A DNA stretch of 64,000 nucleotides from Cupriavidus metallidurans CH34 (lineage in GTDB: Bacteria > Pseudomonadota > Gammaproteobacteria > Burkholderiales > Burkholderiaceae), in the NCBI RefSeq assembly GCF_000196015.1, contig NC_007973.1:310001-374000 (forward strand), written 5' to 3'. The notes under the pieces are model-generated. The model was not told the DNA's origin. It ran no database searches and was given only the letters and a program-made list of their open reading frames with translations. The translations under genes and the position numbers were made by a program. Positions 1-64,000 of the stretch are shown in pieces; position 1 is the first letter of the stretch, and each line of letters opens with the position of its first letter.

Positions 1-410
1 TCGACCCGCGCTTCGACGGCGCCTGGCTACATCGTGGCATGCGCGGGCGCTCCATGGCGATCAAGCAGGCTCTGCTGGCGGGCGACGTGGTCGTCGGCGT
101 TGGCAACATCTACTGCTCCGAGAGCCTGTTTCGCGCGGGCATTCGGCCGACCACGCAGGCCGGGCGGCTGAGCCTGGCGCGTTGCGAGAAGCTGGCCGTG
201 GCCGTGCGCGAGACGCTGGCGGAGGCCATCGCACGCGGCGGCAGCACATTGCGCGACTTCGTCGGCAGCGACGGCAGTAGCGGCTATTTCCAGCTCGACT
301 GTTTTGTCTACGATCGTGCCGGCGAGCCATGTCGCATTTGCGGCACTCCGATCCGTCAGATCCTGCAAGGCCAGCGATCGACGTTCTATTGCCCGCACTG
401 CCAGCATTGA
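1..410 (+). CDS. mutM: Formamidopyrimidine-DNA glycosylase, 3' end (partial)
   Basis: C-terminal part of the Fpg/MutM base-excision glycosylase, which removes 8-oxoguanine and ring-opened purines from DNA. The reading frame is open at the window edge, so the N-terminal catalytic proline is outside. Visible are the helix-two-turn-helix segment ([12 protein letters not shown]) and the C-terminal zinc finger with cysteine pairs CRIC and CPHC separated by 16 residues, ending at TGA 408-410. The final QH residues are typical of the family. mutY lies 2.4 kb downstream, so two of the three 8-oxoG (GO) repair functions are close together. Identification is secure; only the length is unknown. Confidence 0.95.
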
Positions 411-742
411 TCCGTCACCGGGGCGCAAAGCCTGTCCGGGACGGTCTGGCACGCGCCGAACCGGTCTGGATTTCTTGTTGAAATCGCCTGCCGATGGGTC
501 GGCGCAACACTCGCGCAAGTGGAATGCCGTAAGGGGCGTGAATTCCACAAAATCGTGCAAGAAACCTGTATCGTGTGCGCAGACATAAAAAGTTACAAAA
601 TGCGCCAAGCCACCCTGTCGACGGGGCATGGACCTGGCCGTCGACTTGCCCAGGGACCGCAGGGTCAGTGGAACCATCCCGGGGCCAGTTGTGCAATACG
701 AGCCCGAAACCAATAAATCCGAGCCGAAAAGCGAACCACTCC
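411..742. other. Intergenic region, mutM to GTPase gene
   Basis: About 330 bases without a convincing gene. Short frames here lack a ribosome-binding site and family resemblance. The AT-richer stretch around 540-605 is the likely promoter region for the downstream GTPase gene, but no clear -35/-10 pair was found. Confidence 0.4.
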
Positions 743-2686
743 ATGACGAGCCTCGCACAGCAATTCGAACAATATGGCGCCTGGAGAACCGGGGTTCTTC
801 ATTCTCTCGCCGACTTCCAGTCCTGGCTGCAGCAATACGATCTTTATGACGCCACCGCGGAAGACCGCGTGCAGCGCATCCAGAACGTGCTCAGGAGCGA
901 CCGGCTCAAGGTCGCGTTCATCGCCGAGTTCTCGCGCGGCAAGAGCGAACTGATCAACGCCATCTTCTTTGCCGACTACGGTCGGCGCATCTTGCCGTCG
1001 TCGGCGGGCCGCACCACGATGTGCCCGACGGAGTTGCGCTACGACGAGAACGAGGCGCCGTGCATCCGGCTGCTGCCGATCGAGACGCGCTTGCAGGATG
1101 CGTCCACGGCGGACTTCATGGAGCCCGGTTCGGCGAATTCTCACTGGACTACGGTACCGCTCGACCCGTCGTCACCCGAGGGCATGCTGGCCGCGTTCCA
1201 GCACGTGGTGGAGACCACGCGCGTGAGCCCGGCCGAGGCCGAGGCGCTGGGCCTGTACAACGAGAACGATCCGGATGCCGCCTGGGCAGTGGACGCCGAT
1301 GGCATGGTGGAGATCTCGCGCTGGCGCCATGCGGTGATCAACTTCCCGCATCCGCTGCTGCGCCAGGGTCTGGTGATCCTGGACACGCCGGGCCTGAACG
1401 CGATCGGTACCGAACCTGAACTGACGCTGCGCCTGATTCCCGATGCGCACGTGGTGGTATTCGTGCTGGCCGCCGATGCCGGCGTGACCAAGAGCGACCT
1501 CGATCTCTGGCGCAGCCATGTGGGCGCCGGCCATCGCCGCGGCTGCCTGGCCGTGCTGAACAAGATCGATGGTCTCTGGGACCCGCTCAAGTCATCATCC
1601 GAGATTGCGTCGGAGATTTCGCGCCAGGTCCGTACGACCGCGCAGACGCTCGGCATCGAGGAACGCCGGGTCTACCCGGTATCGGCACAGAAGGGCTTGG
1701 TGGCCAAGGTCACCAACGACGAGCCGATGCTCGTGCGCAGCAACCTGATGCAGTTCGAGCACGTGCTGTCGGACCAGCTCATTCCGCAGCGACGCGAGAT
1801 CGTGGCCGACCAGGTACAGCGCTTGGTGCAGGAGATGTCGCGCGGCGCCCAGCAACTGCTGCAGAGCCGCCGGCGCGATATCGTCGAGCAGTTGTTCGAG
1901 TTACGCGGCCTGCGTGGCAAGAATCATGCGATGGTCAAGCACATGCTGATGCGCGTGCAGAGCGAGAAGGAGGAGTTCGAGCAGAGCATCGCGAAGTTCC
2001 AGGCGCTGCGGCTGGTCTTCGGGCGGCATAGCGCGGACATCATCAAGAGCCTGCAACTGCGCGACGTGCGCCGCACGATGCGCGATGCGCGCGAGCAAAT
2101 GAAGGAGCGCTTCTTCTCGCGCGGCCTGCGCGAGGATATGGAAGCGCTGTTCGGCCAGCTTACCGGGTTGATTACCGACGCCGATCAGAAGATCGTCGGC
2201 TTGCACCAGCTCGTGGAAAGCATGTATCGGCGCTTCAATGCCGAACATGGTTTCACGCTGCCTTCGCCGATGCAGTTCGTGACGTCGCGCTATACCAACG
2301 AACTGCAGGAAACGCTGCAATTGGTGAACACGCATTTCGGCGCCGTGCACATGCTGACGCGCTCGCGTCCGCAACTGGTGCAGAACGCGTTCGCGACGAT
2401 GGCCAGCCGCGTGCTCGAGAACTTCCGCGATCTGAATCGCGATATCGAGATCTGGCTGAAGTCGGTGATGACGCCGCTCGAGGCGCAGGTACGCGAGCAC
2501 CAGAAGCAATTGCGCCGACGCGTCGATTCGATCGAGCGTATCCACGAGGCCACGGACACGCTGGAATCGCGCATTGCCGAACTTGAGGAAGTGCTGAACG
2601 GGCTCGATGAGCGGAGCACCAAGATCGAGAGCTTTGCGCGCAGGCTGGTGGACGCGCCCCCGGAAGCAACGGCGCGCGCGGCGTAG
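743..2686 (+). CDS. Dynamin-like large GTPase
   Basis: 647-residue bacterial dynamin-family GTPase, probably membrane-associated. Residues 61-70 form a P-loop variant (AEFSRGKSEL) with alanine in place of the usual first glycine. DTPGL at 214-218 is G3 and NKID at 273-276 is G4. The C-terminal half is long, helical and charged, consistent with a dynamin stalk/coiled coil. An upstream in-frame start would add 56 basic, low-complexity residues; ATG 743 is preferred because MTSLAQQFEQYGAW begins the conserved-looking part. It stands alone, with its own promoter region and a terminator at 2775-2804. Bacterial dynamins remodel or protect membranes; the specific role here is unknown. Confidence 0.85.
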   Translation: MTSLAQQFEQYGAWRTGVLHSLADFQSWLQQYDLYDATAEDRVQRIQNVLRSDRLKVAFIAEFSRGKSELINAIFFADYGRRILPSSAGRTTMCPTELRYDENEAPCIRLLPIETRLQDASTADFMEPGSANSHWTTVPLDPSSPEGMLAAFQHVVETTRVSPAEAEALGLYNENDPDAAWAVDADGMVEISRWRHAVINFPHPLLRQGLVILDTPGLNAIGTEPELTLRLIPDAHVVVFVLAADAGVTKSDLDLWRSHVGAGHRRGCLAVLNKIDGLWDPLKSSSEIASEISRQVRTTAQTLGIEERRVYPVSAQKGLVAKVTNDEPMLVRSNLMQFEHVLSDQLIPQRREIVADQVQRLVQEMSRGAQQLLQSRRRDIVEQLFELRGLRGKNHAMVKHMLMRVQSEKEEFEQSIAKFQALRLVFGRHSADIIKSLQLRDVRRTMRDAREQMKERFFSRGLREDMEALFGQLTGLITDADQKIVGLHQLVESMYRRFNAEHGFTLPSPMQFVTSRYTNELQETLQLVNTHFGAVHMLTRSRPQLVQNAFATMASRVLENFRDLNRDIEIWLKSVMTPLEAQVREHQKQLRRRVDSIERIHEATDTLESRIAELEEVLNGLDERSTKIESFARRLVDAPPEATARAA

Positions 2687-2774
2687 TCGGTGCGTTCCCC
2701 CCTCGTCCACTTGTGGGGGAGGGGGCAGGCCCGGCCATCTGGGAAGGGTATTGCAACCGCCGATGTATCATGTG

Positions 2775-2804
2775 GCGCCGCCAGTGAGCGGCGCTTTTTC
2801 TTTT
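2775..2804 (+). terminator. Rho-independent terminator after the GTPase gene
   Basis: Perfect 7-bp stem GCGCCGC / GCGGCGC (2775-2781 and 2788-2794) with a 6-nt loop, followed by TTTTTCTTTT. It ends 12 bases before the mutY start, so mutY translation begins almost directly after it. mutY must therefore depend on a promoter overlapping this hairpin or on read-through. Confidence 0.8.
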
Positions 2805-2816
2805 CAAGATCCCGCA

Positions 2817-3968
2817 ATGCCCCGCAAGCCTGCCGCCGCCCCCGCCATGCCCGAAACCATCGCCGTGCCATCCGATTTCGGTATGCGCGTGGTGACGTGG
2901 CAGCGCCAGCACGGACGGCACGACCTGCCCTGGCAGAACACACGCGATCCGTATCGCATCTGGCTGTCCGAGATCATGCTGCAGCAGACGCAGGTGGCAG
3001 CGGTGATCGAGTATTTCCAGCGCTTCGTGACGGCGCTGCCCACGGTTGCCGCTCTGGCGGCAGCGTCTGCCGACGAGGTCATGGCATTGTGGGCCGGGCT
3101 GGGCTACTACTCGCGCGCGCGCAATCTTCATCGCTGCGCCAAGACCGTGGTGGATGAGCACGCTGGCGTGTTTCCGACCGACCCCGAGGTGCTCGTGACG
3201 CTGCCCGGCATCGGTCGCTCCACGGCTGCGGCGATCGCGGCGTTCAGTGCCGGCGTTCGTTCTCCGATCCTTGACGGCAACGTCAAGCGCGTCTTCGCGC
3301 GGGTGTTCGGCATTCACGGTTATCCCGGCGAGCGTGCGATCGAAAATCGGATGTGGGCGCTGGCCGAACAGGCGCTGCCGCCTGCCGGACGTCATCAGGC
3401 AGATCACATGGTGGCCTACACGCAGGGATTGATGGACCTCGGCGCCACGATTTGCTCGCGCGGCAAGCCAGCCTGTCTGGCCGACGCAGAGGCGTGCCCG
3501 CTCGTAGCCGATTGCCTGGCCCGCAAGGACAACCTCACCGCCGTGCTGCCCACGCCGAAGCCACGCGCGGCGATTCCGGAGCGCAGCACCGTGATGCTGA
3601 TCGTCCGGCATGGACGTGATGTGCTGGTGCAGTTGCGTCCCAGCCGCGGCATCTGGGGCGGGTTGTGGAGCCTGCCCGAAATGCCGGTCGACACGGTACC
3701 GTTCGATTCGGAGGCCGCCGAGGAATCGGCGCTGGAGTTAGCCCGCGCGTATGGCTTGCCTGCGCGCGCATATCTGGCTGGCGAGCTGACGCACGTGTTT
3801 ACTCATTTTCGCTTGCTGATTCGCGCGATTCGCGTCGATCTGGACACTGTCGCGCTTGAAGGTGATGCCGCGAGCCGGTGGCTGTCTCTTGACGATCTCG
3901 ATATGCTGGGCACCCCGGCCCCGGTGCGCAAGCTGCTGGAAGATCAGGCGAGGCTCGGACTTTTCTGA
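2817..3968 (+). CDS. mutY: Adenine DNA glycosylase MutY
   Basis: 383-residue MutY, which removes adenine mispaired with 8-oxoguanine. The catalytic glutamate is E52 in SEIMLQQTQV, the helix-hairpin-helix is LPGIGRSTAAAIA (129-141), and the catalytic aspartate is D153 in LDGNVKR. A Nudix-like C-terminal domain that reads 8-oxoG follows from about 250. The iron-sulfur loop cysteines are C213, C220, C227 and C233, giving spacing C-x6-C-x6-C-x5-C; the textbook loop is C-x6-C-x2-C-x5-C, so four residues are extra. Start ATG 2817 was chosen because upstream in-frame codons run through the terminator hairpin. It ends 21 bases from the convergent LON-domain gene. Confidence 0.95.
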   Translation: MPRKPAAAPAMPETIAVPSDFGMRVVTWQRQHGRHDLPWQNTRDPYRIWLSEIMLQQTQVAAVIEYFQRFVTALPTVAALAAASADEVMALWAGLGYYSRARNLHRCAKTVVDEHAGVFPTDPEVLVTLPGIGRSTAAAIAAFSAGVRSPILDGNVKRVFARVFGIHGYPGERAIENRMWALAEQALPPAGRHQADHMVAYTQGLMDLGATICSRGKPACLADAEACPLVADCLARKDNLTAVLPTPKPRAAIPERSTVMLIVRHGRDVLVQLRPSRGIWGGLWSLPEMPVDTVPFDSEAAEESALELARAYGLPARAYLAGELTHVFTHFRLLIRAIRVDLDTVALEGDAASRWLSLDDLDMLGTPAPVRKLLEDQARLGLF

Positions 3969-3989
3969 GTTGCCCGTTCAGAAAGCGGC

Positions 3990-4643
3990 TCAGACGATGT
4001 GGTGCTGTCGCATGTAGCGATGCACGATCTCGATGCGCACGCCGGCATCAGGTAGCTCCATCAGCATCTGCTTGGCCTTGAGTGGCACCGGCAACAACTC
4101 GCACAGCCGGTTGACCACCCAGCTCGGATCGTCCCAGAGATAGGGCTCTCCGAAGGGCAGTTTCGGCTTGTCGGGCTGGTCTGTGTGGAGCGAGGTCACG
4201 ATTCGACGCAACGCGGCCAGGCACTCGCCCAGCAATTCCAGCTTGCAGTCGATGACATCCGGAGGCAGCAGTTCCACGTTCGCCACGAGCAAGCCGTCAT
4301 CGCGCGTGGCGTGGGACAGCACCCGGAAGCGTTGGCGTCCGCGTGTTTCAATCAGCAGGACGCCGAGTTGCTCCACGTTGCAATCGACGATCTCCGCAAG
4401 ACAGCCGATGGATTCAGGTTCGGTGGTCTGGCCCGGCTGCGCGACTTCCTCTCCGGTGGCAATCAGACAGACGCCGAACGGCAGATGGTCGCGCATACAG
4501 TTGCGCACCATGTCGACGTAGCGTTTCTCGAATACACGGAGAGGCAGACGGCCGTCTGGAAACAGGACCGTGTGCAGAGGGAACAGCGGCAGCGCATCCA
4601 GGGTAGCGGAATCGGATGCGGTGCCGGAAAGAAAGGTCGACAT
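3990..4643 (-). CDS. LON substrate-binding-domain protein
   Basis: 217-residue protein made almost entirely of the N-terminal (substrate-binding) domain of Lon protease, opening with LPLFPLHTVLFPDGRLPLRVFE. There is no ATPase or protease domain. Stand-alone LON-domain proteins are widespread in proteobacteria and their function is not settled. It lies 46 bases downstream of rapZ on the same strand and is probably co-transcribed with it. Confidence 0.85.
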   Translation of the reverse strand: MSTFLSGTASDSATLDALPLFPLHTVLFPDGRLPLRVFEKRYVDMVRNCMRDHLPFGVCLIATGEEVAQPGQTTEPESIGCLAEIVDCNVEQLGVLLIETRGRQRFRVLSHATRDDGLLVANVELLPPDVIDCKLELLGECLAALRRIVTSLHTDQPDKPKLPFGEPYLWDDPSWVVNRLCELLPVPLKAKQMLMELPDAGVRIEIVHRYMRQHHIV

Positions 4644-4689
4644 GCGGTTGGCCGGCTCCAGTCATGGGAAAACGGCGGGGCGCCGCGCG

Positions 4690-5580
4690 TCAGCCAGCGG
4701 GGGCCAACTCGCGGTGTCTGACCAGCACATTACCATGTGCCCGGAAGTAGTTGGCAAGTCTTTCCGCGATGAACACGGAACGGTGCTGGCCTCCGGTGCA
4801 GCCGATGGTGACGGTCAGGTAGCTGCGGTTGTCCGCAATGAAACTCGGCAGCCACTTCTCCACATAGGCGCGGATATCCTCGGCCATGGCCAGCACCATT
4901 GGCTGGCTCTGCAGGAAGTCGATGACTGGCGCATCGCGCCCAGTGAGCGGGCGCAGCGCGAGATCGTAATAGGGGTTCGGCAGGGAGCGCACGTCGAAGA
5001 CGAGATCGGCGTCGCTGGGCACGCCGTGCTTGAACCCGAACGATTCAAACAGCAGCGTGAGCTGCTGGCTGTTCTTGTTCTCGTTCTCGTCTTGAATCAG
5101 TTCCTTGATCCAGCTGCGCAGCGTATTGGTGCGCACGTTGCTGGTGTCGATGCGGTGAGCCGATTCCGCCAGCGGGCTTAGCAGCTCCCGCTCCTTCTCG
5201 ATGGCCTCGATCAGCGAGGTATCGTTGGGCGTGCCAGCGGCCGCGCCAACGTCGACTTGTGCCGAAAGCGGGTGGCGCCGGCGCGTTTCCGAGTAGCGCT
5301 GAACCAGCGCATCGGTGCTGGCGGTCAGGTACAGCACCTGTACCTGATGGTTCGCGGCCAGCTCTCGCACCGTATCGGGCAGTCGCGCGAGCGATTCGCG
5401 GCTGCGAATGTCGGTGGCGACACCAAGCTGTGAGTAACCCTGATCCGCCAGATAGCAGGCGAGATCGGGGATGAACTGGGCCGGCAAGTTGTCGACGCAG
5501 TAGTACCCCGCGTCCTCCAGTACGTTCAGCGCGACTGACTTGCCTGAGCCGGAAATTCCGGTGATAAGGATGATCCGCAT
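4690..5580 (-). CDS. rapZ: RNase adapter protein RapZ
   Basis: 296-residue P-loop protein of the RapZ (YvcJ/YhbJ) family. Walker A GISGSGKS lies at residues 8-15, and the C-terminal domain carries [14 protein letters not shown], the conserved phosphate/RNA-binding loop. In E. coli RapZ directs RNase E to the sRNA GlmZ and so controls glucosamine-6-phosphate synthase; whether betaproteobacteria have that sRNA partner is unclear, so the target here is open. Location near hprK-ptsN-hpf-rpoN is the usual sigma-54 cluster context. Confidence 0.95.
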
Positions 5581-5633
5581 AGCGATGCAAGCATAGCATC
5601 GCGTGATGGCGGCGTCATGACACCTTCCCTAAA

Positions 5634-5664
5634 GCAAAATGGCGAATCGTCGCCGATTCGCCAT
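5634..5664 (-). terminator. Rho-independent terminator of the PsiF-type gene
   Basis: On the minus strand an 11-bp perfect stem (ATGGCGAATCG / CGATTCGCCAT, 5639-5664) with a 4-nt loop is followed by TTTTGCTTT. It sits about 30 bases after the stop of the PsiF-type gene and before rapZ, separating the two transcripts. Confidence 0.75.
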
Positions 5665-5694
5665 CATTGCCACGGGATCTGTCAGATCTGGCGA

Positions 5695-6036
5695 TCAGGC
5701 CGCCGGCTTTGACAAGCAATCGCTCATGGACTTCTTGTAGTCGTCGCCCTTCTTGCCCTTGTTTTCCTTCGAGCAGGCCGACATCTTTTCCTGCTGGGTC
5801 TTCGGTGCGGCCGGCGCGGTGGCTGCCGCGCTGCCCGACAGACAATCGCTCATGGACTTCTTGTAGTCGTCGCCCTTCTTGCCCTTGTTCTGCTTGGAGC
5901 AGGCCGACATCTTTTCTTGCTGCGCGGTCGGGGCTTTGCCAGATTTTTCAGCGGCCGGGGCCGAGGCGCCTTGGGCGAACGCGCCCGTGGCGAACAGAGG
6001 GGTAACCAGCACGCACATCGCGATCAGTTTCTTCAT
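5695..6036 (-). CDS. Secreted PsiF-repeat protein
   Basis: 113-residue exported protein with two PsiF repeats. Residues 1-22 are a signal peptide (MKKLIAMCVLVTPLFATGAFA). The mature part holds two near-identical 35-residue blocks reading QQEKMSACSK(Q/E)NKGKKGDDYKKSMSDCLS, each with two cysteines that could pair. Start ATG 6036 is preceded by AGGAG. PsiF was named in E. coli as a phosphate-starvation-inducible gene, but its biochemical role is unknown. The two repeats are nearly identical at DNA level as well, indicating recent duplication or gene conversion. Confidence 0.8.
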   Translation of the reverse strand: MKKLIAMCVLVTPLFATGAFAQGASAPAAEKSGKAPTAQQEKMSACSKQNKGKKGDDYKKSMSDCLSGSAAATAPAAPKTQQEKMSACSKENKGKKGDDYKKSMSDCLSKPAA

Positions 6037-6241
6037 GCTTCTCTCCTGGCTGTGGAAACACATCATGGCCGGACGCCGACCTTCAGGATGCAGCGCGGCG
6101 GCTGGCGGTACCGGACTGGGCTCGATGCCCATTGAAGCACAAAACGGCGCACGCCCAAAGCGCGTTGACGAGGGGAGGCCGGCCGCTTGTAAGCAATTGA
6201 AAGCGACGCCGGCGTTTCACAAAACTGCCGGAATTGTCTGA

Positions 6242-7213
6242 TCAGAGCAGCCGACCCTGGCCGCGGGAAACCACGTCAGCCTGCATTGCTGCCCGCTGAC
6301 GATCCATGAAGTCGCGGAGGGTATCGATGCCGCGCAGGCGCAGTATCGTGTTGCGGACGGCGGCTTCCACCAGCACGGCGAGGTTTCGGCCGGCTGCCAC
6401 CTGGATCTTCACCATGTGGATCGGGAGGCCAAGAACGTCGAGGTACTGGGAATCAAGCGGCAGGCGCTCGAACTCGCCGTCGTTGCGGCGCACCAATTGC
6501 ACCACGAGCTTGAGCTTCATCTTCCGCCGCACGGCGGTCTCACCGAAGATCGTCTTGATGTCGAGCAGGCCCAGGCCGCGGACTTCAAGCAGGTTCTGCA
6601 GCAGCGGCGGGCAGCGGCCCTCAATGAAATCCGGGCCAAGCCGCACGAAATCGACGGCGTCGTCGGCCACCAGGCCGTGTCCGCGCGAGATCAGTTCCAG
6701 GCCCAGTTCGCTCTTGCCAAGGCCCGACTCACCCATGATCAGCACGCCCATGCCGAGGATGTCGAGGAACACGCCGTGCATGGTGACGCGCGGTGCGGAG
6801 ATGCGCGACAGGTACAGGCGGAGGTGGTCGATGACGGCCGCCGAGGATACCGGCGTCGTGAACAGTGGAGTCGATGAGCGCGTGCAGCGCAGTTCCAGGT
6901 CGGGCGGCGGCTCCATGCCATCCGCCACCACCAGGAATGGCGGCTCCAGCAGGATCAGCTCGCCCATCTGACGCTTGCGGGGTTCGTCGTCGAGGCGCTG
7001 GTAGTAAAGGATCTCGGGTTTGCCGAGTACCTGAATCCGGTTCGGGTGGATCAGGTTCAGGTGGCCGACCAGATCGGCAGCCGATGTTGCCTCCCGCGCG
7101 AATTCCACGTCGAAGGCACGATCGGCCCCTTCCAGACCGGCGACCCAGGAGAGTTTGATGTCGGCTGCGTTGTCGTCGAAGATCGACTGGGAGGTGACGC
7201 CGGTGAGTTCCAT
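6242..7213 (-). CDS. hprK: HPr kinase/phosphorylase
   Basis: 323-residue bifunctional enzyme that phosphorylates and dephosphorylates a serine of the HPr phosphocarrier. Walker A GESGLGKS is at 161-168 and the HprK signature [10 protein letters not shown] at 210-219. In proteobacteria lacking sugar PTS it regulates the nitrogen-type phosphorelay together with PtsN, encoded 68 bases upstream on the same strand. Full family length. Confidence 0.95.
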
Positions 7214-7281
7214 GCGGGATGACTTTTCGGGAGGGGCTGTATCGCGGGTATCGCGTCAGGCTGCGCTGGCCTGCCGTCGTG

Positions 7282-7737
7282 TCAGGGGTGCCACTGGGTC
7301 AGTAACTCGTGGACCGCTTCGGGCGTGGGTAACGTGGCCAGTCCTTCACGCATTTCCCGGTCCGACAACAACTGGGCGATTTCCGAAAGAATCTCCAGAT
7401 GCTGCTGGGTGGCCTGCTCGGGCACAAGCAGGAAGATCAGCAGCGACACCGGTTTGCCGTCGGGCGATTCGAACGGAATTGGCTCGGCCAGGCGCATGAA
7501 GGCAGCCAGAGGCTGCTTGAGTCCCTTGATGCGGCCATGCGGAATGGCGACGCCGGCGCCAAGACCGGTGGACCCGAGCGATTCGCGCGCGAACAGGTTG
7601 TCGGTCACGGTGGCCCGGGCTACGCCATGGTTGTTCTCGAACAGGAGCCCGGCTTGCTCGAAGACCCGCTTCTTGCTGGTGACGGTGACGTCGAGATTAA
7701 TGTTGCCGGGTGGCAGCAATTTGGCCAAACGATTCAT
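7282..7737 (-). CDS. ptsN: PTS IIA-like nitrogen regulatory protein PtsN
   Basis: 151-residue EIIA(Ntr). The phosphorylated histidine is H67 in GVAIPHGRI. It accepts phosphate from NPr and regulates potassium transport and sigma-54-linked processes in other bacteria. ATG 7737 (MNRLAKLLPPGNINLDV) matches the family N-terminus; an upstream in-frame start would add 13 unrelated residues. It leads the ptsN-hprK pair; a 400-base gap with a terminator separates it from hpf. Confidence 0.93.
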   Translation of the reverse strand: MNRLAKLLPPGNINLDVTVTSKKRVFEQAGLLFENNHGVARATVTDNLFARESLGSTGLGAGVAIPHGRIKGLKQPLAAFMRLAEPIPFESPDGKPVSLLIFLLVPEQATQQHLEILSEIAQLLSDREMREGLATLPTPEAVHELLTQWHP

Positions 7738-8138
7738 GGGCGATGCACGAGGAGTCAGAAAGGCGAGCCGACGCACATGAGTCGTCCCGCTGCGTTGGGC
7801 AATTCAGGCTATTGAGCGCAAAAGGACGCCCGCATTGGAGCGTCCGGCCATTATAGAGCAGGGCCACTGCGCACTTGTGCGCTGCGGCGCCGGCGCCGCG
7901 AGTGGTGCCGCGAGCTTGCCGGTCGGATTGCCCACCCAGAAAACTGCCACCCGCCATCGCGTGATCTTTTGCCACGCGGAATGCCGGGCCGGTTGTCCGG
8001 GGCCGTCCTGTCTGTAGTTGTTGTATGGCGCAGCATACACCGAGCGGCGTCAGTTGCGAACACCCCCGGCTGACCAAATGTTGCAGGGCTGGTACTCGGG
8101 TAACGGGTGCGCCAGCGGCGCGTCCGCCTCGCGCCCAT
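7738..8138. other. Intergenic region, hpf to ptsN
   Basis: About 400 bases with no credible gene, lying between the hpf terminator and ptsN. It should contain the ptsN-hprK promoter. A GC-rich stretch at 7880-7915 has a short imperfect duplication of GCCGCGAG. No sigma-70 or sigma-54 promoter could be assigned with confidence. Confidence 0.35.
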
Positions 8139-8166
8139 CAAAAAAGCCGCGCAGATGCGCGGCTTT
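8139..8166 (-). terminator. Rho-independent terminator after hpf
   Basis: Minus-strand stem AAAGCCGCGC...GCGCGGCTTT (8143-8166) with a very short loop, followed by TTTTTT into 8139. It lies about 50 bases past the hpf stop and ends the rpoN-hpf transcript. Confidence 0.85.
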
Positions 8167-8213
8167 GCTCTTCCTATCTATCCTCTAAGGGGCGACCTGG
8201 TGTCGCCGCCAAC

Positions 8214-8567
8214 TTATTGTTGTTGTAGTTGTTCGGCGGCCATCTGGTACTTGACCGCTTCCCGGTCATGCCCTTGCACGCGGTCCTTGTAGCGGATCAC
8301 CTGGCGGTCGAGCTTGTCGACCAGGCAGTCGATTGCAGCATAAAGGTCTTCATGATGCGCTTCGACGAAGATGTCCTTGCCCTTGAGGTGCAGGTTGATT
8401 TCCGCGTACTGACGCTTGTCCTTTTCCTTATGGTTGTCTACGGATAGCAGCACGCTTACGCCAATGACCTGATCGAAATGTCTGACAATTCGCTCCAGTT
8501 TCGTTTCCACATACTCACGCAGCGGCGGCGTGATGTCGAGGTGGTGTCCACTGATCTTGAAGTTCAT
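8214..8567 (-). CDS. hpf: Ribosome hibernation promoting factor (short form)
   Basis: 117-residue HPF/YfiA-family protein that binds the 30S decoding centre and stabilises inactive ribosomes in stationary phase. It opens with [21 protein letters not shown], the classic family start, and lacks the C-terminal extension of long HPF. A strong AGGAG precedes the start. It follows rpoN by 50 bases, the standard proteobacterial arrangement. Confidence 0.95.
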
Positions 8568-8617
8568 AGCGCTTCTCCTTCTGAAAGAGCCGCACCAGGC
8601 AGGCGGTTGCGGCTCGG

Positions 8618-10096
8618 CTACAAAGTCTTGCGGAGATTGACTGCGGGGATCTTCAGCGCTTCGCGGTACTTGGCCACCGTGCGGCGTGCGACCACAAAGC
8701 CCTGTTCGCCCAGCAACTCGGCGATGCGGCTGTCGGAAAGGGGATTCCTGGGTTCTTCGGCTCCTATCAGTTGCTTGATCAGCGCGCGGATCGCCGTGGA
8801 TGAGGCCGCGCCGCCAGTCTCCGTGGAGACGTGGCTACCAAAGAAGTACTTCAACTCGAAAGTACCCATCGGCGTGGCCATGTATTTATTCGTAGTCACC
8901 CGGGAAATGGTCGACTCGTGTAGACCCAGTGTATCGGCAATCTCCCGCAAAACCAAGGGGCGCATCGCGATTTCCCCGTGCGAGAAAAAGTTCCTTTGAC
9001 GCTCCACAATTGCCTGCGCAACACGCAGGATCGTGTCGAAACGCTGCTGAATGTTCTTGATGAGCCACCGCGCCTCCTGGAGCTTCTGCTGCAGCCCGGC
9101 CGCGCCCGCTTCCCCTTTTGCACCGCGCAAAATCTGCGCGTACATGTCGTTGATGCGCAGACGCGGCATCACGTCGGGATTGAGCTGTGCGATCCAGCTA
9201 CTGCCACTCTTGCGCACGAACACATCCGGTACCACGAAGTCCGCTTCCGGACGGCTGTAGGCATGTCCGGGATACGGTGCGAGCGAGCGGATCAGATCGT
9301 GCGCGGCCTTAAGTGCAATTTCGTCAACCTGCAGGGCTTTCTTGAGCCGCGTGTAGTCACGCACGGCCAATAACTCCAGGTGGTGGTTGACGATCGATAA
9401 TGCAAGGTCCCGCTGCGGATGTTGCAGACGGCGCAGTTGCAGGGTGAGGCATTCCGCCGCGTTGCGCGCACCCACGCCAGGCGGGTCGAAGCTCTGCAGC
9501 AGGGTCAGTATCGCCTGCACTTCATCGACTTCGAATTCGAGTTCCTTGGGCAGTTCCGAACAGATCTCGTCGAGCGTTGCGCCCAGGTAGCCGTCGTCGT
9601 CAAGCGACTCGATCAGGAAGATGGCCAGGCCCTTGTCACGCGTGGAGATCTTCAGCGGCGTGAGCTGTTCCATCAGGTATTCGCGCAGCGTGGGTTCCGC
9701 TTCGCGAAGCTGCATCGGCGTCTTCTCGTCATCATCGCCCTGAGGCCGGCGAGCGAAATCGTCCAGGCTCCAGTCGCTGCCGTAATCGTCACCCGCGCTG
9801 TCGCCGTAGCTGTCGTCTTCGCCATTGGCGCCGTTCGCGCGATCGTCGCCGTTACCTTGCGGTTCGGAAGATGCTGGCGCCGGGGCGCTTTGCACGTTGA
9901 CCGACCCGTCCGCGGCCACGCGCAGCGGGCTTTCGATCCAGTCGTTCTCGCGTTCGAGCAGTGGATTCTCGGTCAGCGCCTGCTCGACTTCCTGTTGCAG
10001 CTCCAGTGTGGATAACTGCAGCAGCCGGATGGACTGCTGCAGTTGAGGAGTCAGAGCCAGATGCTGGGAAAGTCGAAGCTGAAGCGATGGTTTCAT
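8618..10096 (-). CDS. rpoN: RNA polymerase sigma-54 factor
   Basis: 492-residue sigma-54. The N-terminal glutamine-rich activator-binding region I ([20 protein letters not shown]), an acidic region II around 85-135, the core-binding domain, the HTH ([15 protein letters not shown]) and the C-terminal RpoN box [10 protein letters not shown] are all present. It directs transcription from -24/-12 promoters with enhancer-binding proteins. Located 123 bases after lptB, as in most proteobacteria. Confidence 0.97.
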
Positions 10097-10219
10097 GCGA
10101 CCTATTCTATGCGCATCTTCCCGTTGTTGGAACGGAAATTGCTATCGCCTATCGCTGACACTTCGTGATCGCCAACGGCTAGTTGACGAATGCTGCAAAG
10201 CGGCGTCGCGGCCGCTTGA

Positions 10220-11011
10220 TCACATGCGGAAGTTCTCGCCCAGATAGACGCGTCGCACAGACTCGTTGGCGATGATTTCCTCGGGCTGTCCCTCGGCCAG
10301 CACGGTGCCTTCGCTGATGATGTATGCGTGGTCGCAGATGCCCAGCGTTTCGCGCACGTTGTGGTCGGTAATCAGCACGCCGATGTTGCGTGCCTTCAGG
10401 AAGCTGACGATGCGCTGGATCTCGCCCACGGCGATCGGGTCCACGCCCGCGAATGGTTCGTCGAGCAGGATGAAGCGCGGCGCCGACGCCAGCGCGCGCG
10501 CGATTTCCACGCGGCGGCGCTCGCCGCCCGACAGCGACAGCGCCGGGTTGTTGCGCAGGTGGGCGATCTGCAGGTCATCGAGCAGCGAGTCGAGCCGGCG
10601 ATCGATTTCCTGCTTGGGCAGCGGCTTGCCGTTGACCACCTGCAGTTCCAGCACCGCGCGGATGTTCTCCTCCACGTTGAGCTTGCGGAAGACAGAGGCT
10701 TCCTGCGGGAGGTAGGACAGTCCCATGCGCGCGCGCTCGTGGATGGCCAGGCCGCTGATGTGCTGGCCATCGAGCACGATATCGCCTTCGTCCAGCGCGA
10801 CCAGTCCGACGATCATGTAGAACGACGTGGTCTTGCCCGCGCCGTTCGGGCCGAGCAGGCCGACGACCTCGCCGCTCTTGACGTCGAGCGAGACGTCCTT
10901 GACCACGGTGCGCGAGCCATAGCGCTTCTTCAGATGGCGCACGACCAGCGTGCTGCTATCCGTGGATGGGGCGGAAGAAGCCTGATCGGCGAGCGTGGCG
11001 GTATCGTTCAT
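10220..11011 (-). CDS. lptB: LPS export ABC transporter ATP-binding protein
   Basis: 263-residue ATPase of the LptB2FG complex that extracts LPS from the inner membrane. Walker [14 protein letters not shown], signature [15 protein letters not shown], Walker [14 protein letters not shown] and the switch histidine in [11 protein letters not shown] are visible. About 20 extra N-terminal residues precede the ABC domain compared with the usual 240. It follows lptA by 25 bases. Confidence 0.96.
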
Positions 11012-11036
11012 CGGGTACGGATAGAGCTTGAAACGG

Positions 11037-11681
11037 TCAGGGCTTGGCCGGCTGTGAGGACGGCTTCAGGTCGAGCGGCGCGCCGGCGGGCGCGCTGGCC
11101 TGGTTCGCGCGCGGCGACAGCACAGCGCGCACGCGGCCAGAAGGGTTCCCGGCTGACGCGTTGTTGTCGCCGCCGGTTGCGGTATAGAACTCATTGCGGC
11201 TGTCGTACGTGATTACCGCGCCGCGGATTTCATCCAGGATCTTCGCGCCGACACCGGAAACACGCGCCGCGCGTGCATTGCCGATCAGCTTGTTGATCTC
11301 CGACTTGCCGTCGTATTCGATGCGGTCACCCCAGCCGTCGATGTACTCGTCCACGCCGTCGCGTTTCTGGCGGATATAGGCCTGGCGGCCCGGCTTGGAG
11401 GTGGCGATGGCGTACTGGTAACCCTCGGGGTCGGTGCGGAGTTCGGCGGCGTCAGACTTCAGCACCATCGTGCCCTTGGTCAGCACCACGTTGCCGGTCA
11501 GAGTGTAGATCTGCTTGACGTCATCGTAGCTGGCATTGTCGGCTTCCAGCACCAGCGGCTTGGTCTGGTCCGCGCGCTCGGCGAAAGCAGGCTGGGCCAG
11601 GAACAGGCCGATGGCGGCGATGGCCGCCATCAGGGCGGGCGCGGTGCGGCGACAGGACGATGTCGTCAGGGAAGCAGTCAT
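11037..11681 (-). CDS. lptA: LPS transport periplasmic protein LptA
   Basis: 214-residue OstA/LptA protein that forms the periplasmic LPS bridge. A signal peptide ends near AQPAFA, followed by the OstA beta-jellyroll ([22 protein letters not shown]). ATG 11681 places the signal peptide normally. An alternative ATG at 11747 overlaps the lptC stop (ATGA) and would add 22 residues, so translational coupling from lptC is possible. The C-terminus is proline/alanine-rich. Confidence 0.9.
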
Positions 11682-11743
11682 TTTTGGCTTTGCTGAAAGG
11701 GGAAGGCAGCAGTCAGGCGGACGGTGGGGCGCAAATCCCGATG

Positions 11744-12370
11744 TCACTGGGCGCTGGCCTGCCCCGGCGAATTCATGATGATGGTGCCGCGAACGTTACC
11801 CAGCAATTGTACTTCGCGGGTGACGTTGTTGAAGATCAGGCCGTTGGCGTTCATTACCGACGGTCCGCGCGTCAGTTCCACGGGCTTGTCTGTCTTGACG
11901 ATGTCGTCGTTGACCAGCAGCTGAAAGTACTGCGACGCCGCCGTCATGCGCGGGTCCTTCGACACATCGGTACCCGCCTGGCGCACGATGAACGCATTGC
12001 CGTACAGGTCGATGATCGAGCCCTCGGCATTCATCACGCCGCGATTCGCGTTGGCGGTAACGGGCGGGCGATCCGGCTCGTAGTTGCGCATGGCCGGCGT
12101 GGTCACCTCGTAGGTCTGGTCGTCCTCGAAATGGACCATCTTCACGCCGGTGAAGCGGATCTTGGTATTGCCATCCTCGGCCAGTTCCGTGGCCGAGAAG
12201 CGGTCCATGTAGTAGTCGGGGACGTGCCGCTTGACCTGCGCCTGCGCCGTGGCTTCATGCGGCGAGTTGATCTGCACGAGCCAGAACGTGCTGCCGGCAA
12301 CGATCGCCATCAGCAGCAGCGGCAGCAGCCGCATGATCAGGCCGGTGATTCTGGACAGGAACTCTGGCAT
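11744..12370 (-). CDS. lptC: LPS export system protein LptC
   Basis: 208-residue bitopic inner-membrane protein. One N-terminal transmembrane helix (LIMRLLPLLLMAIVAGSTFW) is followed by a periplasmic LptC domain that hands LPS to LptA. The start is 3 bases after the kdsD stop, so the two are translationally linked. A kdsC gene, often found between kdsD and lptC, is absent. Confidence 0.92.
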   Translation of the reverse strand: MPEFLSRITGLIMRLLPLLLMAIVAGSTFWLVQINSPHEATAQAQVKRHVPDYYMDRFSATELAEDGNTKIRFTGVKMVHFEDDQTYEVTTPAMRNYEPDRPPVTANANRGVMNAEGSIIDLYGNAFIVRQAGTDVSKDPRMTAASQYFQLLVNDDIVKTDKPVELTRGPSVMNANGLIFNNVTREVQLLGNVRGTIIMNSPGQASAQ

Positions 12371-12373
12371 TGA

Positions 12374-13357
12374 TCAGATGACCTTGGCCCGGGTCAGGTC
12401 ATGGATGTGGAGCGCGCCCGCCAGGTGGCCATCGTCATCGACGACGAGCAACTGGTTGATGCGGTTCGTTTCCATGATCTGCACGGCTTCCACGGCGAGC
12501 TTGTCGAGATGCACGGTGTGGGGGTTGCGGTGCATGACCTCGCCGATCGGCACGGTCTTCCAGTCGCGCGGCGTTTCCAGCAGGCGGCGCAGGTCGCCGT
12601 CGGTGAACACGCCCACGGCGCGGCCGTCGGGGTCCACCACGGCGGTCATGGCCATGCCCTTGCGGGTGATTTCCATCAGGGCCTGGGCCAGCGGCGTGCT
12701 TTCACGCACCGCAGGCACCGCATTGCCGGTGCGCATCACGTCGCGCACGTGGGTGAGCAGCTTGCGGCCCAGCGCGCCGCCGGGGTGCGAGCGCGCGAAG
12801 TCGTCTTCGCCAAAGCCGCGCGCGTCGAGCACCGCCACGGCCAGCGCGTCGCCCAGCGCCAGCGCGGCGGTGGTGCTGGCGGTCGGGGCCAGGTTCAGCG
12901 GGCAGGCCTCCTGCGCCACAGCACCGTCGAGGTGGGCGTTGGACAGTTTGGCTAGGTTCGATTCGGCGTTGCCGGTGATCGAGATCAACCCGGCGCCGAT
13001 GCGCTTGACGATCGGAATGATCGCCAGCAGTTCGGCCGTTTCACCGGAATTGGAGAAGGCGATCAGGACGTCGTCGCGCGTGATCATGCCGAGGTCGCCA
13101 TGGCTGGCCTCGGCGGGATGCACGAAGAAGGACGGCGTGCCGGTGGATGCCAGCGTGGCGGCCACTTTGCGGCCGATATGGCCCGACTTGCCGATGCCGG
13201 ACACGACGACGCGCCCGGTGCAGCCGAGAATCATCTCCACCGCCGTCGTGAACGCGGGCGTGAGCCTTCCGGCCAGCGCGGAAACGGCCTCGGCTTCGAT
13301 TTCAAGGGTCTGGCGGGCGAGCCTGAGTGCTCGATCCGCATCGAAATTGGCTATCAT
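12374..13357 (-). CDS. kdsD: Arabinose-5-phosphate isomerase KdsD
   Basis: 327-residue enzyme that interconverts ribulose-5-phosphate and arabinose-5-phosphate, the first step of Kdo synthesis for LPS. An N-terminal SIS domain (VVVSGIGKSGHIGRKVAAT) is followed by two CBS domains, the same length and layout as E. coli KdsD (328). ATG 13357 (MIANFDADRALRLARQTL) was chosen; further upstream frame is low-complexity. First gene of the kdsD-lptCAB-rpoN-hpf run, divergent from the antiporter gene. Confidence 0.94.
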   Translation of the reverse strand: MIANFDADRALRLARQTLEIEAEAVSALAGRLTPAFTTAVEMILGCTGRVVVSGIGKSGHIGRKVAATLASTGTPSFFVHPAEASHGDLGMITRDDVLIAFSNSGETAELLAIIPIVKRIGAGLISITGNAESNLAKLSNAHLDGAVAQEACPLNLAPTASTTAALALGDALAVAVLDARGFGEDDFARSHPGGALGRKLLTHVRDVMRTGNAVPAVRESTPLAQALMEITRKGMAMTAVVDPDGRAVGVFTDGDLRRLLETPRDWKTVPIGEVMHRNPHTVHLDKLAVEAVQIMETNRINQLLVVDDDGHLAGALHIHDLTRAKVI

Positions 13358-13507
13358 GGCGTCGGAGTATACCAACGAATGCGATGGCGTCTGGCCCGGC
13401 TTTCCAGCCTTTTGCCGCCTTGACGACCGCCGCGCTTGCCGTGTTTCGCCGGCAGGGCGCAAATGCCGGGACGGCGCGCGTGCCTGGCTGGTACTTTTCA
13501 ATCGCCG

Positions 13508-15487
13508 ATGCATTCTCCGCTGGAACTGACCCTGGTGCTGCTGGCCGCTGCCGTTTTTGGCGTGGTGGCGTTCCGCATGTTGCAACTACCGCCGATGCTC
13601 GGGTATCTGGCGGTCGGTATCCTGATCGGCCCGCACGCGCTCGGCCTGGCCAGCGATTCGGGCCAGACCAAATACCTGGCCGAATTCGGCGTCGTCTTCC
13701 TGATGTTCTCGATCGGGCTCGAGTTCAGCCTGGCCAAGCTGCGCGCGATGAAGCGGCTGGTGTTCGGGCTGGGTGGATCACAGGTCATCCTGTCGATGCT
13801 GGCTGTGGTGCCGGCGAGCTGGATGTTCAACTGGCTGTTCCCGTTGTCCTGGCAGGCATCCGTGGCCCTGGGTGGCGCGCTGGCCATGTCCTCCACGGCC
13901 ATCGTTTCCAAGATGCTTTCCGAGCGCATGGAGCTGGAAAGCGAGCACGGGCGCAACATCATCAGCATCCTGCTGTTCCAGGATCTGGCCGTGGTGCCGC
14001 TGCTGATTGTGATCCCCGCGCTGTCGCGCGACCCGGGAGACCTGGCGTTCGCGCTGGGGCTGGCCACGGTCAAGATCGCCGTGGCCCTGGGCGCGATCTT
14101 CTTCCTGGGCCAGCGCCTGATGAGTCGCTGGTTCCACGTCGTGGCGGCGCGCCGGTCGCAGGAACTCTTCATGCTGAACCTGCTGCTGGTCACGCTGGGC
14201 ATGGCCGCGCTGACAGAGCGGCTGGGCCTGTCGATGGCGCTCGGCGCGTTCATGGCGGGGATGCTGATCTCGGAAACGCCCTACCGCCATCAGGTGGAAG
14301 AGGACATCAAGCCGTTCCGGGACGTGCTGCTCGGGCTGTTCTTCGTCACGATCGGCATGTTGCTGAACATCCGGGTGGTGTTCGACCACGTCTGGCTCGT
14401 GCTCGCGCTGCTGATCGTGCCGATCCTGTTCAAGCTGGTGCTGATCGCGGTGCTGGCGCGGCTGTTCGGTTCGCGCCAGGGGGTGGCGATCCGCACCGGC
14501 CTTGGCTTGGCGCAGGCGGGCGAATTCGGCTTCGTGCTGCTGAACCAGATCGATGGCATGGGGCTGGTGGACCCGGTGCTGATCCAGGTGATCCTGGCGT
14601 CGATGCTGCTGTCGATGCTGGCCGCGCCGTTCCTGATCCAGTACAGCGACGCGATCGTGCTGCGGTTTGCCGCGAACGAATGGCTGTTGCAATCGCTGAA
14701 CATGACCCGGATCGCGGCGCAGAGTCTGCAGACCGAGAAGCACGCGATCATCTGCGGGTACGGCCGCAGCGGCCAGAACCTGGCTCATATGCTGGAACGC
14801 GAGGGCATCACCTACGTGGCGCTCGACCTCGACCCGGATCGCGTGCGTGACGCGGCGGCTGCGGGCGATACGGTGGTTTATGGCGATGCCGGCCGGCGCG
14901 AGGCGCTGATCGCGGCCGGTATCCACCGCGCGGCGCTGGTGGTGGTGACTTATGCCAATACGCCATCGGCGGTGAAGGTGCTGCACCACGTGCAGGAGCT
15001 GGCGCCGGCGCTGCCGGTGCTGGTGCGGACCGTCGATGATTCCGAACTGGACATCTTGCAGAAGGCGGGCGCGACCGAGGTGGTGCCCGAAATCATCGAG
15101 GGCAGCCTGATGCTGGCTTCACACGCGCTGGTGCTGCTGGGCGTGCCGATGCGCCGCGTGGTACGGGGCGTGCAGCAGGCGCGCGACGCACGCTACAGCC
15201 TGCTGCGCGGCTATTTCCACGGCCGTGACGACGAGGAAGACATGGTGGAACGGGACACGGTGCGGCTGCACGCGGTGTCCCTCGGGCCGGAACACACGGC
15301 CGTGGGGCGTCGCCTGGGCGCGCTGGGGCTGGAGCGGATCGGCGTGGAGGTCACGGCGGTGCGCCGGCGCGGCATCCGCGCCTTCGACCCCGAGCCGGAC
15401 ACCGTGCTGGAGCCGGGCGACATCGTGGTGCTGCGTGGCACGCCCGAGGCGCTGGAGTCGGCCGAGGAACGGCTAATCAAGGACTAG
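13508..15487 (+). CDS. KefB-type monovalent cation:proton antiporter (CPA2)
   Basis: 659-residue CPA2 transporter. About twelve transmembrane helices (residues 1-380) are followed by a TrkA-N/Rossmann domain (IICGYGRSGQNLAHMLE) and a C-terminal TrkA-C domain. Such proteins exchange K+ or Na+ for H+ and are gated by nucleotide or glutathione binding to the cytoplasmic domain. ATG 13508 gives a hydrophobic first helix directly. The last 11 bases overlap the convergent ribbon-helix-helix gene. Confidence 0.9.
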   Translation: MHSPLELTLVLLAAAVFGVVAFRMLQLPPMLGYLAVGILIGPHALGLASDSGQTKYLAEFGVVFLMFSIGLEFSLAKLRAMKRLVFGLGGSQVILSMLAVVPASWMFNWLFPLSWQASVALGGALAMSSTAIVSKMLSERMELESEHGRNIISILLFQDLAVVPLLIVIPALSRDPGDLAFALGLATVKIAVALGAIFFLGQRLMSRWFHVVAARRSQELFMLNLLLVTLGMAALTERLGLSMALGAFMAGMLISETPYRHQVEEDIKPFRDVLLGLFFVTIGMLLNIRVVFDHVWLVLALLIVPILFKLVLIAVLARLFGSRQGVAIRTGLGLAQAGEFGFVLLNQIDGMGLVDPVLIQVILASMLLSMLAAPFLIQYSDAIVLRFAANEWLLQSLNMTRIAAQSLQTEKHAIICGYGRSGQNLAHMLEREGITYVALDLDPDRVRDAAAAGDTVVYGDAGRREALIAAGIHRAALVVVTYANTPSAVKVLHHVQELAPALPVLVRTVDDSELDILQKAGATEVVPEIIEGSLMLASHALVLLGVPMRRVVRGVQQARDARYSLLRGYFHGRDDEEDMVERDTVRLHAVSLGPEHTAVGRRLGALGLERIGVEVTAVRRRGIRAFDPEPDTVLEPGDIVVLRGTPEALESAEERLIKD

Positions 15488-15905
15488 AACTAGACGCAGA
15501 GGCGTGCTCGCCTCTGGCTGCTCTTGGCAACGGCGAATTGCCGGCCTCCACCCACGATGCCGGCAGACTATCCAGCACGGCTCGCGCATCGAGCGACCGA
15601 ATGGGCACACTAGTATCGGCCGGGATGCGCCCATCGTTTTGTAGAAGCAGGTAGCGCATACAGCACACCCGCAGGAACGAGGCAAAGTTGGCCGACAGCG
15701 ACGTCTCGCCGCGATGTTCGGCGAGTTCGTCGTGTAGCCGCGTCAGCAACTGGTTGACGGTCATGCCGTCGCGTTGCGCCAGTTCTTCCAGGACCTCCCA
15801 GAACAGATTTTCCAGCCGGATGCTGGTGGCCATGCCGTGCAGGCGCAACGATCGGGACTGGGTCTGGTACGAATCCGGATTGGCCCGGATGAAGATCTCA
15901 CACAT
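15477..15905 (-). CDS. Ribbon-helix-helix domain protein
   Basis: 142-residue protein of the RHH_4 type. The pattern MCEIFIRANPDSYQTQSRS, then VTSIRLE-like (ATSIRLENLFWEVLEELA) and MTVNQLLTRLHDE, matches small predicted transcription regulators widespread in alpha- and betaproteobacteria. The C-terminal 35 residues are low-complexity and overlap the antiporter gene tail. The target is unknown. Confidence 0.8.
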   Translation of the reverse strand: MCEIFIRANPDSYQTQSRSLRLHGMATSIRLENLFWEVLEELAQRDGMTVNQLLTRLHDELAEHRGETSLSANFASFLRVCCMRYLLLQNDGRIPADTSVPIRSLDARAVLDSLPASWVEAGNSPLPRAARGEHASASSSSP

Positions 15906-15963
15906 GGATACCTCCGTGCGGCGCGGCCGCGGGCCCGATGGCCCGCGTCGCGTTCGGAAGCCT

Positions 15964-16542
15964 CTACTCTACGATCCGCGTCCCGAGCACTGCAAGGAAC
16001 TGCGCCAGCCAGGCCGGATGGGCAGGCCAGGCCGGCGCCGTTACCAGGTTGCCGTCGGTATGGGCCTGGTCGACCGGGATATCGGCATATTTGCCGCCGG
16101 CCAGCCGCACCTCGGGCGCACAGGCGGGGTAGGCGGAACAGGTGCGACCTTCGAGCACGCCGGCTGCCGCCAGCAGTTGCGCGCCGTGGCAGACCGCGGC
16201 GATCGGCTTGTTGGCCTGGGCGAAGTGGCGCACGATCTCAAGCACGCGGGCATTCAGCCGCAGGTATTCGGGGGCGCGGCCGCCTGGAATGACGAGGGCG
16301 TCATACCGCGCCGGATCGATGTCCGCGAACGTGGCATTCAGCGTAAAGTTGTGGCCGCGCTTCTCCGTGTAGGTCTGGTCGCCTTCGAAGTCATGGATGG
16401 CGGTGGCGCAGTGGTCGCCAGCCTTCTTGTCCGGGCAGACCGCGTGAACCGTGTGGCCCACCATCTGCAGTGCCTGGAACGGCACCATGGTTTCGTAGTC
16501 TTCGGCGAAGTCGCCAGCCAGCATCAAGATCTTCTTGGCCAC
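15964..16542 (-). CDS. DJ-1/PfpI family protein
   Basis: 192-residue class-I glutamine-amidotransferase-like protein of the DJ-1/PfpI superfamily. The nucleophile-elbow cysteine lies in [11 protein letters not shown], and [13 protein letters not shown] supplies the nearby glycine loop. Members act as glyoxalases, chaperones or deglycases; the exact activity cannot be told from sequence. GTG 16542 is preferred because AGGAGA lies 7 bases upstream; the longer ATG version at 16593 would add 17 atypical residues. Confidence 0.85.
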
Positions 16543-16668
16543 GGTTGTCTCCTGTATCGTTGCGGGTTGCGGATGTTCAAACTGCCGGGCCATTGTGCGG
16601 CGATGGTTTTGGACACGGGTGGTAGCCCGTTACCGCATCGCGCGTAATTTCACTTTCCAGTTTCTTTC

Positions 16669-17241
16669 ATGTCGAACTCCATCATCCAGTCCCCCGATCT
16701 TGGCGATGTCACCGGTTACCTGCGTGACCGCATCCGCACCGTGCCGGACTGGCCGCAGCCGGGCGTGATGTTCCGCGACATCACGCCGCTGCTGCAGAAC
16801 CCCAAGACGCTGCGCGTGCTGATCGACGTCTTCGTGCACCGCTACATGGACCAGAACCTGGACCTCGTGGCTGGCATCGACGCGCGCGGCTTCATCCTCG
16901 GGTCGATCATCGCGTACGAGCTGAACCTGGGCTTCGTGCCGATCCGCAAGAAGGGCAAGTTGCCGTTCCAGACGGTGGCCGAGGAATACGAGCTCGAGTA
17001 TGGCAGCGCCACCGTGGAGATCCATGCCGATGCCTGCAAGCCGGGAGACCGCGTGCTGCTGATCGACGACCTGATCGCCACGGGTGGCACGATGATGGCG
17101 GGACGCAAGCTGCTGGAGCGTCTTGGCGCAACGGTGGTGGAAGGCGGGGCGATCGTCGACCTGCCTGAGCTCGGCGGCTCCAAGCTTTTGCAAGCCAGCG
17201 GCCTGTCGCTGTTCACGGTCTGCAATTTCGACGGCCACTAG
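16669..17241 (+). CDS. apt: Adenine phosphoribosyltransferase
   Basis: 190-residue purine-salvage enzyme making AMP from adenine and PRPP. The PRPP-binding motif [17 protein letters not shown] and the family N-terminal [20 protein letters not shown] are present. Divergent from the DJ-1 gene with a 126-base shared upstream region; a dispersed repeat element follows its stop. Confidence 0.95.
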
Positions 17242-17270
17242 AAAGCCCTAGGAAGCCATTAGGAAGTCGT

Positions 17271-17365
17271 TTCAAAAGGATTCCGGCGTCGTTGCGGGGC
17301 CTTGCCGTACCGCTTGTACTGTCTGCGGCCCCGCTCCAGGCCAGAACCGCTTCGCTTCATCCTGA
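17271..17365. repeat. Dispersed repeat element, copy A
   Basis: About 95 bases just after apt share two blocks with 23657-23729. One is a 19-base block (TTCAaAAgGATTCcGGCGT form, 17271-17289) and the other a 26-base identical block beginning GCCAGAACCGCTTCGC (17340-17365). An inner GC-rich hairpin GCGGGGCC / GGCCCCGC sits between them. This copy lacks the GAAGCGGTT arm and T-run that make copy B a terminator. Confidence 0.6.
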
Positions 17366-17520
17366 GACAGCTTCCAGGATGGCTCGAATCGCCGCCCTCT
17401 CCCGGGTTTGCTCCCTTCGGCAGGGGGGCGCATAATGCCTCCTTGAAATAACAAGGTGATGACCGGGCTGCGCGCCTCGCTTCCGCCCCTCGCGGTACCG
17501 GTCACGAAGAAGGCTGCACT

Positions 17521-19197
17521 ATGGGCGTATTGCTTCATCTTCTCTCCGGCGTGGCGCTCCTGATTTGGGGCACCAACATAGTCAAGGTCGGTATCCTGCG
17601 CGTGTACGGCGCCAATCTGCGCCACGTGCTTTCCGTCAGCGTGTCCAACCGGTTTGCTGCGTTCCTCGCGGGCGTCGGCGTGACCGGTCTCGTCCAGAGC
17701 AGCAATGCCACGGCCGTGATCGTCAGTTCGTTCGTCGGACAGGGACTGATCGCGGTGGCCCCCGCGCTGGCGATCATGCTGGGTGCGAACGTGGGTACCG
17801 CGCTGATGGTGCAGGTGTTCTCGCTCGATCTGTCATGGCTGTCGCCGCTGCTGATCTTTATTGGCGTGATCCTGCATCTGTCATGGAAGGGCAGCAAGGC
17901 CGGCCACGTGGGGCGCGTGCTGATCGGGCTGGGTCTGATCACGCTGGCGCTGGAACTGATTTCGATCGCCACGCGGCCCGTGGTGCAGGCGGCCGGTGTC
18001 AAGGTGCTATTCAGCACGCTGACTGGCGACGCTGCGCTGGACATGCTGATCGGCGCGGTGCTGACGATCCTCTGCTATTCGAGCCTGGCCATGGTGCTGT
18101 TCTGCGGCGCGCTGGCATCGGCCGGGGTGGTGTCGATCCACGTGGCCATGGCGCTAGTGCTGGGCGCCAATCTCGGCTCGGGTATCTCGGCGCTGATGTC
18201 GACGTCGGGCAACAACCAGCCCGGCAAGCGCGTGACGCTGGGCAACCTGCTGTCGCGCCTGCTCGGTTGCGTGATCGCGTTGCCGCTGCTGACGAAGGCC
18301 GAGGAACTGCTGGCGCTGGTTGGCAGCGAGCCGCAGCGGATGATCGTGAACTTCCATCTGCTGTTCAACGTGGCGCTGGCACTTTTGCTGCTGGGCGCTA
18401 CCGCGCCGCTGGCGCGCCTGTGCGAGGCCATTCTGCCGGGCCGGAACACCGGCGACAGCCAGGTCACGCCGCGCCACCTCGATCCGGCCGCGCTGTCCAC
18501 GCCGACGCTCGCGTTGTCTAACGCCGCGCGTGAGGTGCTGCGCATCGGCGATCGCGTCGAACAAATGCTCGACAACCTGCTGCGCGTGCTGCGGACCAAC
18601 GATCTGAAGCTGGCCAATGCCACCTGTCGTATCGACAACGAAGTCGACGATCTCTACACCGCAATCAAGCTCTACCTGACGCAGATCAGCACCGAGGCGC
18701 TGGATGAGCACGATGGCGAGCGCTGGACCGAAATCATCTCGTTGACGATCAACCTGGAGCACGCGGGGGATCTGATCGAACGCGTGATCGTCGACACCAA
18801 GGAAAAGAAGATCGCGCACAACCTGTCGTTCTCCGAGGCCGGCATGCAGGAGATCGCCGAGATGCACGCCCGCGTGGTGGCGAACCTGCGTCTGGGACTG
18901 TCGGTGTTCCTGACCGGCGACCTGCGCAGCGCCCAGCAACTGATGGCGGAGAAGGCGGCCTTCCGCGATCTGGAGCGCGATCTGTCGCGCTCGCACCTGC
19001 AGCGTGTGGCCGTGCAGACCGTGGAGAGCATCGAGACCAGCTCGCTCCATCTGGATCTGATCGCGGAACTGAAGCGGCTCAATTCGCTGTTCTGCTCCAC
19101 CGCATATCCGGTGCTGGAGCGGGCGGGGATGATGAACCGCAGCCGGATGAAGGAGGATCCGGAGGAGAAGGTCGCGGCGGTGGCGGGCGCTCGCTAG
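17521..19197 (+). CDS. Na+/phosphate symporter family protein
   Basis: 558-residue NptA/PNaS-type transporter. The N-terminal half has two inverted Na_Pi_cotrans repeats with the characteristic GLVQSSNATAVIVSSF and LGANLGSGISALMST motifs. The C-terminal half (about 350-540) is a PhoU-like helical domain. It probably imports phosphate with sodium, regulated by its own PhoU domain. Single-gene unit between apt and the convergent uvrA. Confidence 0.88.
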   Translation: MGVLLHLLSGVALLIWGTNIVKVGILRVYGANLRHVLSVSVSNRFAAFLAGVGVTGLVQSSNATAVIVSSFVGQGLIAVAPALAIMLGANVGTALMVQVFSLDLSWLSPLLIFIGVILHLSWKGSKAGHVGRVLIGLGLITLALELISIATRPVVQAAGVKVLFSTLTGDAALDMLIGAVLTILCYSSLAMVLFCGALASAGVVSIHVAMALVLGANLGSGISALMSTSGNNQPGKRVTLGNLLSRLLGCVIALPLLTKAEELLALVGSEPQRMIVNFHLLFNVALALLLLGATAPLARLCEAILPGRNTGDSQVTPRHLDPAALSTPTLALSNAAREVLRIGDRVEQMLDNLLRVLRTNDLKLANATCRIDNEVDDLYTAIKLYLTQISTEALDEHDGERWTEIISLTINLEHAGDLIERVIVDTKEKKIAHNLSFSEAGMQEIAEMHARVVANLRLGLSVFLTGDLRSAQQLMAEKAAFRDLERDLSRSHLQRVAVQTVESIETSSLHLDLIAELKRLNSLFCSTAYPVLERAGMMNRSRMKEDPEEKVAAVAGAR

Positions 19198-19250
19198 CGG
19201 GGCTGGGGGAGCGGGCAGGGCGCGTCGATTTCCGACCACGCCCTGGAGAC

Positions 19251-22118
<2,868 letters not shown>

Positions 22119-22392
22119 ATCCCCGTCAATGTGCCTTGCGCAACGCCTGGGGCGCCCGAAACAGGGGCGCCAGCCTGCCGCGACACGCGATTTCCGGGCC
22201 CGCCGAAAGCGGAGCGTGATGCGGAAAGCGCGGGAAGCAAACCTGCTAATATACCGAACTTCGGTTTCCGGGGTTGCCCGGCGCCAGACAGGCGAATGAC
22301 AAAAGGGTGGAGACAGCCCCGCGTCAGCAACTTCCCGGCGTTCGGACGATCGAAGCAGTCGCCGACCGGACCAGATTCCTTATACGACCGCA

Positions 22393-23649
22393 ATGCCGTC
22401 GATCCCGCCTTCTTCCCAGCCCGCATCCCTTGCCGACGAGTCCACCCGGACCGAGCCCGCGCGTGACCGCATGACCAAAGGCGAGTTGCGCGCCAGCCTC
22501 ACACTCGCCAGCATCTTTGCCCTGCGCATGCTGGGCCTGTTCCTGATCCTGCCGGTCTTTGCCGAGTACGCGCGCACGCTGCCCGACGGGCACGATGCCC
22601 AGCGGGTTGGCATCGCGATGGGGATCTACGGGCTGATGCAGGCTTTCCTGCACATTCCATTGGGCTGGCTGTCCGACCGGGTCGGGCGCAAGCCGGTCAT
22701 GGTCGCGGGGCTGCTGCTCTTCGTAGCCGGCGCGCTGGTTGCAGCGTTCTCCGATACCCTGACCGGCATCATCATCGGCCGCGCGTTGCAGGGCATGGGC
22801 GCGATCTCGGCGGCCATCACGGCCTGTATCGCGGATCTGACGCGTGAACGCCATCGCACCAAGGCCATGGCAATGGTCGGCGGCAGTATCGGCCTGACGT
22901 TCGCGCTCTCGCTGGTGATTGCTTCGCCACTTCTGCATTCGATCGGTATGTCGGGCATCTTCAGCCTGATGGCCGTGTTCGGCGTGGTGGCGATCGGCGT
23001 GACGCTGTTCCTGGTGCCTGCGCCGCCGCCGCCGCATCCGGTGCGGCTACCGTTCCGCCAAGTGCTGATGAATGCCGACCTGATTCGTCTGAATGTCGGC
23101 GTGCTGGCGCTCCATGCGAGCCAGGTGGCCATGTTCATGGTCGTGCCGGCCATGCTGAGCGACGCGGGGATGCCGCTGGACCAGCACTGGAAGGTCTATC
23201 TGCCGGTCGTGCTGGTGTCGTTCCTGCTGATGCTGGCGCCGATGATGGCGGCCGAGCGCTACGGCAAGGTGCGCCCGGTGCTGCTGGCCTCGGTGGCCCT
23301 GATGACGGTCGTCCAGATCCTGTTCGCGTCGGTCCATGGCCTGTGGCCGATCGTCGGCGTGCTGCTGCTGTTCTTCGTCGCGTTCAACGTGCTGGAGGCG
23401 ATGCAACCATCGCTGGTGTCGCGTTACGCCGCGGTCAGCCGTGGGGCGGCGCTTGGCGTCTACAACACGACCCAGTCGCTGGGCCTGTTCCTCGGTGGCG
23501 TGGCCGGCGGCTGGCTGCTCCAGCACGAAGGACGCAGCGCAGTTTTCATAGGGTGCGCGGTGGTTCTGGTGCTCTGGCTTATAATCGCGTGGAGCATGAA
23601 GGCGCCCCCGGCCCGTAGCCAAGGGAGTGCTTCTGCGGTGGCGGCTTAG
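22393..23649 (+). CDS. MFS transporter (YajR-like)
   Basis: 418-residue, 12-helix major facilitator. The motif-A loop GWLSDRVGRKPVMV follows helix 2 and the N-terminus begins after a 30-residue hydrophilic lead. It resembles the YajR group of drug/proton antiporters but lacks YajR's C-terminal ferredoxin-like domain. Substrate unknown. The uvrA / MFS / ssb order is conserved in Burkholderiaceae. A repeat-derived terminator follows. Confidence 0.85.
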   Translation: MPSIPPSSQPASLADESTRTEPARDRMTKGELRASLTLASIFALRMLGLFLILPVFAEYARTLPDGHDAQRVGIAMGIYGLMQAFLHIPLGWLSDRVGRKPVMVAGLLLFVAGALVAAFSDTLTGIIIGRALQGMGAISAAITACIADLTRERHRTKAMAMVGGSIGLTFALSLVIASPLLHSIGMSGIFSLMAVFGVVAIGVTLFLVPAPPPPHPVRLPFRQVLMNADLIRLNVGVLALHASQVAMFMVVPAMLSDAGMPLDQHWKVYLPVVLVSFLLMLAPMMAAERYGKVRPVLLASVALMTVVQILFASVHGLWPIVGVLLLFFVAFNVLEAMQPSLVSRYAAVSRGAALGVYNTTQSLGLFLGGVAGGWLLQHEGRSAVFIGCAVVLVLWLIIAWSMKAPPARSQGSASAVAA

Positions 23650-23656
23650 AAACCAC

Positions 23657-23740
23657 TTCAGAATGATTCTGGCGTTGGTGTACTGCCTTCGGCCGCACGT
23701 CTAGCCAGAACCGCTTCGCTTCATCCTGAAGCGGTTTTTT
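23657..23740 (+). terminator. Dispersed repeat copy B forming a terminator
   Basis: Starts 7 bases after the MFS stop. It contains the same two conserved blocks as copy A (23657-23675 and the identical 26-mer 23704-23729). Here the 26-mer forms half of a hairpin: AACCGCTTC (23709-23717) pairs with GAAGCGGTT (23728-23736), followed by TTTT. This is a rho-independent terminator built from a repeated sequence. Confidence 0.7.
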
Positions 23741-23755
23741 AGACACAGTTTTTTT

Positions 23756-23778
23756 CGTATCGGTATTAGTCCGATACG
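23756..23778. promoter_or_regulatory. Inverted repeat upstream of ssb
   Basis: Perfect 8-bp dyad CGTATCGG / CCGATACG with a 7-base spacer, flanked by T7 on the left and TTTT on the right. It lies about 150 bases before ssb. It could be a second terminator for the MFS transcript or an operator; sequence alone does not decide. Confidence 0.45.
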
Positions 23779-23924
23779 TTTTCCTGCTGTATTGGCGTTA
23801 GCATGAACACGCGCTTGACGGTTCATCCGTAGGGCGCGTGATGTCGTTTACGTCCCAGCTTTTTTTGCACGTTCCTTACGTTTAGTACCGCGCTGAAAGG
23901 GCGCGGTCCCTGGAGATCATCTAC

Positions 23925-24470
23925 ATGGCATCGGTCAACAAAGTCATTCTCGTCGGCAACCTGGGCGCCGACCCCGAAACCCGCTACATGCCCAGCGGCG
24001 ATGCCGTGACCAACATCCGGCTGGCGACGACCGACCGCTACAAGGACAAGCAGTCCGGCGAATTCAAGGAAGCCACCGAGTGGCACCGCATCGCGTTCTT
24101 CGGCAAGCTGGCCGAGATCGCCGGCCAGTACCTGCGCAAGGGTTCGTCGGTCTATATCGAGGGCCGCATCCGCACGCGCAAGTGGCAGGACCAGTCCGGT
24201 CAGGACAAGTACAGCACCGAAATCGTCGCGGACCAGATGCAGATGCTGGGTGGCCGTGGCCAGGGCGGTGGCGGCGATGAAGGCGGCTACGGCGGTGGTG
24301 CCGGTGGCGGTGCGGGCGGTGGCGGTGGCTACAGCCGCGAATCGCAAGGCGGCGGTGGCCGCAGCCAGGGCGGTGGTGCCCAGGGCGGCGGTCAGCAAGG
24401 CGGCCAGCGTCGCCAGCAACAGGCACCGTCGAACGGCTTCGAGGATATGGACGACGATATTCCGTTCTAA
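23925..24470 (+). CDS. ssb: Single-stranded DNA-binding protein
   Basis: 181-residue SSB. The N-terminal OB-fold (residues 1-110, [20 protein letters not shown]), a glycine/glutamine-rich linker (about 112-168) and the acidic partner-binding tail ending DDDIPF are complete. It coats single-stranded DNA in replication and repair. GGAG precedes the start. Its terminator is the left boundary of the genomic island. Confidence 0.97.
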
Positions 24471-24500
24471 CCTTGAGTAATTGATATCTGTGAAGATTAG

Positions 24501-24529
24501 CCCCGCTTAAGAGCGGGGTTTTTCTTTTT
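24501..24529 (+). terminator. ssb terminator
   Basis: Stem CCCCGCT / AGCGGGG (24501-24507 and 24512-24518) followed by TTTTTCTTTTT. The right arm and T-run are repeated at 36075-36090 at the other island edge. Confidence 0.85.
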
Positions 24530-24545
24530 AATCAGTATCTTATGG
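24513..24545. repeat. Left boundary repeat (candidate attL)
   Basis: GCGGGGTTTTTCTTTT plus ATCAGTA and TTATGG blocks match 36075-36107 in 29 of 33 positions. It comprises the descending arm and T-run of the ssb terminator. Interpreted as one end of a recombination site, although sharing of a terminator-like sequence could have another origin. Confidence 0.55.
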
Positions 24546-24702
24546 GCGGTGGTGCATTGGAAAGATTTGAGGGCGGATCTCCGGCGGCGTGTGAAATTTC
24601 CGTCCGGAAGCGGAAGTGTCAACTTTCGACGTCCTAACGCGAAAATCTTAGTTAGGATTCTCAATGTCTAAACTGAGTGCGGCTAAGACCGCATAAATGT
24701 AA
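24546..24702. other. Non-coding left end of the island
   Basis: No gene. It contains an inverted repeat TCCTAAC / GTTAGGA (24632-24638 and 24651-24657, 12-base spacer), a layout that would suit recombinase arm or core binding sites, but this is only a suggestion. Confidence 0.35.
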
Positions 24703-25569
24703 ATGCGCGCTGGCATCTGCAAACTGACGGGGCAGCATGGCATCTTCCTGAAGTCCCACATCATTCCTGCTGCCCTCACTCGGAAGGACAAGTCTGCCCC
24801 GTTCATAGAGGCGGGCAACGGCCGCCCTCCTAAGCGAACCTGGAACAGTTGGTTCGATAGCGAGTTGGTAATCCAGCGCGGCGAGAAGATCCTCACCGAG
24901 TTCGACACCTGGGCCATTGCAAACATGAGGCGGGCAAAGCTGGTATGGAGCGGTTGGGGAGAAAGCACCGTTCTTGAGCCGTCAATGGACTTCAGCGCGA
25001 CCCATCAGCTCCTTGAGGAGCATGACAACCATCTTGGCGTGCATTCGATTCAGGGCATCGATACCGCCCGACTTCGGCTCTTCTTGCTCAGCCTTCTCTG
25101 GCGGGCGGCGGTAACGAAGCGGCCAGAGTTTGAGGAGATCAAGCTGCCTGCGGGCGACGAGCAGCAACTACGCCGCATGCTGTTGGAAGGGACTGCGGAG
25201 CCCGCGGATTTTTACCCCATCACGCTCACGCAACTCTCCACCTTGGGCCCTCATCACAATCAAACACCCATCTATCGGGACTATCACTTCGGCCCTGACG
25301 CCGAACGCGGACTTCCGCCGGCGAAGACCTATCGTTTCTACTTTGATGGACTGATTGCAATCGTGTTCCTGCCGGGATACTCGCCCGATCTGTACGAGGG
25401 GATCTCAGCCATTGCAGTAGGAGGGAAGCCAGACCGACTGGACGTGGTGACCGTGCCATTTGAGCACTCCTTCCAGCATGAAAATATGGGTAAGGTCGTT
25501 CTGGAGGCGCACACCAACTGGCCGGAAAAGTCCGAGCGCCTAAACATGGCGGGCGGAAATCGTGCGTAA
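24703..25569 (+). CDS. Hypothetical protein with HNH-like N-terminus
   Basis: 288-residue protein of unknown function. The N-terminus CKLTGQHGIFLKSHIIPAAL resembles the opening of small HNH-type proteins (a cysteine followed by KSHIIP) but has only one of the usual paired cysteines. The rest looks soluble and mixed alpha/beta. It is the leftmost island gene, 187 bases before ginA, on the same strand. A decayed copy of its last 30 codons occurs at 36127-36218, outside the right boundary. A nuclease or defence role is possible but not shown. Confidence 0.65.
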   Translation: MRAGICKLTGQHGIFLKSHIIPAALTRKDKSAPFIEAGNGRPPKRTWNSWFDSELVIQRGEKILTEFDTWAIANMRRAKLVWSGWGESTVLEPSMDFSATHQLLEEHDNHLGVHSIQGIDTARLRLFLLSLLWRAAVTKRPEFEEIKLPAGDEQQLRRMLLEGTAEPADFYPITLTQLSTLGPHHNQTPIYRDYHFGPDAERGLPPAKTYRFYFDGLIAIVFLPGYSPDLYEGISAIAVGGKPDRLDVVTVPFEHSFQHENMGKVVLEAHTNWPEKSERLNMAGGNRA

Positions 25570-25756
25570 TGGCAGTTGGGGGGCAGCCGTTGTCCGCTGC
25601 TCTCAACCACAGAAGCTGAGCCTAGCAGGCAGTAGGCCGTTGAAAGCTGGGCTCGAACACTGCCATATTGGACTCCCAGTGCGAGATTGCTTCGTGACAC
25701 GGAAAAGTCGTAAACATTGCCTACGGTAGTTGGGATGCGTCGGCCGAAGGAGCCCC
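25570..25756. other. Leader region of the gin operon
   Basis: 187 bases between the HNH-like gene and ginA with no gene. GAAGGAG lies 6-7 bases before the ginA start. No promoter could be assigned confidently. Confidence 0.35.
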
Positions 25757-26953
25757 ATGCACACCCGATTCCATATGGTAGTGGTCCGGCACCGGGACGG
25801 CGAACGCCTGCCGATCCTTCTGGACGCAGACCGGCAACCTATTGGCTGGATCAATGAGTATGCGATTCAGCGGCTGCGTTCGCGGCTTTCGGCCAACAGC
25901 CTGACTAAGACACTGCATGTCCTCGGGCTGCTGTGGCTGTGGGCGGTCCAGCATTCCATTCCGCTGCAGGTTAGATTGCTTGCCGGCGACGGCCTCTCAT
26001 CTGACGAGATTGCCAGTCAACTCTATCCTTGGTTAAGGCGCGACTTCCAATCGCGAGTGGCGGTACGCCGGCTGGTCGTCGCCCCGACTACCGTAGCGCA
26101 GCGTCTGCAGGTCGTCATGCAATTCGTTCGTTGGCATCTGGAAAGGGTTATGGCCCGATTGCCGATTGGAAGCCCGGAGCTGAGCCACGTCAGGGAGCGA
26201 CTGACCACGATGCAGCGCACGTTCGCCACGGCCGGGCCAAGGCGGGCCGAACCGGTACATCATGCGTCGCCGCTTTCCGAGGAGCGGGTGAGTCGCCTCC
26301 TGAGCATCTGCCGTCCCGGCAATGATGAAAATCCCTGGAAGGCTGCGTATCAGGACCGCAATTACGTCATCGTATTGGTACTGTTGTTGTTGGGTATCCG
26401 GCGGGGCGAACTCCTCAAACTACGGGTTGCGGACTGCGTCCTATCGGGTACGATTCCGGAGATTCGGGTCGAGCGCTCGCCCGACGACGCGAAGGACCCT
26501 CGTCGCCATGAACCCCAGGTGAAGACAGAATCGCGCCAGTTGCCTTGCGATCGGGCGCTGGCTTCACTGCTGAATGCCTATATCTGTCGTACGCGTCGAG
26601 CGATACCGGGGGCAGACAAAAGTCCGTTCCTGTTCCTGAGCCGAGATGGCGCGCCGATGAGCCTGTCTCGCGTCAATGGCTTGCTCACCCAGGTGGGCGC
26701 TGCACACGCTGAATTCCGCGATCTGCACCCGCACTGCCTGCGCAGCACGTGCGCGACGAACTTCCGAGCGCGAGCACTGCGGACGGGCCTGGACGAGGAG
26801 CGCGTCGAGAAGCACATGATGTACTTCTTCGGCTGGCGCTCGTCGGATTCCATCCGCCCTTACGTTTGGCACGCGATCAGGCGGGAGTCCTGTGAGCTCA
26901 GCCTTGCGTACCAATCGACGATCTTTAATGCGTCGATGACAGGTATCGAATGA
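25757..26953 (+). CDS. ginA: Tyrosine recombinase GinA-like
   Basis: 398-residue site-specific recombinase, first of the operon. Catalytic elements visible: R215/R216 in GIRRGELLKL, H326-x-x-R329 in HPHCLRST, W360 where many family members have histidine (FGWRSSDS), and the nucleophile Y369 in RPYVWH. The N-terminal SAM-like core-binding region spans about 30-165. ATG 25757 has GAAGGAG upstream; the longer frame lacks one. The stop overlaps the ginB start by 4 bases (ATGA). The Gin name is by gene order and size, not by alignment. Confidence 0.8.
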   Translation: MHTRFHMVVVRHRDGERLPILLDADRQPIGWINEYAIQRLRSRLSANSLTKTLHVLGLLWLWAVQHSIPLQVRLLAGDGLSSDEIASQLYPWLRRDFQSRVAVRRLVVAPTTVAQRLQVVMQFVRWHLERVMARLPIGSPELSHVRERLTTMQRTFATAGPRRAEPVHHASPLSEERVSRLLSICRPGNDENPWKAAYQDRNYVIVLVLLLLGIRRGELLKLRVADCVLSGTIPEIRVERSPDDAKDPRRHEPQVKTESRQLPCDRALASLLNAYICRTRRAIPGADKSPFLFLSRDGAPMSLSRVNGLLTQVGAAHAEFRDLHPHCLRSTCATNFRARALRTGLDEERVEKHMMYFFGWRSSDSIRPYVWHAIRRESCELSLAYQSTIFNASMTGIE

Positions 26954-27460
26954 CGAACGCCGAGGTCAATCGCGCAATCATGTCGTTGCTGCGAAAGAAC
27001 AAGCTTCCACCGTTGCCGAGCTACGTCATCGACCGAGATGGCCGTCGTATGGAGATGAGTGGAGCGTACTGGAAGTTCAATGTGCCGACCAGCAACGTCG
27101 CGTTTCACTGGGACAGGCAGTCGGACGGAAGCGCCGTAGTGGGCTACGCGTTGCGTCGATGGGCATCGATGCTAATGATGCGGCTAGCGAGCCGGAGCGT
27201 CATGAATGCGTTGACCAAAGTGCTAGGGGCCCTGAGAGGAAGGTCCTCAGGCATCGGTACGCAGGGGCAGCCGCTATTGGAACAGTGGCGAGCCTTGGCA
27301 TCGGTGGAGCAGACGGAAGACCTGAAGGTAGCATTGTGTCGGCATGTCGAGACAACTGTTCGCGCGCTACGGGCCAGAAAGGCGATGGACGAGTTTTACC
27401 TTCTGCGAAGCTGGTATCGCTGGTCCGCAACAATGCTCGCGCGCCTGGGGTTCTGTGCGT

Positions 27461-27502
27461 GAGCACGAGATTCGATGGATGCGCGAGCACGGTAATTGAT
27501 GG
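27461..27502 (+). repeat. Left-end transposase-binding repeats
   Basis: Two 18-base repeats, 27461-27478 (GAGCACGAGATTCGATGG) and 27485-27502 (GAGCACGGTAATTGATGG), 24 bases apart. They match two copies at the other end. Subterminal repeats of this kind are typical transposase-binding sites. Confidence 0.6.
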
Positions 27503-27640
27503 TCGGCTGCGGCACCGTCCATCACCAATGTTGCGTGCCGTCGGGCAACGCTGATGGACGTGGCGATCTATCGCGGTGGACCGGATGCGGAGCAGCGGCA
27601 CTGATGTAACAAGGGGCCCGGCGGGCCCCTTGTTACTGGA
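27503..27640. other. Transposon left non-coding end with hairpin
   Basis: No gene. A perfect 12-bp hairpin AACAAGGGGCCC / GGGCCCCTTGTT with a 3-base loop occupies 27608-27634, seven bases after the stop of the last transposon gene. It has no T-run, so it may block transcription or protect the mRNA end rather than act as a classical terminator. Confidence 0.5.
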
Positions 27641-27913
27641 TCAGAAGTCGTTATCTGCGAGATCGCCAAGGCCATCAGGATGCTCCTGCCGATCTTCGGC
27701 CAGCCACTGGGCCAAGGCCAATTGATAGTGAGCATGCAGACGGTCGCGCAGATCGTCGAGCAATTCGATCACAGCCCAGGCCTGCGCGGGCGTCCAGTTG
27801 GCATCAATGAGCAGGGGCAGCCCCTGGGCGATGCCGGATGGCTGGTGGAAGGTCATGGTGATGTCGTCGTTGTGTTGATGGACGTGGCGGCGATGGCCAA
27901 CGGCGCCACTCAC
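27641..27913 (-). CDS. Small transposon accessory protein
   Basis: 90-residue protein of unknown function, last gene in the transposon operon. A GTG start at 27913 overlaps the ATPase stop (GTGA), suggesting translational coupling; an internal ATG would give a 71-residue form beginning MTFHQPSG. The core WTPAQAWAVIELLDDLRDRLHAHYQ is helical and the tail acidic (DLADNDF). Small proteins of this kind often accompany ExeA-type ATPases in transposons. Confidence 0.65.
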   Translation of the reverse strand: MSGAVGHRRHVHQHNDDITMTFHQPSGIAQGLPLLIDANWTPAQAWAVIELLDDLRDRLHAHYQLALAQWLAEDRQEHPDGLGDLADNDF

Positions 27914-28743
27914 CGCCTGGCGCGGCGGTTCAGGGTTGCGCTGTAGGTTTCCAGATAGAGCTTCTCGTCGATCTGCGGTAGCTCCCGCTGCGCGGCCTGG
28001 GCCAGAAGCTCGCCCGCCAGGTTCATCAGGATGCGGTAATTGCCGGCGGCGTGCTCACACAGGGTCTGGCGCAATGGCATGGTCATCAGGGTGGCGTTGC
28101 CGGCGGCGGCCAGCAAGTGGTCCAGGCAGGCCTGCAGCTCGTCGATGCTCGCACTCTCCAGCGCCAGACGGCAGCGGATGCGGCTGCCCAGCGGGATCAG
28201 GTCCTCGCGGCTGAACTTCTCCGGCAGGCGAGCGTCGCCGGCAAGCACCACGCACAGCAGCAATTGCGAGTCGAAGCGTGCCTGTGCGAGCAGGCGCAGT
28301 TCCGAGAGGGCTGGCACCGCCATCTCCTGGGCTTCATCGATGAGCAGCACGCAGCGGCGGCGGCTGGCCTCCATGTGGGTGAGCCAGCGCTCGCGCAGCG
28401 CCTTGAAGCCGCCCCAGCGATTGTGGGGCTTGAGCGGTACGGTAAAGATGTCGCTGAGCTCGCGATAGAAGTCCGCCAGATTGCTCTGTGGGTGAGCGAT
28501 CGAGCCGACCATCAGATCGGGGACGCGCATGAGGCGCTGATGGAGCAGGCGCAGCGTGACGCTCTTGCCGCAACCGGGGTCGCCATGCACCATGGCGAAG
28601 CCGCCTTCGCGGGCCATACCGTTCTCAATGCGCCAGCAGAAGTGATCGAGCTTGGGTGGCACGAACACGGCCTCGACGGGGATGTCCTGGGCGAAGGGGT
28701 TGAACTTCAGACCGTACAAGGCCAGCAGGTTGGGTTGATTCAT
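27910..28743 (-). CDS. ExeA/TniB-like AAA ATPase of the transposon
   Basis: 277-residue AAA ATPase. It opens with YGLKFNPFAQDIP, the ExeA-family lead. Walker A GDPGCGKS is at 54-61 and Walker B VLLIDEAQE at 132-140. Proteins of this family (TniB, TnsC, IstB, MuB analogues) bind DNA, select the target and activate the transposase. Its start overlaps the transposase stop by 4 bases. Confidence 0.85.
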   Translation of the reverse strand: MNQPNLLALYGLKFNPFAQDIPVEAVFVPPKLDHFCWRIENGMAREGGFAMVHGDPGCGKSVTLRLLHQRLMRVPDLMVGSIAHPQSNLADFYRELSDIFTVPLKPHNRWGGFKALRERWLTHMEASRRRCVLLIDEAQEMAVPALSELRLLAQARFDSQLLLCVVLAGDARLPEKFSREDLIPLGSRIRCRLALESASIDELQACLDHLLAAAGNATLMTMPLRQTLCEHAAGNYRILMNLAGELLAQAAQRELPQIDEKLYLETYSATLNRRARR

Positions 28744-30179
28744 AGCTTGGTGGGTGCGGGTGGGAGATAGGCCGGCGGCAGGCCGGTGGCGGCGTGTTCG
28801 GCGAGCAACTGACGCAGCAGCGGCGCAGTGCCAGCCTGCGCGGGTTCCTCGTTAGCAGGCGAGGCACCCTTGGCCGTGAGATGCGCGCGCCGTGCGTCGG
28901 CATTGGCAGACTTGTCCAGCGGGAACACGGCGGCCAGGATCGCGCCGATGCGCGCATCGATCAGGTCGACTTGGGAGAGATCCCAGCGCGCGTAGCTCAG
29001 GCAGACTTGCTCGAGGTGGCGGTAAGCGCCGGGGATCTCGAAGCGCACGCCGTCCAACGTGAAGGTGCCGTCGGTTCTGCGCTGGCGGCGATGCTGGCGG
29101 ATACGGAAGGCCCGGCGCAAGGCCAGCGCCTCGGGACTGGGGCGCGAGACGTCGGCACAGGACAGGTAGCGCTGCAGAGGCGTCGCCTCGAGTTCGGCGT
29201 GTTCCTTGTGGTGGTATTCCTGCTCGACCCAGGCCTGCGTGGCGAGGTTCAATTGCTCCAGGGTGAGGTGCGACTCACCTTCGAGCATGGCCATCAGCCG
29301 GGACTCGAGCTGTCCCCAGAAGCGTTCCTGCTTGGCATTCTGGTATGGGCTGTAGGGCAAGGTAGTCTGGTGCAGGATGCCCAGACTGGCCAGCCCCTCG
29401 ACGAACTCGTCGGCCATCATGGCTGCGCCGTTATCGGTCATGATGGCCCGCGGCAGCCCTCGCTTCATGATCGCCTGCGAGACGCCGTGCACCAGCGAGG
29501 CAGTGGTCTCGTCGAGGAACCACTGCAGGTGGCAGACCAGCCGCGAATGGTCGTCCATAATGCAGAGCAGCAGCGGCTTGTGCCACTGCCCATCGGGGGT
29601 GAGCACCTTGCGCGAACCATGGTGGAAGTCCAGGTGCCAGAGCGCGGCCACGTGGTCGACCTCGTAGCTACGCACCTCGCGTGCCTCGCGGCGAGCCGCA
29701 GCAGCGATGGCCCCATCCGTGCTCGAGCGCGGGGTTGGCTTGCGCACCAGACCCTGCGCCTTCAGATACCGGCACACCGTGGTGTAGGACGGCAGCGTGT
29801 CCGGGCCATCCTTGGTCGCGACGCGCAGGTTGTCGTAATGCAACTGCATGGTCCAGCCGGGGTGCTGACGGTACTGCTCGACCAGCGCTTCGATGATGGC
29901 TGGGCTCAGACTGACGAAGTGGCCGCAATCGTCGCGCAGTCGGTTCTTGAGTTGATCGACCGGATCCTGGACGTGACGGGCCCGGTAATACCAGCGTTCG
30001 ATGGAAGACGCGCCGAACTGAACGTCGGCGCCGGTGATGGGGTGCCGCCAGACCTTGGCGGCCAGTGCCTGGAACGCTTGCTGCAATTCTCCTTTGGCAG
30101 GCGGCGAAGCCAGCAAAGGGCCAATGACCGAGAAGCGCAAGCGCGCCCATCGGTTGCGATGATCAATCGATAGTGACAT
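28740..30179 (-). CDS. DDE transposase (Mu/TniA-type, rve core)
   Basis: 479-residue transposase. An N-terminal HTH-rich region (about 1-150) is followed by an integrase core with D184 (WHLDFHHGS), D249 (AIMTDNGAAMM) and E285 (NAKQERFWG), a DD-x35-E arrangement. The C-terminal domain (about 370-420) resembles the Mu transposase C-terminal beta-barrel. It catalyses strand transfer at the TGT/ACA ends. Length and intact triad suggest a functional enzyme. Confidence 0.9.
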   Translation of the reverse strand: MSLSIDHRNRWARLRFSVIGPLLASPPAKGELQQAFQALAAKVWRHPITGADVQFGASSIERWYYRARHVQDPVDQLKNRLRDDCGHFVSLSPAIIEALVEQYRQHPGWTMQLHYDNLRVATKDGPDTLPSYTTVCRYLKAQGLVRKPTPRSSTDGAIAAAARREAREVRSYEVDHVAALWHLDFHHGSRKVLTPDGQWHKPLLLCIMDDHSRLVCHLQWFLDETTASLVHGVSQAIMKRGLPRAIMTDNGAAMMADEFVEGLASLGILHQTTLPYSPYQNAKQERFWGQLESRLMAMLEGESHLTLEQLNLATQAWVEQEYHHKEHAELEATPLQRYLSCADVSRPSPEALALRRAFRIRQHRRQRRTDGTFTLDGVRFEIPGAYRHLEQVCLSYARWDLSQVDLIDARIGAILAAVFPLDKSANADARRAHLTAKGASPANEEPAQAGTAPLLRQLLAEHAATGLPPAYLPPAPTKL

Positions 30180-30290
30180 GACTCTCCGTTGGGGGGATAA
30201 CGGGAGCAGGCTACGGGCAGTGCGGGTGACCCGCCATCGACATGTTCTGCGGGAGATTCCCCTATCTGGCGCATCCCTCAGCCAGCGTGG

Positions 30291-30860
30291 TCAGGCCGGG
30301 CCCAGCAGCAGAAGCAACACCGCGGCCAGACGCTCGTCTTCGCTGTCGTGCTCGACCGATTGCAGCAGGCAGTCGGGATAGATGAACGGCTCGGGCGTTG
30401 GCGGGATGAGGCCACGCAGCCACCGACCGACGGGGGTCTTGGGGAAGGTCTCGGTCCACCACTGACGCCAGCGCTTGAGCGTGGCCCAACTGATCGCCGG
30501 CAGGCCGTCCAGGCAGGCGCCAGTGGCACGGCTCGATCGCAGTACCAGGACAATGGCCAGCCAGACACGCCGGCCGAGAAAGCGCACCGAATCGGGCGTC
30601 ATGCGTTTGCGGCATCCGGCACAGCACAGGCTCAGGCGCGTATTGCAGTCCGGGTGTGCTGCCGGTGGGCATCCGCGCGGCTTACGCGGATAGTTGGCAC
30701 TGTGCAGCACAGAGCCGCAATGGCAGCAGCCCCTGTCTCGCGCCACCTTCATCAAGTCTTCGTCGATCCGGCGCAACAGGGCAAAAAACGCTGGCGTTTG
30801 TAGCAAGGCATGGCACACTGCTGAGGTCTCCTTCATTGCTCGACACAATAAAGGCGACAT
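30291..30860 (-). CDS. Zinc-ribbon transposon protein
   Basis: 189-residue protein with two CxxC-type knuckles (CCHCGS near residues 45-50 and CCAGCRKRM near 78-86) forming a likely zinc ribbon, then a helical C-terminus. Reading starts at ATG 30860; an internal ATG at 30836 (MKETSAV) is also possible. It lies 111 bases upstream of the transposase on the same strand. It may bind transposon ends or the target, or regulate the operon. No named family was recognised. Confidence 0.7.
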   Translation of the reverse strand: MSPLLCRAMKETSAVCHALLQTPAFFALLRRIDEDLMKVARDRGCCHCGSVLHSANYPRKPRGCPPAAHPDCNTRLSLCCAGCRKRMTPDSVRFLGRRVWLAIVLVLRSSRATGACLDGLPAISWATLKRWRQWWTETFPKTPVGRWLRGLIPPTPEPFIYPDCLLQSVEHDSEDERLAAVLLLLLGPA

Positions 30861-30861
30861 C

Positions 30862-30898
30862 TTCCCTCAGGCGCGTGCATGCACGCTCCCTGAGGGAA
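30862..30898. promoter_or_regulatory. 37-bp near-perfect palindrome at transposon right end
   Basis: Outer arms TTCCCTCAGG / CCTGAGGGAA enclose the perfect inner palindrome GCGTGCATGCACGC. It lies 2 bases upstream of the zinc-ribbon start, where the transposon operon promoter should be, so an autoregulatory operator is a reasonable guess. Confidence 0.55.
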
Positions 30899-30910
30899 CC
30901 CCTCCAGCGT

Positions 30911-30970
30911 CCATCACCGTTCTTGCTCAAATCCCCACGCTTTCGGCATCACGAAAGCTGCTTATGCACA
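30911..30970 (-). repeat. Right terminal repeat with transposase-binding sites
   Basis: Read from the right tip inward: the terminal TGTGCATAAGCA, then two 18-base sites at 30946-30963 (AAGCAGCTTTCGTGATGC) and 30911-30928 (GAGCAAGAACGGTGATGG). Together with the two left sites the consensus is (G/A)AGCA-N8-GATG(G/C). Confidence 0.6.
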
Positions 30971-32115
30971 GTTCGATGAGCAATTCGCGCTTGAATTGGA
31001 TGAGGTCTCCATACCCGCACGCTCCTCCAAGCTCGCGGTGGAGTTGGAAGATGAAGAGCGCGGGCCGCTCTGGGACACGGAAGTGGCTGTTCTACGTGCG
31101 GCACTGGCAAGTGACCGCTCGCAGGAGCGGGCGCACGTGATGCAGCGTGCAGCGATTGCGTTGAGCCTAGCATATGGTCGGAATCCATCGAACTATTGCC
31201 TCCTAAGGGAGGAGGATCTGTCAAACCAGTTGGCCGGGTTCGACGTGCCCCCACAGTGGATATTGTCCATTCCCCGCATCAAGAAGTGGGGAATTGGTGT
31301 GCGCCAGCAGTTTGCGCAAGAGCGGGTGAGCAACGATCTGTTGCCGTTGATACATGAGCTGCTGGCGGCCAATGGGAGTATCGATTGCAAAGGCTACCCG
31401 CGACCGCTGTTTATGCGTGACAGTGTGGACGAATGGCGGGCCGATACCGGTGTCGAAGAGTATGCGTATCACATGACGGGGAAGGAGTTCTTGGCGCTCA
31501 TACGGGGATTCGCTACGAGAATGGCAATCGAATCCCCGCGTACCGGAAGTCAGCTTCGCTTGAGTTCACGCCGCTTGCGGTACACGTTTGCCACGACGAT
31601 GGTGGAGCTTGGCGCTTCCAAGACCGTGCTCGCGACGATGTTGGACCATTCCGATACGCAACATGTACGGGTCTACTACTCGCTGAAGGGAGCGCGGCTG
31701 ACTCGCATTCTGGATCGCGCTGCTGCGTTGCGGCTCGGCCCCCTCATGAAGCTGTTCAAAGGGACGCCCATTGGAGTGGATTCCGAAGCGGCAAAGGACA
31801 CTCGCCAGGAAAAGAGAGTTCGCTTCGTGGGGGATGTGGAAGTGATAGATCCGGTGGAGATCGGTGCATGTGGCCAGTCACCGCACTGCTCGTTGGATCC
31901 GCCATTCTCCTGCTACGTCTGTCCCAAGTTCCAGCCATACTTGGAGGCCGACCATCAGGCCGTACTGGATGCGCTGCTCAAAGGAAGGGATGAGCGTCGT
32001 GGTCGGCTCGGCATGCGCCTGTCAGTTCAGATGGATGAAGTGATCTACGCCGTAGCGGAGGTTGTTCAACTGGTGGCTCACCATGCCAAACGGAACGGCG
32101 GTAAGGCGTAAGACG

Positions 32116-34119
32116 ATGGCGGCCGTAGGCCGCCTGGAAGCACCCGCAGGAGACGACTGGATCGAGAACGGAAGGCAACTGATTGGCAAGGCGAAAGCTC
32201 TGATGCCGTTCGGGGATGTCGAGTGGGATGCCCCGGTCTGGGATGTCTCGGCTGCCTATGAGCATCGCACGCGAGGATACAAGGCCAATGCCCGGGGATT
32301 ACGACTGCCATTTACTCAGCACAGGCAAGCGGGGAAGGGGGTGGGCGATCCGTTGCCAGAGGGCTTTGCCGATGTCGTCAAGGCGCTTGTGTGCATGCGC
32401 CATCAAAGACGCGGCCAGTCCATGGCGAGCCACAGCGTCTTTATCCGTGCTGCACGCTACATCTGCGACGCCATCCGAGGGACCGGGCATCAACTAGGTG
32501 AGTTGCGCAAGGATGATCTGGATAGGGCGGCGACCGTGCTTCTACGCAGAGAGCGGGAGACCTCGGCATACAAGGTACTTGGCCACATGGAGGAGTTCGC
32601 CGATATGGTGGACGGATACCGGCTCAGTCGAATGAGGCTGGACTGGCGCTGCCGGCGAAAAGCACGGCCGCGGTCACTGACGCCCGACAGGATTGGAGAC
32701 CCCTCGACAGAAGTATCGGACAGGCTGCCAACAGAAGAAGCGATCCGGGCGCTTGGATGGCTCTACCAGACGATCCCGCGAGCCGAACGCCCTGACGATG
32801 GGCGCGCCGCGGACCGCACACTGATTCTGATCGCCACGATCATGGCATGTACGGGCCTGAGAGTTGGCGAGATGCTGACGTTGCCGGTGAATCCCATCTC
32901 CATTGCGAAGGATGGCAGTCGGAACCTGCGCTATGCAAGGCTGAAAGGACGGGCTGACGACGTGATGGTCGAATGGCATTCGAAGCCATTGCTATCCGAG
33001 ACTGTGGAGTTGGTGGAGGCAGCGGTGGCGGAACTGCGCGAGGCAACCGCGGGGCCGAGACAGGTTGCCCTGAAGGCCAGCCGCTGCGGATCTCTGATGC
33101 CGCGAAGTGCTCTTCCCCCAGTTCTATTCACGTCTGATCTACGAGCCGTTCTTGGGTTGAACAGTTGGAAACTTGCTCAGTTCCTGCGGGCTCGTGCGAT
33201 TCCCTTCGAAATCGTGGATCGACGGCTGCGCGTGAACCGCGATGCGCTGTGCAGAGGTATTGAGAAGGACCACTGGTTCGGACCAGTGATTCCGGGCCCT
33301 CCCAGTCAAGGCCTCAAGCTCCACCAAGCGCTATGCGTGGTCTACGCGAACCAGTTCCATCGCGGGACGCGGACGACGCTTACATATGCAGCCCGGCCGG
33401 TGTCAGACCAGAACGTGCAGGACTTCCTGGCCGGTCGGCCCGCCATCCCATCGGCGTTCGAGCGGTATGGACTCGTGGGCGAAGACGGCTTGGTACTACG
33501 TGTTCGATCACATGGACTCCGGCACTTCCTGAACCATCTGCTCGACGAAGGTGGAGCACCGGACCTGGTGCAAACGAAGTGGTTTGGTCGCCAGCATGAG
33601 GCGGATACTCGAGCCTACCAACATCTGACGGCTGCCCAGCGCGCGGCGCAGGTGGTTAAGGAGGTTCTGGAGGGAAAACTAGCGGGTGGCATCGTTGAGG
33701 TAGCCAAATCTCTCCCGCTGGAGGTAGCCAAGACATTCCTGGCCGCACGCATTCAGGCAGTCCACGATGTGGGGCCGGGTCTGTGCGTCCATGACTTCCA
33801 GATGTCTCCTTGTGAGCGCCACCTGCAATGTACGGCGAAGTGCGAGGACTACCTGTGGATCAAGGGCGAAGAGGCCAGAGCACATGAACTGAAGAGACAA
33901 GCCGCAGTGGCATACATCAGCCTGCGTACGGTGACGGCCCGCGCGCGGTCGCGATCCTTGATGCAGTCGGATTGGTATCGACACATTGCGACTCGATATG
34001 GCCAACTGATGGAGCAACTGGCCACGATAGGCTTCCATCAAGCTGATCTGGTGCGATACGTGGAGGGGTGCGGAGATGCCGACAAGGATTCGCGCGAGCG
34101 CGAAGATGAGCGAGCGTAA
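32116..34119 (+). CDS. ginC: Tyrosine recombinase GinC-like
   Basis: 667-residue recombinase, the largest of the three. Catalytic elements: arginine in CTGLRVGEMLTL, H-x-x-R-H in SHGLRHFLNHLL, and tyrosine in TRAYQHLT after WFGRQHEAD. About 300 residues precede the catalytic core and a cysteine-containing C-terminal domain follows (CVHDFQMSPCERHLQCTAKC). ATG 32116 lies 4 bases after the ginB stop; in-frame starts at 32062 or 32083 would overlap ginB. It overlaps ginD by 44 bases. Confidence 0.8.
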   Translation: MAAVGRLEAPAGDDWIENGRQLIGKAKALMPFGDVEWDAPVWDVSAAYEHRTRGYKANARGLRLPFTQHRQAGKGVGDPLPEGFADVVKALVCMRHQRRGQSMASHSVFIRAARYICDAIRGTGHQLGELRKDDLDRAATVLLRRERETSAYKVLGHMEEFADMVDGYRLSRMRLDWRCRRKARPRSLTPDRIGDPSTEVSDRLPTEEAIRALGWLYQTIPRAERPDDGRAADRTLILIATIMACTGLRVGEMLTLPVNPISIAKDGSRNLRYARLKGRADDVMVEWHSKPLLSETVELVEAAVAELREATAGPRQVALKASRCGSLMPRSALPPVLFTSDLRAVLGLNSWKLAQFLRARAIPFEIVDRRLRVNRDALCRGIEKDHWFGPVIPGPPSQGLKLHQALCVVYANQFHRGTRTTLTYAARPVSDQNVQDFLAGRPAIPSAFERYGLVGEDGLVLRVRSHGLRHFLNHLLDEGGAPDLVQTKWFGRQHEADTRAYQHLTAAQRAAQVVKEVLEGKLAGGIVEVAKSLPLEVAKTFLAARIQAVHDVGPGLCVHDFQMSPCERHLQCTAKCEDYLWIKGEEARAHELKRQAAVAYISLRTVTARARSRSLMQSDWYRHIATRYGQLMEQLATIGFHQADLVRYVEGCGDADKDSREREDERA

Positions 34120-34498
34120 GAAGGCCTGCATCATCGCCGAGCTTGAACGCTGGCAGGATAGGGAGTTGGGCACACGGCTGACCTGGGAGCGTGTCGAAGC
34201 GTTCTCCGGATACACCCGTCAGGCGCTGAGCCGTCATCCGGACATCGTGTACGCCTACCAGGAGGCCAAGCGCGCGTTGGCCGATAGCGACAGAAAGTCG
34301 AGGTCGCGATTGCGTCGTGACGAGCTTGCCTATCTAGATCAAACGGTTGTGAGCCTGCGGGCAAAGATCCGCTGGTATGAGCAACTTGAAGCGCAATGGC
34401 TGCAACGCTGGCAGCGCATTGCCAATCAGTGTTTGCAGCGCGGGCTTAGTATCGAGGATCTGGATCGCCCATTGGATCCATTAAACCGGAGAGGCTAG
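34076..34498 (+). CDS. ginD: GinD-like small HTH/coiled-coil protein
   Basis: 140-residue basic protein, last of the four-gene operon. The segment WERVEAFSGYTRQALSRHPD looks like a helix-turn-helix, followed by a heptad-like helix rich in K/R/E (AYQEAKRALADSD, VVSLRAKIRWYEQLEAQW). GGAGG lies upstream of ATG 34076. It corresponds by position and size to GinD of GInts and to the small TnpC of Tn554-type elements, where it aids recombination. Confidence 0.75.
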   Translation: MPTRIRASAKMSERKKACIIAELERWQDRELGTRLTWERVEAFSGYTRQALSRHPDIVYAYQEAKRALADSDRKSRSRLRRDELAYLDQTVVSLRAKIRWYEQLEAQWLQRWQRIANQCLQRGLSIEDLDRPLDPLNRRG

Positions 34499-34510
34499 CC
34501 TGTTTGGGCG

Positions 34511-34747
34511 GTGTTGGACGTGCTCGCGTCAAGTGTGGGTGTACTGAGATATCCGCAGCCGTCCAAGGTCGCCTGGGCGATAGCATCGACGTATTGCTCC
34601 GCTCGGGCGGCTCGACACGGCGTGCGCGATGTAGACGCGATCTATGGCGAGATCCTCGAAACGGCGATGGTGATGCACCTGATTGCGTTCCCGCAGTTCC
34701 TGATCGAAATCCCGCTTCCGCCCTCAAGGGCAGCTATCGGCCACTAG
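34511..34747 (+). CDS. Small hypothetical protein after ginD
   Basis: 78-residue frame with a GTG start 12 bases after ginD, reading LDVLASSVGVLRYPQPSKVA then IYGEILETAMVMHLIAFPQF. Same strand and spacing suggest it could be the last gene of the operon, but there is no recognisable domain and no strong ribosome-binding site. May be spurious. Confidence 0.3.
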   Translation: MLDVLASSVGVLRYPQPSKVAWAIASTYCSARAARHGVRDVDAIYGEILETAMVMHLIAFPQFLIEIPLPPSRAAIGH

Positions 34748-34939
34748 GCGACACTCAAAAGTTCGATTGCCAAAGGCCGCCACGGCTTCGGTTGCAGCCA
34801 ATGCAACGCCCCCAGTTCCCGAGTCGCTCCGCAGTTCCCCACCTTGTCCAGGCGGGACGCCTCGCAAGCCTTAATCGCCCCGCTGCGCCTGCTGGTCATC
34901 CGTCGGCGCACCTGTAGTATTCGCGGCTACAGCGCCCCC

Positions 34940-35470
34940 CTATTGCTTGGATTGATCGGGGTAAATCTGGACGTACGGACGGTAAGAGTACAAACGGAGG
35001 CTGTTCCTTGGCGTGCCCAAGGGGTAGTCCTCAGGAGATACTACATACACGAACAGTTGCGGTCCCTTGATGTCGAAGTAGACTATCTTGTCCGTCATGT
35101 CATTCGGCAATCGGTGCCGGAGGTCGACGCTATCCTCAAAGATTTGACCGGTACTCTTGATGCGCCATTTGACATAGAGAGTATCGGCAGGACGCATACG
35201 TCCGTAGACACCTGCCTGTTGGCCAATCCGTCCCTCCTCCAACGCCCATTTCGGCGGACGTGTACCGGTCATGTCGGAGTCGCCGTAGCGATAATTCAGC
35301 ACCTCTACCGCGGGCACGGCTCCACGAGTATCAAAACTAAAGGAGTGATTGGCGGCCTTCTGAGACGAGGCACACGCCCCCAGAAAAAGCGAAGCCAGCA
35401 AAGGCATCGCCCAGTATAGAAGACGGTGCTGCACGGCGCGCTTGGGGTAGCTGGGGCAGTAGGTGATCAT
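34940..35470 (-). CDS. Putative outer-membrane or periplasmic lipoprotein
   Basis: 176-residue protein with a lipoprotein signal: basic lead KRAVQHR, hydrophobic LLYWAMPLLASLFLGAC and lipobox LGAC, cysteine about residue 34. The mature domain (VLNYRYGDSDMTGTRPPKWA, then DTLYVKWRIKSTGQIFED and KGPQLFVYVVSPEDYPLG) looks beta-rich and resembles small lipoproteins of unknown function. ATG 35470 is chosen because the shorter start would lose the basic n-region. It is island cargo, transcribed against the gin operon. Function unknown. Confidence 0.7.
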   Translation of the reverse strand: MITYCPSYPKRAVQHRLLYWAMPLLASLFLGACASSQKAANHSFSFDTRGAVPAVEVLNYRYGDSDMTGTRPPKWALEEGRIGQQAGVYGRMRPADTLYVKWRIKSTGQIFEDSVDLRHRLPNDMTDKIVYFDIKGPQLFVYVVSPEDYPLGTPRNSLRLYSYRPYVQIYPDQSKQ

Positions 35471-36053
35471 GACAAGTATCGATTGCTTAAAGCTCAGGGC
35501 AAACCTGGCCGGCTCTGAACAATCTAGCAAGGTTTCCCCCGCAACCGCGGCCAACGAAGTGGGGTGTATGAGTCGTGCAACACTGACCCTCAACTCTGTT
35601 GCGAGCAACCGCGAATCACTTGACCGGGATTTCGTCGCGATACGGCTTCGCTTGTTGCGCACGGCACTGAATGACCGATTCAGCCCAAACATCGGTCGTC
35701 CGCAAGACGGAGTTTGATAGGCAGCTCAGGGTCGGTTCCAGCCCGTCGTCGCCAGCAGGTCGGCTGCCGACGGGGCCTCATTCTGCCAGTTGCTGTTGTG
35801 CTTTATAGGGCGCTGGAGAAAGAGCCCCGAAATTGCCGAGGATTCGCGCTCAAGTGAACTCGCACGCAGCGCAAAATAGGCACACCCCCGCGCGCATCGC
35901 GCATCGATCCCCGGCCCGTCGCGGCCAATACGCCCGAATCTTTACAGTTGCCGGGCTGCCTCTCTCCGAAACCGGCTCCCCATAATGGATTGCGGTCAAG
36001 GTTTACGTTGTGACGTAACAGAACCGTTCTGAGACCTCGTAACGGAAAGCTAT
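35471..36053. other. Non-coding right end of the island
   Basis: About 580 bases without a convincing gene. It should contain the lipoprotein promoter. Near the right boundary the hexamer CGTAAC occurs twice about 24 bases apart (around 36014 and 36038) with AGAAC/GTTCT between them, a cluster that could be recombinase binding sites. Confidence 0.35.
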
Positions 36054-36089
36054 AAAGAAAAACCCCGCTTTTTTGCGGGGTTTTTCTTT
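36054..36089. terminator. Bidirectional terminator at the right island boundary
   Basis: Perfect 15-bp stem AAAGAAAAACCCCGC / GCGGGGTTTTTCTTT with a T6 loop. A-tract on one side and T-tract on the other make it symmetrical, able to stop transcription from both sides. Its right arm is shared with the ssb terminator. Confidence 0.8.
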
Positions 36090-36107
36090 TCTATCAGTAC
36101 TTTATGG
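36075..36107. repeat. Right boundary repeat (candidate attR)
   Basis: Partner of 24513-24545, with four mismatches in 33 positions. Everything to its right (HNH-gene remnant, then arsP) appears to be outside the current island. Confidence 0.55.
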
Positions 36108-36126
36108 TGGCGGTGTCTTGGGGTCT

Positions 36127-36218
36127 CATCAATGACAACATGGGCGAGGGTCATGGAGGCGCTCACTGACTGGCCGGAGAAGTCCGAGCGTTTGAACACG
36201 GCGGACGGGAAACGCTAG
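36127..36218 (+). pseudogene. Decayed 3' end of a second HNH-like gene
   Basis: The last codons read LTDWPEKSERLNTADGKR, against HTNWPEKSERLNMAGGNRA at the end of the intact gene (24703-25569). DNA similarity continues upstream through ATGGGcgAGG, with a 2-base deletion that shifts the frame. The rest of the gene is missing. It lies directly right of the boundary repeat and 35 bases from the arsP stop. Confidence 0.75.
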
Positions 36219-36253
36219 CTCATGGACCGTGGTGCGTAGCAGTTGCAACTGGA

Positions 36254-37447
36254 CTATGTTGTGCTGGTCTTGAGCGGAGCCGATTGCCTGACCGCCATGA
36301 GCGTCAAGATTGCCATCATGCCAAGAGCGGAAGATAACCACAGCGACTTCGCTCCGAACTGGTCCAGACACATCCCGAAAATCCAGGGTGCTAATGCTTG
36401 TGCGACCCGGGCCGGGACCATCAATACTCCCTGGCGATGACCGTAGCCGCCCGGTCCGAAAATGACCAACGGCAGCGTGCCCTTGGCAATGGTGAGGATG
36501 CCGTTGCCGGCTCCGTGCAGCACGCCGAACAAGGCCGCCGCGGGCGCTCCGACCAGGCCGAACGCAAGTGCGCCAAGGGGATGAAGTGCTGCCGCGATCC
36601 GGGCGGACAGCAAGGGGTGGACCTTGCGCAGTAGGCCGAACTCCAGAATCCGGGCGCCAACCTGCGCCGGGCCGATCAGCGCGCCCACCATAACGGCAGT
36701 GGCCAGAGACGCGCCACCCGCTTGAAGCAGCCGCGGCAAATGTGCCGCCATCGCAGTGCTGATAAACCAGGTCGCCGCGAAAACGAAAGCCAACGCATAG
36801 GAGGCCGTTCGTTGCGAACGCTCGTCAGCATGGTGCGTCAACGCGCTACCCGTTTGCGACGTAGGCCTGCTCGGTGCCGTTGCTGTGGCGGCTACGCGCG
36901 GGATGCTCAGGTTCAGCGCAAGTCCTAGCGTGAGATGCAACGCCGCCCAGGACAAGCAGGCCCCCCGCCATCCGATGTGCGCCTCCATAGAGGTGGAAAG
37001 CGGCCAGCCGACCGTGCTGGCAAAGCCAGCGATCAGCGTGATCCCGGTGATGGCGCCGCGCGAGCGATTGCCATAGAGTGCGACCAGTGTTGCGAATGCG
37101 GCTTCGTAGAGGCCGGCACCCATGCCGATGCCAAGAATCACCCATGCGGCAAAGAGTCCGACGACGCCCTGCGCCACACCTAGCCTGGCAAGCCCGATGG
37201 TGAAAACAAGACTCGTTGCCACGAGGACAGATCGCCCACCGGTACGATCGATCATCCGTCCGGCTGCAGGTCCGAGCAGTGCCGATACCACCAGCGCGAC
37301 GCTGAATGCCGCAAAGATCGTGGGCGTCGAGACGCCGAGATCCTGCGCCATCGGCGTTGCCAGCATGGCCGGCAGGTAGTACGTCGAACCCCAGGCCAGC
37401 GTCTGGGCAACTCCCAGCCTGGCAATCACGCTACTGCTCGGCTCCAT
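36254..37447 (-). CDS. arsP: MFS transporter of the arsenic operon (ArsP of CH34)
   Basis: 397-residue, 12-helix MFS permease, last gene of the arsenic operon and 18 bases after arsH. The order matches C. metallidurans CH34, where this gene was called arsP. That name is confusing: the unrelated ArsP of Campylobacter, an organoarsenical exporter, belongs to another family. An arsenical export role is inferred from position only. Confidence 0.8.
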   Translation of the reverse strand: MEPSSSVIARLGVAQTLAWGSTYYLPAMLATPMAQDLGVSTPTIFAAFSVALVVSALLGPAAGRMIDRTGGRSVLVATSLVFTIGLARLGVAQGVVGLFAAWVILGIGMGAGLYEAAFATLVALYGNRSRGAITGITLIAGFASTVGWPLSTSMEAHIGWRGACLSWAALHLTLGLALNLSIPRVAATATAPSRPTSQTGSALTHHADERSQRTASYALAFVFAATWFISTAMAAHLPRLLQAGGASLATAVMVGALIGPAQVGARILEFGLLRKVHPLLSARIAAALHPLGALAFGLVGAPAAALFGVLHGAGNGILTIAKGTLPLVIFGPGGYGHRQGVLMVPARVAQALAPWIFGMCLDQFGAKSLWLSSALGMMAILTLMAVRQSAPLKTSTT

Positions 37448-37465
37448 GGCCCGTCCTGGTTCTTG

Positions 37466-38230
37466 TTATTCCACTTCGCCGCTATCGGTATCGCTAATCT
37501 GCGCTTCGCTCTCGTGGCTCATGGCGGCCGCCGCGAGCGTCGTCGCGTTGGCCGGCGCGGCTTCCTTGCGCTCGCTGTAGCGATCGGTCAGGTAGTCGCT
37601 GCGATCGCGCACCAGTAGCGTGAACTTGTAGAGTTCTTCCATGACATCGACCACGCGGTCGTAGTAGGACGATGGCTTCATCCGCCCGCTGGCGTCGAAC
37701 TCTTGGTAGGCCTTGGCGACCGAGGACTGGTTCGGAATCGTCACCATGCGCATCCAGCGTCCGAGCACGCGCAGCGCGTTGACGGCGTTGAAGGACTGCG
37801 AGCCGCCGCACACCTGCATCACGGCCAGCGTGCGGCCCTGTGTCGGGCGAATGCCGCCCATCTCCAGTGGCAACCAGTCGATCTGGTTCTTGAAGACGGC
37901 AGTCAGCGTGCCGTGGCGCTCGGGGCTGCACCACACCTGGCCCTCCGACCACTCCGAGAGCTTGCGCAACTCAACCACCTTCGGGTGGTCGGCAGGCACG
38001 CTGTCGGCCATCGGCAGCTCGCGTGGATCAAACACGCGGGTCTCCGCGCCGAAATGTTGAAGAATTCGTTCGGCTTCCTGTACTAGCAGGCGGCTATACG
38101 AGGTCTCTCGCAGCGATCCGTAGAGCAGCAGGATGCGCGGCGGGTGTGTGCTGGCGCGTGCCGGCTCCAGCTTACTGAGGTCAGGCGTATCGAGCACCGC
38201 AGGGACAATATTGGGCAGATCCACGGTCAT
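37466..38230 (-). CDS. arsH: NADPH-dependent FMN reductase ArsH
   Basis: 254-residue flavodoxin-like protein. Core motifs [14 protein letters not shown] (FMN phosphate loop), [20 protein letters not shown] and [19 protein letters not shown] are typical of ArsH, which oxidises trivalent methylated or aromatic arsenicals. Its ATG overlaps the arsC1 stop (ATGA). The C-terminus is slightly longer than usual. Confidence 0.93.
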
Positions 38231-38649
38231 CGTATCCTCCGGCCTTGTGTGTCGATCACGGCCTCGCCGTCCTCCTTGGTGAAAGCACCTTGCTGCGGCG
38301 CCGGCAGGATATCCAGCACGACTTCCGACGGCCTGCATAACCGCACACCAAGCTCAGTGATGACAAAGGGCCGATTGATCAGGATCGGATGGGCCAGCAT
38401 CGCATCAAGCAACTGGTCGTCGGTCAGTGCAGGATCGCCGAGGCCAAGCTCGGCGTAGGGCGTGCCTTTCTCGCGGATTGCTTCGCGCACGGAGAGACCG
38501 GCGGCGCGGATCATCGACTGCAAGGTCTGCCGGTCCGGCGGCATGTTCAGGTATTCGACGACAATCGGCTCGATGCCCGCATTGCGGATCATGGCTAGCG
38601 TATTGCGTGACGTACCGCACGCGGGGTTGTGATAGATGGTGACGGTCAT
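38227..38649 (-). CDS. arsC1: Arsenate reductase, glutaredoxin type
   Basis: 140-residue ArsC of the R773 family. The nucleophile is C11 in [11 protein letters not shown], and the conserved arginines lie in RPFVITE and LCRPSE. It reduces arsenate to arsenite using glutathione and glutaredoxin. The operon also encodes an unrelated thioredoxin-type reductase. It starts 9 bases after acr3. Confidence 0.95.
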
Positions 38650-38658
38650 GGGGATACC

Positions 38659-39723
38659 TCAGTGCGATTCGTACCAGTGCTGCGAGCGGTTCACGACGCC
38701 CACTACGAAGAGCATCACCGGCACTTCGATCAGCACGCCGACGACGGTGGCCAGCGCCGCGCCGGATTGGAAGCCGAACAGGCTGATCGCGGTCGCCACG
38801 GCCAGTTCGAAGAAGTTGCTTGCGCCAATCAGCGCCGACGGGCCGGCCACGCAGTGCGCTACGCCGAGCTTGCGGTTGAGCAAGTAGGCCAGGCCGGAGT
38901 TCAACAAGACCTGGATCAGGATCGGTACGGCCAGCAGAAGGATGATCAGCGGTTGTTCGACGATGGCATTCCCCTGGAAGCCGAACAACAGCACCAACGT
39001 TGCGAGCAGCGCGGTGATCGAGTAGGGGCCGAGTGCGCCGACCACACGCTTGTACGTAGCGTCGCCTCGCACCAGCAATACCTTCCGGATGACCTGCGCG
39101 ATCAGCACCGGCACGACAATGTAGAGCGCAACCGAGGTCATCAGCGTATCCCACGGCACGGTAATCGACGACAGGCCCAGCAGCAGCGCGACGACAGGCG
39201 CGAAGGCCACGACCATGATCGCGTCATTGAGTGCCACCTGCGAAAGCGTGAAGTACGGATCGCCCTTGCAGAGCTGGGACCAGACAAACACCATCGCCGT
39301 GCAAGGCGCAGCCGCCAACAGGATCAGGCCGGCGATGTAGCTGTCGAGCTGGTCCGCCGGCAGCCAGCCCGCAAACAGATGGCGCACGAAGATCCAGCCC
39401 AGCAATGCCATCGAGAACGGCTTGACGAGCCAGTTCACGAAGAGCGTCACGCCGATGCCGCGCCAGTGGCCCGCCACCTGGCCCATCGCGCCGAAATCGA
39501 TCTTGATCAGCATCGGAATGATCATGATCCAGATCAGGATGCCGACCGGCAGGTTCACCTGAGCGATTTCCATGGCGCCGATGGTGTGGAACGCCGCTGG
39601 CAGCCATTGGCCGAGCAGGATGCCGGCCACGATGCAAAGCGCCACCCAGACCGTCAGATAGCGCTCGAAGAAGCCGATGGCACTGGGTTGGGAGGCTCCT
39701 GCCGTCCTTTGTGCCGTGCTCAT
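38659..39723 (-). CDS. acr3: Arsenite efflux permease Acr3
   Basis: 354-residue, 10-helix permease of the ACR3 (BART) family, named arsB in the CH34 cluster. The conserved cysteine of TM4 (AAAPCTAMVFVWSQL) and the NDAIM / EVPVML segments are present. It exports arsenite in exchange for protons. Its ATG overlaps the arsC2 stop by 4 bases. Confidence 0.95.
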   Translation of the reverse strand: MSTAQRTAGASQPSAIGFFERYLTVWVALCIVAGILLGQWLPAAFHTIGAMEIAQVNLPVGILIWIMIIPMLIKIDFGAMGQVAGHWRGIGVTLFVNWLVKPFSMALLGWIFVRHLFAGWLPADQLDSYIAGLILLAAAPCTAMVFVWSQLCKGDPYFTLSQVALNDAIMVVAFAPVVALLLGLSSITVPWDTLMTSVALYIVVPVLIAQVIRKVLLVRGDATYKRVVGALGPYSITALLATLVLLFGFQGNAIVEQPLIILLLAVPILIQVLLNSGLAYLLNRKLGVAHCVAGPSALIGASNFFELAVATAISLFGFQSGAALATVVGVLIEVPVMLFVVGVVNRSQHWYESH

Positions 39724-40232
39724 TGCGCGGACTCCACGGGTTGCTCGCCAATGGCGTGCATCTCCTTCTGAATGGCGTTCCGGTCCAGCACGTGCAACGG
39801 CAGGTTCACGAACTGGCTGACTCGATTCAGAATCTGCCGGAAAACCTGGGCAAATATCTTGCGCTTCTCGTCATCGGAGCCCTGTATGGCTGCCGGGTCG
39901 AGGAAGCCCCAATGTGCCGTGATGGGTGTACCTGGCCAGATCGGGCACACCTCGCCTGCGGCTTGGTCGCAGACGGTAATAACGAAGTCCATCCTGGGCG
40001 CATCGGGCAGTGCGAACTCGTCCCAGCTCTTGCTACGCAGGCCAGTCGTGTCGTAGCCAATTGCCTGGCATCGTTCGATGGCGAAGGGATTGACCGTGCC
40101 AGATGGATGGCTGCCGGCGCTGTAGGCGTGAAAGCGTCCCTTGCCGAGGACATTGAACAGCGCTTCGGCCATCACGCTGCGGGCTGAGTTGCCGGTGCAC
40201 AGCACCAGCACGTTGAAGGTCTTGTCGGTCAT
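39720..40232 (-). CDS. arsC2: Arsenate reductase, thioredoxin/LMW-PTP type
   Basis: 170-residue protein-tyrosine-phosphatase-like arsenate reductase. The P-loop is C12-TGNSA-R18, and the second cysteine pair lies in VCDQAAGEVCPIWPG. About 30 residues longer at the C-terminus than typical members. Located between arsI and acr3. Confidence 0.93.
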   Translation of the reverse strand: MTDKTFNVLVLCTGNSARSVMAEALFNVLGKGRFHAYSAGSHPSGTVNPFAIERCQAIGYDTTGLRSKSWDEFALPDAPRMDFVITVCDQAAGEVCPIWPGTPITAHWGFLDPAAIQGSDDEKRKIFAQVFRQILNRVSQFVNLPLHVLDRNAIQKEMHAIGEQPVESAQ

Positions 40233-40297
40233 GGTCGTAGGGGCGAGCGGGTGCCTCCTCGCCCGAGGTATCGGTACGGGAGGCCGTTAGCGAAAGC

Positions 40298-40786
40298 TCA
40301 GCAGCAGCCGGATTCCGGCGTACAGCAGGCGGTCTTGGTTGATGGCTTCGGCGTGGCGTTCAATTGAACCGGCACGCAGCACGCGGAGGCTTCGGCGCTG
40401 CGATCGCGCGATTCGCCATAGGTCGGCACGTTGCCGAGCGTGTGAAACGATTCCCAGGCGATACCCGTTGGGTCCACTGACCAATGCTTGTTCGAGGTCG
40501 CGTAGCAGCAGTTCGTCTCGGACTGGGACTGCATGGGCAGGTCGGCGCTGGCCAGCCGCCCCTGCATCTCGGCAAGCTCGGCATCCGTCTCCACCTGGAT
40601 CCCGAGATGATCCACGCCCAGCTTCTCGGTGCGATTGGAGATGGCGAAGTTCACGCGTGGATCGTCCAGCGCCCACTTGGCATAGTCATCCCTGACGACA
40701 GTCGGTTCTGCATCGAAGAGGGCCGAGTAATAGCGGATGCTGGCCGGCAGATCGGCCACGCTGACGTGGACGTGGAAGCGCTTCAT
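40298..40786 (-). CDS. arsI: ArsI-type glyoxalase/C-As lyase
   Basis: 162-residue vicinal-oxygen-chelate dioxygenase. Vicinal thiols C93-C94 in TNCCYATSNKHW and likely Fe(II) ligands near H7, H60 (GVDHLGIQ) and E112 (AWESFHTLG) fit ArsI, which cleaves the carbon-arsenic bond of methyl- and aryl-arsenite. The C-terminal tail adds three more CC pairs or clusters (SACCVPV, TACCTPESGCC), perhaps for metal capture. The start is 3 bases after arsR. Confidence 0.9.
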   Translation of the reverse strand: MKRFHVHVSVADLPASIRYYSALFDAEPTVVRDDYAKWALDDPRVNFAISNRTEKLGVDHLGIQVETDAELAEMQGRLASADLPMQSQSETNCCYATSNKHWSVDPTGIAWESFHTLGNVPTYGESRDRSAEASACCVPVQLNATPKPSTKTACCTPESGCC

Positions 40787-40789
40787 GGT

Positions 40790-41119
40790 TCAGGACTCCG
40801 TAGCGACTGAACAGGAGGACACCGGTGAACACGGCGCGCCGCCACAACAGTTTTCCGTGAGATAGCCCAGCAAGGCGTTCATGGTTTCGAATTGAGCCAT
40901 GTAGATGATCGAGCGGCCTTCCTGACGGCTCGCCAGCAGTCCGGCGCGGTGCAGTTCCTTGAGGTGGAACGATAGCGACGACGCTGGCATCTCCATCAGT
41001 TCGGCAATACGGCCAGCCGGCAGCCCTTCGGGGCCGGCCTGCACAAGCAGGCGGAAAACGGCCAGGCGGATGCCGTGGGCCAGCGCGGCGAGGGCTTCAA
41101 GAGCGTTTTCGGTTTCCAT
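40790..41119 (-). CDS. arsR: Arsenite-responsive repressor ArsR
   Basis: 109-residue winged-helix repressor. The recognition helix is in ASSLSFHLKELHRAGLL. The arsenite site is the C-terminal cluster C91-C92-x4-C97 (plus C103), the arrangement known from the Acidithiobacillus ferrooxidans type rather than the CVC-helix type. It controls the operon arsR-I-C2-acr3-C1-H-P. The start codon lies inside its own operator/promoter; see 41110-41154. Confidence 0.95.
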   Translation of the reverse strand: METENALEALAALAHGIRLAVFRLLVQAGPEGLPAGRIAELMEMPASSLSFHLKELHRAGLLASRQEGRSIIYMAQFETMNALLGYLTENCCGGAPCSPVSSCSVATES

Positions 41120-41154
41120 GATTCGAATATAGTCGAATCATGGAAACCGTGCAA
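41110..41154 (-). promoter_or_regulatory. arsR promoter and operator palindrome
   Basis: Minus-strand -35 TTGCAC (41149-41154), 17-bp spacer and -10 TATATT (41126-41131). The arsR ATG begins 7 bases past the -10, so the predicted first transcribed base is the start codon itself. The site is also a 40-bp palindrome: 17-bp perfect arms CGGTTTCCATGATTCGA (41110-41126) and its complement (41133-41149) around ATATAG. ArsR binding here would cover the -10 and start codon. Confidence 0.8.
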
Positions 41155-41312
41155 TGGAAGATTGGCAGTGTCGCTGGCCGCCAACGCGTGGCGAATGGGC
41201 GCAAGCGTGTTGATCGTCACCAATTCGGCCTCAACGAAGGCCGCCACAGCCGCAGCAAGGATCCCTGCGCGAGGCGGGGGTCCTTGTGCCCGAAGCACCT
41301 CTGCCGCGGCGT

Positions 41313-42131
41313 CTACAACTTCCGCGCCACGAAGTGGAACCAGTTGACGTCGTCGAGGGGATCGCCGGGCTGAAACGCCTTGTCGTTCAAGTTGCCGAAC
41401 ACCGCTTCGGTCTGCAGGCCGCAGGCCTTCAACTCGCGCAACTGCGTGGGCACGTCCGTATAGACGATGACGATGCCGAACTTGTGGGCGGCGCACACGC
41501 GCACCGCGTAGCCATCGAACTCGCGGTTCAGTTGTGAGTTACGCAGGTAGTTGATGGTGGCCAGCGGCAGGTTGACGACTGTGCGCGCGACGTTGAAGCC
41601 GAGTCGTATCGGGTTGTTGGACCATGCGGGCAAGCGCAGGAACTGTGTCAGGTTCTCGCGATAGGTGGGGCCGTGCAGGTTATGCGTGGAGAACACCAGC
41701 ATGCCGCCCGGGCGCAGTACGCGGGCAAACTCGGCAAGCACGGCGCGGCGTCCGGCGTAGTCCACGGCATCGATGCCATTGAAGCTGAACACCACCAGGC
41801 CGAAGGTATTGTCTTCAAATGCTGACAGGTCACGCGCATCCATTTGACTGACGCGTATATCAGGATGATTGTGCTGGCAGATCTCCACCATCTCCGGCAT
41901 ATAGTCGATGGCCTCGTAGTGCTGGCTCAGCTTGCGCAGCATCGGTACCGTTCGGCCGCCACCTACGCCAACGTCAAGGATGGGAGTGTCGCGCACGGCA
42001 TCGGCCACGAAGGCTAGCGCCGCGGCTTCCCCGGGGTCTGTCCAGTCCGAAAGGATCTTGAACCACCTCCTGGCTCCCCAGCTGCGCCATGCCTTGCGAT
42101 TGATGGTGTCCTGCGCGACGGCCGTGCTCAT
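41313..42131 (-). CDS. SAM-dependent methyltransferase (arsM position)
   Basis: 272-residue class-I methyltransferase. SAM motif I is ILDVGVGGGRTVPML, and later motifs MDARDLSAF and VLRPGGMLVFSTHN follow. It occupies the position called arsM in CH34, but the conserved cysteine triad used by true ArsM to bind As(III) is not evident: its few cysteines are isolated. The arsenic role is therefore uncertain. ATG 42131 has GGGAGAC upstream. It lies before the arsR promoter on the same strand. Confidence 0.8.
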   Translation of the reverse strand: MSTAVAQDTINRKAWRSWGARRWFKILSDWTDPGEAAALAFVADAVRDTPILDVGVGGGRTVPMLRKLSQHYEAIDYMPEMVEICQHNHPDIRVSQMDARDLSAFEDNTFGLVVFSFNGIDAVDYAGRRAVLAEFARVLRPGGMLVFSTHNLHGPTYRENLTQFLRLPAWSNNPIRLGFNVARTVVNLPLATINYLRNSQLNREFDGYAVRVCAAHKFGIVIVYTDVPTQLRELKACGLQTEAVFGNLNDKAFQPGDPLDDVNWFHFVARKL

Positions 42132-42360
42132 GGTTGTCTCCCGACGATCGGTGCATCGCCCTGATGGCGATGGCAGAGAGAGTGTTCCGGCCGTGCACGC
42201 CGTTCGGTGCGAAACCCCACATCCGTTTGATACACAGAGCGGGCTCAATCCATTGAACCCATCCCTACGCATGAGGACGACAGGCAAGACGATGGCATCG
42301 GGGACCCCCGATACGCCGTCGGTATGAGCCGGGCACCAGACCCGGTGCTGTGGCCAGCCT
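42132..42360. other. Intergenic region, MltF-like gene to methyltransferase
   Basis: About 230 bases without a gene. It likely contains the methyltransferase promoter. No dyad like the arsR operator is present, so the methyltransferase is probably not under the same ArsR site. Confidence 0.35.
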
Positions 42361-43860
42361 TTACCCGGCTACCTTCTTCATGGCGCGGCTTCGTTCTTCC
42401 TGCGCATCCTCGATCAGCTTGTAGGCGGCGTAGTACTTGTAGATGTTGCGCACGTAGGTGGTGGTCTCGATGCCGATCCGCTCGGAGGTCACGATCTCGA
42501 CGTTGTTGAACCACTTGTCCGGGTTCAGGCCCCGAGCCTTGGCTTCGGTGCGCATCTTGGAGATATTTCCCGGCCCGGCGTTGTAGCTGGCGAATGCAAA
42601 CAGTGGCCGGTCAGATTCCGAGAAATTCGCATCGGAGAAGTACCTCGTCATCAGCTGGTCCAGGTATTTGGTACCCGCGTGGATATTGGATTCGGTGATC
42701 TTGATGCTGCCGACGTTCAGTTCCCTCCCAGTGGCCGGCATGATCTGCATGACACCGATCGCTCCCACATGGCTACGCGCGTTCTGATTGAGCTGGGACT
42801 CCTGGAAGCCCTGCGCCGCCAGCATCAGCGGATCGAAATGGTAGAGCTTGCCGTACTTCTCGAAGAACGCCAGGGTGTCCTGGAACCGCTTGATCTCCGC
42901 GCCGTTGGTGTTGTCCGAGATCTGCTTGATGACCTTCATGTATTGCTTCAGCCGGTAGTCGGCGATGCCCTGCTTCTTGATGAAGTTGTCGTTGTAGTCC
43001 ACGAGGACCGCGTTCAGCTTTGGACTGCCTTTGCGGATTGCCCAGCCGATCTTGCTGCCTTCACGTACCGCGAGGTCATCGCGAACCTTGATGCGCTTCA
43101 GGATCTGGGCCCAGATGCGCGCCTTCCAGTCGTCGACCACCAGGATCTGCAGCGTGCCGGCGTTGAGCATTTCCAGTGCGTCTTCGTCCTCCAGCGCGTC
43201 GGGTAGCAGCACCAGGTGCATCTGCGGTTTGCCGGCCTTACGGAAGCGGTCGTTCAACGCGGTCAGGCTTTCGTAGTAGCTGCTGCTGGGGCGCACGTGC
43301 ACGGCCTTGCCAGCCAGGTCGTCGAGCGTGGCAAGCGTGGGGGATTTCGGGCCCGTGATGACCAGCTCCCGGATCGGCTTGCTGGTCTGCCCGACAATGA
43401 AGTCCGCTTGCTTGAGCCGGGAGTCGGTGACCGTGAGATTGCCGGCTGCGATGTCGCCAAGACCGGCATTGAGATCGGGCAGCAAACGGTCGCGCGTGAC
43501 CGGAATCATGTAGACCGTGAGCGGCCGCTTGGCAAGCTGAGCGGCCATGGTCTTGTTGATATAGCGCTCGAAATCCCGCACGGTGTCCGCCGTGACGCCC
43601 CGCTCGCGTCCCCGGTCGTTGAAGTACAGGGTGCGGCTGTAGGGCACCAGCACGCGAATGGTGCGGTGCTTGAACATGCCATCGAAGTCACCGGTCCAGG
43701 GTTTGTTGGTCAGGTTGAGCTGGCGCGGAGGGGTGAGCCGTTTTTCCTTGGGAGCTGGAATGGCGGGCGTCGCTGCCGCCGCCAGTCCTGACCACGTGAT
43801 GGAAGCGCCGGCCAGTGCGCGGGCGCCGATGACAAGGAACCGCCTTCGATCGTTGACCAT
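42361..43860 (-). CDS. MltF-like membrane-bound lytic murein transglycosylase
   Basis: 499-residue periplasmic protein with a twin-arginine-like or Sec signal (NDRRRFLVIGARALAGASI). A periplasmic-binding-protein fold (SBP_bac_3, about 65-300) is followed by an SLT catalytic domain with the glutamate in QGFQESQLNQNARS and the motif GVMQIMPATG. It cleaves peptidoglycan glycan strands, with the binding-protein domain sensing muropeptides in E. coli MltF. Single gene. Confidence 0.88.
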   Translation of the reverse strand: MVNDRRRFLVIGARALAGASITWSGLAAAATPAIPAPKEKRLTPPRQLNLTNKPWTGDFDGMFKHRTIRVLVPYSRTLYFNDRGRERGVTADTVRDFERYINKTMAAQLAKRPLTVYMIPVTRDRLLPDLNAGLGDIAAGNLTVTDSRLKQADFIVGQTSKPIRELVITGPKSPTLATLDDLAGKAVHVRPSSSYYESLTALNDRFRKAGKPQMHLVLLPDALEDEDALEMLNAGTLQILVVDDWKARIWAQILKRIKVRDDLAVREGSKIGWAIRKGSPKLNAVLVDYNDNFIKKQGIADYRLKQYMKVIKQISDNTNGAEIKRFQDTLAFFEKYGKLYHFDPLMLAAQGFQESQLNQNARSHVGAIGVMQIMPATGRELNVGSIKITESNIHAGTKYLDQLMTRYFSDANFSESDRPLFAFASYNAGPGNISKMRTEAKARGLNPDKWFNNVEIVTSERIGIETTTYVRNIYKYYAAYKLIEDAQEERSRAMKKVAG

Positions 43861-44043
43861 TGCACACCTCGCGACAGTCAGGTCCTGCTGGCACGCGGAT
43901 GCCGGCCACCGGGAGCGGGCCCGGATGCGCAGGCAATCGCCGTCCGTTGACTAAGCATAGACGGGCAATTGGCGATCGTAGAGGTTCCGTTGAGGTTCCG
44001 ATGAGGGCCGGCCGCGAAGCCGGCGCTGGCCGGTGCGGCCAGG

Positions 44044-44850
44044 TCAGGCGGGCGTCGCGCCGCTCGCGCCGAATCGCCATGACAGCCGCCGCGCGGCCTG
44101 CCGCACCACGTGGGCGGTATCGCTGTCGAGCCGGCTGTCGAAGCTGCCGCTACTGCCCATCACCGCGACCACCAGGGCGAGCGCGCCGGTGTGGTCGAAC
44201 ACCGGTGCGGCCAGCGTGTCGATGCCGGGTACGGGCCGGCTCACGGCGTGGTCGATGCCGCCGGCGCGGATGCCGCGCAGCCGTTCGAGGTATCCGGATG
44301 GCAACGCGCCGTCGAAGGCGGTGCCCGCCATGCGGATAGCATCCTGCGCGAGCGCGTCGGCCAGCAGGTCGTCGGGGAGATGCGCCGCCACCACGCGGCC
44401 AATCGCCGTATTGACCATCGACAGCACGGTACCCACGCGCAGGCTCACGTGCTGCGGACGGGCCGATTCCTCGAGCCGGATCACGGTGGGACCGAGCGGC
44501 CCCTGGACGGCCATCGCCACCGACAACCCCGTGGCATGGGCCAGGGCGATGACCTCCGGCTCCGCCTCGCGCGTCGGGGAGAGCCGCTGCAGCGCGATCA
44601 GGCCGAGTTCCAGACCAAGCGTGCCAGCCTGGAAGTCGCCATCGGCGTTGCGGGAAATCAGTCCGATCTTCTGCAGGCTGACCAGATGCGGAAATGCCTT
44701 GGCAGGCACCATGCCCGCCGCGCGTGCGAGTTCCCCAAGCGAGAGTGGCTGCCCCGCATCGACCAGCGCGCCGAGCAACTGGCCTGTGTTGTCGAGCGAC
44801 TGGATGCCGCGTTGGGGTTTGGCGGCGTCCGCCAGCATGTCGTCGCTCAT
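44044..44850 (-). CDS. IclR-family regulator (second of pair)
   Basis: 268-residue IclR protein: N-terminal winged HTH (GALVDAGQPLSLGELARAAG) and C-terminal effector domain. Its N-terminus KPQRGIQSLDNTGQLL parallels that of the preceding regulator, showing a tandem duplication. Start overlaps the upstream stop by 4 bases, so both are made from one mRNA. Confidence 0.88.
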   Translation of the reverse strand: MSDDMLADAAKPQRGIQSLDNTGQLLGALVDAGQPLSLGELARAAGMVPAKAFPHLVSLQKIGLISRNADGDFQAGTLGLELGLIALQRLSPTREAEPEVIALAHATGLSVAMAVQGPLGPTVIRLEESARPQHVSLRVGTVLSMVNTAIGRVVAAHLPDDLLADALAQDAIRMAGTAFDGALPSGYLERLRGIRAGGIDHAVSRPVPGIDTLAAPVFDHTGALALVVAVMGSSGSFDSRLDSDTAHVVRQAARRLSWRFGASGATPA

Positions 44851-45632
44851 GCGTCACCTTCCCTCATCGCGCGCGCGATATCGCCGATCGCGGCACGTAG
44901 CGCGCTGGCCACTGGACCATCCCATGCGACGTCGATCGCCCCGGTGGAGCCGATGGCGGTCAGCACCAGTCGCAGCGTGCTGTCGTCGTCGAGCAATGGC
45001 ATCGCCAGACTGCTCACAGCCGGGCTCGGCGAATCGATGCTGCGCTCCGTGCCGCGTGCCCGGACGGCGGCAAGTGTTTCGAGAAAGGCGGGCAGGGTGG
45101 AGGCCGTGGCCGGTGTCTGCTGCTGCGTCCAGATCGGCAGCCAGTGCGATTCGGGCTGGAACGCGCAGTAGGCGCGTCCCGTGGCGGTGGTGGCCAGCGC
45201 CATCACCGTGCCGACGTGCAGGTTCAGATGCAGCGAGGTGCCGGCAGGCGCGTAGTGGACGATGGTCGGCCCTTGCGGCGTGGGCAGGCTGATGGCGACG
45301 TTGAAGCCGATATCAGTGGCCAGCGTCCGCACGCGCTGCACTGCGGCACGGTAGGCCGGCTCATTGTCGAGCCGCATCATGCCAAGCCGCAGCGCCAGCG
45401 GGCCCGGTTCGTAGTAGCCGTCCACGTGCTCGCGCTTGATCAGTCCCAGCCGCATCAGGCTCACCAGATAGGTGTGCGCCTGCGCCGGGGCCAGTTGCGC
45501 GGCAGCCGCCAGTTCGGCCAGCGGCAGCGGACGCCGCGCATCGGCGAGCGCCTGCAACAGGCGGCCGCCGACCTCCACACTCTGGATGCCGCGTTGCGTC
45601 TTGCCTGAACCCTCGCCCGGCGTGCGTGCCAT
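44847..45632 (-). CDS. IclR-family regulator (first of pair)
   Basis: 261-residue IclR protein, HTH LADARRPLPLAELAAAAQL and C-terminal GAF-like effector domain. ATG 45632 (MARTPGEGSGKTQRGIQS) is preferred over a longer frame lacking a ribosome site. Divergent from the metallo-hydrolase gene across a 217-base control region; likely controls that catabolic cluster. Confidence 0.88.
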   Translation of the reverse strand: MARTPGEGSGKTQRGIQSVEVGGRLLQALADARRPLPLAELAAAAQLAPAQAHTYLVSLMRLGLIKREHVDGYYEPGPLALRLGMMRLDNEPAYRAAVQRVRTLATDIGFNVAISLPTPQGPTIVHYAPAGTSLHLNLHVGTVMALATTATGRAYCAFQPESHWLPIWTQQQTPATASTLPAFLETLAAVRARGTERSIDSPSPAVSSLAMPLLDDDSTLRLVLTAIGSTGAIDVAWDGPVASALRAAIGDIARAMREGDA

Positions 45633-45765
45633 GCCTGTGCCTTGCCTGAAAAGTCCAAATGGTAATCCATGCGCCTCGCAAGGCGCCCCCTGTTGCCATG
45701 CTGGATGAGGGTTTTCCCGGGGCGGGCCACGCAGCGACAAGGGTTTGCGGGATAGTTAGCGAATA

Positions 45766-45810
45766 GCAATTGAATTTGCCATTGACTAAAAATAGTCGAA
45801 TTCCTAAGAT
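45766..45810 (+). promoter_or_regulatory. Promoter of the metallo-hydrolase cluster with dyads
   Basis: -35 TTGACT (45782-45787), 17-bp spacer, -10 TAAGAT (45805-45810). A dyad GACTA-AAAA-TAGTC (45784-45797) overlaps the -35, and an imperfect dyad GCAATTGAATTTGC (45766-45779) lies just upstream. These are candidate IclR operators. Confidence 0.65.
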
Positions 45811-45849
45811 TCCCATACCGCTCCCCACGATTCCCATAAAGAGACAGAC

Positions 45850-46809
45850 ATGGCAAAAGCATTCGCATCCCAGGCCGACCTGGAAGCCAAGCAGATCACC
45901 TTCACCCAGCTTTCCGAAAATGCCTACGCCTACACAGCCGAGGGCGACCCCAACTCCGGCGTGATCATCGGCGATGACGGCGTGATGATCATCGACACCA
46001 CCGCCACGCCCGCCATGGCGCAGGACCTGATCGCCAAGATCCGCGCGATCACGGACAAGCCGATCAAGTACGTGGTGCTGTCGCACTACCACGCGGTGCG
46101 TGTGCTCGGCGCGTCGGCGTACTTCGCCGAAGGCGCGCAGCAGATCATCGCCAGCCGTGGCACCTACGAAATGATCGTCGAGCGCGGCGAAGCCGACATG
46201 AAGTCCGAGATCGAACGTTTTCCGCGTCTGTTCGCCGGCGTGGAAACCGTGCCGGGTCTGACTTGGCCAACGCTCGTGTTCGAACGCGAAATCACGCTGT
46301 TTCTGGGCAAGCTCGAAGTGCGCATCGCCCATCTGGGCGCGGGCCATACGAAGGGCGACACCGTGGTGTGGCTGCCGCAGCAGAAGGTGCTGTTCTCGGG
46401 CGATCTGGTCGAATACGACGCGGCCTGCTACTGCGGCGATGCCCAGCTCGAGCAATGGCCTGCCACGCTCGACGCGCTGGCCGCGCTGCAGCCCGAGAAG
46501 CTGGTGCCGGGCCGTGGCCCAGCGCTGACCACGCGCGAGGACGTGGCCAAGGGCCTGGCCTACACCAAGGATTTCGTGTCCACGCTGTTCCAGGCTGGCA
46601 AGGAAGCCGTGGCCGGAAAGATGGATCTGAAGGCGGCGATGGCGCATACGCGCAAGTCGATGGACCCGAAGTTCGGCCAGGTGTTCATCTACGAACACTG
46701 CCTGCCGTTCGACGTGTCGCGCGCCTTCGACGAGGCAGCCGGCGTCACGCATCCCCGTATCTGGACCGCGCAGCGTGACCAGGAGATGTGGGCGGCGCTG
46801 CAGGACTGA
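45850..46809 (+). CDS. MBL-fold metallo-hydrolase with altered metal site
   Basis: 319-residue metallo-beta-lactamase-fold protein. The usual HxHxDH motif reads H79-Y-H81-A-V-R84, so the second-metal aspartate and histidine are replaced. H166 (GAGHTKGD) and D185 (FSGDLVEYD) remain, and the usual late histidine is R222 (VPGRGPAL). It probably binds one metal or acts differently from two-zinc hydrolases. First gene of the catabolic cluster, under the promoter at 45782-45810. Confidence 0.85.
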   Translation: MAKAFASQADLEAKQITFTQLSENAYAYTAEGDPNSGVIIGDDGVMIIDTTATPAMAQDLIAKIRAITDKPIKYVVLSHYHAVRVLGASAYFAEGAQQIIASRGTYEMIVERGEADMKSEIERFPRLFAGVETVPGLTWPTLVFEREITLFLGKLEVRIAHLGAGHTKGDTVVWLPQQKVLFSGDLVEYDAACYCGDAQLEQWPATLDALAALQPEKLVPGRGPALTTREDVAKGLAYTKDFVSTLFQAGKEAVAGKMDLKAAMAHTRKSMDPKFGQVFIYEHCLPFDVSRAFDEAAGVTHPRIWTAQRDQEMWAALQD

Positions 46810-46912
46810 GCGTTGTTCGGTTGTTGTGTGTGGTTTCCCTCTCCCATGAAGTGGGAGAAGGGAGCAAACAGAAAGCAGTATCAAGCGCCGCAAGTGCGTG
46901 GATGGAGACACC

Positions 46913-48667
46913 ATGAGCAGTACCAAGGTCGACATCGACTACCAGCGCATCCAGTACGACTACGTACCATGCGCCGAGCAGCGGGGGGCATTGACCAATG
47001 CCGCCCCGCATCCCGTGATCGTGGTCGGGGCCGGGCCGATTGGCCTGGCCACCGCCATCGACCTGGCCCGCCACGGCGTGCCGGTGGTGGTGGTCGATGA
47101 CGACTGCATGCTCTCGGTCGGATCGCGTGCAATCTGCTTCGCCAAGCGCACGCTGGATATCTTCGACCGGCTCGGCTGTGGCGACCGCATGGTCGACAAG
47201 GGCGTGCGCTGGAACCTTGGCAAGGTCTTCCTGCGGGACAGCCAGGTCTATGCGTTCGACCTGTTGCCCGAATCCGACCACCAGCGGCCGGCGTTTATCA
47301 ACCTGCAGCAGTACTACCTCGAGGGCTATCTGCTCGAATGCGCGCAGGCGATGCCCAACATCGAGATCCGCTGGAAGAGCAAGGCAGTTGCCATCGAGCA
47401 ACACGCGGACCACGTGACGCTGACGATCGAAACGCCCGATGGCTGTTACGCGCTGCGCGGTGCCTACGTGGTGGCCGCCGATGGCTCGCGCAGCCCGCTG
47501 CGCAAGATGCTGGGTCTGGAGAGCCACGGTCATACGTTCCGAGACCGCTTCCTGATCGCCGACGTGAAGATGGAAGCGCCGTTCCCGGCCGAGCGCTGGT
47601 TCTGGTTTGATCCGCCGTTCCATCCGAACCAGTCGGTGCTGCTGCACCGGCAGCCTGACAACGTCTGGCGCATTGACTTCCAGCTCGGGTGGGATGCCGA
47701 TCCCGCATTCGAGAAGACGCCCGAGCGTGTGCTGCCGCGTGTACAGGCGCTGCTTGGCCCCGATGCGAAGTTCGAGCTCGAATGGGTCAGCGTCTATACG
47801 TTCTCGTGCGTGCGGATGGACAGCTTCCGCCACGGCCGCGTGTTGTTCGCGGGCGATTCGGCCCACTGCGTCTCGCCGTTCGGCGCGCGCGGCGCTAACA
47901 GCGGCGTGCAGGATGCCGAGAACCTTGCCTGGAAACTGGCCTACGTGCTGCAGGGCAAGGCGCCGGAAAGCCTGCTGGATACCTACGCCAGCGAGCGCGA
48001 GTTCGCGGCCGACGAGAACATCCTCAACTCGACGCGCTCGACCGATTTCATTACGCCGAAGAGCGCGGTCAGCCGCATCTTCCGCGACGCGGTGCTGACA
48101 CTGGCGCGCGACCACGCGTTTGCGCGGCAACTGGTCAATAGTGGCCGGCTGTCGGTGCCGGCCGTGCTGCGCGACTCGCCGCTGAACACCGCCGATGCGG
48201 AATCGTTCTCCGGCCAGATGGTGCCGGGCGCAGCATGCGTCGATGCCCCCGTGGCCGGCACGGAAGGCAAGCCCTGGTTGCTGCCGCATCTGGGCGACGA
48301 CTTCGTGGCGCTGATCTTTGGCGCGCCGGCTGGCATCGACGCAGCATGCCGTGAAGCGCTGACGCAACTGCTGCAGGGAGACATTCCGCTGCGGGTGGTG
48401 TTCGTGACCGATGCGGCCATTTCGGCATCGGCCGAAGCCTGGCCCGGCGCGGTCGTGCTGCGCGACGCGGGCGGCGTGGCGGCCCGGCGCTATGACGCGC
48501 GCGCGGGCACCTGCTACCTGATTCGCCCTGACCAGCACGTCTGCGCGCGGTGGCGCGCGGTCGATGCGAACCAGATCGCCGGAGCGATCGCTCGCGCCAC
48601 ATGCAATGCCGCAGCAACCGTCGCGGCGCAATCGCCAGCCGCGGCACGCACGCCGGCACTGGCCTGA
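46913..48667 (+). CDS. FAD-dependent aromatic monooxygenase
   Basis: 584-residue class A flavoprotein monooxygenase of the PheA/TfdB/MhpA group. It has GAGPIGLATAIDLA (FAD ADP-binding), the DG region VVAADGSRSPLRKMLG, and GDSAHCVSPFGARGANSG, which binds the flavin ribityl chain. A thioredoxin-like C-terminal domain follows. Such enzymes hydroxylate phenolic rings using NAD(P)H. ATG 46913 follows GGAGAC. Substrate unknown; no ring-cleavage dioxygenase is present in the window. Confidence 0.88.
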   Translation: MSSTKVDIDYQRIQYDYVPCAEQRGALTNAAPHPVIVVGAGPIGLATAIDLARHGVPVVVVDDDCMLSVGSRAICFAKRTLDIFDRLGCGDRMVDKGVRWNLGKVFLRDSQVYAFDLLPESDHQRPAFINLQQYYLEGYLLECAQAMPNIEIRWKSKAVAIEQHADHVTLTIETPDGCYALRGAYVVAADGSRSPLRKMLGLESHGHTFRDRFLIADVKMEAPFPAERWFWFDPPFHPNQSVLLHRQPDNVWRIDFQLGWDADPAFEKTPERVLPRVQALLGPDAKFELEWVSVYTFSCVRMDSFRHGRVLFAGDSAHCVSPFGARGANSGVQDAENLAWKLAYVLQGKAPESLLDTYASEREFAADENILNSTRSTDFITPKSAVSRIFRDAVLTLARDHAFARQLVNSGRLSVPAVLRDSPLNTADAESFSGQMVPGAACVDAPVAGTEGKPWLLPHLGDDFVALIFGAPAGIDAACREALTQLLQGDIPLRVVFVTDAAISASAEAWPGAVVLRDAGGVAARRYDARAGTCYLIRPDQHVCARWRAVDANQIAGAIARATCNAAATVAAQSPAAARTPALA

Positions 48668-48692
48668 TCGACAGTCACCAGGAGACAGGCCC

Positions 48693-48902
48693 ATGCCGCT
48701 CAACACCGCTCCCAATCTTGCCTATCCCGACGAGTTCTACGAGGCGCTCATCGAGATGCATCATGACCTCGATGACGCCGAAAGCCAGGCCGTCAACGCG
48801 AGACTGATCCTGCTGCTGGCCAACCACATCGGTGATCTCGACACGCTGCGCGAAGCGATGCGCCTGGCGCGCGATGTCGCGCTCGAGCCTGCCGCAAGCT
48901 AG
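48693..48902 (+). CDS. DUF2783 small protein
   Basis: 69-residue acidic protein matching the DUF2783 pattern (LAYPDEFYEALIEMHHDLDD then LILLLANHIGDLDTLREAM). AGGAGAC precedes the ATG, 25 bases after the monooxygenase stop. Members typically sit next to flavin monooxygenases and may be a subunit or regulator. Function unknown. Confidence 0.8.
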   Translation: MPLNTAPNLAYPDEFYEALIEMHHDLDDAESQAVNARLILLLANHIGDLDTLREAMRLARDVALEPAAS

Positions 48903-48985
48903 CCACTTCATTCCTGCCCGCCAGTGACCCGACAGGGGCGCGACAGACGCCCCGGGGCCAACTCGACCCTATTCCGGAGACAACC

Positions 48986-50347
48986 ATGCATACCCAGAGC
49001 CTGGGCGCCGCCCCCGTCTTGCCTGAAATCCCGTCACACGCAATACCGCAAGTCCTTCCCACGCAGCAGGAGGACGCGCTGTACCGCAAGGTCTGGCTGC
49101 GCATCATCCCGTTCCTGTTCATCTGCTACGTCGTGTCGTTCCTGGACCGGATCAACATCGGCTTCGCGCAATTGCAGATGAAGCATGACCTTGGGTTCAG
49201 TGACGCGATGTACGGGCTGGGCGCAGCAGTGTTCTACGTCGGCTACGTGCTGTGCGAAGTCCCCAGCAACATGCTGTTGGCACGCTTTGGCGCGCGCCGC
49301 ACGTTCACGCGGATCATGCTGCTGTGGGGTGTCGCATCGGTGGGCATGATGCTGGTGTCGCAGCCGTCGCACTTCTATCTGCTGCGCTTCCTGCTCGGCG
49401 TGTTCGAAGCGGGCTTCTTCCCGGGCATTGTGCTGTACCTGACCTACTGGTTCCCGGCGCGCCGTCGCGCGGCGGTGATGGCGATCTTCTTTGCGGGCGT
49501 GGCCGTGGCCGGCGTGCTTGGCGGGCTGATCTCGGGCTGGATCATGCGCGACATGGCCGGTGTGCTTGGGATGCGCGGCTGGCAATGGATGTTCGCGATC
49601 GAAGGCGCGCCGGCAGTGCTGCTGGGCCTGATCGCCGCCGTGTGCCTCGTCGATGGCCCACGCCAGGCGCGCTGGCTGACACCGGCCGAGCAGGACTACC
49701 TGGTGGCCCAACATGAGGCGGAGTCGCGCGGTGCGGGTGGCCACGCCCATTCGATGCAGGCCCTGCGTCAGGCCCTGGCCAACCCACGGGTCTATCTGTT
49801 CGCGTTCATCTACTTCGCGCTGACGTGCGGCTCGCTGACGCTGTCATTCTGGATGCCGCTCATGATTCGCGACTTCGGCATCCAGGACGTGGTGGCCGTC
49901 AGCCTCTACTCGGTCATCCCGAACGCCATCGGCGCGGTGGGCTTGATCCTTATTGCGCGGCGCTCCGACCGCCTCGGCGAGCGTCACGGGCATTTTCTCT
50001 GCTGCACTGCAGGAGGCGCACTGGCGCTGGCCGCGTTGACGCTACATGTGCCGAGCCTTGGCGTGTCGTTGGCGATCCTATCTGTTGCCGCCGTGCTGAT
50101 CTTCGCCGCGCTGCCGATCTTCTGGGCGCTGCCGCCAAGCCATCTGCCGGCCCAGACCGCCGCCACCGGCATTGCCTTCATCTCCAGCATCGGTATCACC
50201 AGCGGCATCGTCAGCCCCTGGGTCATCGGCCAGATCAAGGCGCACACGGGCAGCATGGACAACGCGCTGTACCTGTTGGCCGGGCTGCTGCTGGCCAGCG
50301 GGCTGGCGCTGTGGAAGGGCGTGCCGCGCACACCGACGGCGCACTAG
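48986..50347 (+). CDS. MFS transporter, anion:cation symporter family
   Basis: 453-residue, 12-helix permease of the ACS family (phthalate, tartrate, hydroxyphenylacetate type). It opens with LYRKVWLRIIPFLFICYVVS and LDRINIGFAQLQM, the family hallmark. Likely imports the aromatic or dicarboxylic acid degraded by the monooxygenase cluster. Last gene of that operon. Confidence 0.88.
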   Translation: MHTQSLGAAPVLPEIPSHAIPQVLPTQQEDALYRKVWLRIIPFLFICYVVSFLDRINIGFAQLQMKHDLGFSDAMYGLGAAVFYVGYVLCEVPSNMLLARFGARRTFTRIMLLWGVASVGMMLVSQPSHFYLLRFLLGVFEAGFFPGIVLYLTYWFPARRRAAVMAIFFAGVAVAGVLGGLISGWIMRDMAGVLGMRGWQWMFAIEGAPAVLLGLIAAVCLVDGPRQARWLTPAEQDYLVAQHEAESRGAGGHAHSMQALRQALANPRVYLFAFIYFALTCGSLTLSFWMPLMIRDFGIQDVVAVSLYSVIPNAIGAVGLILIARRSDRLGERHGHFLCCTAGGALALAALTLHVPSLGVSLAILSVAAVLIFAALPIFWALPPSHLPAQTAATGIAFISSIGITSGIVSPWVIGQIKAHTGSMDNALYLLAGLLLASGLALWKGVPRTPTAH

Positions 50348-50425
50348 CAGGGCGGTGTTCCCCGATACCGGGCGGTTCATGCCCGATATCGGGGAAAAAT
50401 CATTTGTTTCATGGTTATCCATGAT

Positions 50426-50439
50426 GGAACACTTGTTGC
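50426..50439. promoter_or_regulatory. Candidate RpiR operator 1
   Basis: GGAACACTTGTTGC, 53 bases before the binding-protein gene. Nearly identical to 52431-52444 and related to the symmetric 52333-52346. An additional TGTTTC half-site lies about 20 bases upstream, as it also does at site 3. Confidence 0.6.
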
Positions 50440-50491
50440 TCTATGCCTAGCATTGCAACACCTGACGCTTTCCATCAACAGGAGTGTTCCC

Positions 50492-51400
50492 ATGAACCAG
50501 TTCTTCATGACCCGTGCCGCCGTGCTGATGGCGGTGTCGCTCGGCGCCGGTTCGGCGCTTGCGGTCGACGTGGCCGCCAGCCCAACGCTCAGCAAGATCA
50601 AATCGTCCGGCACGATTTCGATCGGTCACCGCACATCGTCGATCCCGTTCTCGTACTACGACGCGAACCAGAAGGTGATCGGCTTCTCGCAGGACATCTG
50701 CGATCGCGTGATTGATGCGGTCAAGAAGGAAACCGGCACGCCGAATCTGCAGGTGCGCATGGTGCCCGTGACGTCGCAGAACCGGCAGTCGCTGGTCCAG
50801 AATGGCACGGTGGACCTGGAGTGTGGCGTGACCACCAACCTGAAGTCGCGCCAGCAGCAGGTGGCGTTCTCCACCACGTTCTTCGTGGCCGGCACGCGAC
50901 TGCTGGTGAAGAAGGGCAGCCCGGTCCATGACTTCGGCGATCTGTCGGGCAAGGCCGTGGTGACGAACGCCGGCACCACGTCGGAACGCATCCTGCGCAA
51001 GCTCAACGACGAGAAGGGCGCCAACATCACGATCCAGAGCGCCAAGGACTATGGCGAATCGTTCCTGATCCTGCAGTCGGGCCGCGTGGCCGCGTTCATG
51101 ATGGACGACGTGCTGCTGTCCGGCTCGCGCACGCTGGCGCCGAACCCCAATGACTGGGTGGTGGTGGGCACGCCGCAGTCGTTCGAGGCGTACGGCTTCA
51201 TGATGCGCAAGGATGACCCCGGCTTCAAACAAGTCGTGGATGCCACCACGACGGGCCTGATGCGCAGCGGCGAGATCAACACGCTCTACACCAAGTGGTT
51301 CCTGAAGCCGGTGCCGCCGAAGAACCTCAGCTTCGACTTGCCGCAGAGCGAGCAGATCAAGAAGGCCTACGCCAATCCGAATGATGAGGCGTTCGAGTAA
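50492..51400 (+). CDS. ABC transporter substrate-binding protein (amino-acid type)
   Basis: 302-residue periplasmic protein: signal peptide ending SALA, then an SBP_bac_3 fold with PFSYYDANQKVIGFSQDICD and VDLECGVTTNLKSRQQQVAFS, similar to GltI-type glutamate/aspartate binding proteins. No permease or ATPase gene follows, so it must share a membrane complex encoded elsewhere. AGGAG precedes ATG 50492. Convergent with the RpiR regulator gene. Confidence 0.87.
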   Translation: MNQFFMTRAAVLMAVSLGAGSALAVDVAASPTLSKIKSSGTISIGHRTSSIPFSYYDANQKVIGFSQDICDRVIDAVKKETGTPNLQVRMVPVTSQNRQSLVQNGTVDLECGVTTNLKSRQQQVAFSTTFFVAGTRLLVKKGSPVHDFGDLSGKAVVTNAGTTSERILRKLNDEKGANITIQSAKDYGESFLILQSGRVAAFMMDDVLLSGSRTLAPNPNDWVVVGTPQSFEAYGFMMRKDDPGFKQVVDATTTGLMRSGEINTLYTKWFLKPVPPKNLSFDLPQSEQIKKAYANPNDEAFE

Positions 51401-51412
51401 CGCACTGGCGTT

Positions 51413-52309
51413 TCAGCCGCGCCGCGACGGGAGGTAGGCCCCCGTCCGGTGCAGCTGCCCCTCCGTCTGCTCCAGCGCCCGGATCGCCCCCTTGCCCTTC
51501 TTTGCCAGCAGATGCTCGACCAGCGCCTCCACCATCGCCACGCCGCTGGTGATCGACGGGAAGAACGATGGGCTGTCGATGGCGAAGAGCAGTGTGCAAT
51601 CGGCTTCCAGCGCGATTGGCGCCACCGTACTGTCGGTCAAGGCGATCACCGTGCAGCCCGCCTCGCGTGCGGCGGTGGCCACGCGCATGCTTTCCTGCGA
51701 GTAGGGCGCGAAGCCGGCTACCAGCACCGCATCCTTGGGGCTCAAGGCGCGCAGTTCCATCTCCAGCGTGCCTGCGTCGCCACGGATCAGGCGCACCGAG
51801 CTGCGGAACAGCCCGTAGATGTAGTGGAACGAGAACGCGATTGGAAAGCACGAGCGGAAGCCCGCCACGTGGACCATCGGTGCGGCCGCCAGCAGTTCGG
51901 CCGCACGTGGCAGCGCGTCGGCGTTGCTGGCCAGCAGCGCGTCGAGGTTGTGATGCTGCACTTCGATCATTTCCGCGAACATGCGGCTCGAGCCACTTTC
52001 CCGCACCACCTTGCGGGCGCGCCTGGCGTAAGGCTGGCTGTCGCCGTCGCGCACTGCCTCGACGAACAGTTCGCGCAATCCCTGCCAGCCTTCGAACCCG
52101 AGCGCCTGCGACAGTCGCACCAGCGTGGCGGGCTGCACCCCGGCGTTGCCGGCCACCTTGCGCATCGACTGGATAGCAATATCGCGCGGGTGATCGAGCA
52201 GGTATCTGGCGCCACTCTGGAACTGCGCGCTCAGATTCGGGAAATCGGCGCGGAGTTGCGCCAGCAGCGCATCGAGCGACTGCGGCGGCTTGGGCGTGGA
52301 GGCGGGCAT
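51413..52309 (-). CDS. RpiR-family (HTH-SIS) regulator
   Basis: 298-residue regulator: N-terminal HTH_6 domain (VAGNAGVQPATLVRLSQALG) and C-terminal SIS domain (VHVAGFRSCFPIAFSF, VLVAGFAPYSQESM) that normally binds phosphosugars or related ligands. ATG 52309 chosen. Flanked by genes it probably controls; matching dyads lie before itself, the binding protein and the aminotransferase. Confidence 0.88.
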   Translation of the reverse strand: MPASTPKPPQSLDALLAQLRADFPNLSAQFQSGARYLLDHPRDIAIQSMRKVAGNAGVQPATLVRLSQALGFEGWQGLRELFVEAVRDGDSQPYARRARKVVRESGSSRMFAEMIEVQHHNLDALLASNADALPRAAELLAAAPMVHVAGFRSCFPIAFSFHYIYGLFRSSVRLIRGDAGTLEMELRALSPKDAVLVAGFAPYSQESMRVATAAREAGCTVIALTDSTVAPIALEADCTLLFAIDSPSFFPSITSGVAMVEALVEHLLAKKGKGAIRALEQTEGQLHRTGAYLPSRRG

Positions 52310-52332
52310 CTCTGGTTCAGGATTCTTGTGAT

Positions 52333-52346
52333 GCAACGATTGTTGC
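52333..52346. promoter_or_regulatory. Candidate RpiR operator 2 (autoregulation)
   Basis: GCAACGATTGTTGC, a perfect 5-bp dyad GCAAC / GTTGC with 4-base spacer, 24 bases before the regulator start. The most symmetric of the three sites. Confidence 0.6.
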
Positions 52347-52430
52347 ACAGCTTGGCCCGCCGCAGGGCGCCCTTGTGTTGTGAACGGGGGGCACCGGTGG
52401 GGCATCGTATGTTTCGTGCTGGTGCCTTAA

Positions 52431-52469
52431 TGAAACACTTGTTGCGCTGCCGGGACGTTGTTCCTATAC
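52431..52469 (+). promoter_or_regulatory. Candidate RpiR operator 3 and aminotransferase promoter
   Basis: Operator GAAACACTTGTTGC (52431-52444) overlaps a -35 TTGCGC (52441-52446), followed by a 17-bp spacer and -10 TATACT (52464-52469). The start codon is 44 bases downstream of the -10. Binding at this site would occlude the -35. Confidence 0.65.
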
Positions 52470-52512
52470 TCACACCTGTTTCCGGGCAGACCCCCGCATC
52501 CCGCACCTCACC

Positions 52513-53838
52513 ATGACGCACGTATTCCACCGCAATCCGAAGCAAACCTTGCCGGTCGCCGTTGGCGGCCAGGGTATCGAACTGATCGACAGCAATGGCC
52601 GGCGCTACCTCGACGCTTCGGGCGGCGCGGCGGTTTCCTGTCTCGGTCATGGCCACCCGCGCGTGATCGAAGCGATCAAGGCGCAGGTGGACACCATTGC
52701 CTACGCGCATACGTCGTTCTTTACCACCGAGGTGTCCGAGACGCTGGCCCAGACGCTGGCCGATGCGGCCCCCGGAGATCTCGATCATGTGTACTTCGTG
52801 TCCGGCGGCTCCGAGGCGGTGGAAGCCGCGCTGAAGCTGGCGCGCCAGTACTTCGTGGAGATCGGCCAGACGCAGCGCCGCCACTTCATCGCGCGGCGCC
52901 AGAGCTATCACGGCAATACGCTCGGCGCGCTGGCGATCGGCGGCAACGCGTGGCGGCGCGAGCCGTTCCTGCCGCTGCTGGTGCCGGCGCACCATGTGTC
53001 GCCGTGCTATGCCTACCGAGATCAGGCGGCCGGCGAAGCCGACACGCAGTACGCGCAGCGTCTGGCCGACGAACTTGAAGCAAAGATCCTCGAACTCGGC
53101 CCCGACTCGGTGGCCGGCTTCGTCGCCGAGACGGTGGTCGGCGCTACCGCAGGGGCGGTGCCGCCGGTGGCCGATTACCTGAAGCGTATCCGCGCTGTGT
53201 GCGACAAGTACGGCGTGCTGCTGATCCTCGATGAAGTGATGTCGGGCATGGGCCGGACGGGTTACCTGTTCGCGTGCGAAGAGGACGGCGTGGTGCCCGA
53301 CATCGTGACGATCGCGAAGGGCCTCGGCGCTGGTTACCAGCCGATCGGCGCAATGCTCTCGACGTCGCGCATCTATGACGCGATCATCGGTGGCAGCGGT
53401 TTCTTCCAGCACGGCCACACCTATATCGGTCATGCGACGGCCTGCGCGGCAGCGCTGGCCGTGCAGCGCACGATTGTCGAGGACAAGTTGCTGGACAACG
53501 TGCTGGCGCGTGGCGAACAGTTGCGCGCGCGCCTGCGCGAATCGCTCGGCGACCATCCGAACCTTGGCGACGTGCGGGGCCGTGGACTGTTCGTCGGCGT
53601 GGAGTTCGTGGCCGATCGCGCCACCAAGGCCACGCTCGACCCGGCGAAGAAGACGCACGCCGTGCTCAAGCGCACCTGCATGGAGCATGGCGTGCTGGTT
53701 TATCCGATGGGCGGCACGGTCGATGGCATCCACGGTGACCACGTGCTGTTTGCGCCGCCGTTTATCTGCACGCCCACCGACATCGACAACATCGTAGACC
53801 GCTTCACGCAGGCCGTGAAAACGGTACTGCCGGCTTGA
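52513..53838 (+). CDS. Class III PLP aminotransferase
   Basis: 441-residue omega-aminotransferase fold. The PLP lysine is K269 in TIAKGLGAGYQPIGA and the ring-nitrogen aspartate D240 in LLILDEVMSGMGR. Family members transfer terminal or beta-amino groups to a keto acid. First gene of a three-gene run with a beta-keto acid cleavage enzyme and a second aminotransferase; the amino donor is unknown. Confidence 0.9.
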   Translation: MTHVFHRNPKQTLPVAVGGQGIELIDSNGRRYLDASGGAAVSCLGHGHPRVIEAIKAQVDTIAYAHTSFFTTEVSETLAQTLADAAPGDLDHVYFVSGGSEAVEAALKLARQYFVEIGQTQRRHFIARRQSYHGNTLGALAIGGNAWRREPFLPLLVPAHHVSPCYAYRDQAAGEADTQYAQRLADELEAKILELGPDSVAGFVAETVVGATAGAVPPVADYLKRIRAVCDKYGVLLILDEVMSGMGRTGYLFACEEDGVVPDIVTIAKGLGAGYQPIGAMLSTSRIYDAIIGGSGFFQHGHTYIGHATACAAALAVQRTIVEDKLLDNVLARGEQLRARLRESLGDHPNLGDVRGRGLFVGVEFVADRATKATLDPAKKTHAVLKRTCMEHGVLVYPMGGTVDGIHGDHVLFAPPFICTPTDIDNIVDRFTQAVKTVLPA

Positions 53839-53849
53839 GGAGCGCGACG

Positions 53850-54719
53850 ATGCCGAACCAGAATCCTGTCGCTACCGCTGACACCTTGCGTCGCCCGTTC
53901 GCTCTGGCGGTGGCCCCGAATGGCGCGCGCAAGACGCACGCGGACCACGCGTGCCTGCCAATCACGCCCGACGAGCTGGCGCAGTGCGCGCGCGAATGCG
54001 TGGATGCCGGCGCTGCGATGATCCATCTGCACGTGCGCAAGGCCGACGCCACGCACAGCCTCGAAGTGGTCGACTACGAGCCGGCCATTGCCGCTGTGCG
54101 CAAGGCTGTGGGCAATGCGCTGGTGCTGCAGCTGACCACCGAGGCGGTCGGCATCTACCAGCCGGCGCAGCAGATCGCGACCGTGCGTGCGCTGCGCCCC
54201 GAGGCCGCATCGGTGGCCATTCGCGAACTCGTGCCCAATGTCGCCGCGTTGCCTGCCGCCGCAGAGTTCTTCCAGTGGATGCACCACGAGCACGTGGTGG
54301 CGCAATACATCCTCTACGATGCCGATGACGTGCGCCGCTATGCGGCCCTGCGCGAAAGCGGCGCGATTCCAGCCGGGCGGCACTGGGTGCTGTTCGTGCT
54401 GGGACGGTACTCGGCCGGACAGAAGTCGTCGCCGGCGGACCTGCTGCCGTTCCTGGCCGCCTGGCGCGAGACCGGGCTCGATCAGTCTGGCGTCGAATGG
54501 GCGGTCTGCGCATTCGGCAAGCAGGAGGCCGATTGCGCGGCCACGGCCGTGATGCTGGGCGGGCACGCGCGTATCGGCTTCGAGAACAACATGACTTTGC
54601 CCGATGGCGCGATGGCGCCGGACAACGCCGCGTTGCTGCAAGCGGTGCGCACGCCGCTCCTCGCGCTTGGCTATGTCTCGATGACGGCTGACGTGCTGCG
54701 CGAGCGTTTCGCGGACTGA
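53850..54719 (+). CDS. Beta-keto acid cleavage enzyme (BKACE, DUF849)
   Basis: 289-residue TIM-barrel enzyme of the BKACE family. The zinc ligands H59 and H61 lie in AAMIHLHVRKAD, and GFENNMTLPDG is the conserved C-terminal strand. Family members condense a beta-keto acid with acetyl-CoA, releasing acetoacetate and a new acyl-CoA. GAGG precedes ATG 53850, 11 bases after the aminotransferase stop. The substrate is not predictable from sequence alone. Confidence 0.88.
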   Translation: MPNQNPVATADTLRRPFALAVAPNGARKTHADHACLPITPDELAQCARECVDAGAAMIHLHVRKADATHSLEVVDYEPAIAAVRKAVGNALVLQLTTEAVGIYQPAQQIATVRALRPEAASVAIRELVPNVAALPAAAEFFQWMHHEHVVAQYILYDADDVRRYAALRESGAIPAGRHWVLFVLGRYSAGQKSSPADLLPFLAAWRETGLDQSGVEWAVCAFGKQEADCAATAVMLGGHARIGFENNMTLPDGAMAPDNAALLQAVRTPLLALGYVSMTADVLRERFAD

Positions 54720-54799
54720 AAAAGCCCTCTGGCGACGACAGCAGGGCGGGGCGGATTCCGGTACGCTAGGCGTTTCATCGTTCCCCCGAAGGAGTGCCG

Positions 54800-55999
54800 A
54801 TGTCGACCAGCCCGTCCCGCCAGTCTTCCCTGACCGAAGCGCCGCCACGGGCGCGTGACGTCGTGCACGCGCTGCGCGCGTCGCGCATCCGTGAAGTGGC
54901 TAATGCAGGGATCGGCCTGCCCGACGTGCTGCCGTTCTGGTTCGGTGAATCGGACCAGGTCACGCCGTCATTCATCCGCGATGCCGCGAGCCGCGCGCTC
55001 GCAAACGGGGCCACCTTCTACAACCACAATCTTGGCATCGCGCCGCTGCGGGCGGCGTTGTCGGAGTACGTGACCCGATTGCACGGAGCCACGCCGGTCG
55101 ACCATATCGCCGTGACCAGCGCCGGCGTCAATGCGCTGATGCTCGCCGCGCAACTCGTCACCGGCCCCGGCGACCGCGTGGTGGCGGTGACGCCGCTGTG
55201 GCCCAACCTCGTCGAGATTCCGCGCATCCTTGGCGCGGCGGTGGAAACAGTGACGCTCGACTATGGCGCGGATGGCTGGACACTCGATGTCGACAAGCTG
55301 CTGGCCGCGCTGACGCCGGGCACGCGCGCCGTGATGATCAATTCGCCGAACAACCCGACCGGCTGGGTCATGCCCCGCGGCGCGCAACAGGCCGTGCTCG
55401 ACCACTGCCGCCGCCACGGCATCTGGATCATCGCCGACGAAGTCTACGAGCGGCTTTACTACGGCGACGAGGGGGCGGTCGCACCATCGTTCCTTGACAT
55501 CGCCGGCCGCGACGAGCGCGTTATCGCGGTCAACTCGTTCTCGAAGGCATGGCTGATGACCGGCTGGCGGCTTGGCTGGATGGTGGTGCCATCTTCGATG
55601 ATGGACGACCTGGGCAAGCTCATCGAATACAACACGTCCTGCGCGCCATCGTTCGTGCAGGAGGCCGGCGTGGTGGCCGTGCGTGAGGGCGAAGCATTCA
55701 CCCAGGATCTGGTCAAACGGCTGCGTTCGGCGCGTGATCATCTGGTGAGCGCGCTATCGGCATTACCCGGTATCGACGCGCACGCGCCGGATGGGGCGAT
55801 GTATGTGTTCTTCCGCCTGAAAGGCGCGACCGACAGCCTCGATCTGTGCAAGCGGCTCGTGCGCGATGCCCATCTCGGGCTGGCGCCGGGAAGCGCGTTC
55901 GGCGACGAGGGCGAGGGCTTTGTGCGGTGGTGCTATGCGTGCGACGAGGCGCGGCTCGATGAGGGGGTGAAGCGGTTGCGGGGGTATCTGGGGCGGTAG
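54800..55999 (+). CDS. Class I/II PLP aminotransferase
   Basis: 399-residue fold-type I aminotransferase. The PLP lysine is in VNSFSKAWLMTGWRLGW, NSPNNPTGWV binds PLP, and the terminal arginine is in GFVRWCYA. AAGGAG precedes ATG 54800; a GTG six bases earlier is less likely. Probably the last gene of the RpiR-linked operon, 80 bases after BKACE. Confidence 0.88.
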   Translation: MSTSPSRQSSLTEAPPRARDVVHALRASRIREVANAGIGLPDVLPFWFGESDQVTPSFIRDAASRALANGATFYNHNLGIAPLRAALSEYVTRLHGATPVDHIAVTSAGVNALMLAAQLVTGPGDRVVAVTPLWPNLVEIPRILGAAVETVTLDYGADGWTLDVDKLLAALTPGTRAVMINSPNNPTGWVMPRGAQQAVLDHCRRHGIWIIADEVYERLYYGDEGAVAPSFLDIAGRDERVIAVNSFSKAWLMTGWRLGWMVVPSSMMDDLGKLIEYNTSCAPSFVQEAGVVAVREGEAFTQDLVKRLRSARDHLVSALSALPGIDAHAPDGAMYVFFRLKGATDSLDLCKRLVRDAHLGLAPGSAFGDEGEGFVRWCYACDEARLDEGVKRLRGYLGR

Positions 56000-56037
56000 C
56001 GGTTGATGGGCCTGACCCTCTGGCTCGGCCCCTCCCG

Positions 56038-56066
56038 CGCTAACGATCCGCTAACGATCGCTAACC
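56038..56066. repeat. Short tandem repeat between convergent genes
   Basis: CGCTAACGAT occurs twice in succession with one base between, followed by CGCTAAC. It lies between the convergent aminotransferase and outer-membrane-factor genes. Function unknown. Confidence 0.5.
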
Positions 56067-56070
56067 ACCT

Positions 56071-57537
56071 CTATTTCAAACTCCCCACCGTTTCCGACTC
56101 TCCCCACCATCCACCGCCCAGCGCCTGCATCAGCGCGGCTGAATCCGCCAGCCGCGTGGCGCGGGCCTGCGCCAGATCCAGCGCCGCCTGTCGTGCCTGC
56201 CGCTCGGCGTCGAGCACCGCGAACTGGCTTACGCCACCAAGCCGATACTGCTCGTTGACAATCGCCAGTGTGTCGCGCGTCTGCTTTGCGTTGTCCGCGC
56301 GCGCCTGCAGCGTGCCGGCGTCCGCGTCCAGCGCGCGCAGGGTGTCGGCAACGTTCTGCAGCCCCTGGAGCACCGCCTGCCGATAGGCGCCCAACGATGC
56401 TTCGTAGGCAGCTTCCTTCGCACGTTTCTGCGCACGCAACTCGCCCCCGTGGAACACCGGCTGCACGACGCCGGCGGCCAGGCTCCACACATTGAAGCTG
56501 TTGAACAGGTCGCTCATGCGCATGGCCTGCGTGCCGCCGCTGGCGGTCAGCGTGATCTGCGGATAGAGATTGGCCGTGGCCACGCCGATATCTGCCGAGG
56601 CCTGATGGAGCAGTGCTTCCGCCGCCCGAATATCGGGGCGACGTCGCGCCAGTTCGGAGGGCAGGCTTACCGGCAGCGTCTCGGGCAACTGCATGTCTTC
56701 GAGCCGGAATTCTGGAAGCTGAGCGGCGGCGGGGGTCTGGCCGGTGTAGACGGCGAGCTGGTGACGTGTGGCATCGATCTGCTGTGACAGTCCCGGAATC
56801 AGCGCCTGTGTCTGCGCCAGTTCGGCCTGCTGGCGCTGCACGTCGACGCGCGCGACACCACCCTGACCGAGGCGCTGCTGCATGATGGCTAGCTGGCGTT
56901 TCTGCGCGTCGGCCAGGGCCACGGTATCGGCGAGTTGCGCGCGCAGCCCGGCCTCGCGAATCGCCGCCGTGGCGACGTTGGCCGCGAGCGAAAGTCGGGC
57001 CGCCTCGAACTCGTAGCGCTGGTAGTCGACCGCGGCCTGCAAGCCTTCCAGTTCTCGACGCTGACCACCGAACAGATCCAGCGCATAGGACACCTGCACA
57101 CTCGCGTTATAGAGCGTGAACGGCCCAGGGCTCGGGAACTGCGTGATGCCGACTGACTGCAGGTTGACCTGCTGCCGCGTTGCGTTGAAATTCGCGTCTA
57201 CCTGCGGGAAGCGCGTGGCGCCGGTACGGGCCGCGAGATTCTCCTGCGCCTCACGCAGCTTGGCTTGCGCTTGTGTCAGCGTCGGGCTGTTGGCCAGGGC
57301 CACGCGGATGGTTTCATCGAGCTGCGGATTGCGGAACAGCGTCCACCATTGCGCGGGGACGTCGCCTTCCACCAGCGATTGCGATGGGTAGTCCTTCGCG
57401 TCAAGGCGTTCAGGCTGCGGGCCGGATGTGTAGCGAGCGTCAGCCGGCGCATCGGGCGTGCGGAAATCCGGGCCGACCGCACAGCCGGCCAGCGACATCG
57501 CGGCGGCGCACATCAACAGCGTGGGGATCGCGCGCAT
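56071..57537 (-). CDS. Outer membrane efflux lipoprotein, NodT family
   Basis: 488-residue TolC-like outer-membrane factor. Lipoprotein signal with lipobox LAGC, then two outer-membrane-efflux-protein repeats with long helical hairpins (TLTQAQAKLREAQENLAART; DAQKRQLAIMQQRLGQGG). It forms the exit duct for the ABC efflux system encoded upstream. Last gene of the TetR-led operon. Confidence 0.9.
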   Translation of the reverse strand: MRAIPTLLMCAAAMSLAGCAVGPDFRTPDAPADARYTSGPQPERLDAKDYPSQSLVEGDVPAQWWTLFRNPQLDETIRVALANSPTLTQAQAKLREAQENLAARTGATRFPQVDANFNATRQQVNLQSVGITQFPSPGPFTLYNASVQVSYALDLFGGQRRELEGLQAAVDYQRYEFEAARLSLAANVATAAIREAGLRAQLADTVALADAQKRQLAIMQQRLGQGGVARVDVQRQQAELAQTQALIPGLSQQIDATRHQLAVYTGQTPAAAQLPEFRLEDMQLPETLPVSLPSELARRRPDIRAAEALLHQASADIGVATANLYPQITLTASGGTQAMRMSDLFNSFNVWSLAAGVVQPVFHGGELRAQKRAKEAAYEASLGAYRQAVLQGLQNVADTLRALDADAGTLQARADNAKQTRDTLAIVNEQYRLGGVSQFAVLDAERQARQAALDLAQARATRLADSAALMQALGGGWWGESETVGSLK

Positions 57538-57549
57538 GGCGGTCTCCTT

Positions 57550-58704
57550 TCAGTCGAGCGTGCGCTTGTAGAAGCGCACGGCAATGGTGAGGACGATCAC
57601 CGTGAACAGCGCCACGGGCCACACGTTCGGCCAGAGTTCGATCCAGCCGCTGCCCTTGAGCATGATGCTGCGGATCATCCGGTTGAAGTAGGTCATCGGC
57701 AGCACGTTGCCGATCCACTGCGCCCACGTTGGCATGCCCGCGAATGGGAACATGAAGCCGGACAGCAGGATATTGGGCAGGAAGTAGAAGAATGTGAGTT
57801 GCAGCGCCTGCAACTGGTTGGCCGCCAGCGAGGACAGCGTGATGCCCACGGTCAGGTTGGCCGCGATGAACAGCAATGCGGCCAGGTACACGGCCACGGG
57901 TGATCCGACGAACGGCACGCCGAACACGAAATGCGCCGCCAGCAGGATGATCGTCGCCTGAATCAGTCCGATGAAGATGTACGGGATGATCTTGCCCGAG
58001 ATCACCTCAAGCGGCTGCACCGGCGTGGCCAGCAGATTTTCCATCGTGCCGCGCTCGCGTTCGCGCGTCATGGCCAGGCCGGTCATCATGACCATCGTCA
58101 TCGTCAGGATCGTGCCCATCAGCCCCGGCACGATGTTGTACTGCGTGATGCCCTCCGGGTTGTAGAGCCGGTGCACGTTGACGTCGAAGGCGGGTTGCCC
58201 GCCGGCCAGTGGCGCCAGCGCGCCCTTCAGGTCGATCCGGGCAACGGTGGCCGGGAGTTGCGCCAGTGCGGCGATGGCCTGGCCCGTCGCGGAAGGATCG
58301 GTGGCATCGGCCTCGACCAGGATGGAAGGGCGATCGCCATGCAGCAGGCGTCGCGAGAAATCGGCCGGAATGCTGACCACGAACTGCACATCGCCGCGCA
58401 TCAGCGCCTCGCGACCGGAGGCCTCGTCCGGCATCGTGCGCACCACCTTGAAGTACGTGGTGTTGTCCAGCGCGGCAATGAAGGTGCGGGAGAAGTCGCT
58501 GTGCTCGGCCACGATGACCGCGGTGGGCATATGGCGTGGATCGCTGTTGATCGCAAAGCCGAACAGCAGTAGCTGGATGATCGGTATCCCAATCATCATC
58601 CCGAACGTGACGCGATCGCGTCGTAGTTGCAGGAATTCCTTCAGGACGATGCTCCACCAACGGTGCGCCGAGAAGCGGGAGATCTGACGGCGTACGGCTT
58701 TCAC
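57550..58704 (-). CDS. ABC-2 type efflux permease
   Basis: 384-residue permease of the YhhJ/YbhS type: an N-terminal helix, a large periplasmic domain (about 45-180) and five C-terminal helices including GLMGTILTMTMVMMTGLAMTRERERGTME. Only one permease is encoded, so a homodimer is expected. Start overlaps the ATPase stop (ATGA). Confidence 0.9.
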   Translation of the reverse strand: MKAVRRQISRFSAHRWWSIVLKEFLQLRRDRVTFGMMIGIPIIQLLLFGFAINSDPRHMPTAVIVAEHSDFSRTFIAALDNTTYFKVVRTMPDEASGREALMRGDVQFVVSIPADFSRRLLHGDRPSILVEADATDPSATGQAIAALAQLPATVARIDLKGALAPLAGGQPAFDVNVHRLYNPEGITQYNIVPGLMGTILTMTMVMMTGLAMTRERERGTMENLLATPVQPLEVISGKIIPYIFIGLIQATIILLAAHFVFGVPFVGSPVAVYLAALLFIAANLTVGITLSSLAANQLQALQLTFFYFLPNILLSGFMFPFAGMPTWAQWIGNVLPMTYFNRMIRSIMLKGSGWIELWPNVWPVALFTVIVLTIAVRFYKRTLD

Positions 58705-59687
58705 GCGTCCCCCTTCGGCCCGCTGGCCCTTTCTGCGCTCTCCTTGGTGGCTTCCTTGGCGGGAACGGCCATGTTGTCCTGTGCGTCACCCATCATGTGG
58801 ATGAAGACGTCCTCCAGGCTCGTCTCCACCGGCTCGATGCGGTGATCCCGGCCGGCGTACTGCCTGAGTGTCTGTTCGAGCGCGGTGCCGTCCTTGCCCG
58901 TGACATGCAGCGCCGTGCCGAACGCGACGGTCTGGTCCACGCCGGGCTTGCCTTGCAACTGGGTCGACAGTTCGGCCAGTTCGTCGCCCGATACGCTCCA
59001 CGTGGTCAGGTTCTGGCTGGCGACGACTTCAGCCGAAGTGCCTTGCGCCAGCAGTTTGCCGTAGGCGATATAGGCGAGCTTGTGGCAGCGCTCCGCTTCG
59101 TCCATGTAGTGCGTGCTGACCAGCACCGAGATGCCACGGGCGGCCAACTGGTGCAACTGCTCCCAGAAGTCGCGGCGGGCCTTGGGGTCCACGCCGGCCG
59201 TGGGTTCGTCGAGCAGCAGCAACTGCGGTTCGTGCAGCAGGCACGCGGCCAGCGCCAGGCGCTGCTTCCAACCGCCGGAAAGCGACCCGGCCAGTTGTTC
59301 GGCCCGCGACGCCAGCCCGAGGTCCTCGAGCGCGCGGTCCACGACCTCGCGCCGGTTCGGCATGGCATACACGCGTGCGACGAAGTCCAGGTTCTCGCGG
59401 ATCGACAGGTCTTCCCAGTAAGAGAAACGCTGCGTCATGTAGCCCACGTTGCGCTTGATCTCGGCGGACTCCTTGATGATGTCGAAGCCCAGGCAGGTGC
59501 CCGCGCCGGAGTCCGGTGTCAGCAGTCCGCACATCATGCGGATCGAGGTGGTCTTGCCGCTGCCGTTCGGGCCCAGGAAGCCGAAGATCTCGCCACGGGC
59601 CACTTGCATCGTCAGGTCGTTGACCACGTGCTTGTCGCCGAAGCGCTTGTTGAGGCCGTGCACGTCGATGGCCAGTTCGCCGTTCAT
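58701..59687 (-). CDS. ABC efflux ATP-binding protein
   Basis: 328-residue single-domain ABC ATPase: Walker A GPNGSGKTTSIRMM, signature LSGGWKQRLALAA, Walker B LLLLDEPTAGVDP, switch histidine in VSTHYMDEAERC. A C-terminal extension of about 90 residues follows the ABC domain. ATG 59687 overlaps the HlyD stop by 4 bases. Confidence 0.92.
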   Translation of the reverse strand: MNGELAIDVHGLNKRFGDKHVVNDLTMQVARGEIFGFLGPNGSGKTTSIRMMCGLLTPDSGAGTCLGFDIIKESAEIKRNVGYMTQRFSYWEDLSIRENLDFVARVYAMPNRREVVDRALEDLGLASRAEQLAGSLSGGWKQRLALAACLLHEPQLLLLDEPTAGVDPKARRDFWEQLHQLAARGISVLVSTHYMDEAERCHKLAYIAYGKLLAQGTSAEVVASQNLTTWSVSGDELAELSTQLQGKPGVDQTVAFGTALHVTGKDGTALEQTLRQYAGRDHRIEPVETSLEDVFIHMMGDAQDNMAVPAKEATKESAERASGPKGDA

Positions 59688-60646
59688 GATTGCGTGACCT
59701 CGACAGGCTGGCCAGGGCGCAGCTTCGGTGCTTCGGCGGGGTCCGGACGTGCCTCGATCAGGAACACGAGCTTGCGGCGTGTCTCGTTGCTGTAGATGAC
59801 CGGTGGCGTGAACTCGGCTTCGTTCGAGATATAGGTGATCTTTGCCGCCACCGGGGCCGCGCAACCGTCGCAGCGGATATGGACGGCCTGCCCGTTCTTG
59901 AGCGCGCCGACCACGGTCTCAGGTACGTAGAAGCGCACCTTGACGTTTGTGACGGGCAACATGCGGACCACGGTGCTGCCCGCGGGCACCCACTCGCCGG
60001 GGCGGAACGGCACGTCATAGACCAGGCCCGGCACCGTGGCATTGACGAACTTGCGCGAGAGCTTCCACTCGGCCTGCGTCAGCGCCGCACGCGCGGCATC
60101 CACCTGCGCGCTTTGCGCGGCAAGCTGGTCCTTGCGACCCGGCAGGCGTGCGACGTCGATATCGCGCTGCAACTCCCGCACGCGTGCCGCATCCGCATCC
60201 GCCGTGGCGCGGCTGTCGTCGAGCTGCTGCCTGGAGACGCCGCCGATCTCGAACTGGGCTTCGTCGCGCCGGCGTTGCGCCGCGCTGCGTTGGGCCTGCG
60301 CCTGCGCCTGCGACAGTTGCGCCTGGGTCACGGCCACTTCCACGGGGCGCTTGCCAATCTGGATATCGGCAAGCTGTGCCTCGGCCGCACGTAGCTGCTC
60401 GGCGGCTTGTTGCCGCGCGGCGCGTTCGTCGTCGGATTCCAGCACGAATAGGGGCGCACCATCGGCCACCTGCTGGCCACGGTCGACCGACAGCTTTTCC
60501 AGGCGGCCCGCGAATGGCGACGCCACAGAGACGAACTCGCCCTCCACGTAGCCTTGCCAACTGACGGGCTTGTCATTGCCGCACGCGGCCAGTGCCGCTG
60601 CCATGATCAGCAGGGACCACGCATGACGGGGGACGGGATAGGACAT
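59684..60646 (-). CDS. HlyD-family membrane fusion protein (YbhG-like)
   Basis: 320-residue periplasmic adaptor with lipoprotein-like signal (LLIMAAALAACGN), biotinyl-lipoyl half-motifs (GYVEGEFVSVASPFAGRL), a long alanine/glutamine-rich coiled coil (about 70-180) and a beta-barrel. It links the ABC pump to the outer-membrane factor. 17 bases after the TetR gene. Confidence 0.9.
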   Translation of the reverse strand: MSYPVPRHAWSLLIMAAALAACGNDKPVSWQGYVEGEFVSVASPFAGRLEKLSVDRGQQVADGAPLFVLESDDERAARQQAAEQLRAAEAQLADIQIGKRPVEVAVTQAQLSQAQAQAQRSAAQRRRDEAQFEIGGVSRQQLDDSRATADADAARVRELQRDIDVARLPGRKDQLAAQSAQVDAARAALTQAEWKLSRKFVNATVPGLVYDVPFRPGEWVPAGSTVVRMLPVTNVKVRFYVPETVVGALKNGQAVHIRCDGCAAPVAAKITYISNEAEFTPPVIYSNETRRKLVFLIEARPDPAEAPKLRPGQPVEVTQS

Positions 60647-60663
60647 ACGGGCTCCGGGTGGGC

Positions 60664-61356
60664 TTATTTGTCTTGGGACGGGGTGCCGGCGGACAGCCCG
60701 TGGGTGAGCAGGGTGGTGACGTGGCGCACGAGCGTTTCGGTATCGATATCGGCCGCGCCGGGGAGGCTGCGCCAGATGTGCGTGGTGGCGGGCGGCAGCA
60801 GCGCCAGCCCGATCAGCGACACCATGACAAGGGCCGGTTCGAGCCCCGGGGTCAGCTTGCCTTGCGCGTGTGCGGCTGCCAGTGGCCCCATGATCAGCGA
60901 GGCACGCCGCAGGGCCACGCGCTCGACCATCCGCTCGCGCAGATGGCCATCGGTACCGACGATCTCCCGGATCCACAGGCCCGGAAACCACGGCGTGGCG
61001 GACGCCGTGCGGATCAATTGGCCCGCCAGCGCCGGGATTACTGTCACGATGTCACCGGCGTGCCCGGCCAGGGTCTCGAACACCTGCTCGAACAGCGGCT
61101 CCAGCCGTTCGTCGAAGACGGCATCGAGCAGTAGCTCCCGATCGTGGAAGTAGTAGTGGACCAGTGCCGGCGTGACGCCAGCTTCGGCGGCGATCGCCTT
61201 GGTGGAGGTGGCGGCCACGCCGTGGCGCGCGAACAGGGTGACGGCGGCGTCGATCAGGCGGTTACGCTGATCGGCATCATTGGCGTTGGCCGTGGGGCGT
61301 CCCGGCCGGCGCTGTCGCGGTGCCGGGGACGGATCGGACGAGGACTTGGCTGGCAT
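60664..61356 (-). CDS. TetR-family repressor (CecR-like)
   Basis: 230-residue TetR regulator: HTH VAATSTKAIAAEAGVTPALV, then YYFHDRELLLDAV. It heads the operon TetR-HlyD-ATPase-permease-OMF, the layout of E. coli cecR-ybhGFSR. Its proline/arginine-rich 25-residue N-terminus is typical of Burkholderiaceae members. Likely binds the palindrome at 61396-61409. Confidence 0.88.
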   Translation of the reverse strand: MPAKSSSDPSPAPRQRRPGRPTANANDADQRNRLIDAAVTLFARHGVAATSTKAIAAEAGVTPALVHYYFHDRELLLDAVFDERLEPLFEQVFETLAGHAGDIVTVIPALAGQLIRTASATPWFPGLWIREIVGTDGHLRERMVERVALRRASLIMGPLAAAHAQGKLTPGLEPALVMVSLIGLALLPPATTHIWRSLPGAADIDTETLVRHVTTLLTHGLSAGTPSQDK

Positions 61357-61395
61357 CAGTCAACTCCAGACGGTATCGAGTAGATATTAATTTTC

Positions 61396-61409
61396 GAATT
61401 AATTAATTC
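61396..61409. promoter_or_regulatory. AT-rich palindrome, candidate TetR operator
   Basis: Perfect 14-bp palindrome GAATTAATTAATTC in an AT-rich island (61383-61410) within otherwise GC-rich DNA, 40 bases before the TetR start and 149 before the porin. A typical position for an autoregulatory operator. Confidence 0.6.
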
Positions 61410-61557
61410 AAGATCGGTTACAAAGTTGAGTGAGAGCGCAGCGCGTTGGATATGCTGCATTGCAACAATTCACGGTAGACATGTCATGGGGCTTTGGCTA
61501 AGCTGCCCGCCAATCCATTGGATGCCTGCATGCGCGCATCCACTGCCCCCAATTCCT

Positions 61558-62964
61558 ATGTCGCGTTCTTGTCCGCCAGCCGCTCCGCAGCGGTTGCGCC
61601 CGAGCTTTGCCCGCCGCTTTGCCGTCCCGTTTGCCGCCTTGCTGGTGGCGGGCGGGCTTGCTTTGCCGTGGGCGGCGCAAGCGCAGGAAGCCACCGGGCC
61701 AGGGCAGGAAGCCGTGTCCGATGTGGAAAGCCCGTTCGCCATCCATGGGCAGACCACGTATATCTGGCAGCGCAAGCCGTCTTTCGGCGCGGGGTACTCC
61801 GGCGAGAACAGCCTGACGCCCGATCGTGCCAAGAGCTATTCGTTCACGGCCACGCTCGACCTGGGATTGCGGCTCTGGCAGGGCGCCGAGTTCCATTTCA
61901 ATCCGGAGGTGGCCCAGGGCGTGCCGTTCTCCGAACTGCATGGCGTGGGTGGCCCTTCCAATGGCGAACTGGCCAAGACGGCCAGCACCAATCCGAAGTT
62001 CTACCGCGCACGGGCCTTCATTCGTCAGACGTGGGGGCTGGGAGGCGGCGAGGAAAAGCTCGAGGCCGATTTCAACCAGTTCGCCCGCACCGTCGACAAG
62101 CAACGCGTGGTGCTGACCGCCGGCAACTTTAGCGTGCTCGATGTCTTCGATCAGAACCCCTACGGGTCCGATCCACGCACGCAGTTCATGAACTGGTCGT
62201 TCCTGACGCACGGTTCGTTCGACTACGCGGCGGATGCGCGAGGCTACAACTGGGGGGCTTCGGTCGAGTACATCGGCGATGGCTGGTCGGCGCGTTTCGG
62301 CCGTTTCCTGCAGCCGCTCGAATCAAATGGCCAGGAGCTCGACACGCGCATGTTCGAGCACTACGGCGACGTGCTGGAACTCGAAAAGCGCTACCAGATC
62401 GGTGGCCGCCCTGGCCAGGCCCGGCTGCTGCTGTGGCGTAACAAGGCGAAGATGGGGGCGTTCAACGACGCCATCGCTTTCGGACTGGCCAACAACGTGA
62501 CGCCGGACGTGGCCGACGTGCGCCGCGAACACGCGAAGGTGGGCGTGGGGCTTGCGTTCCTGCAGGAGGTCAACGATTCACTGGGCCTGTTCCTGCGGGC
62601 CAACTGGTCCGACGACAAGACCGAAACCTACGCGTTCACGGAAATCGGCCGGCAGGTGGCGTGGGGCGGCACGCTCAAGGGAACGGCGTGGGGTCGTCCC
62701 AAAGACGAGGTGGGGCTGGGGATGGCGATCAACATGCTTGGGTCCAACCATCGCAACTATCTGGCGGCGGGTGGTCTGGGCGCGTTCCTGGGGGATGGGG
62801 CGCTCAACTACGGCCCCGAGCAGGTATTCGAGATCTACTACAGCTTCGCGGTCTGGAAGACGCTGAGCCTGAGCCCGGACTTCCAGTACATGCGGAACCC
62901 GGGCTACAACCGGGATCGCGGGCCCGCCAAGTTCATCGGCATCCGGGCCCACGCGGAGTTTTGA
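61558..62964 (+). CDS. Carbohydrate-selective porin, OprB family
   Basis: 468-residue outer-membrane beta-barrel. Signal peptide ends near PWAAQAQ, and the barrel closes with the terminal phenylalanine of IRAHAEF. Internal strands HGQTTYIWQRKPSFGAGY and NWSFLTHGSFDYAADARGY fit OprB-type porins. ATG 61558 is preferred because it places the signal peptide about 24 residues in; longer frames give implausible leaders. Divergent from the TetR efflux operon. Confidence 0.85.
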   Translation: MSRSCPPAAPQRLRPSFARRFAVPFAALLVAGGLALPWAAQAQEATGPGQEAVSDVESPFAIHGQTTYIWQRKPSFGAGYSGENSLTPDRAKSYSFTATLDLGLRLWQGAEFHFNPEVAQGVPFSELHGVGGPSNGELAKTASTNPKFYRARAFIRQTWGLGGGEEKLEADFNQFARTVDKQRVVLTAGNFSVLDVFDQNPYGSDPRTQFMNWSFLTHGSFDYAADARGYNWGASVEYIGDGWSARFGRFLQPLESNGQELDTRMFEHYGDVLELEKRYQIGGRPGQARLLLWRNKAKMGAFNDAIAFGLANNVTPDVADVRREHAKVGVGLAFLQEVNDSLGLFLRANWSDDKTETYAFTEIGRQVAWGGTLKGTAWGRPKDEVGLGMAINMLGSNHRNYLAAGGLGAFLGDGALNYGPEQVFEIYYSFAVWKTLSLSPDFQYMRNPGYNRDRGPAKFIGIRAHAEF

Positions 62965-62976
62965 GTCAGTGCGGTC

Positions 62977-63810
62977 CTACTGCCGCGCATTGCGCCGGTT
63001 GTCCGGCCACGGCGTGTTGTAGTTGGTGCGGAACGGATTGATGTCCAGCCCGCCGCGGCGCGTGTAGCGTGCGTAGACCGCGAGCTTCACCGGCTTGCAC
63101 ATGCGCATGACGTCCGTGAAGATCCGCTCGACGCACTGCTCGTGGAACTCGTTATGGTTCCGGAACGAGATCAGGTACTTGAGCAGACCTTCCTGATCGA
63201 TCGGCGCGCCCACGTAGCGGATCTGCACGCTACCCCAGTCTGGCTGGCCCGTGACCAGGCAGTTCGACTTGAGCAGGTGCGACACCAGCGTTTCCTCCAC
63301 CGGCGACTCTTCCTGTTCGGCCGACAGCAGCGTCGGATCGGGTTCGTAGATATCGGTCTCGATGTCGAGCCGGTCCAGCAGCAGCCCGTCCAGTTCGCCC
63401 ATCTTCTGCGTGCCAAGGTCGGCCTCGGTCACCAGCCGGACCTGCACCGTGCCGCCCGTGGCCTCGGAGAGGTCGTGATGCAGCAACTGCTGCAGCGCCT
63501 CGGGCGAAGCGATCTTGGTCTGGTTGAACGAGTTCAGGTACAGCTTGAACGACTTCGACTCGACGATGTTCGGCGTATCGGCAGGAATGATGAACGTGGC
63601 CAGCGCCACCTGCGGCTTGCCCTTCAGGTTCAGCCACGATACCTCGTAGGCATTCCAGATATCCACGCCGAAGAAGGGCAGCGCGCGCCCTTCCGGCAGG
63701 CCGATCTCCGCGCGTTTCGGCTGGCGCGGGATCGGGAACAGCAATGATGCGTCGTATTCGGTCTTGTACGCCGAGGGCTTGCCCAGCGGCGAGTGCTCAG
63801 GAAGCGTCAT
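62977..63810 (-). CDS. queF: NADPH-dependent 7-cyano-7-deazaguanine reductase
   Basis: 277-residue two-domain (E. coli-type) QueF that reduces preQ0 to preQ1 in queuosine synthesis. The thioimide cysteine is in [20 protein letters not shown] and the QueF motif [15 protein letters not shown] is intact. It starts 11 bases after the ilvA stop, so the two share a transcript. Confidence 0.95.
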
Positions 63811-63821
63811 GATCGGGGGCG

Positions 63822-64000
63822 TCAGGAAAGGAACAGCTTGTAGACGGGGTTGTCGGTCTCATCCCAGTGTACGTAACCGAGCGTCGAAAGGAAGCTGCGG
63901 AACGCGCGCTTCTCGTTCTTCGGCACCTGGATGCCGACCAGGATGTTCGACGTATCCGCGCCCTGGTTCCGGTAGTGGAACAGGCTGATGTTCCAGTTCG
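63822..64000 (-). CDS. ilvA: Biosynthetic threonine deaminase, 3' end (partial)
   Basis: The minus strand from the window edge reads [20 protein letters not shown], then [30 protein letters not shown] and FLS before TGA (63822-63824). This is the last regulatory ACT-like segment of IlvA, which converts threonine to 2-oxobutanoate for isoleucine. The rest lies outside the window. Confidence 0.9.

What the first reader, a model, noticed from the sequence alone, without database searches (positions are those of the whole stretch)
27450..30974. Exact reconstruction of a transposon insertion that splits ginB
The transposon ends (TGTGCGTGAGCA and its inverted partner) are flanked by GTTC on both sides. 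Deleting the element and one GTTC joins LARLGF to DEQFALELDE in frame, restoring a continuous recombinase. The insertion therefore looks recent and has probably immobilised the island, since a GInt needs all four gin genes. The transposon encodes a complete DD35E transposase (D184, D249, E285) and ATPase and may still be active.
Basis: seen in the sequence. Interest (0 to 1): 0.7.

Follow-up and report, generated by a model that had tools for sequence, protein, structure and literature searches.

The report
Tn6049 transposon splits a GInt recombinase
A known jumping gene of the metal-tolerant soil bacterium Cupriavidus metallidurans has landed inside one of the four genes that a neighbouring mobile island needs to move, so the island is probably stranded; a clear and tidy case, but an ordinary one.

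Summary
Window 27454-30970 is a 3517-bp transposon between two GTTC copies. It splits a tyrosine recombinase after codon 168; 16 of 16 aligned homologues and two other genomes read straight across that point. A 99%-identical 546-residue protein exists uninterrupted.

The genome has the replicon sizes of C. metallidurans CH34, and the element is published Tn6049: 12 copies, identical to the base. The host is part of published CMGI-7. I identify it as a GInt: ginABCD at the ssb stop codon (attL 24462, attR 36024), a published GInt target. One ginB and one ginC were found in the genome, so lost mobility is likely but untested.

Corrections: duplications are not fixed at 4 bp (8 of 24 sites exactly 4, 14 of 24 longer, 2 of 24 shorter). 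The arsenic operon lies outside attR in CH34 but inside the related C. agavae island. Tn6049's ATPase shows weak similarity to MuB and TnsC.

A new member of a known kind; modest interest.

The parts
23925..24470 (+). ssb (single-stranded DNA-binding protein), host gene whose last codons and stop are the island's attachment site
   Evidence: ORF list; named Rmet_0315 'ssh' in the flank list of PMC7019866; relatives match this stretch and then depart; the C-terminal tip reads DDDIPF, recalled as the conserved SSB tip
24462..24470 (+). attL core CCGTTCTAA, overlapping the ssb stop codon
24703..25569 (+). ORF of 288 aa between attL and ginA, no Pfam match; a 78%-identical relic of its 3' end lies at 36132-36214
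25730..26953 (+). ginA, tyrosine recombinase (PF00589), 407 aa from TTG; an ATG at 25757 is the likelier start
   Evidence: 65% and 57% identity to P. mimosarum and C. agavae
26950..27453 (+). ginB, 5' part, 168 codons; the frame runs two codons into the transposon and stops at 27462
27450..27453 (+). target-site duplication, left copy, GTTC
27454..30970 (-). Tn6049, 3517 bp, identical to 11 other copies in the genome
27641..27913 (-). Tn6049 small ORF, 90 aa, function unknown (annotated hypothetical, WP_008651547.1, in pHS87a); no Pfam match
27910..28743 (-). Tn6049 AAA+ ATPase ('gspA', AAA_22), 277 aa; profile matches MuB and, not significantly, TnsC
28740..30179 (-). Tn6049 DD35E transposase, 479 aa, nearest NCBIfam model IS481 but under its cut-off
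30291..30836 (-). Tn6049 cysteine-rich protein (two CxxC pairs, conserved RWRxWW), 181 aa, annotated 'transposase' in pHS87a
30971..30974 (+). target-site duplication, right copy, GTTC
30975..32111 (+). ginB, 3' part, 378 codons plus stop, holding the PF00589 match
32062..34119 (+). ginC, 685 aa from TTG (ATG at 32083 likelier); only copy found in the genome
34076..34498 (+). ginD, 140 aa
   Evidence: 70% and 59% identity to P. mimosarum and C. agavae
34940..35692 (-). ORF in the short cargo stretch (250 aa, no Pfam match); part of this stretch is 93% identical to a stretch in another Cupriavidus genome
35866..36032 (+). GInt 3' end and attR core CCGTTCTGA (36024-36032); the end sequence is shared with C. 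agavae and P. mimosarum
36039..36115 (+). displaced copy of the ssb terminator region (75% identical to 24477-24551)
36254..41119 (-). arsenic operon, outside attR: counted in published CMGI-7 but not inside this GInt

Best explanation
A GInt sits at the 3' end of ssb in C. metallidurans CH34. Shown: one copy of Tn6049 lies in its ginB at GTTC, with a 4-bp duplication, and splits the protein into a 168-residue N-terminal piece and a 378-residue piece that holds the recombinase domain match. Inferred: with no intact GinB the GInt cannot excise or integrate, so it is stranded at ssb. Inferred: Tn6049 is an active DDE transposon that moves with the help of an AAA+ ATPase of the MuB/TnsC kind and one or two accessory proteins.
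For: Exact abutment of the two pieces in 16 of 16 aligned homologues and in two genomes, and an uninterrupted 546-residue allele at 2 of 546 differences. Same ends in 12 of 12 copies, 0 mismatches over 3517 bp. One ginB and one ginC found in the genome. GInt anatomy: ginA, ginB, ginC, ginD in order, attL/attR cores at the ssb stop, and a 3' end shared with C. agavae and P. mimosarum. The published rule that all four genes are essential and published ssb-end insertion of other GInts. ATPase: best PDB match by profile is MuB (E 7e-4), then ShTnsC (E 0.07, not significant alone).
Confidence: 0.85

Rival explanations
1. The GInt was already dead or idle before Tn6049 arrived, and the insertion is a neutral passenger in a decaying island.
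For: An ars segment and a relic of the 288-aa gene's 3' end lie just outside attR, as if older elements had accumulated and decayed at ssb. The cargo between ginD and the 3' end is only about 1.4 kb. The P. mimosarum relative has two overlapping GinC matches in different frames, as after a frameshift.
Against: ginA, ginC, ginD and both halves of ginB are open without stops, and attL, attR and the shared 3' end are all present.
Confidence: 0.25
2. The GInt can still move because GinB is supplied in trans by another element, or because the fragment with the recombinase domain is enough.
For: The right-hand piece holds the PF00589 match. Genes around transposons can be expressed from internal starts (general knowledge).
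Against: No second ginB or ginC was found in the genome. The tested GInt lost detectable excision with any one gene mutated. The split lies inside a continuous conserved protein.
Confidence: 0.08
3. The two ginB pieces were never one gene: two separate genes with a transposon between them.
For: Both pieces are open frames today.
Against: 16 of 16 aligned homologues and two genomes read continuously across the exact junction, and the element is flanked by a duplication.
Confidence: 0.01

Closest known systems
Tn6049 (C. metallidurans CH34; also pHS87a of P. aeruginosa)
   Same: Same element: base-identical to the copy in pHS87a over 3517 bp; 12 copies, 7 + 3 + 1 + 1 by replicon, as published (PMC2864759 section 8 part 1); 4-bp repeats GCAG published for pHS87a (PMC4739549 passages) and seen here.
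   Different: Duplication length varies between sites, which the passages read do not mention. The transposition module was called uncategorised in 2018 (PMC6210171 passage); a MuB/TnsC-like ATPase is suggested here.
GInt islands (Bardaji et al. 2017, PMC5385486; Results part 1, sections 10 and 11 and passages seen)
   Same: ginABCD order, three recombinases and a small fourth protein, attL overlapping the end of ssb without altering its product, imperfect att repeats.
   Different: ginB is interrupted; cargo is about 1.4 kb without the transposon, against 2.5-70 kb published; the att cores found here are 9 bp with 8 matching, against 10-17 nt published; a 288-aa ORF lies between attL and ginA.
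CMGI-7 (Rmet_0317-0333, 15.4 kb; PMC7019866 Table 4 passage)
   Same: Same locus by position and neighbours; the published range covers the gin operon and the ars genes.
   Different: att sites place the GInt at 24462-36032 and leave the ars operon outside it.
RIT elements (recombinase in trio)
   Same: Three adjacent tyrosine recombinases; CH34 has them too (PMC10214605 passage).
   Different: RIT recombinases are 315-410 aa; here they are about 407, 546 and 685 aa with a fourth gene and ssb targeting.

Membership tests
Tn6049 | 3.5-kb element with transposase, AAA ATPase and accessory ORFs, sequence identical to annotated copies | tested here: met
   0 mismatches over 3517 bp in 12 of 12 CH34 copies and in pHS87a
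Tn6049 | 12-bp imperfect terminal inverted repeats and short direct repeats | tested here: met
   10 of 12 tip bases match; repeats of 4 bp or more at 22 of 24 sites
IS481 transposase family | score over NCBI's curated cut-off | tested here: not met
   129.3 bits against a cut-off of 224, although annotated records call it IS481 family
TnsC/MuB transposition ATPases | AAA+ ATPase closer to MuB or TnsC than to other AAA+ families, next to a DDE transposase | tested here: inconclusive
   profile match to MuB, E 7e-4, and ShTnsC, E 0.07; no single-sequence PDB match; by fold ORC/Cdc6 score higher
TnsC/MuB transposition ATPases | ATPase stimulates transposition or selects targets | not testable with these tools
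   needs an assay
GInt | ginA, ginB, ginC, ginD in one operon in that order | tested here: met
   order and overlaps; ginB is present but split; co-transcription not tested
GInt | all four gin genes intact and functional | tested here: not met
   ginB interrupted after codon 168; this is damage in a member, not evidence against descent from GInts
GInt | imperfect att repeats and site-specific insertion, often at the 3' end of ssb | tested here: met
   cores CCGTTCTAA and CCGTTCTGA; six relatives (L112-L115, L119, L120) have the ssb end with no DNA match to the gin genes next to it in the stretch fetched; L114 has a ginA fragment beyond its ars genes
GInt | excises as a circle | not testable with these tools
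   needs PCR or reads
GInt | GinC lacks the first catalytic arginine; GinD has a helix-loop-helix end | not tested
   only the C-terminal part of PF00589 is matched by GinC

The most novel reading that the evidence does not exclude
Tn6049 preferentially lands in, or is preferentially retained in, the recombination genes of other mobile elements, and so acts as a natural immobiliser of islands. In CH34, 5 of 12 copies interrupt mobility genes: three tyrosine recombinases, a relaxase, and a DUF4158 protein that I take (recall) for a Tn3-type transposase. Against it: 0 of 23 sites outside CH34 lie in a recognised tyrosine recombinase gene.
Probability: 0.1. Interest if true: 0.55.

Novelty: new member of a known kind. 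Interest (0 to 1): 0.25.

Why it matters
It gives a clean natural knockout of one gin gene in a model bacterium: CH34 against a relative with unbroken ginB is a ready test of whether GInts need GinB outside Pseudomonas. It redraws CMGI-7: the mobile unit ends before the arsenic operon in CH34, while the operon is inside the related island of C. agavae. It also suggests, weakly, that the ATPase called gspA in Tn6049 belongs with transposition regulators such as MuB and TnsC.

Tried and rejected
Fixed 4-bp duplication: rejected. Among 24 independent sites (12 CH34 copies plus L065, L071, L073 and L075-L083; L065 and L073 are relatives of Tn6049, not identical), 8 have exactly 4 bp, 14 have 5-7, one has 2 and one has none. 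Dropped: L084-L086, the same sites as CH34 copies. Not looked at: four of the 16 plasmid records (H1, H13, H15, H16) and the second or third places in records that hold several. If the true length were always 4, 14 of 22 extending further by chance has probability about 1e-4 (1e-3 at 30% per base).

Preference for recombinase genes: suggestive in CH34 only. 3 of 12 copies lie in tyrosine recombinase genes, while the 36 open frames matched (some under the cut-off) fill 0.6% of the genome, giving P about 5e-5; if only 1 Mb of accessory DNA can accept insertions, P is 0.013. The test was chosen after seeing the data.

Target immunity: two CH34 copies lie 2742 bp apart in opposite orientation, each with its own 5- or 6-bp duplication, which speaks against strong local immunity but does not exclude it.

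Arsenic operon as cargo of this GInt in CH34: rejected. attR lies before arsP, and in L112, L113 and L114 arsP follows ssb directly. Yet C. agavae carries the operon between ginD and the 3' end, so it may be relic cargo.

The P0116 model was weak (pLDDT 68) and its fold was not searched. The left end was not found in 10 of 11 G037 copies and in L072, and L074 gave no usable ends.

In print: all 7 papers naming Tn6049 and all 5 naming CMGI-7 or CMGI-8 were seen in passages; GInt with Cupriavidus gave 2 papers, one of them seen in passages; an ssb-island query gave 0. None of the passages reports Tn6049 in ginB. Supplements and the 2009 Van Houdt paper were not available, so absence from print is not shown.

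Full report
Source and copies. The window is bases 310001-374000 of contig C3 in a genome of four contigs whose sizes, 3,928,089, 2,580,084, 171,459 and 233,720 bp, equal those printed for C. metallidurans CH34 (PMC2864759 passages). The element occurs 12 times, 7 on the first replicon, 3 on the second and one on each plasmid, as published for Tn6049 (section 8 part 1). All 12 copies are 3517 bp with no mismatch to the window copy.

The split. ginB reads 168 codons up to GTTC (27450-27453), then the element (27454-30970), a second GTTC, and 378 codons from 30975. The right-hand piece alone found 114 proteins; the best, P0001 (no named source), is 546 residues, 99% identical and uninterrupted. 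In an alignment of 16 of the 114 with the two pieces as separate rows, the pieces abut exactly in 16 of 16. They also abut base for base in C. agavae and P. mimosarum. P0001 differs at two residues, one of them Pro for an Arg that the window and 15 of 15 other aligned homologues keep; by recall of the recombinase motif this is the first catalytic arginine.

Duplications. In CH34, 10 of 12 copies have 5 or 6 bp, the ginB copy has 4 and one has 2. In 12 further sites, 7 have exactly 4, 4 have 5-7 and one has none. The length therefore varies between sites. The copy in pHS87a shows GCAG, as its authors wrote.

The island. ginA, ginB, ginC and ginD overlap in order, with 46-70% identity to relatives in C. 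agavae and P. mimosarum; all four are open frames in C. agavae. The island begins in the last codons of ssb (CCGTTCTAA, 24462) and ends at CCGTTCTGA (36024). The last bases before attR (ending AACAGAACC) are shared with the islands of C. agavae and P. mimosarum. Six relatives (L112, L113, L114, L115, L119, L120) have the same ssb end with no DNA match to the gin genes beside it in the stretch fetched. Bardaji et al. [quoted passage not shown] Without the transposon and one GTTC it would be about 8.0 kb. In the genus, 7 of 60 genomes, the own one included, matched the right-hand GinB piece, and only C. agavae's genome (G001) closely (65%; the other five 27-31%).

The arsenic operon. In CH34 it starts beyond attR, after a displaced copy of the ssb terminator and a relic of the 288-aa gene's 3' end. 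In L112, L113 and L114 arsP follows ssb with no gin match between; L114 has a ginA fragment beyond the ars genes. In C. agavae the operon lies between ginD and the 3' end. I infer repeated GInt arrivals at ssb, of which the ars stretch may be a relic.

Mobility. In the tested GInt each of the four genes was essential for excision and integration (PMC5385486 Results part 1). In CH34 one ginB and one ginC were found. Loss of mobility is therefore likely, but it was not observed.

Neighbours of other copies. CH34 copies interrupt or abut a relaxase (the relaxase hit in CMGI-5 is already published, PMC7019866 passage), two further tyrosine recombinases, a DUF4158 protein (by recall the N-terminal part of a Tn3-type transposase), a porin, a PIN-domain protein, a MmgE/PrpD protein, a TctC receptor and an MFS permease; one flank had no Pfam match and one only a sub-cut-off match. 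The recombinase excess in CH34 (3 of 12) was not seen in 23 sites elsewhere (0 of 23).

Verdict. The observation and its main reading stand. Element, island type and target site are known; their combination here, the split ginB in CMGI-7, was not met in the passages seen of the open papers found. The 2009 paper that described Tn6049 could not be read.

Noticed in passing
L010 head and L111 tail (C. agavae contigs): The contig that carries the C. agavae GInt starts exactly at the att core with a 95-bp overlap to the ssb contig and ends exactly at the other att core. That looks like an assembly-graph branch, as if circular or tandem forms were present in the reads; no reads were seen.
   Followed up: partly
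G000:C3:2168337-2178113: Two Tn6049 copies lie 2742 bp apart in opposite orientation; the left one interrupts a tyrosine recombinase gene.
   Followed up: partly
L060-L070 (unnamed Cupriavidus genome G037): 10 of 11 copies with a 96%-identical transposase lack the usual left end at the expected distance. Nine of these 10 share one of two stretches there, and the open frames that hold them in L062 and L067 are tyrosine recombinases; the tenth, L061, had no Pfam match. This resembles the published insertion of RIT elements in Tn6049 relatives (PMC3414803 passage).
   Followed up: partly
36132-36214 and 25478-25562: A 78%-identical relic of the 3' end of the 288-aa gene lies just outside the island's right end, hinting at an earlier element at the same site.
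   Followed up: partly
27454-27491: The left transposon tip is repeated once, 24 bp inward, with 11 of 14 bases matching, perhaps a second transposase-binding site.
   Followed up: no
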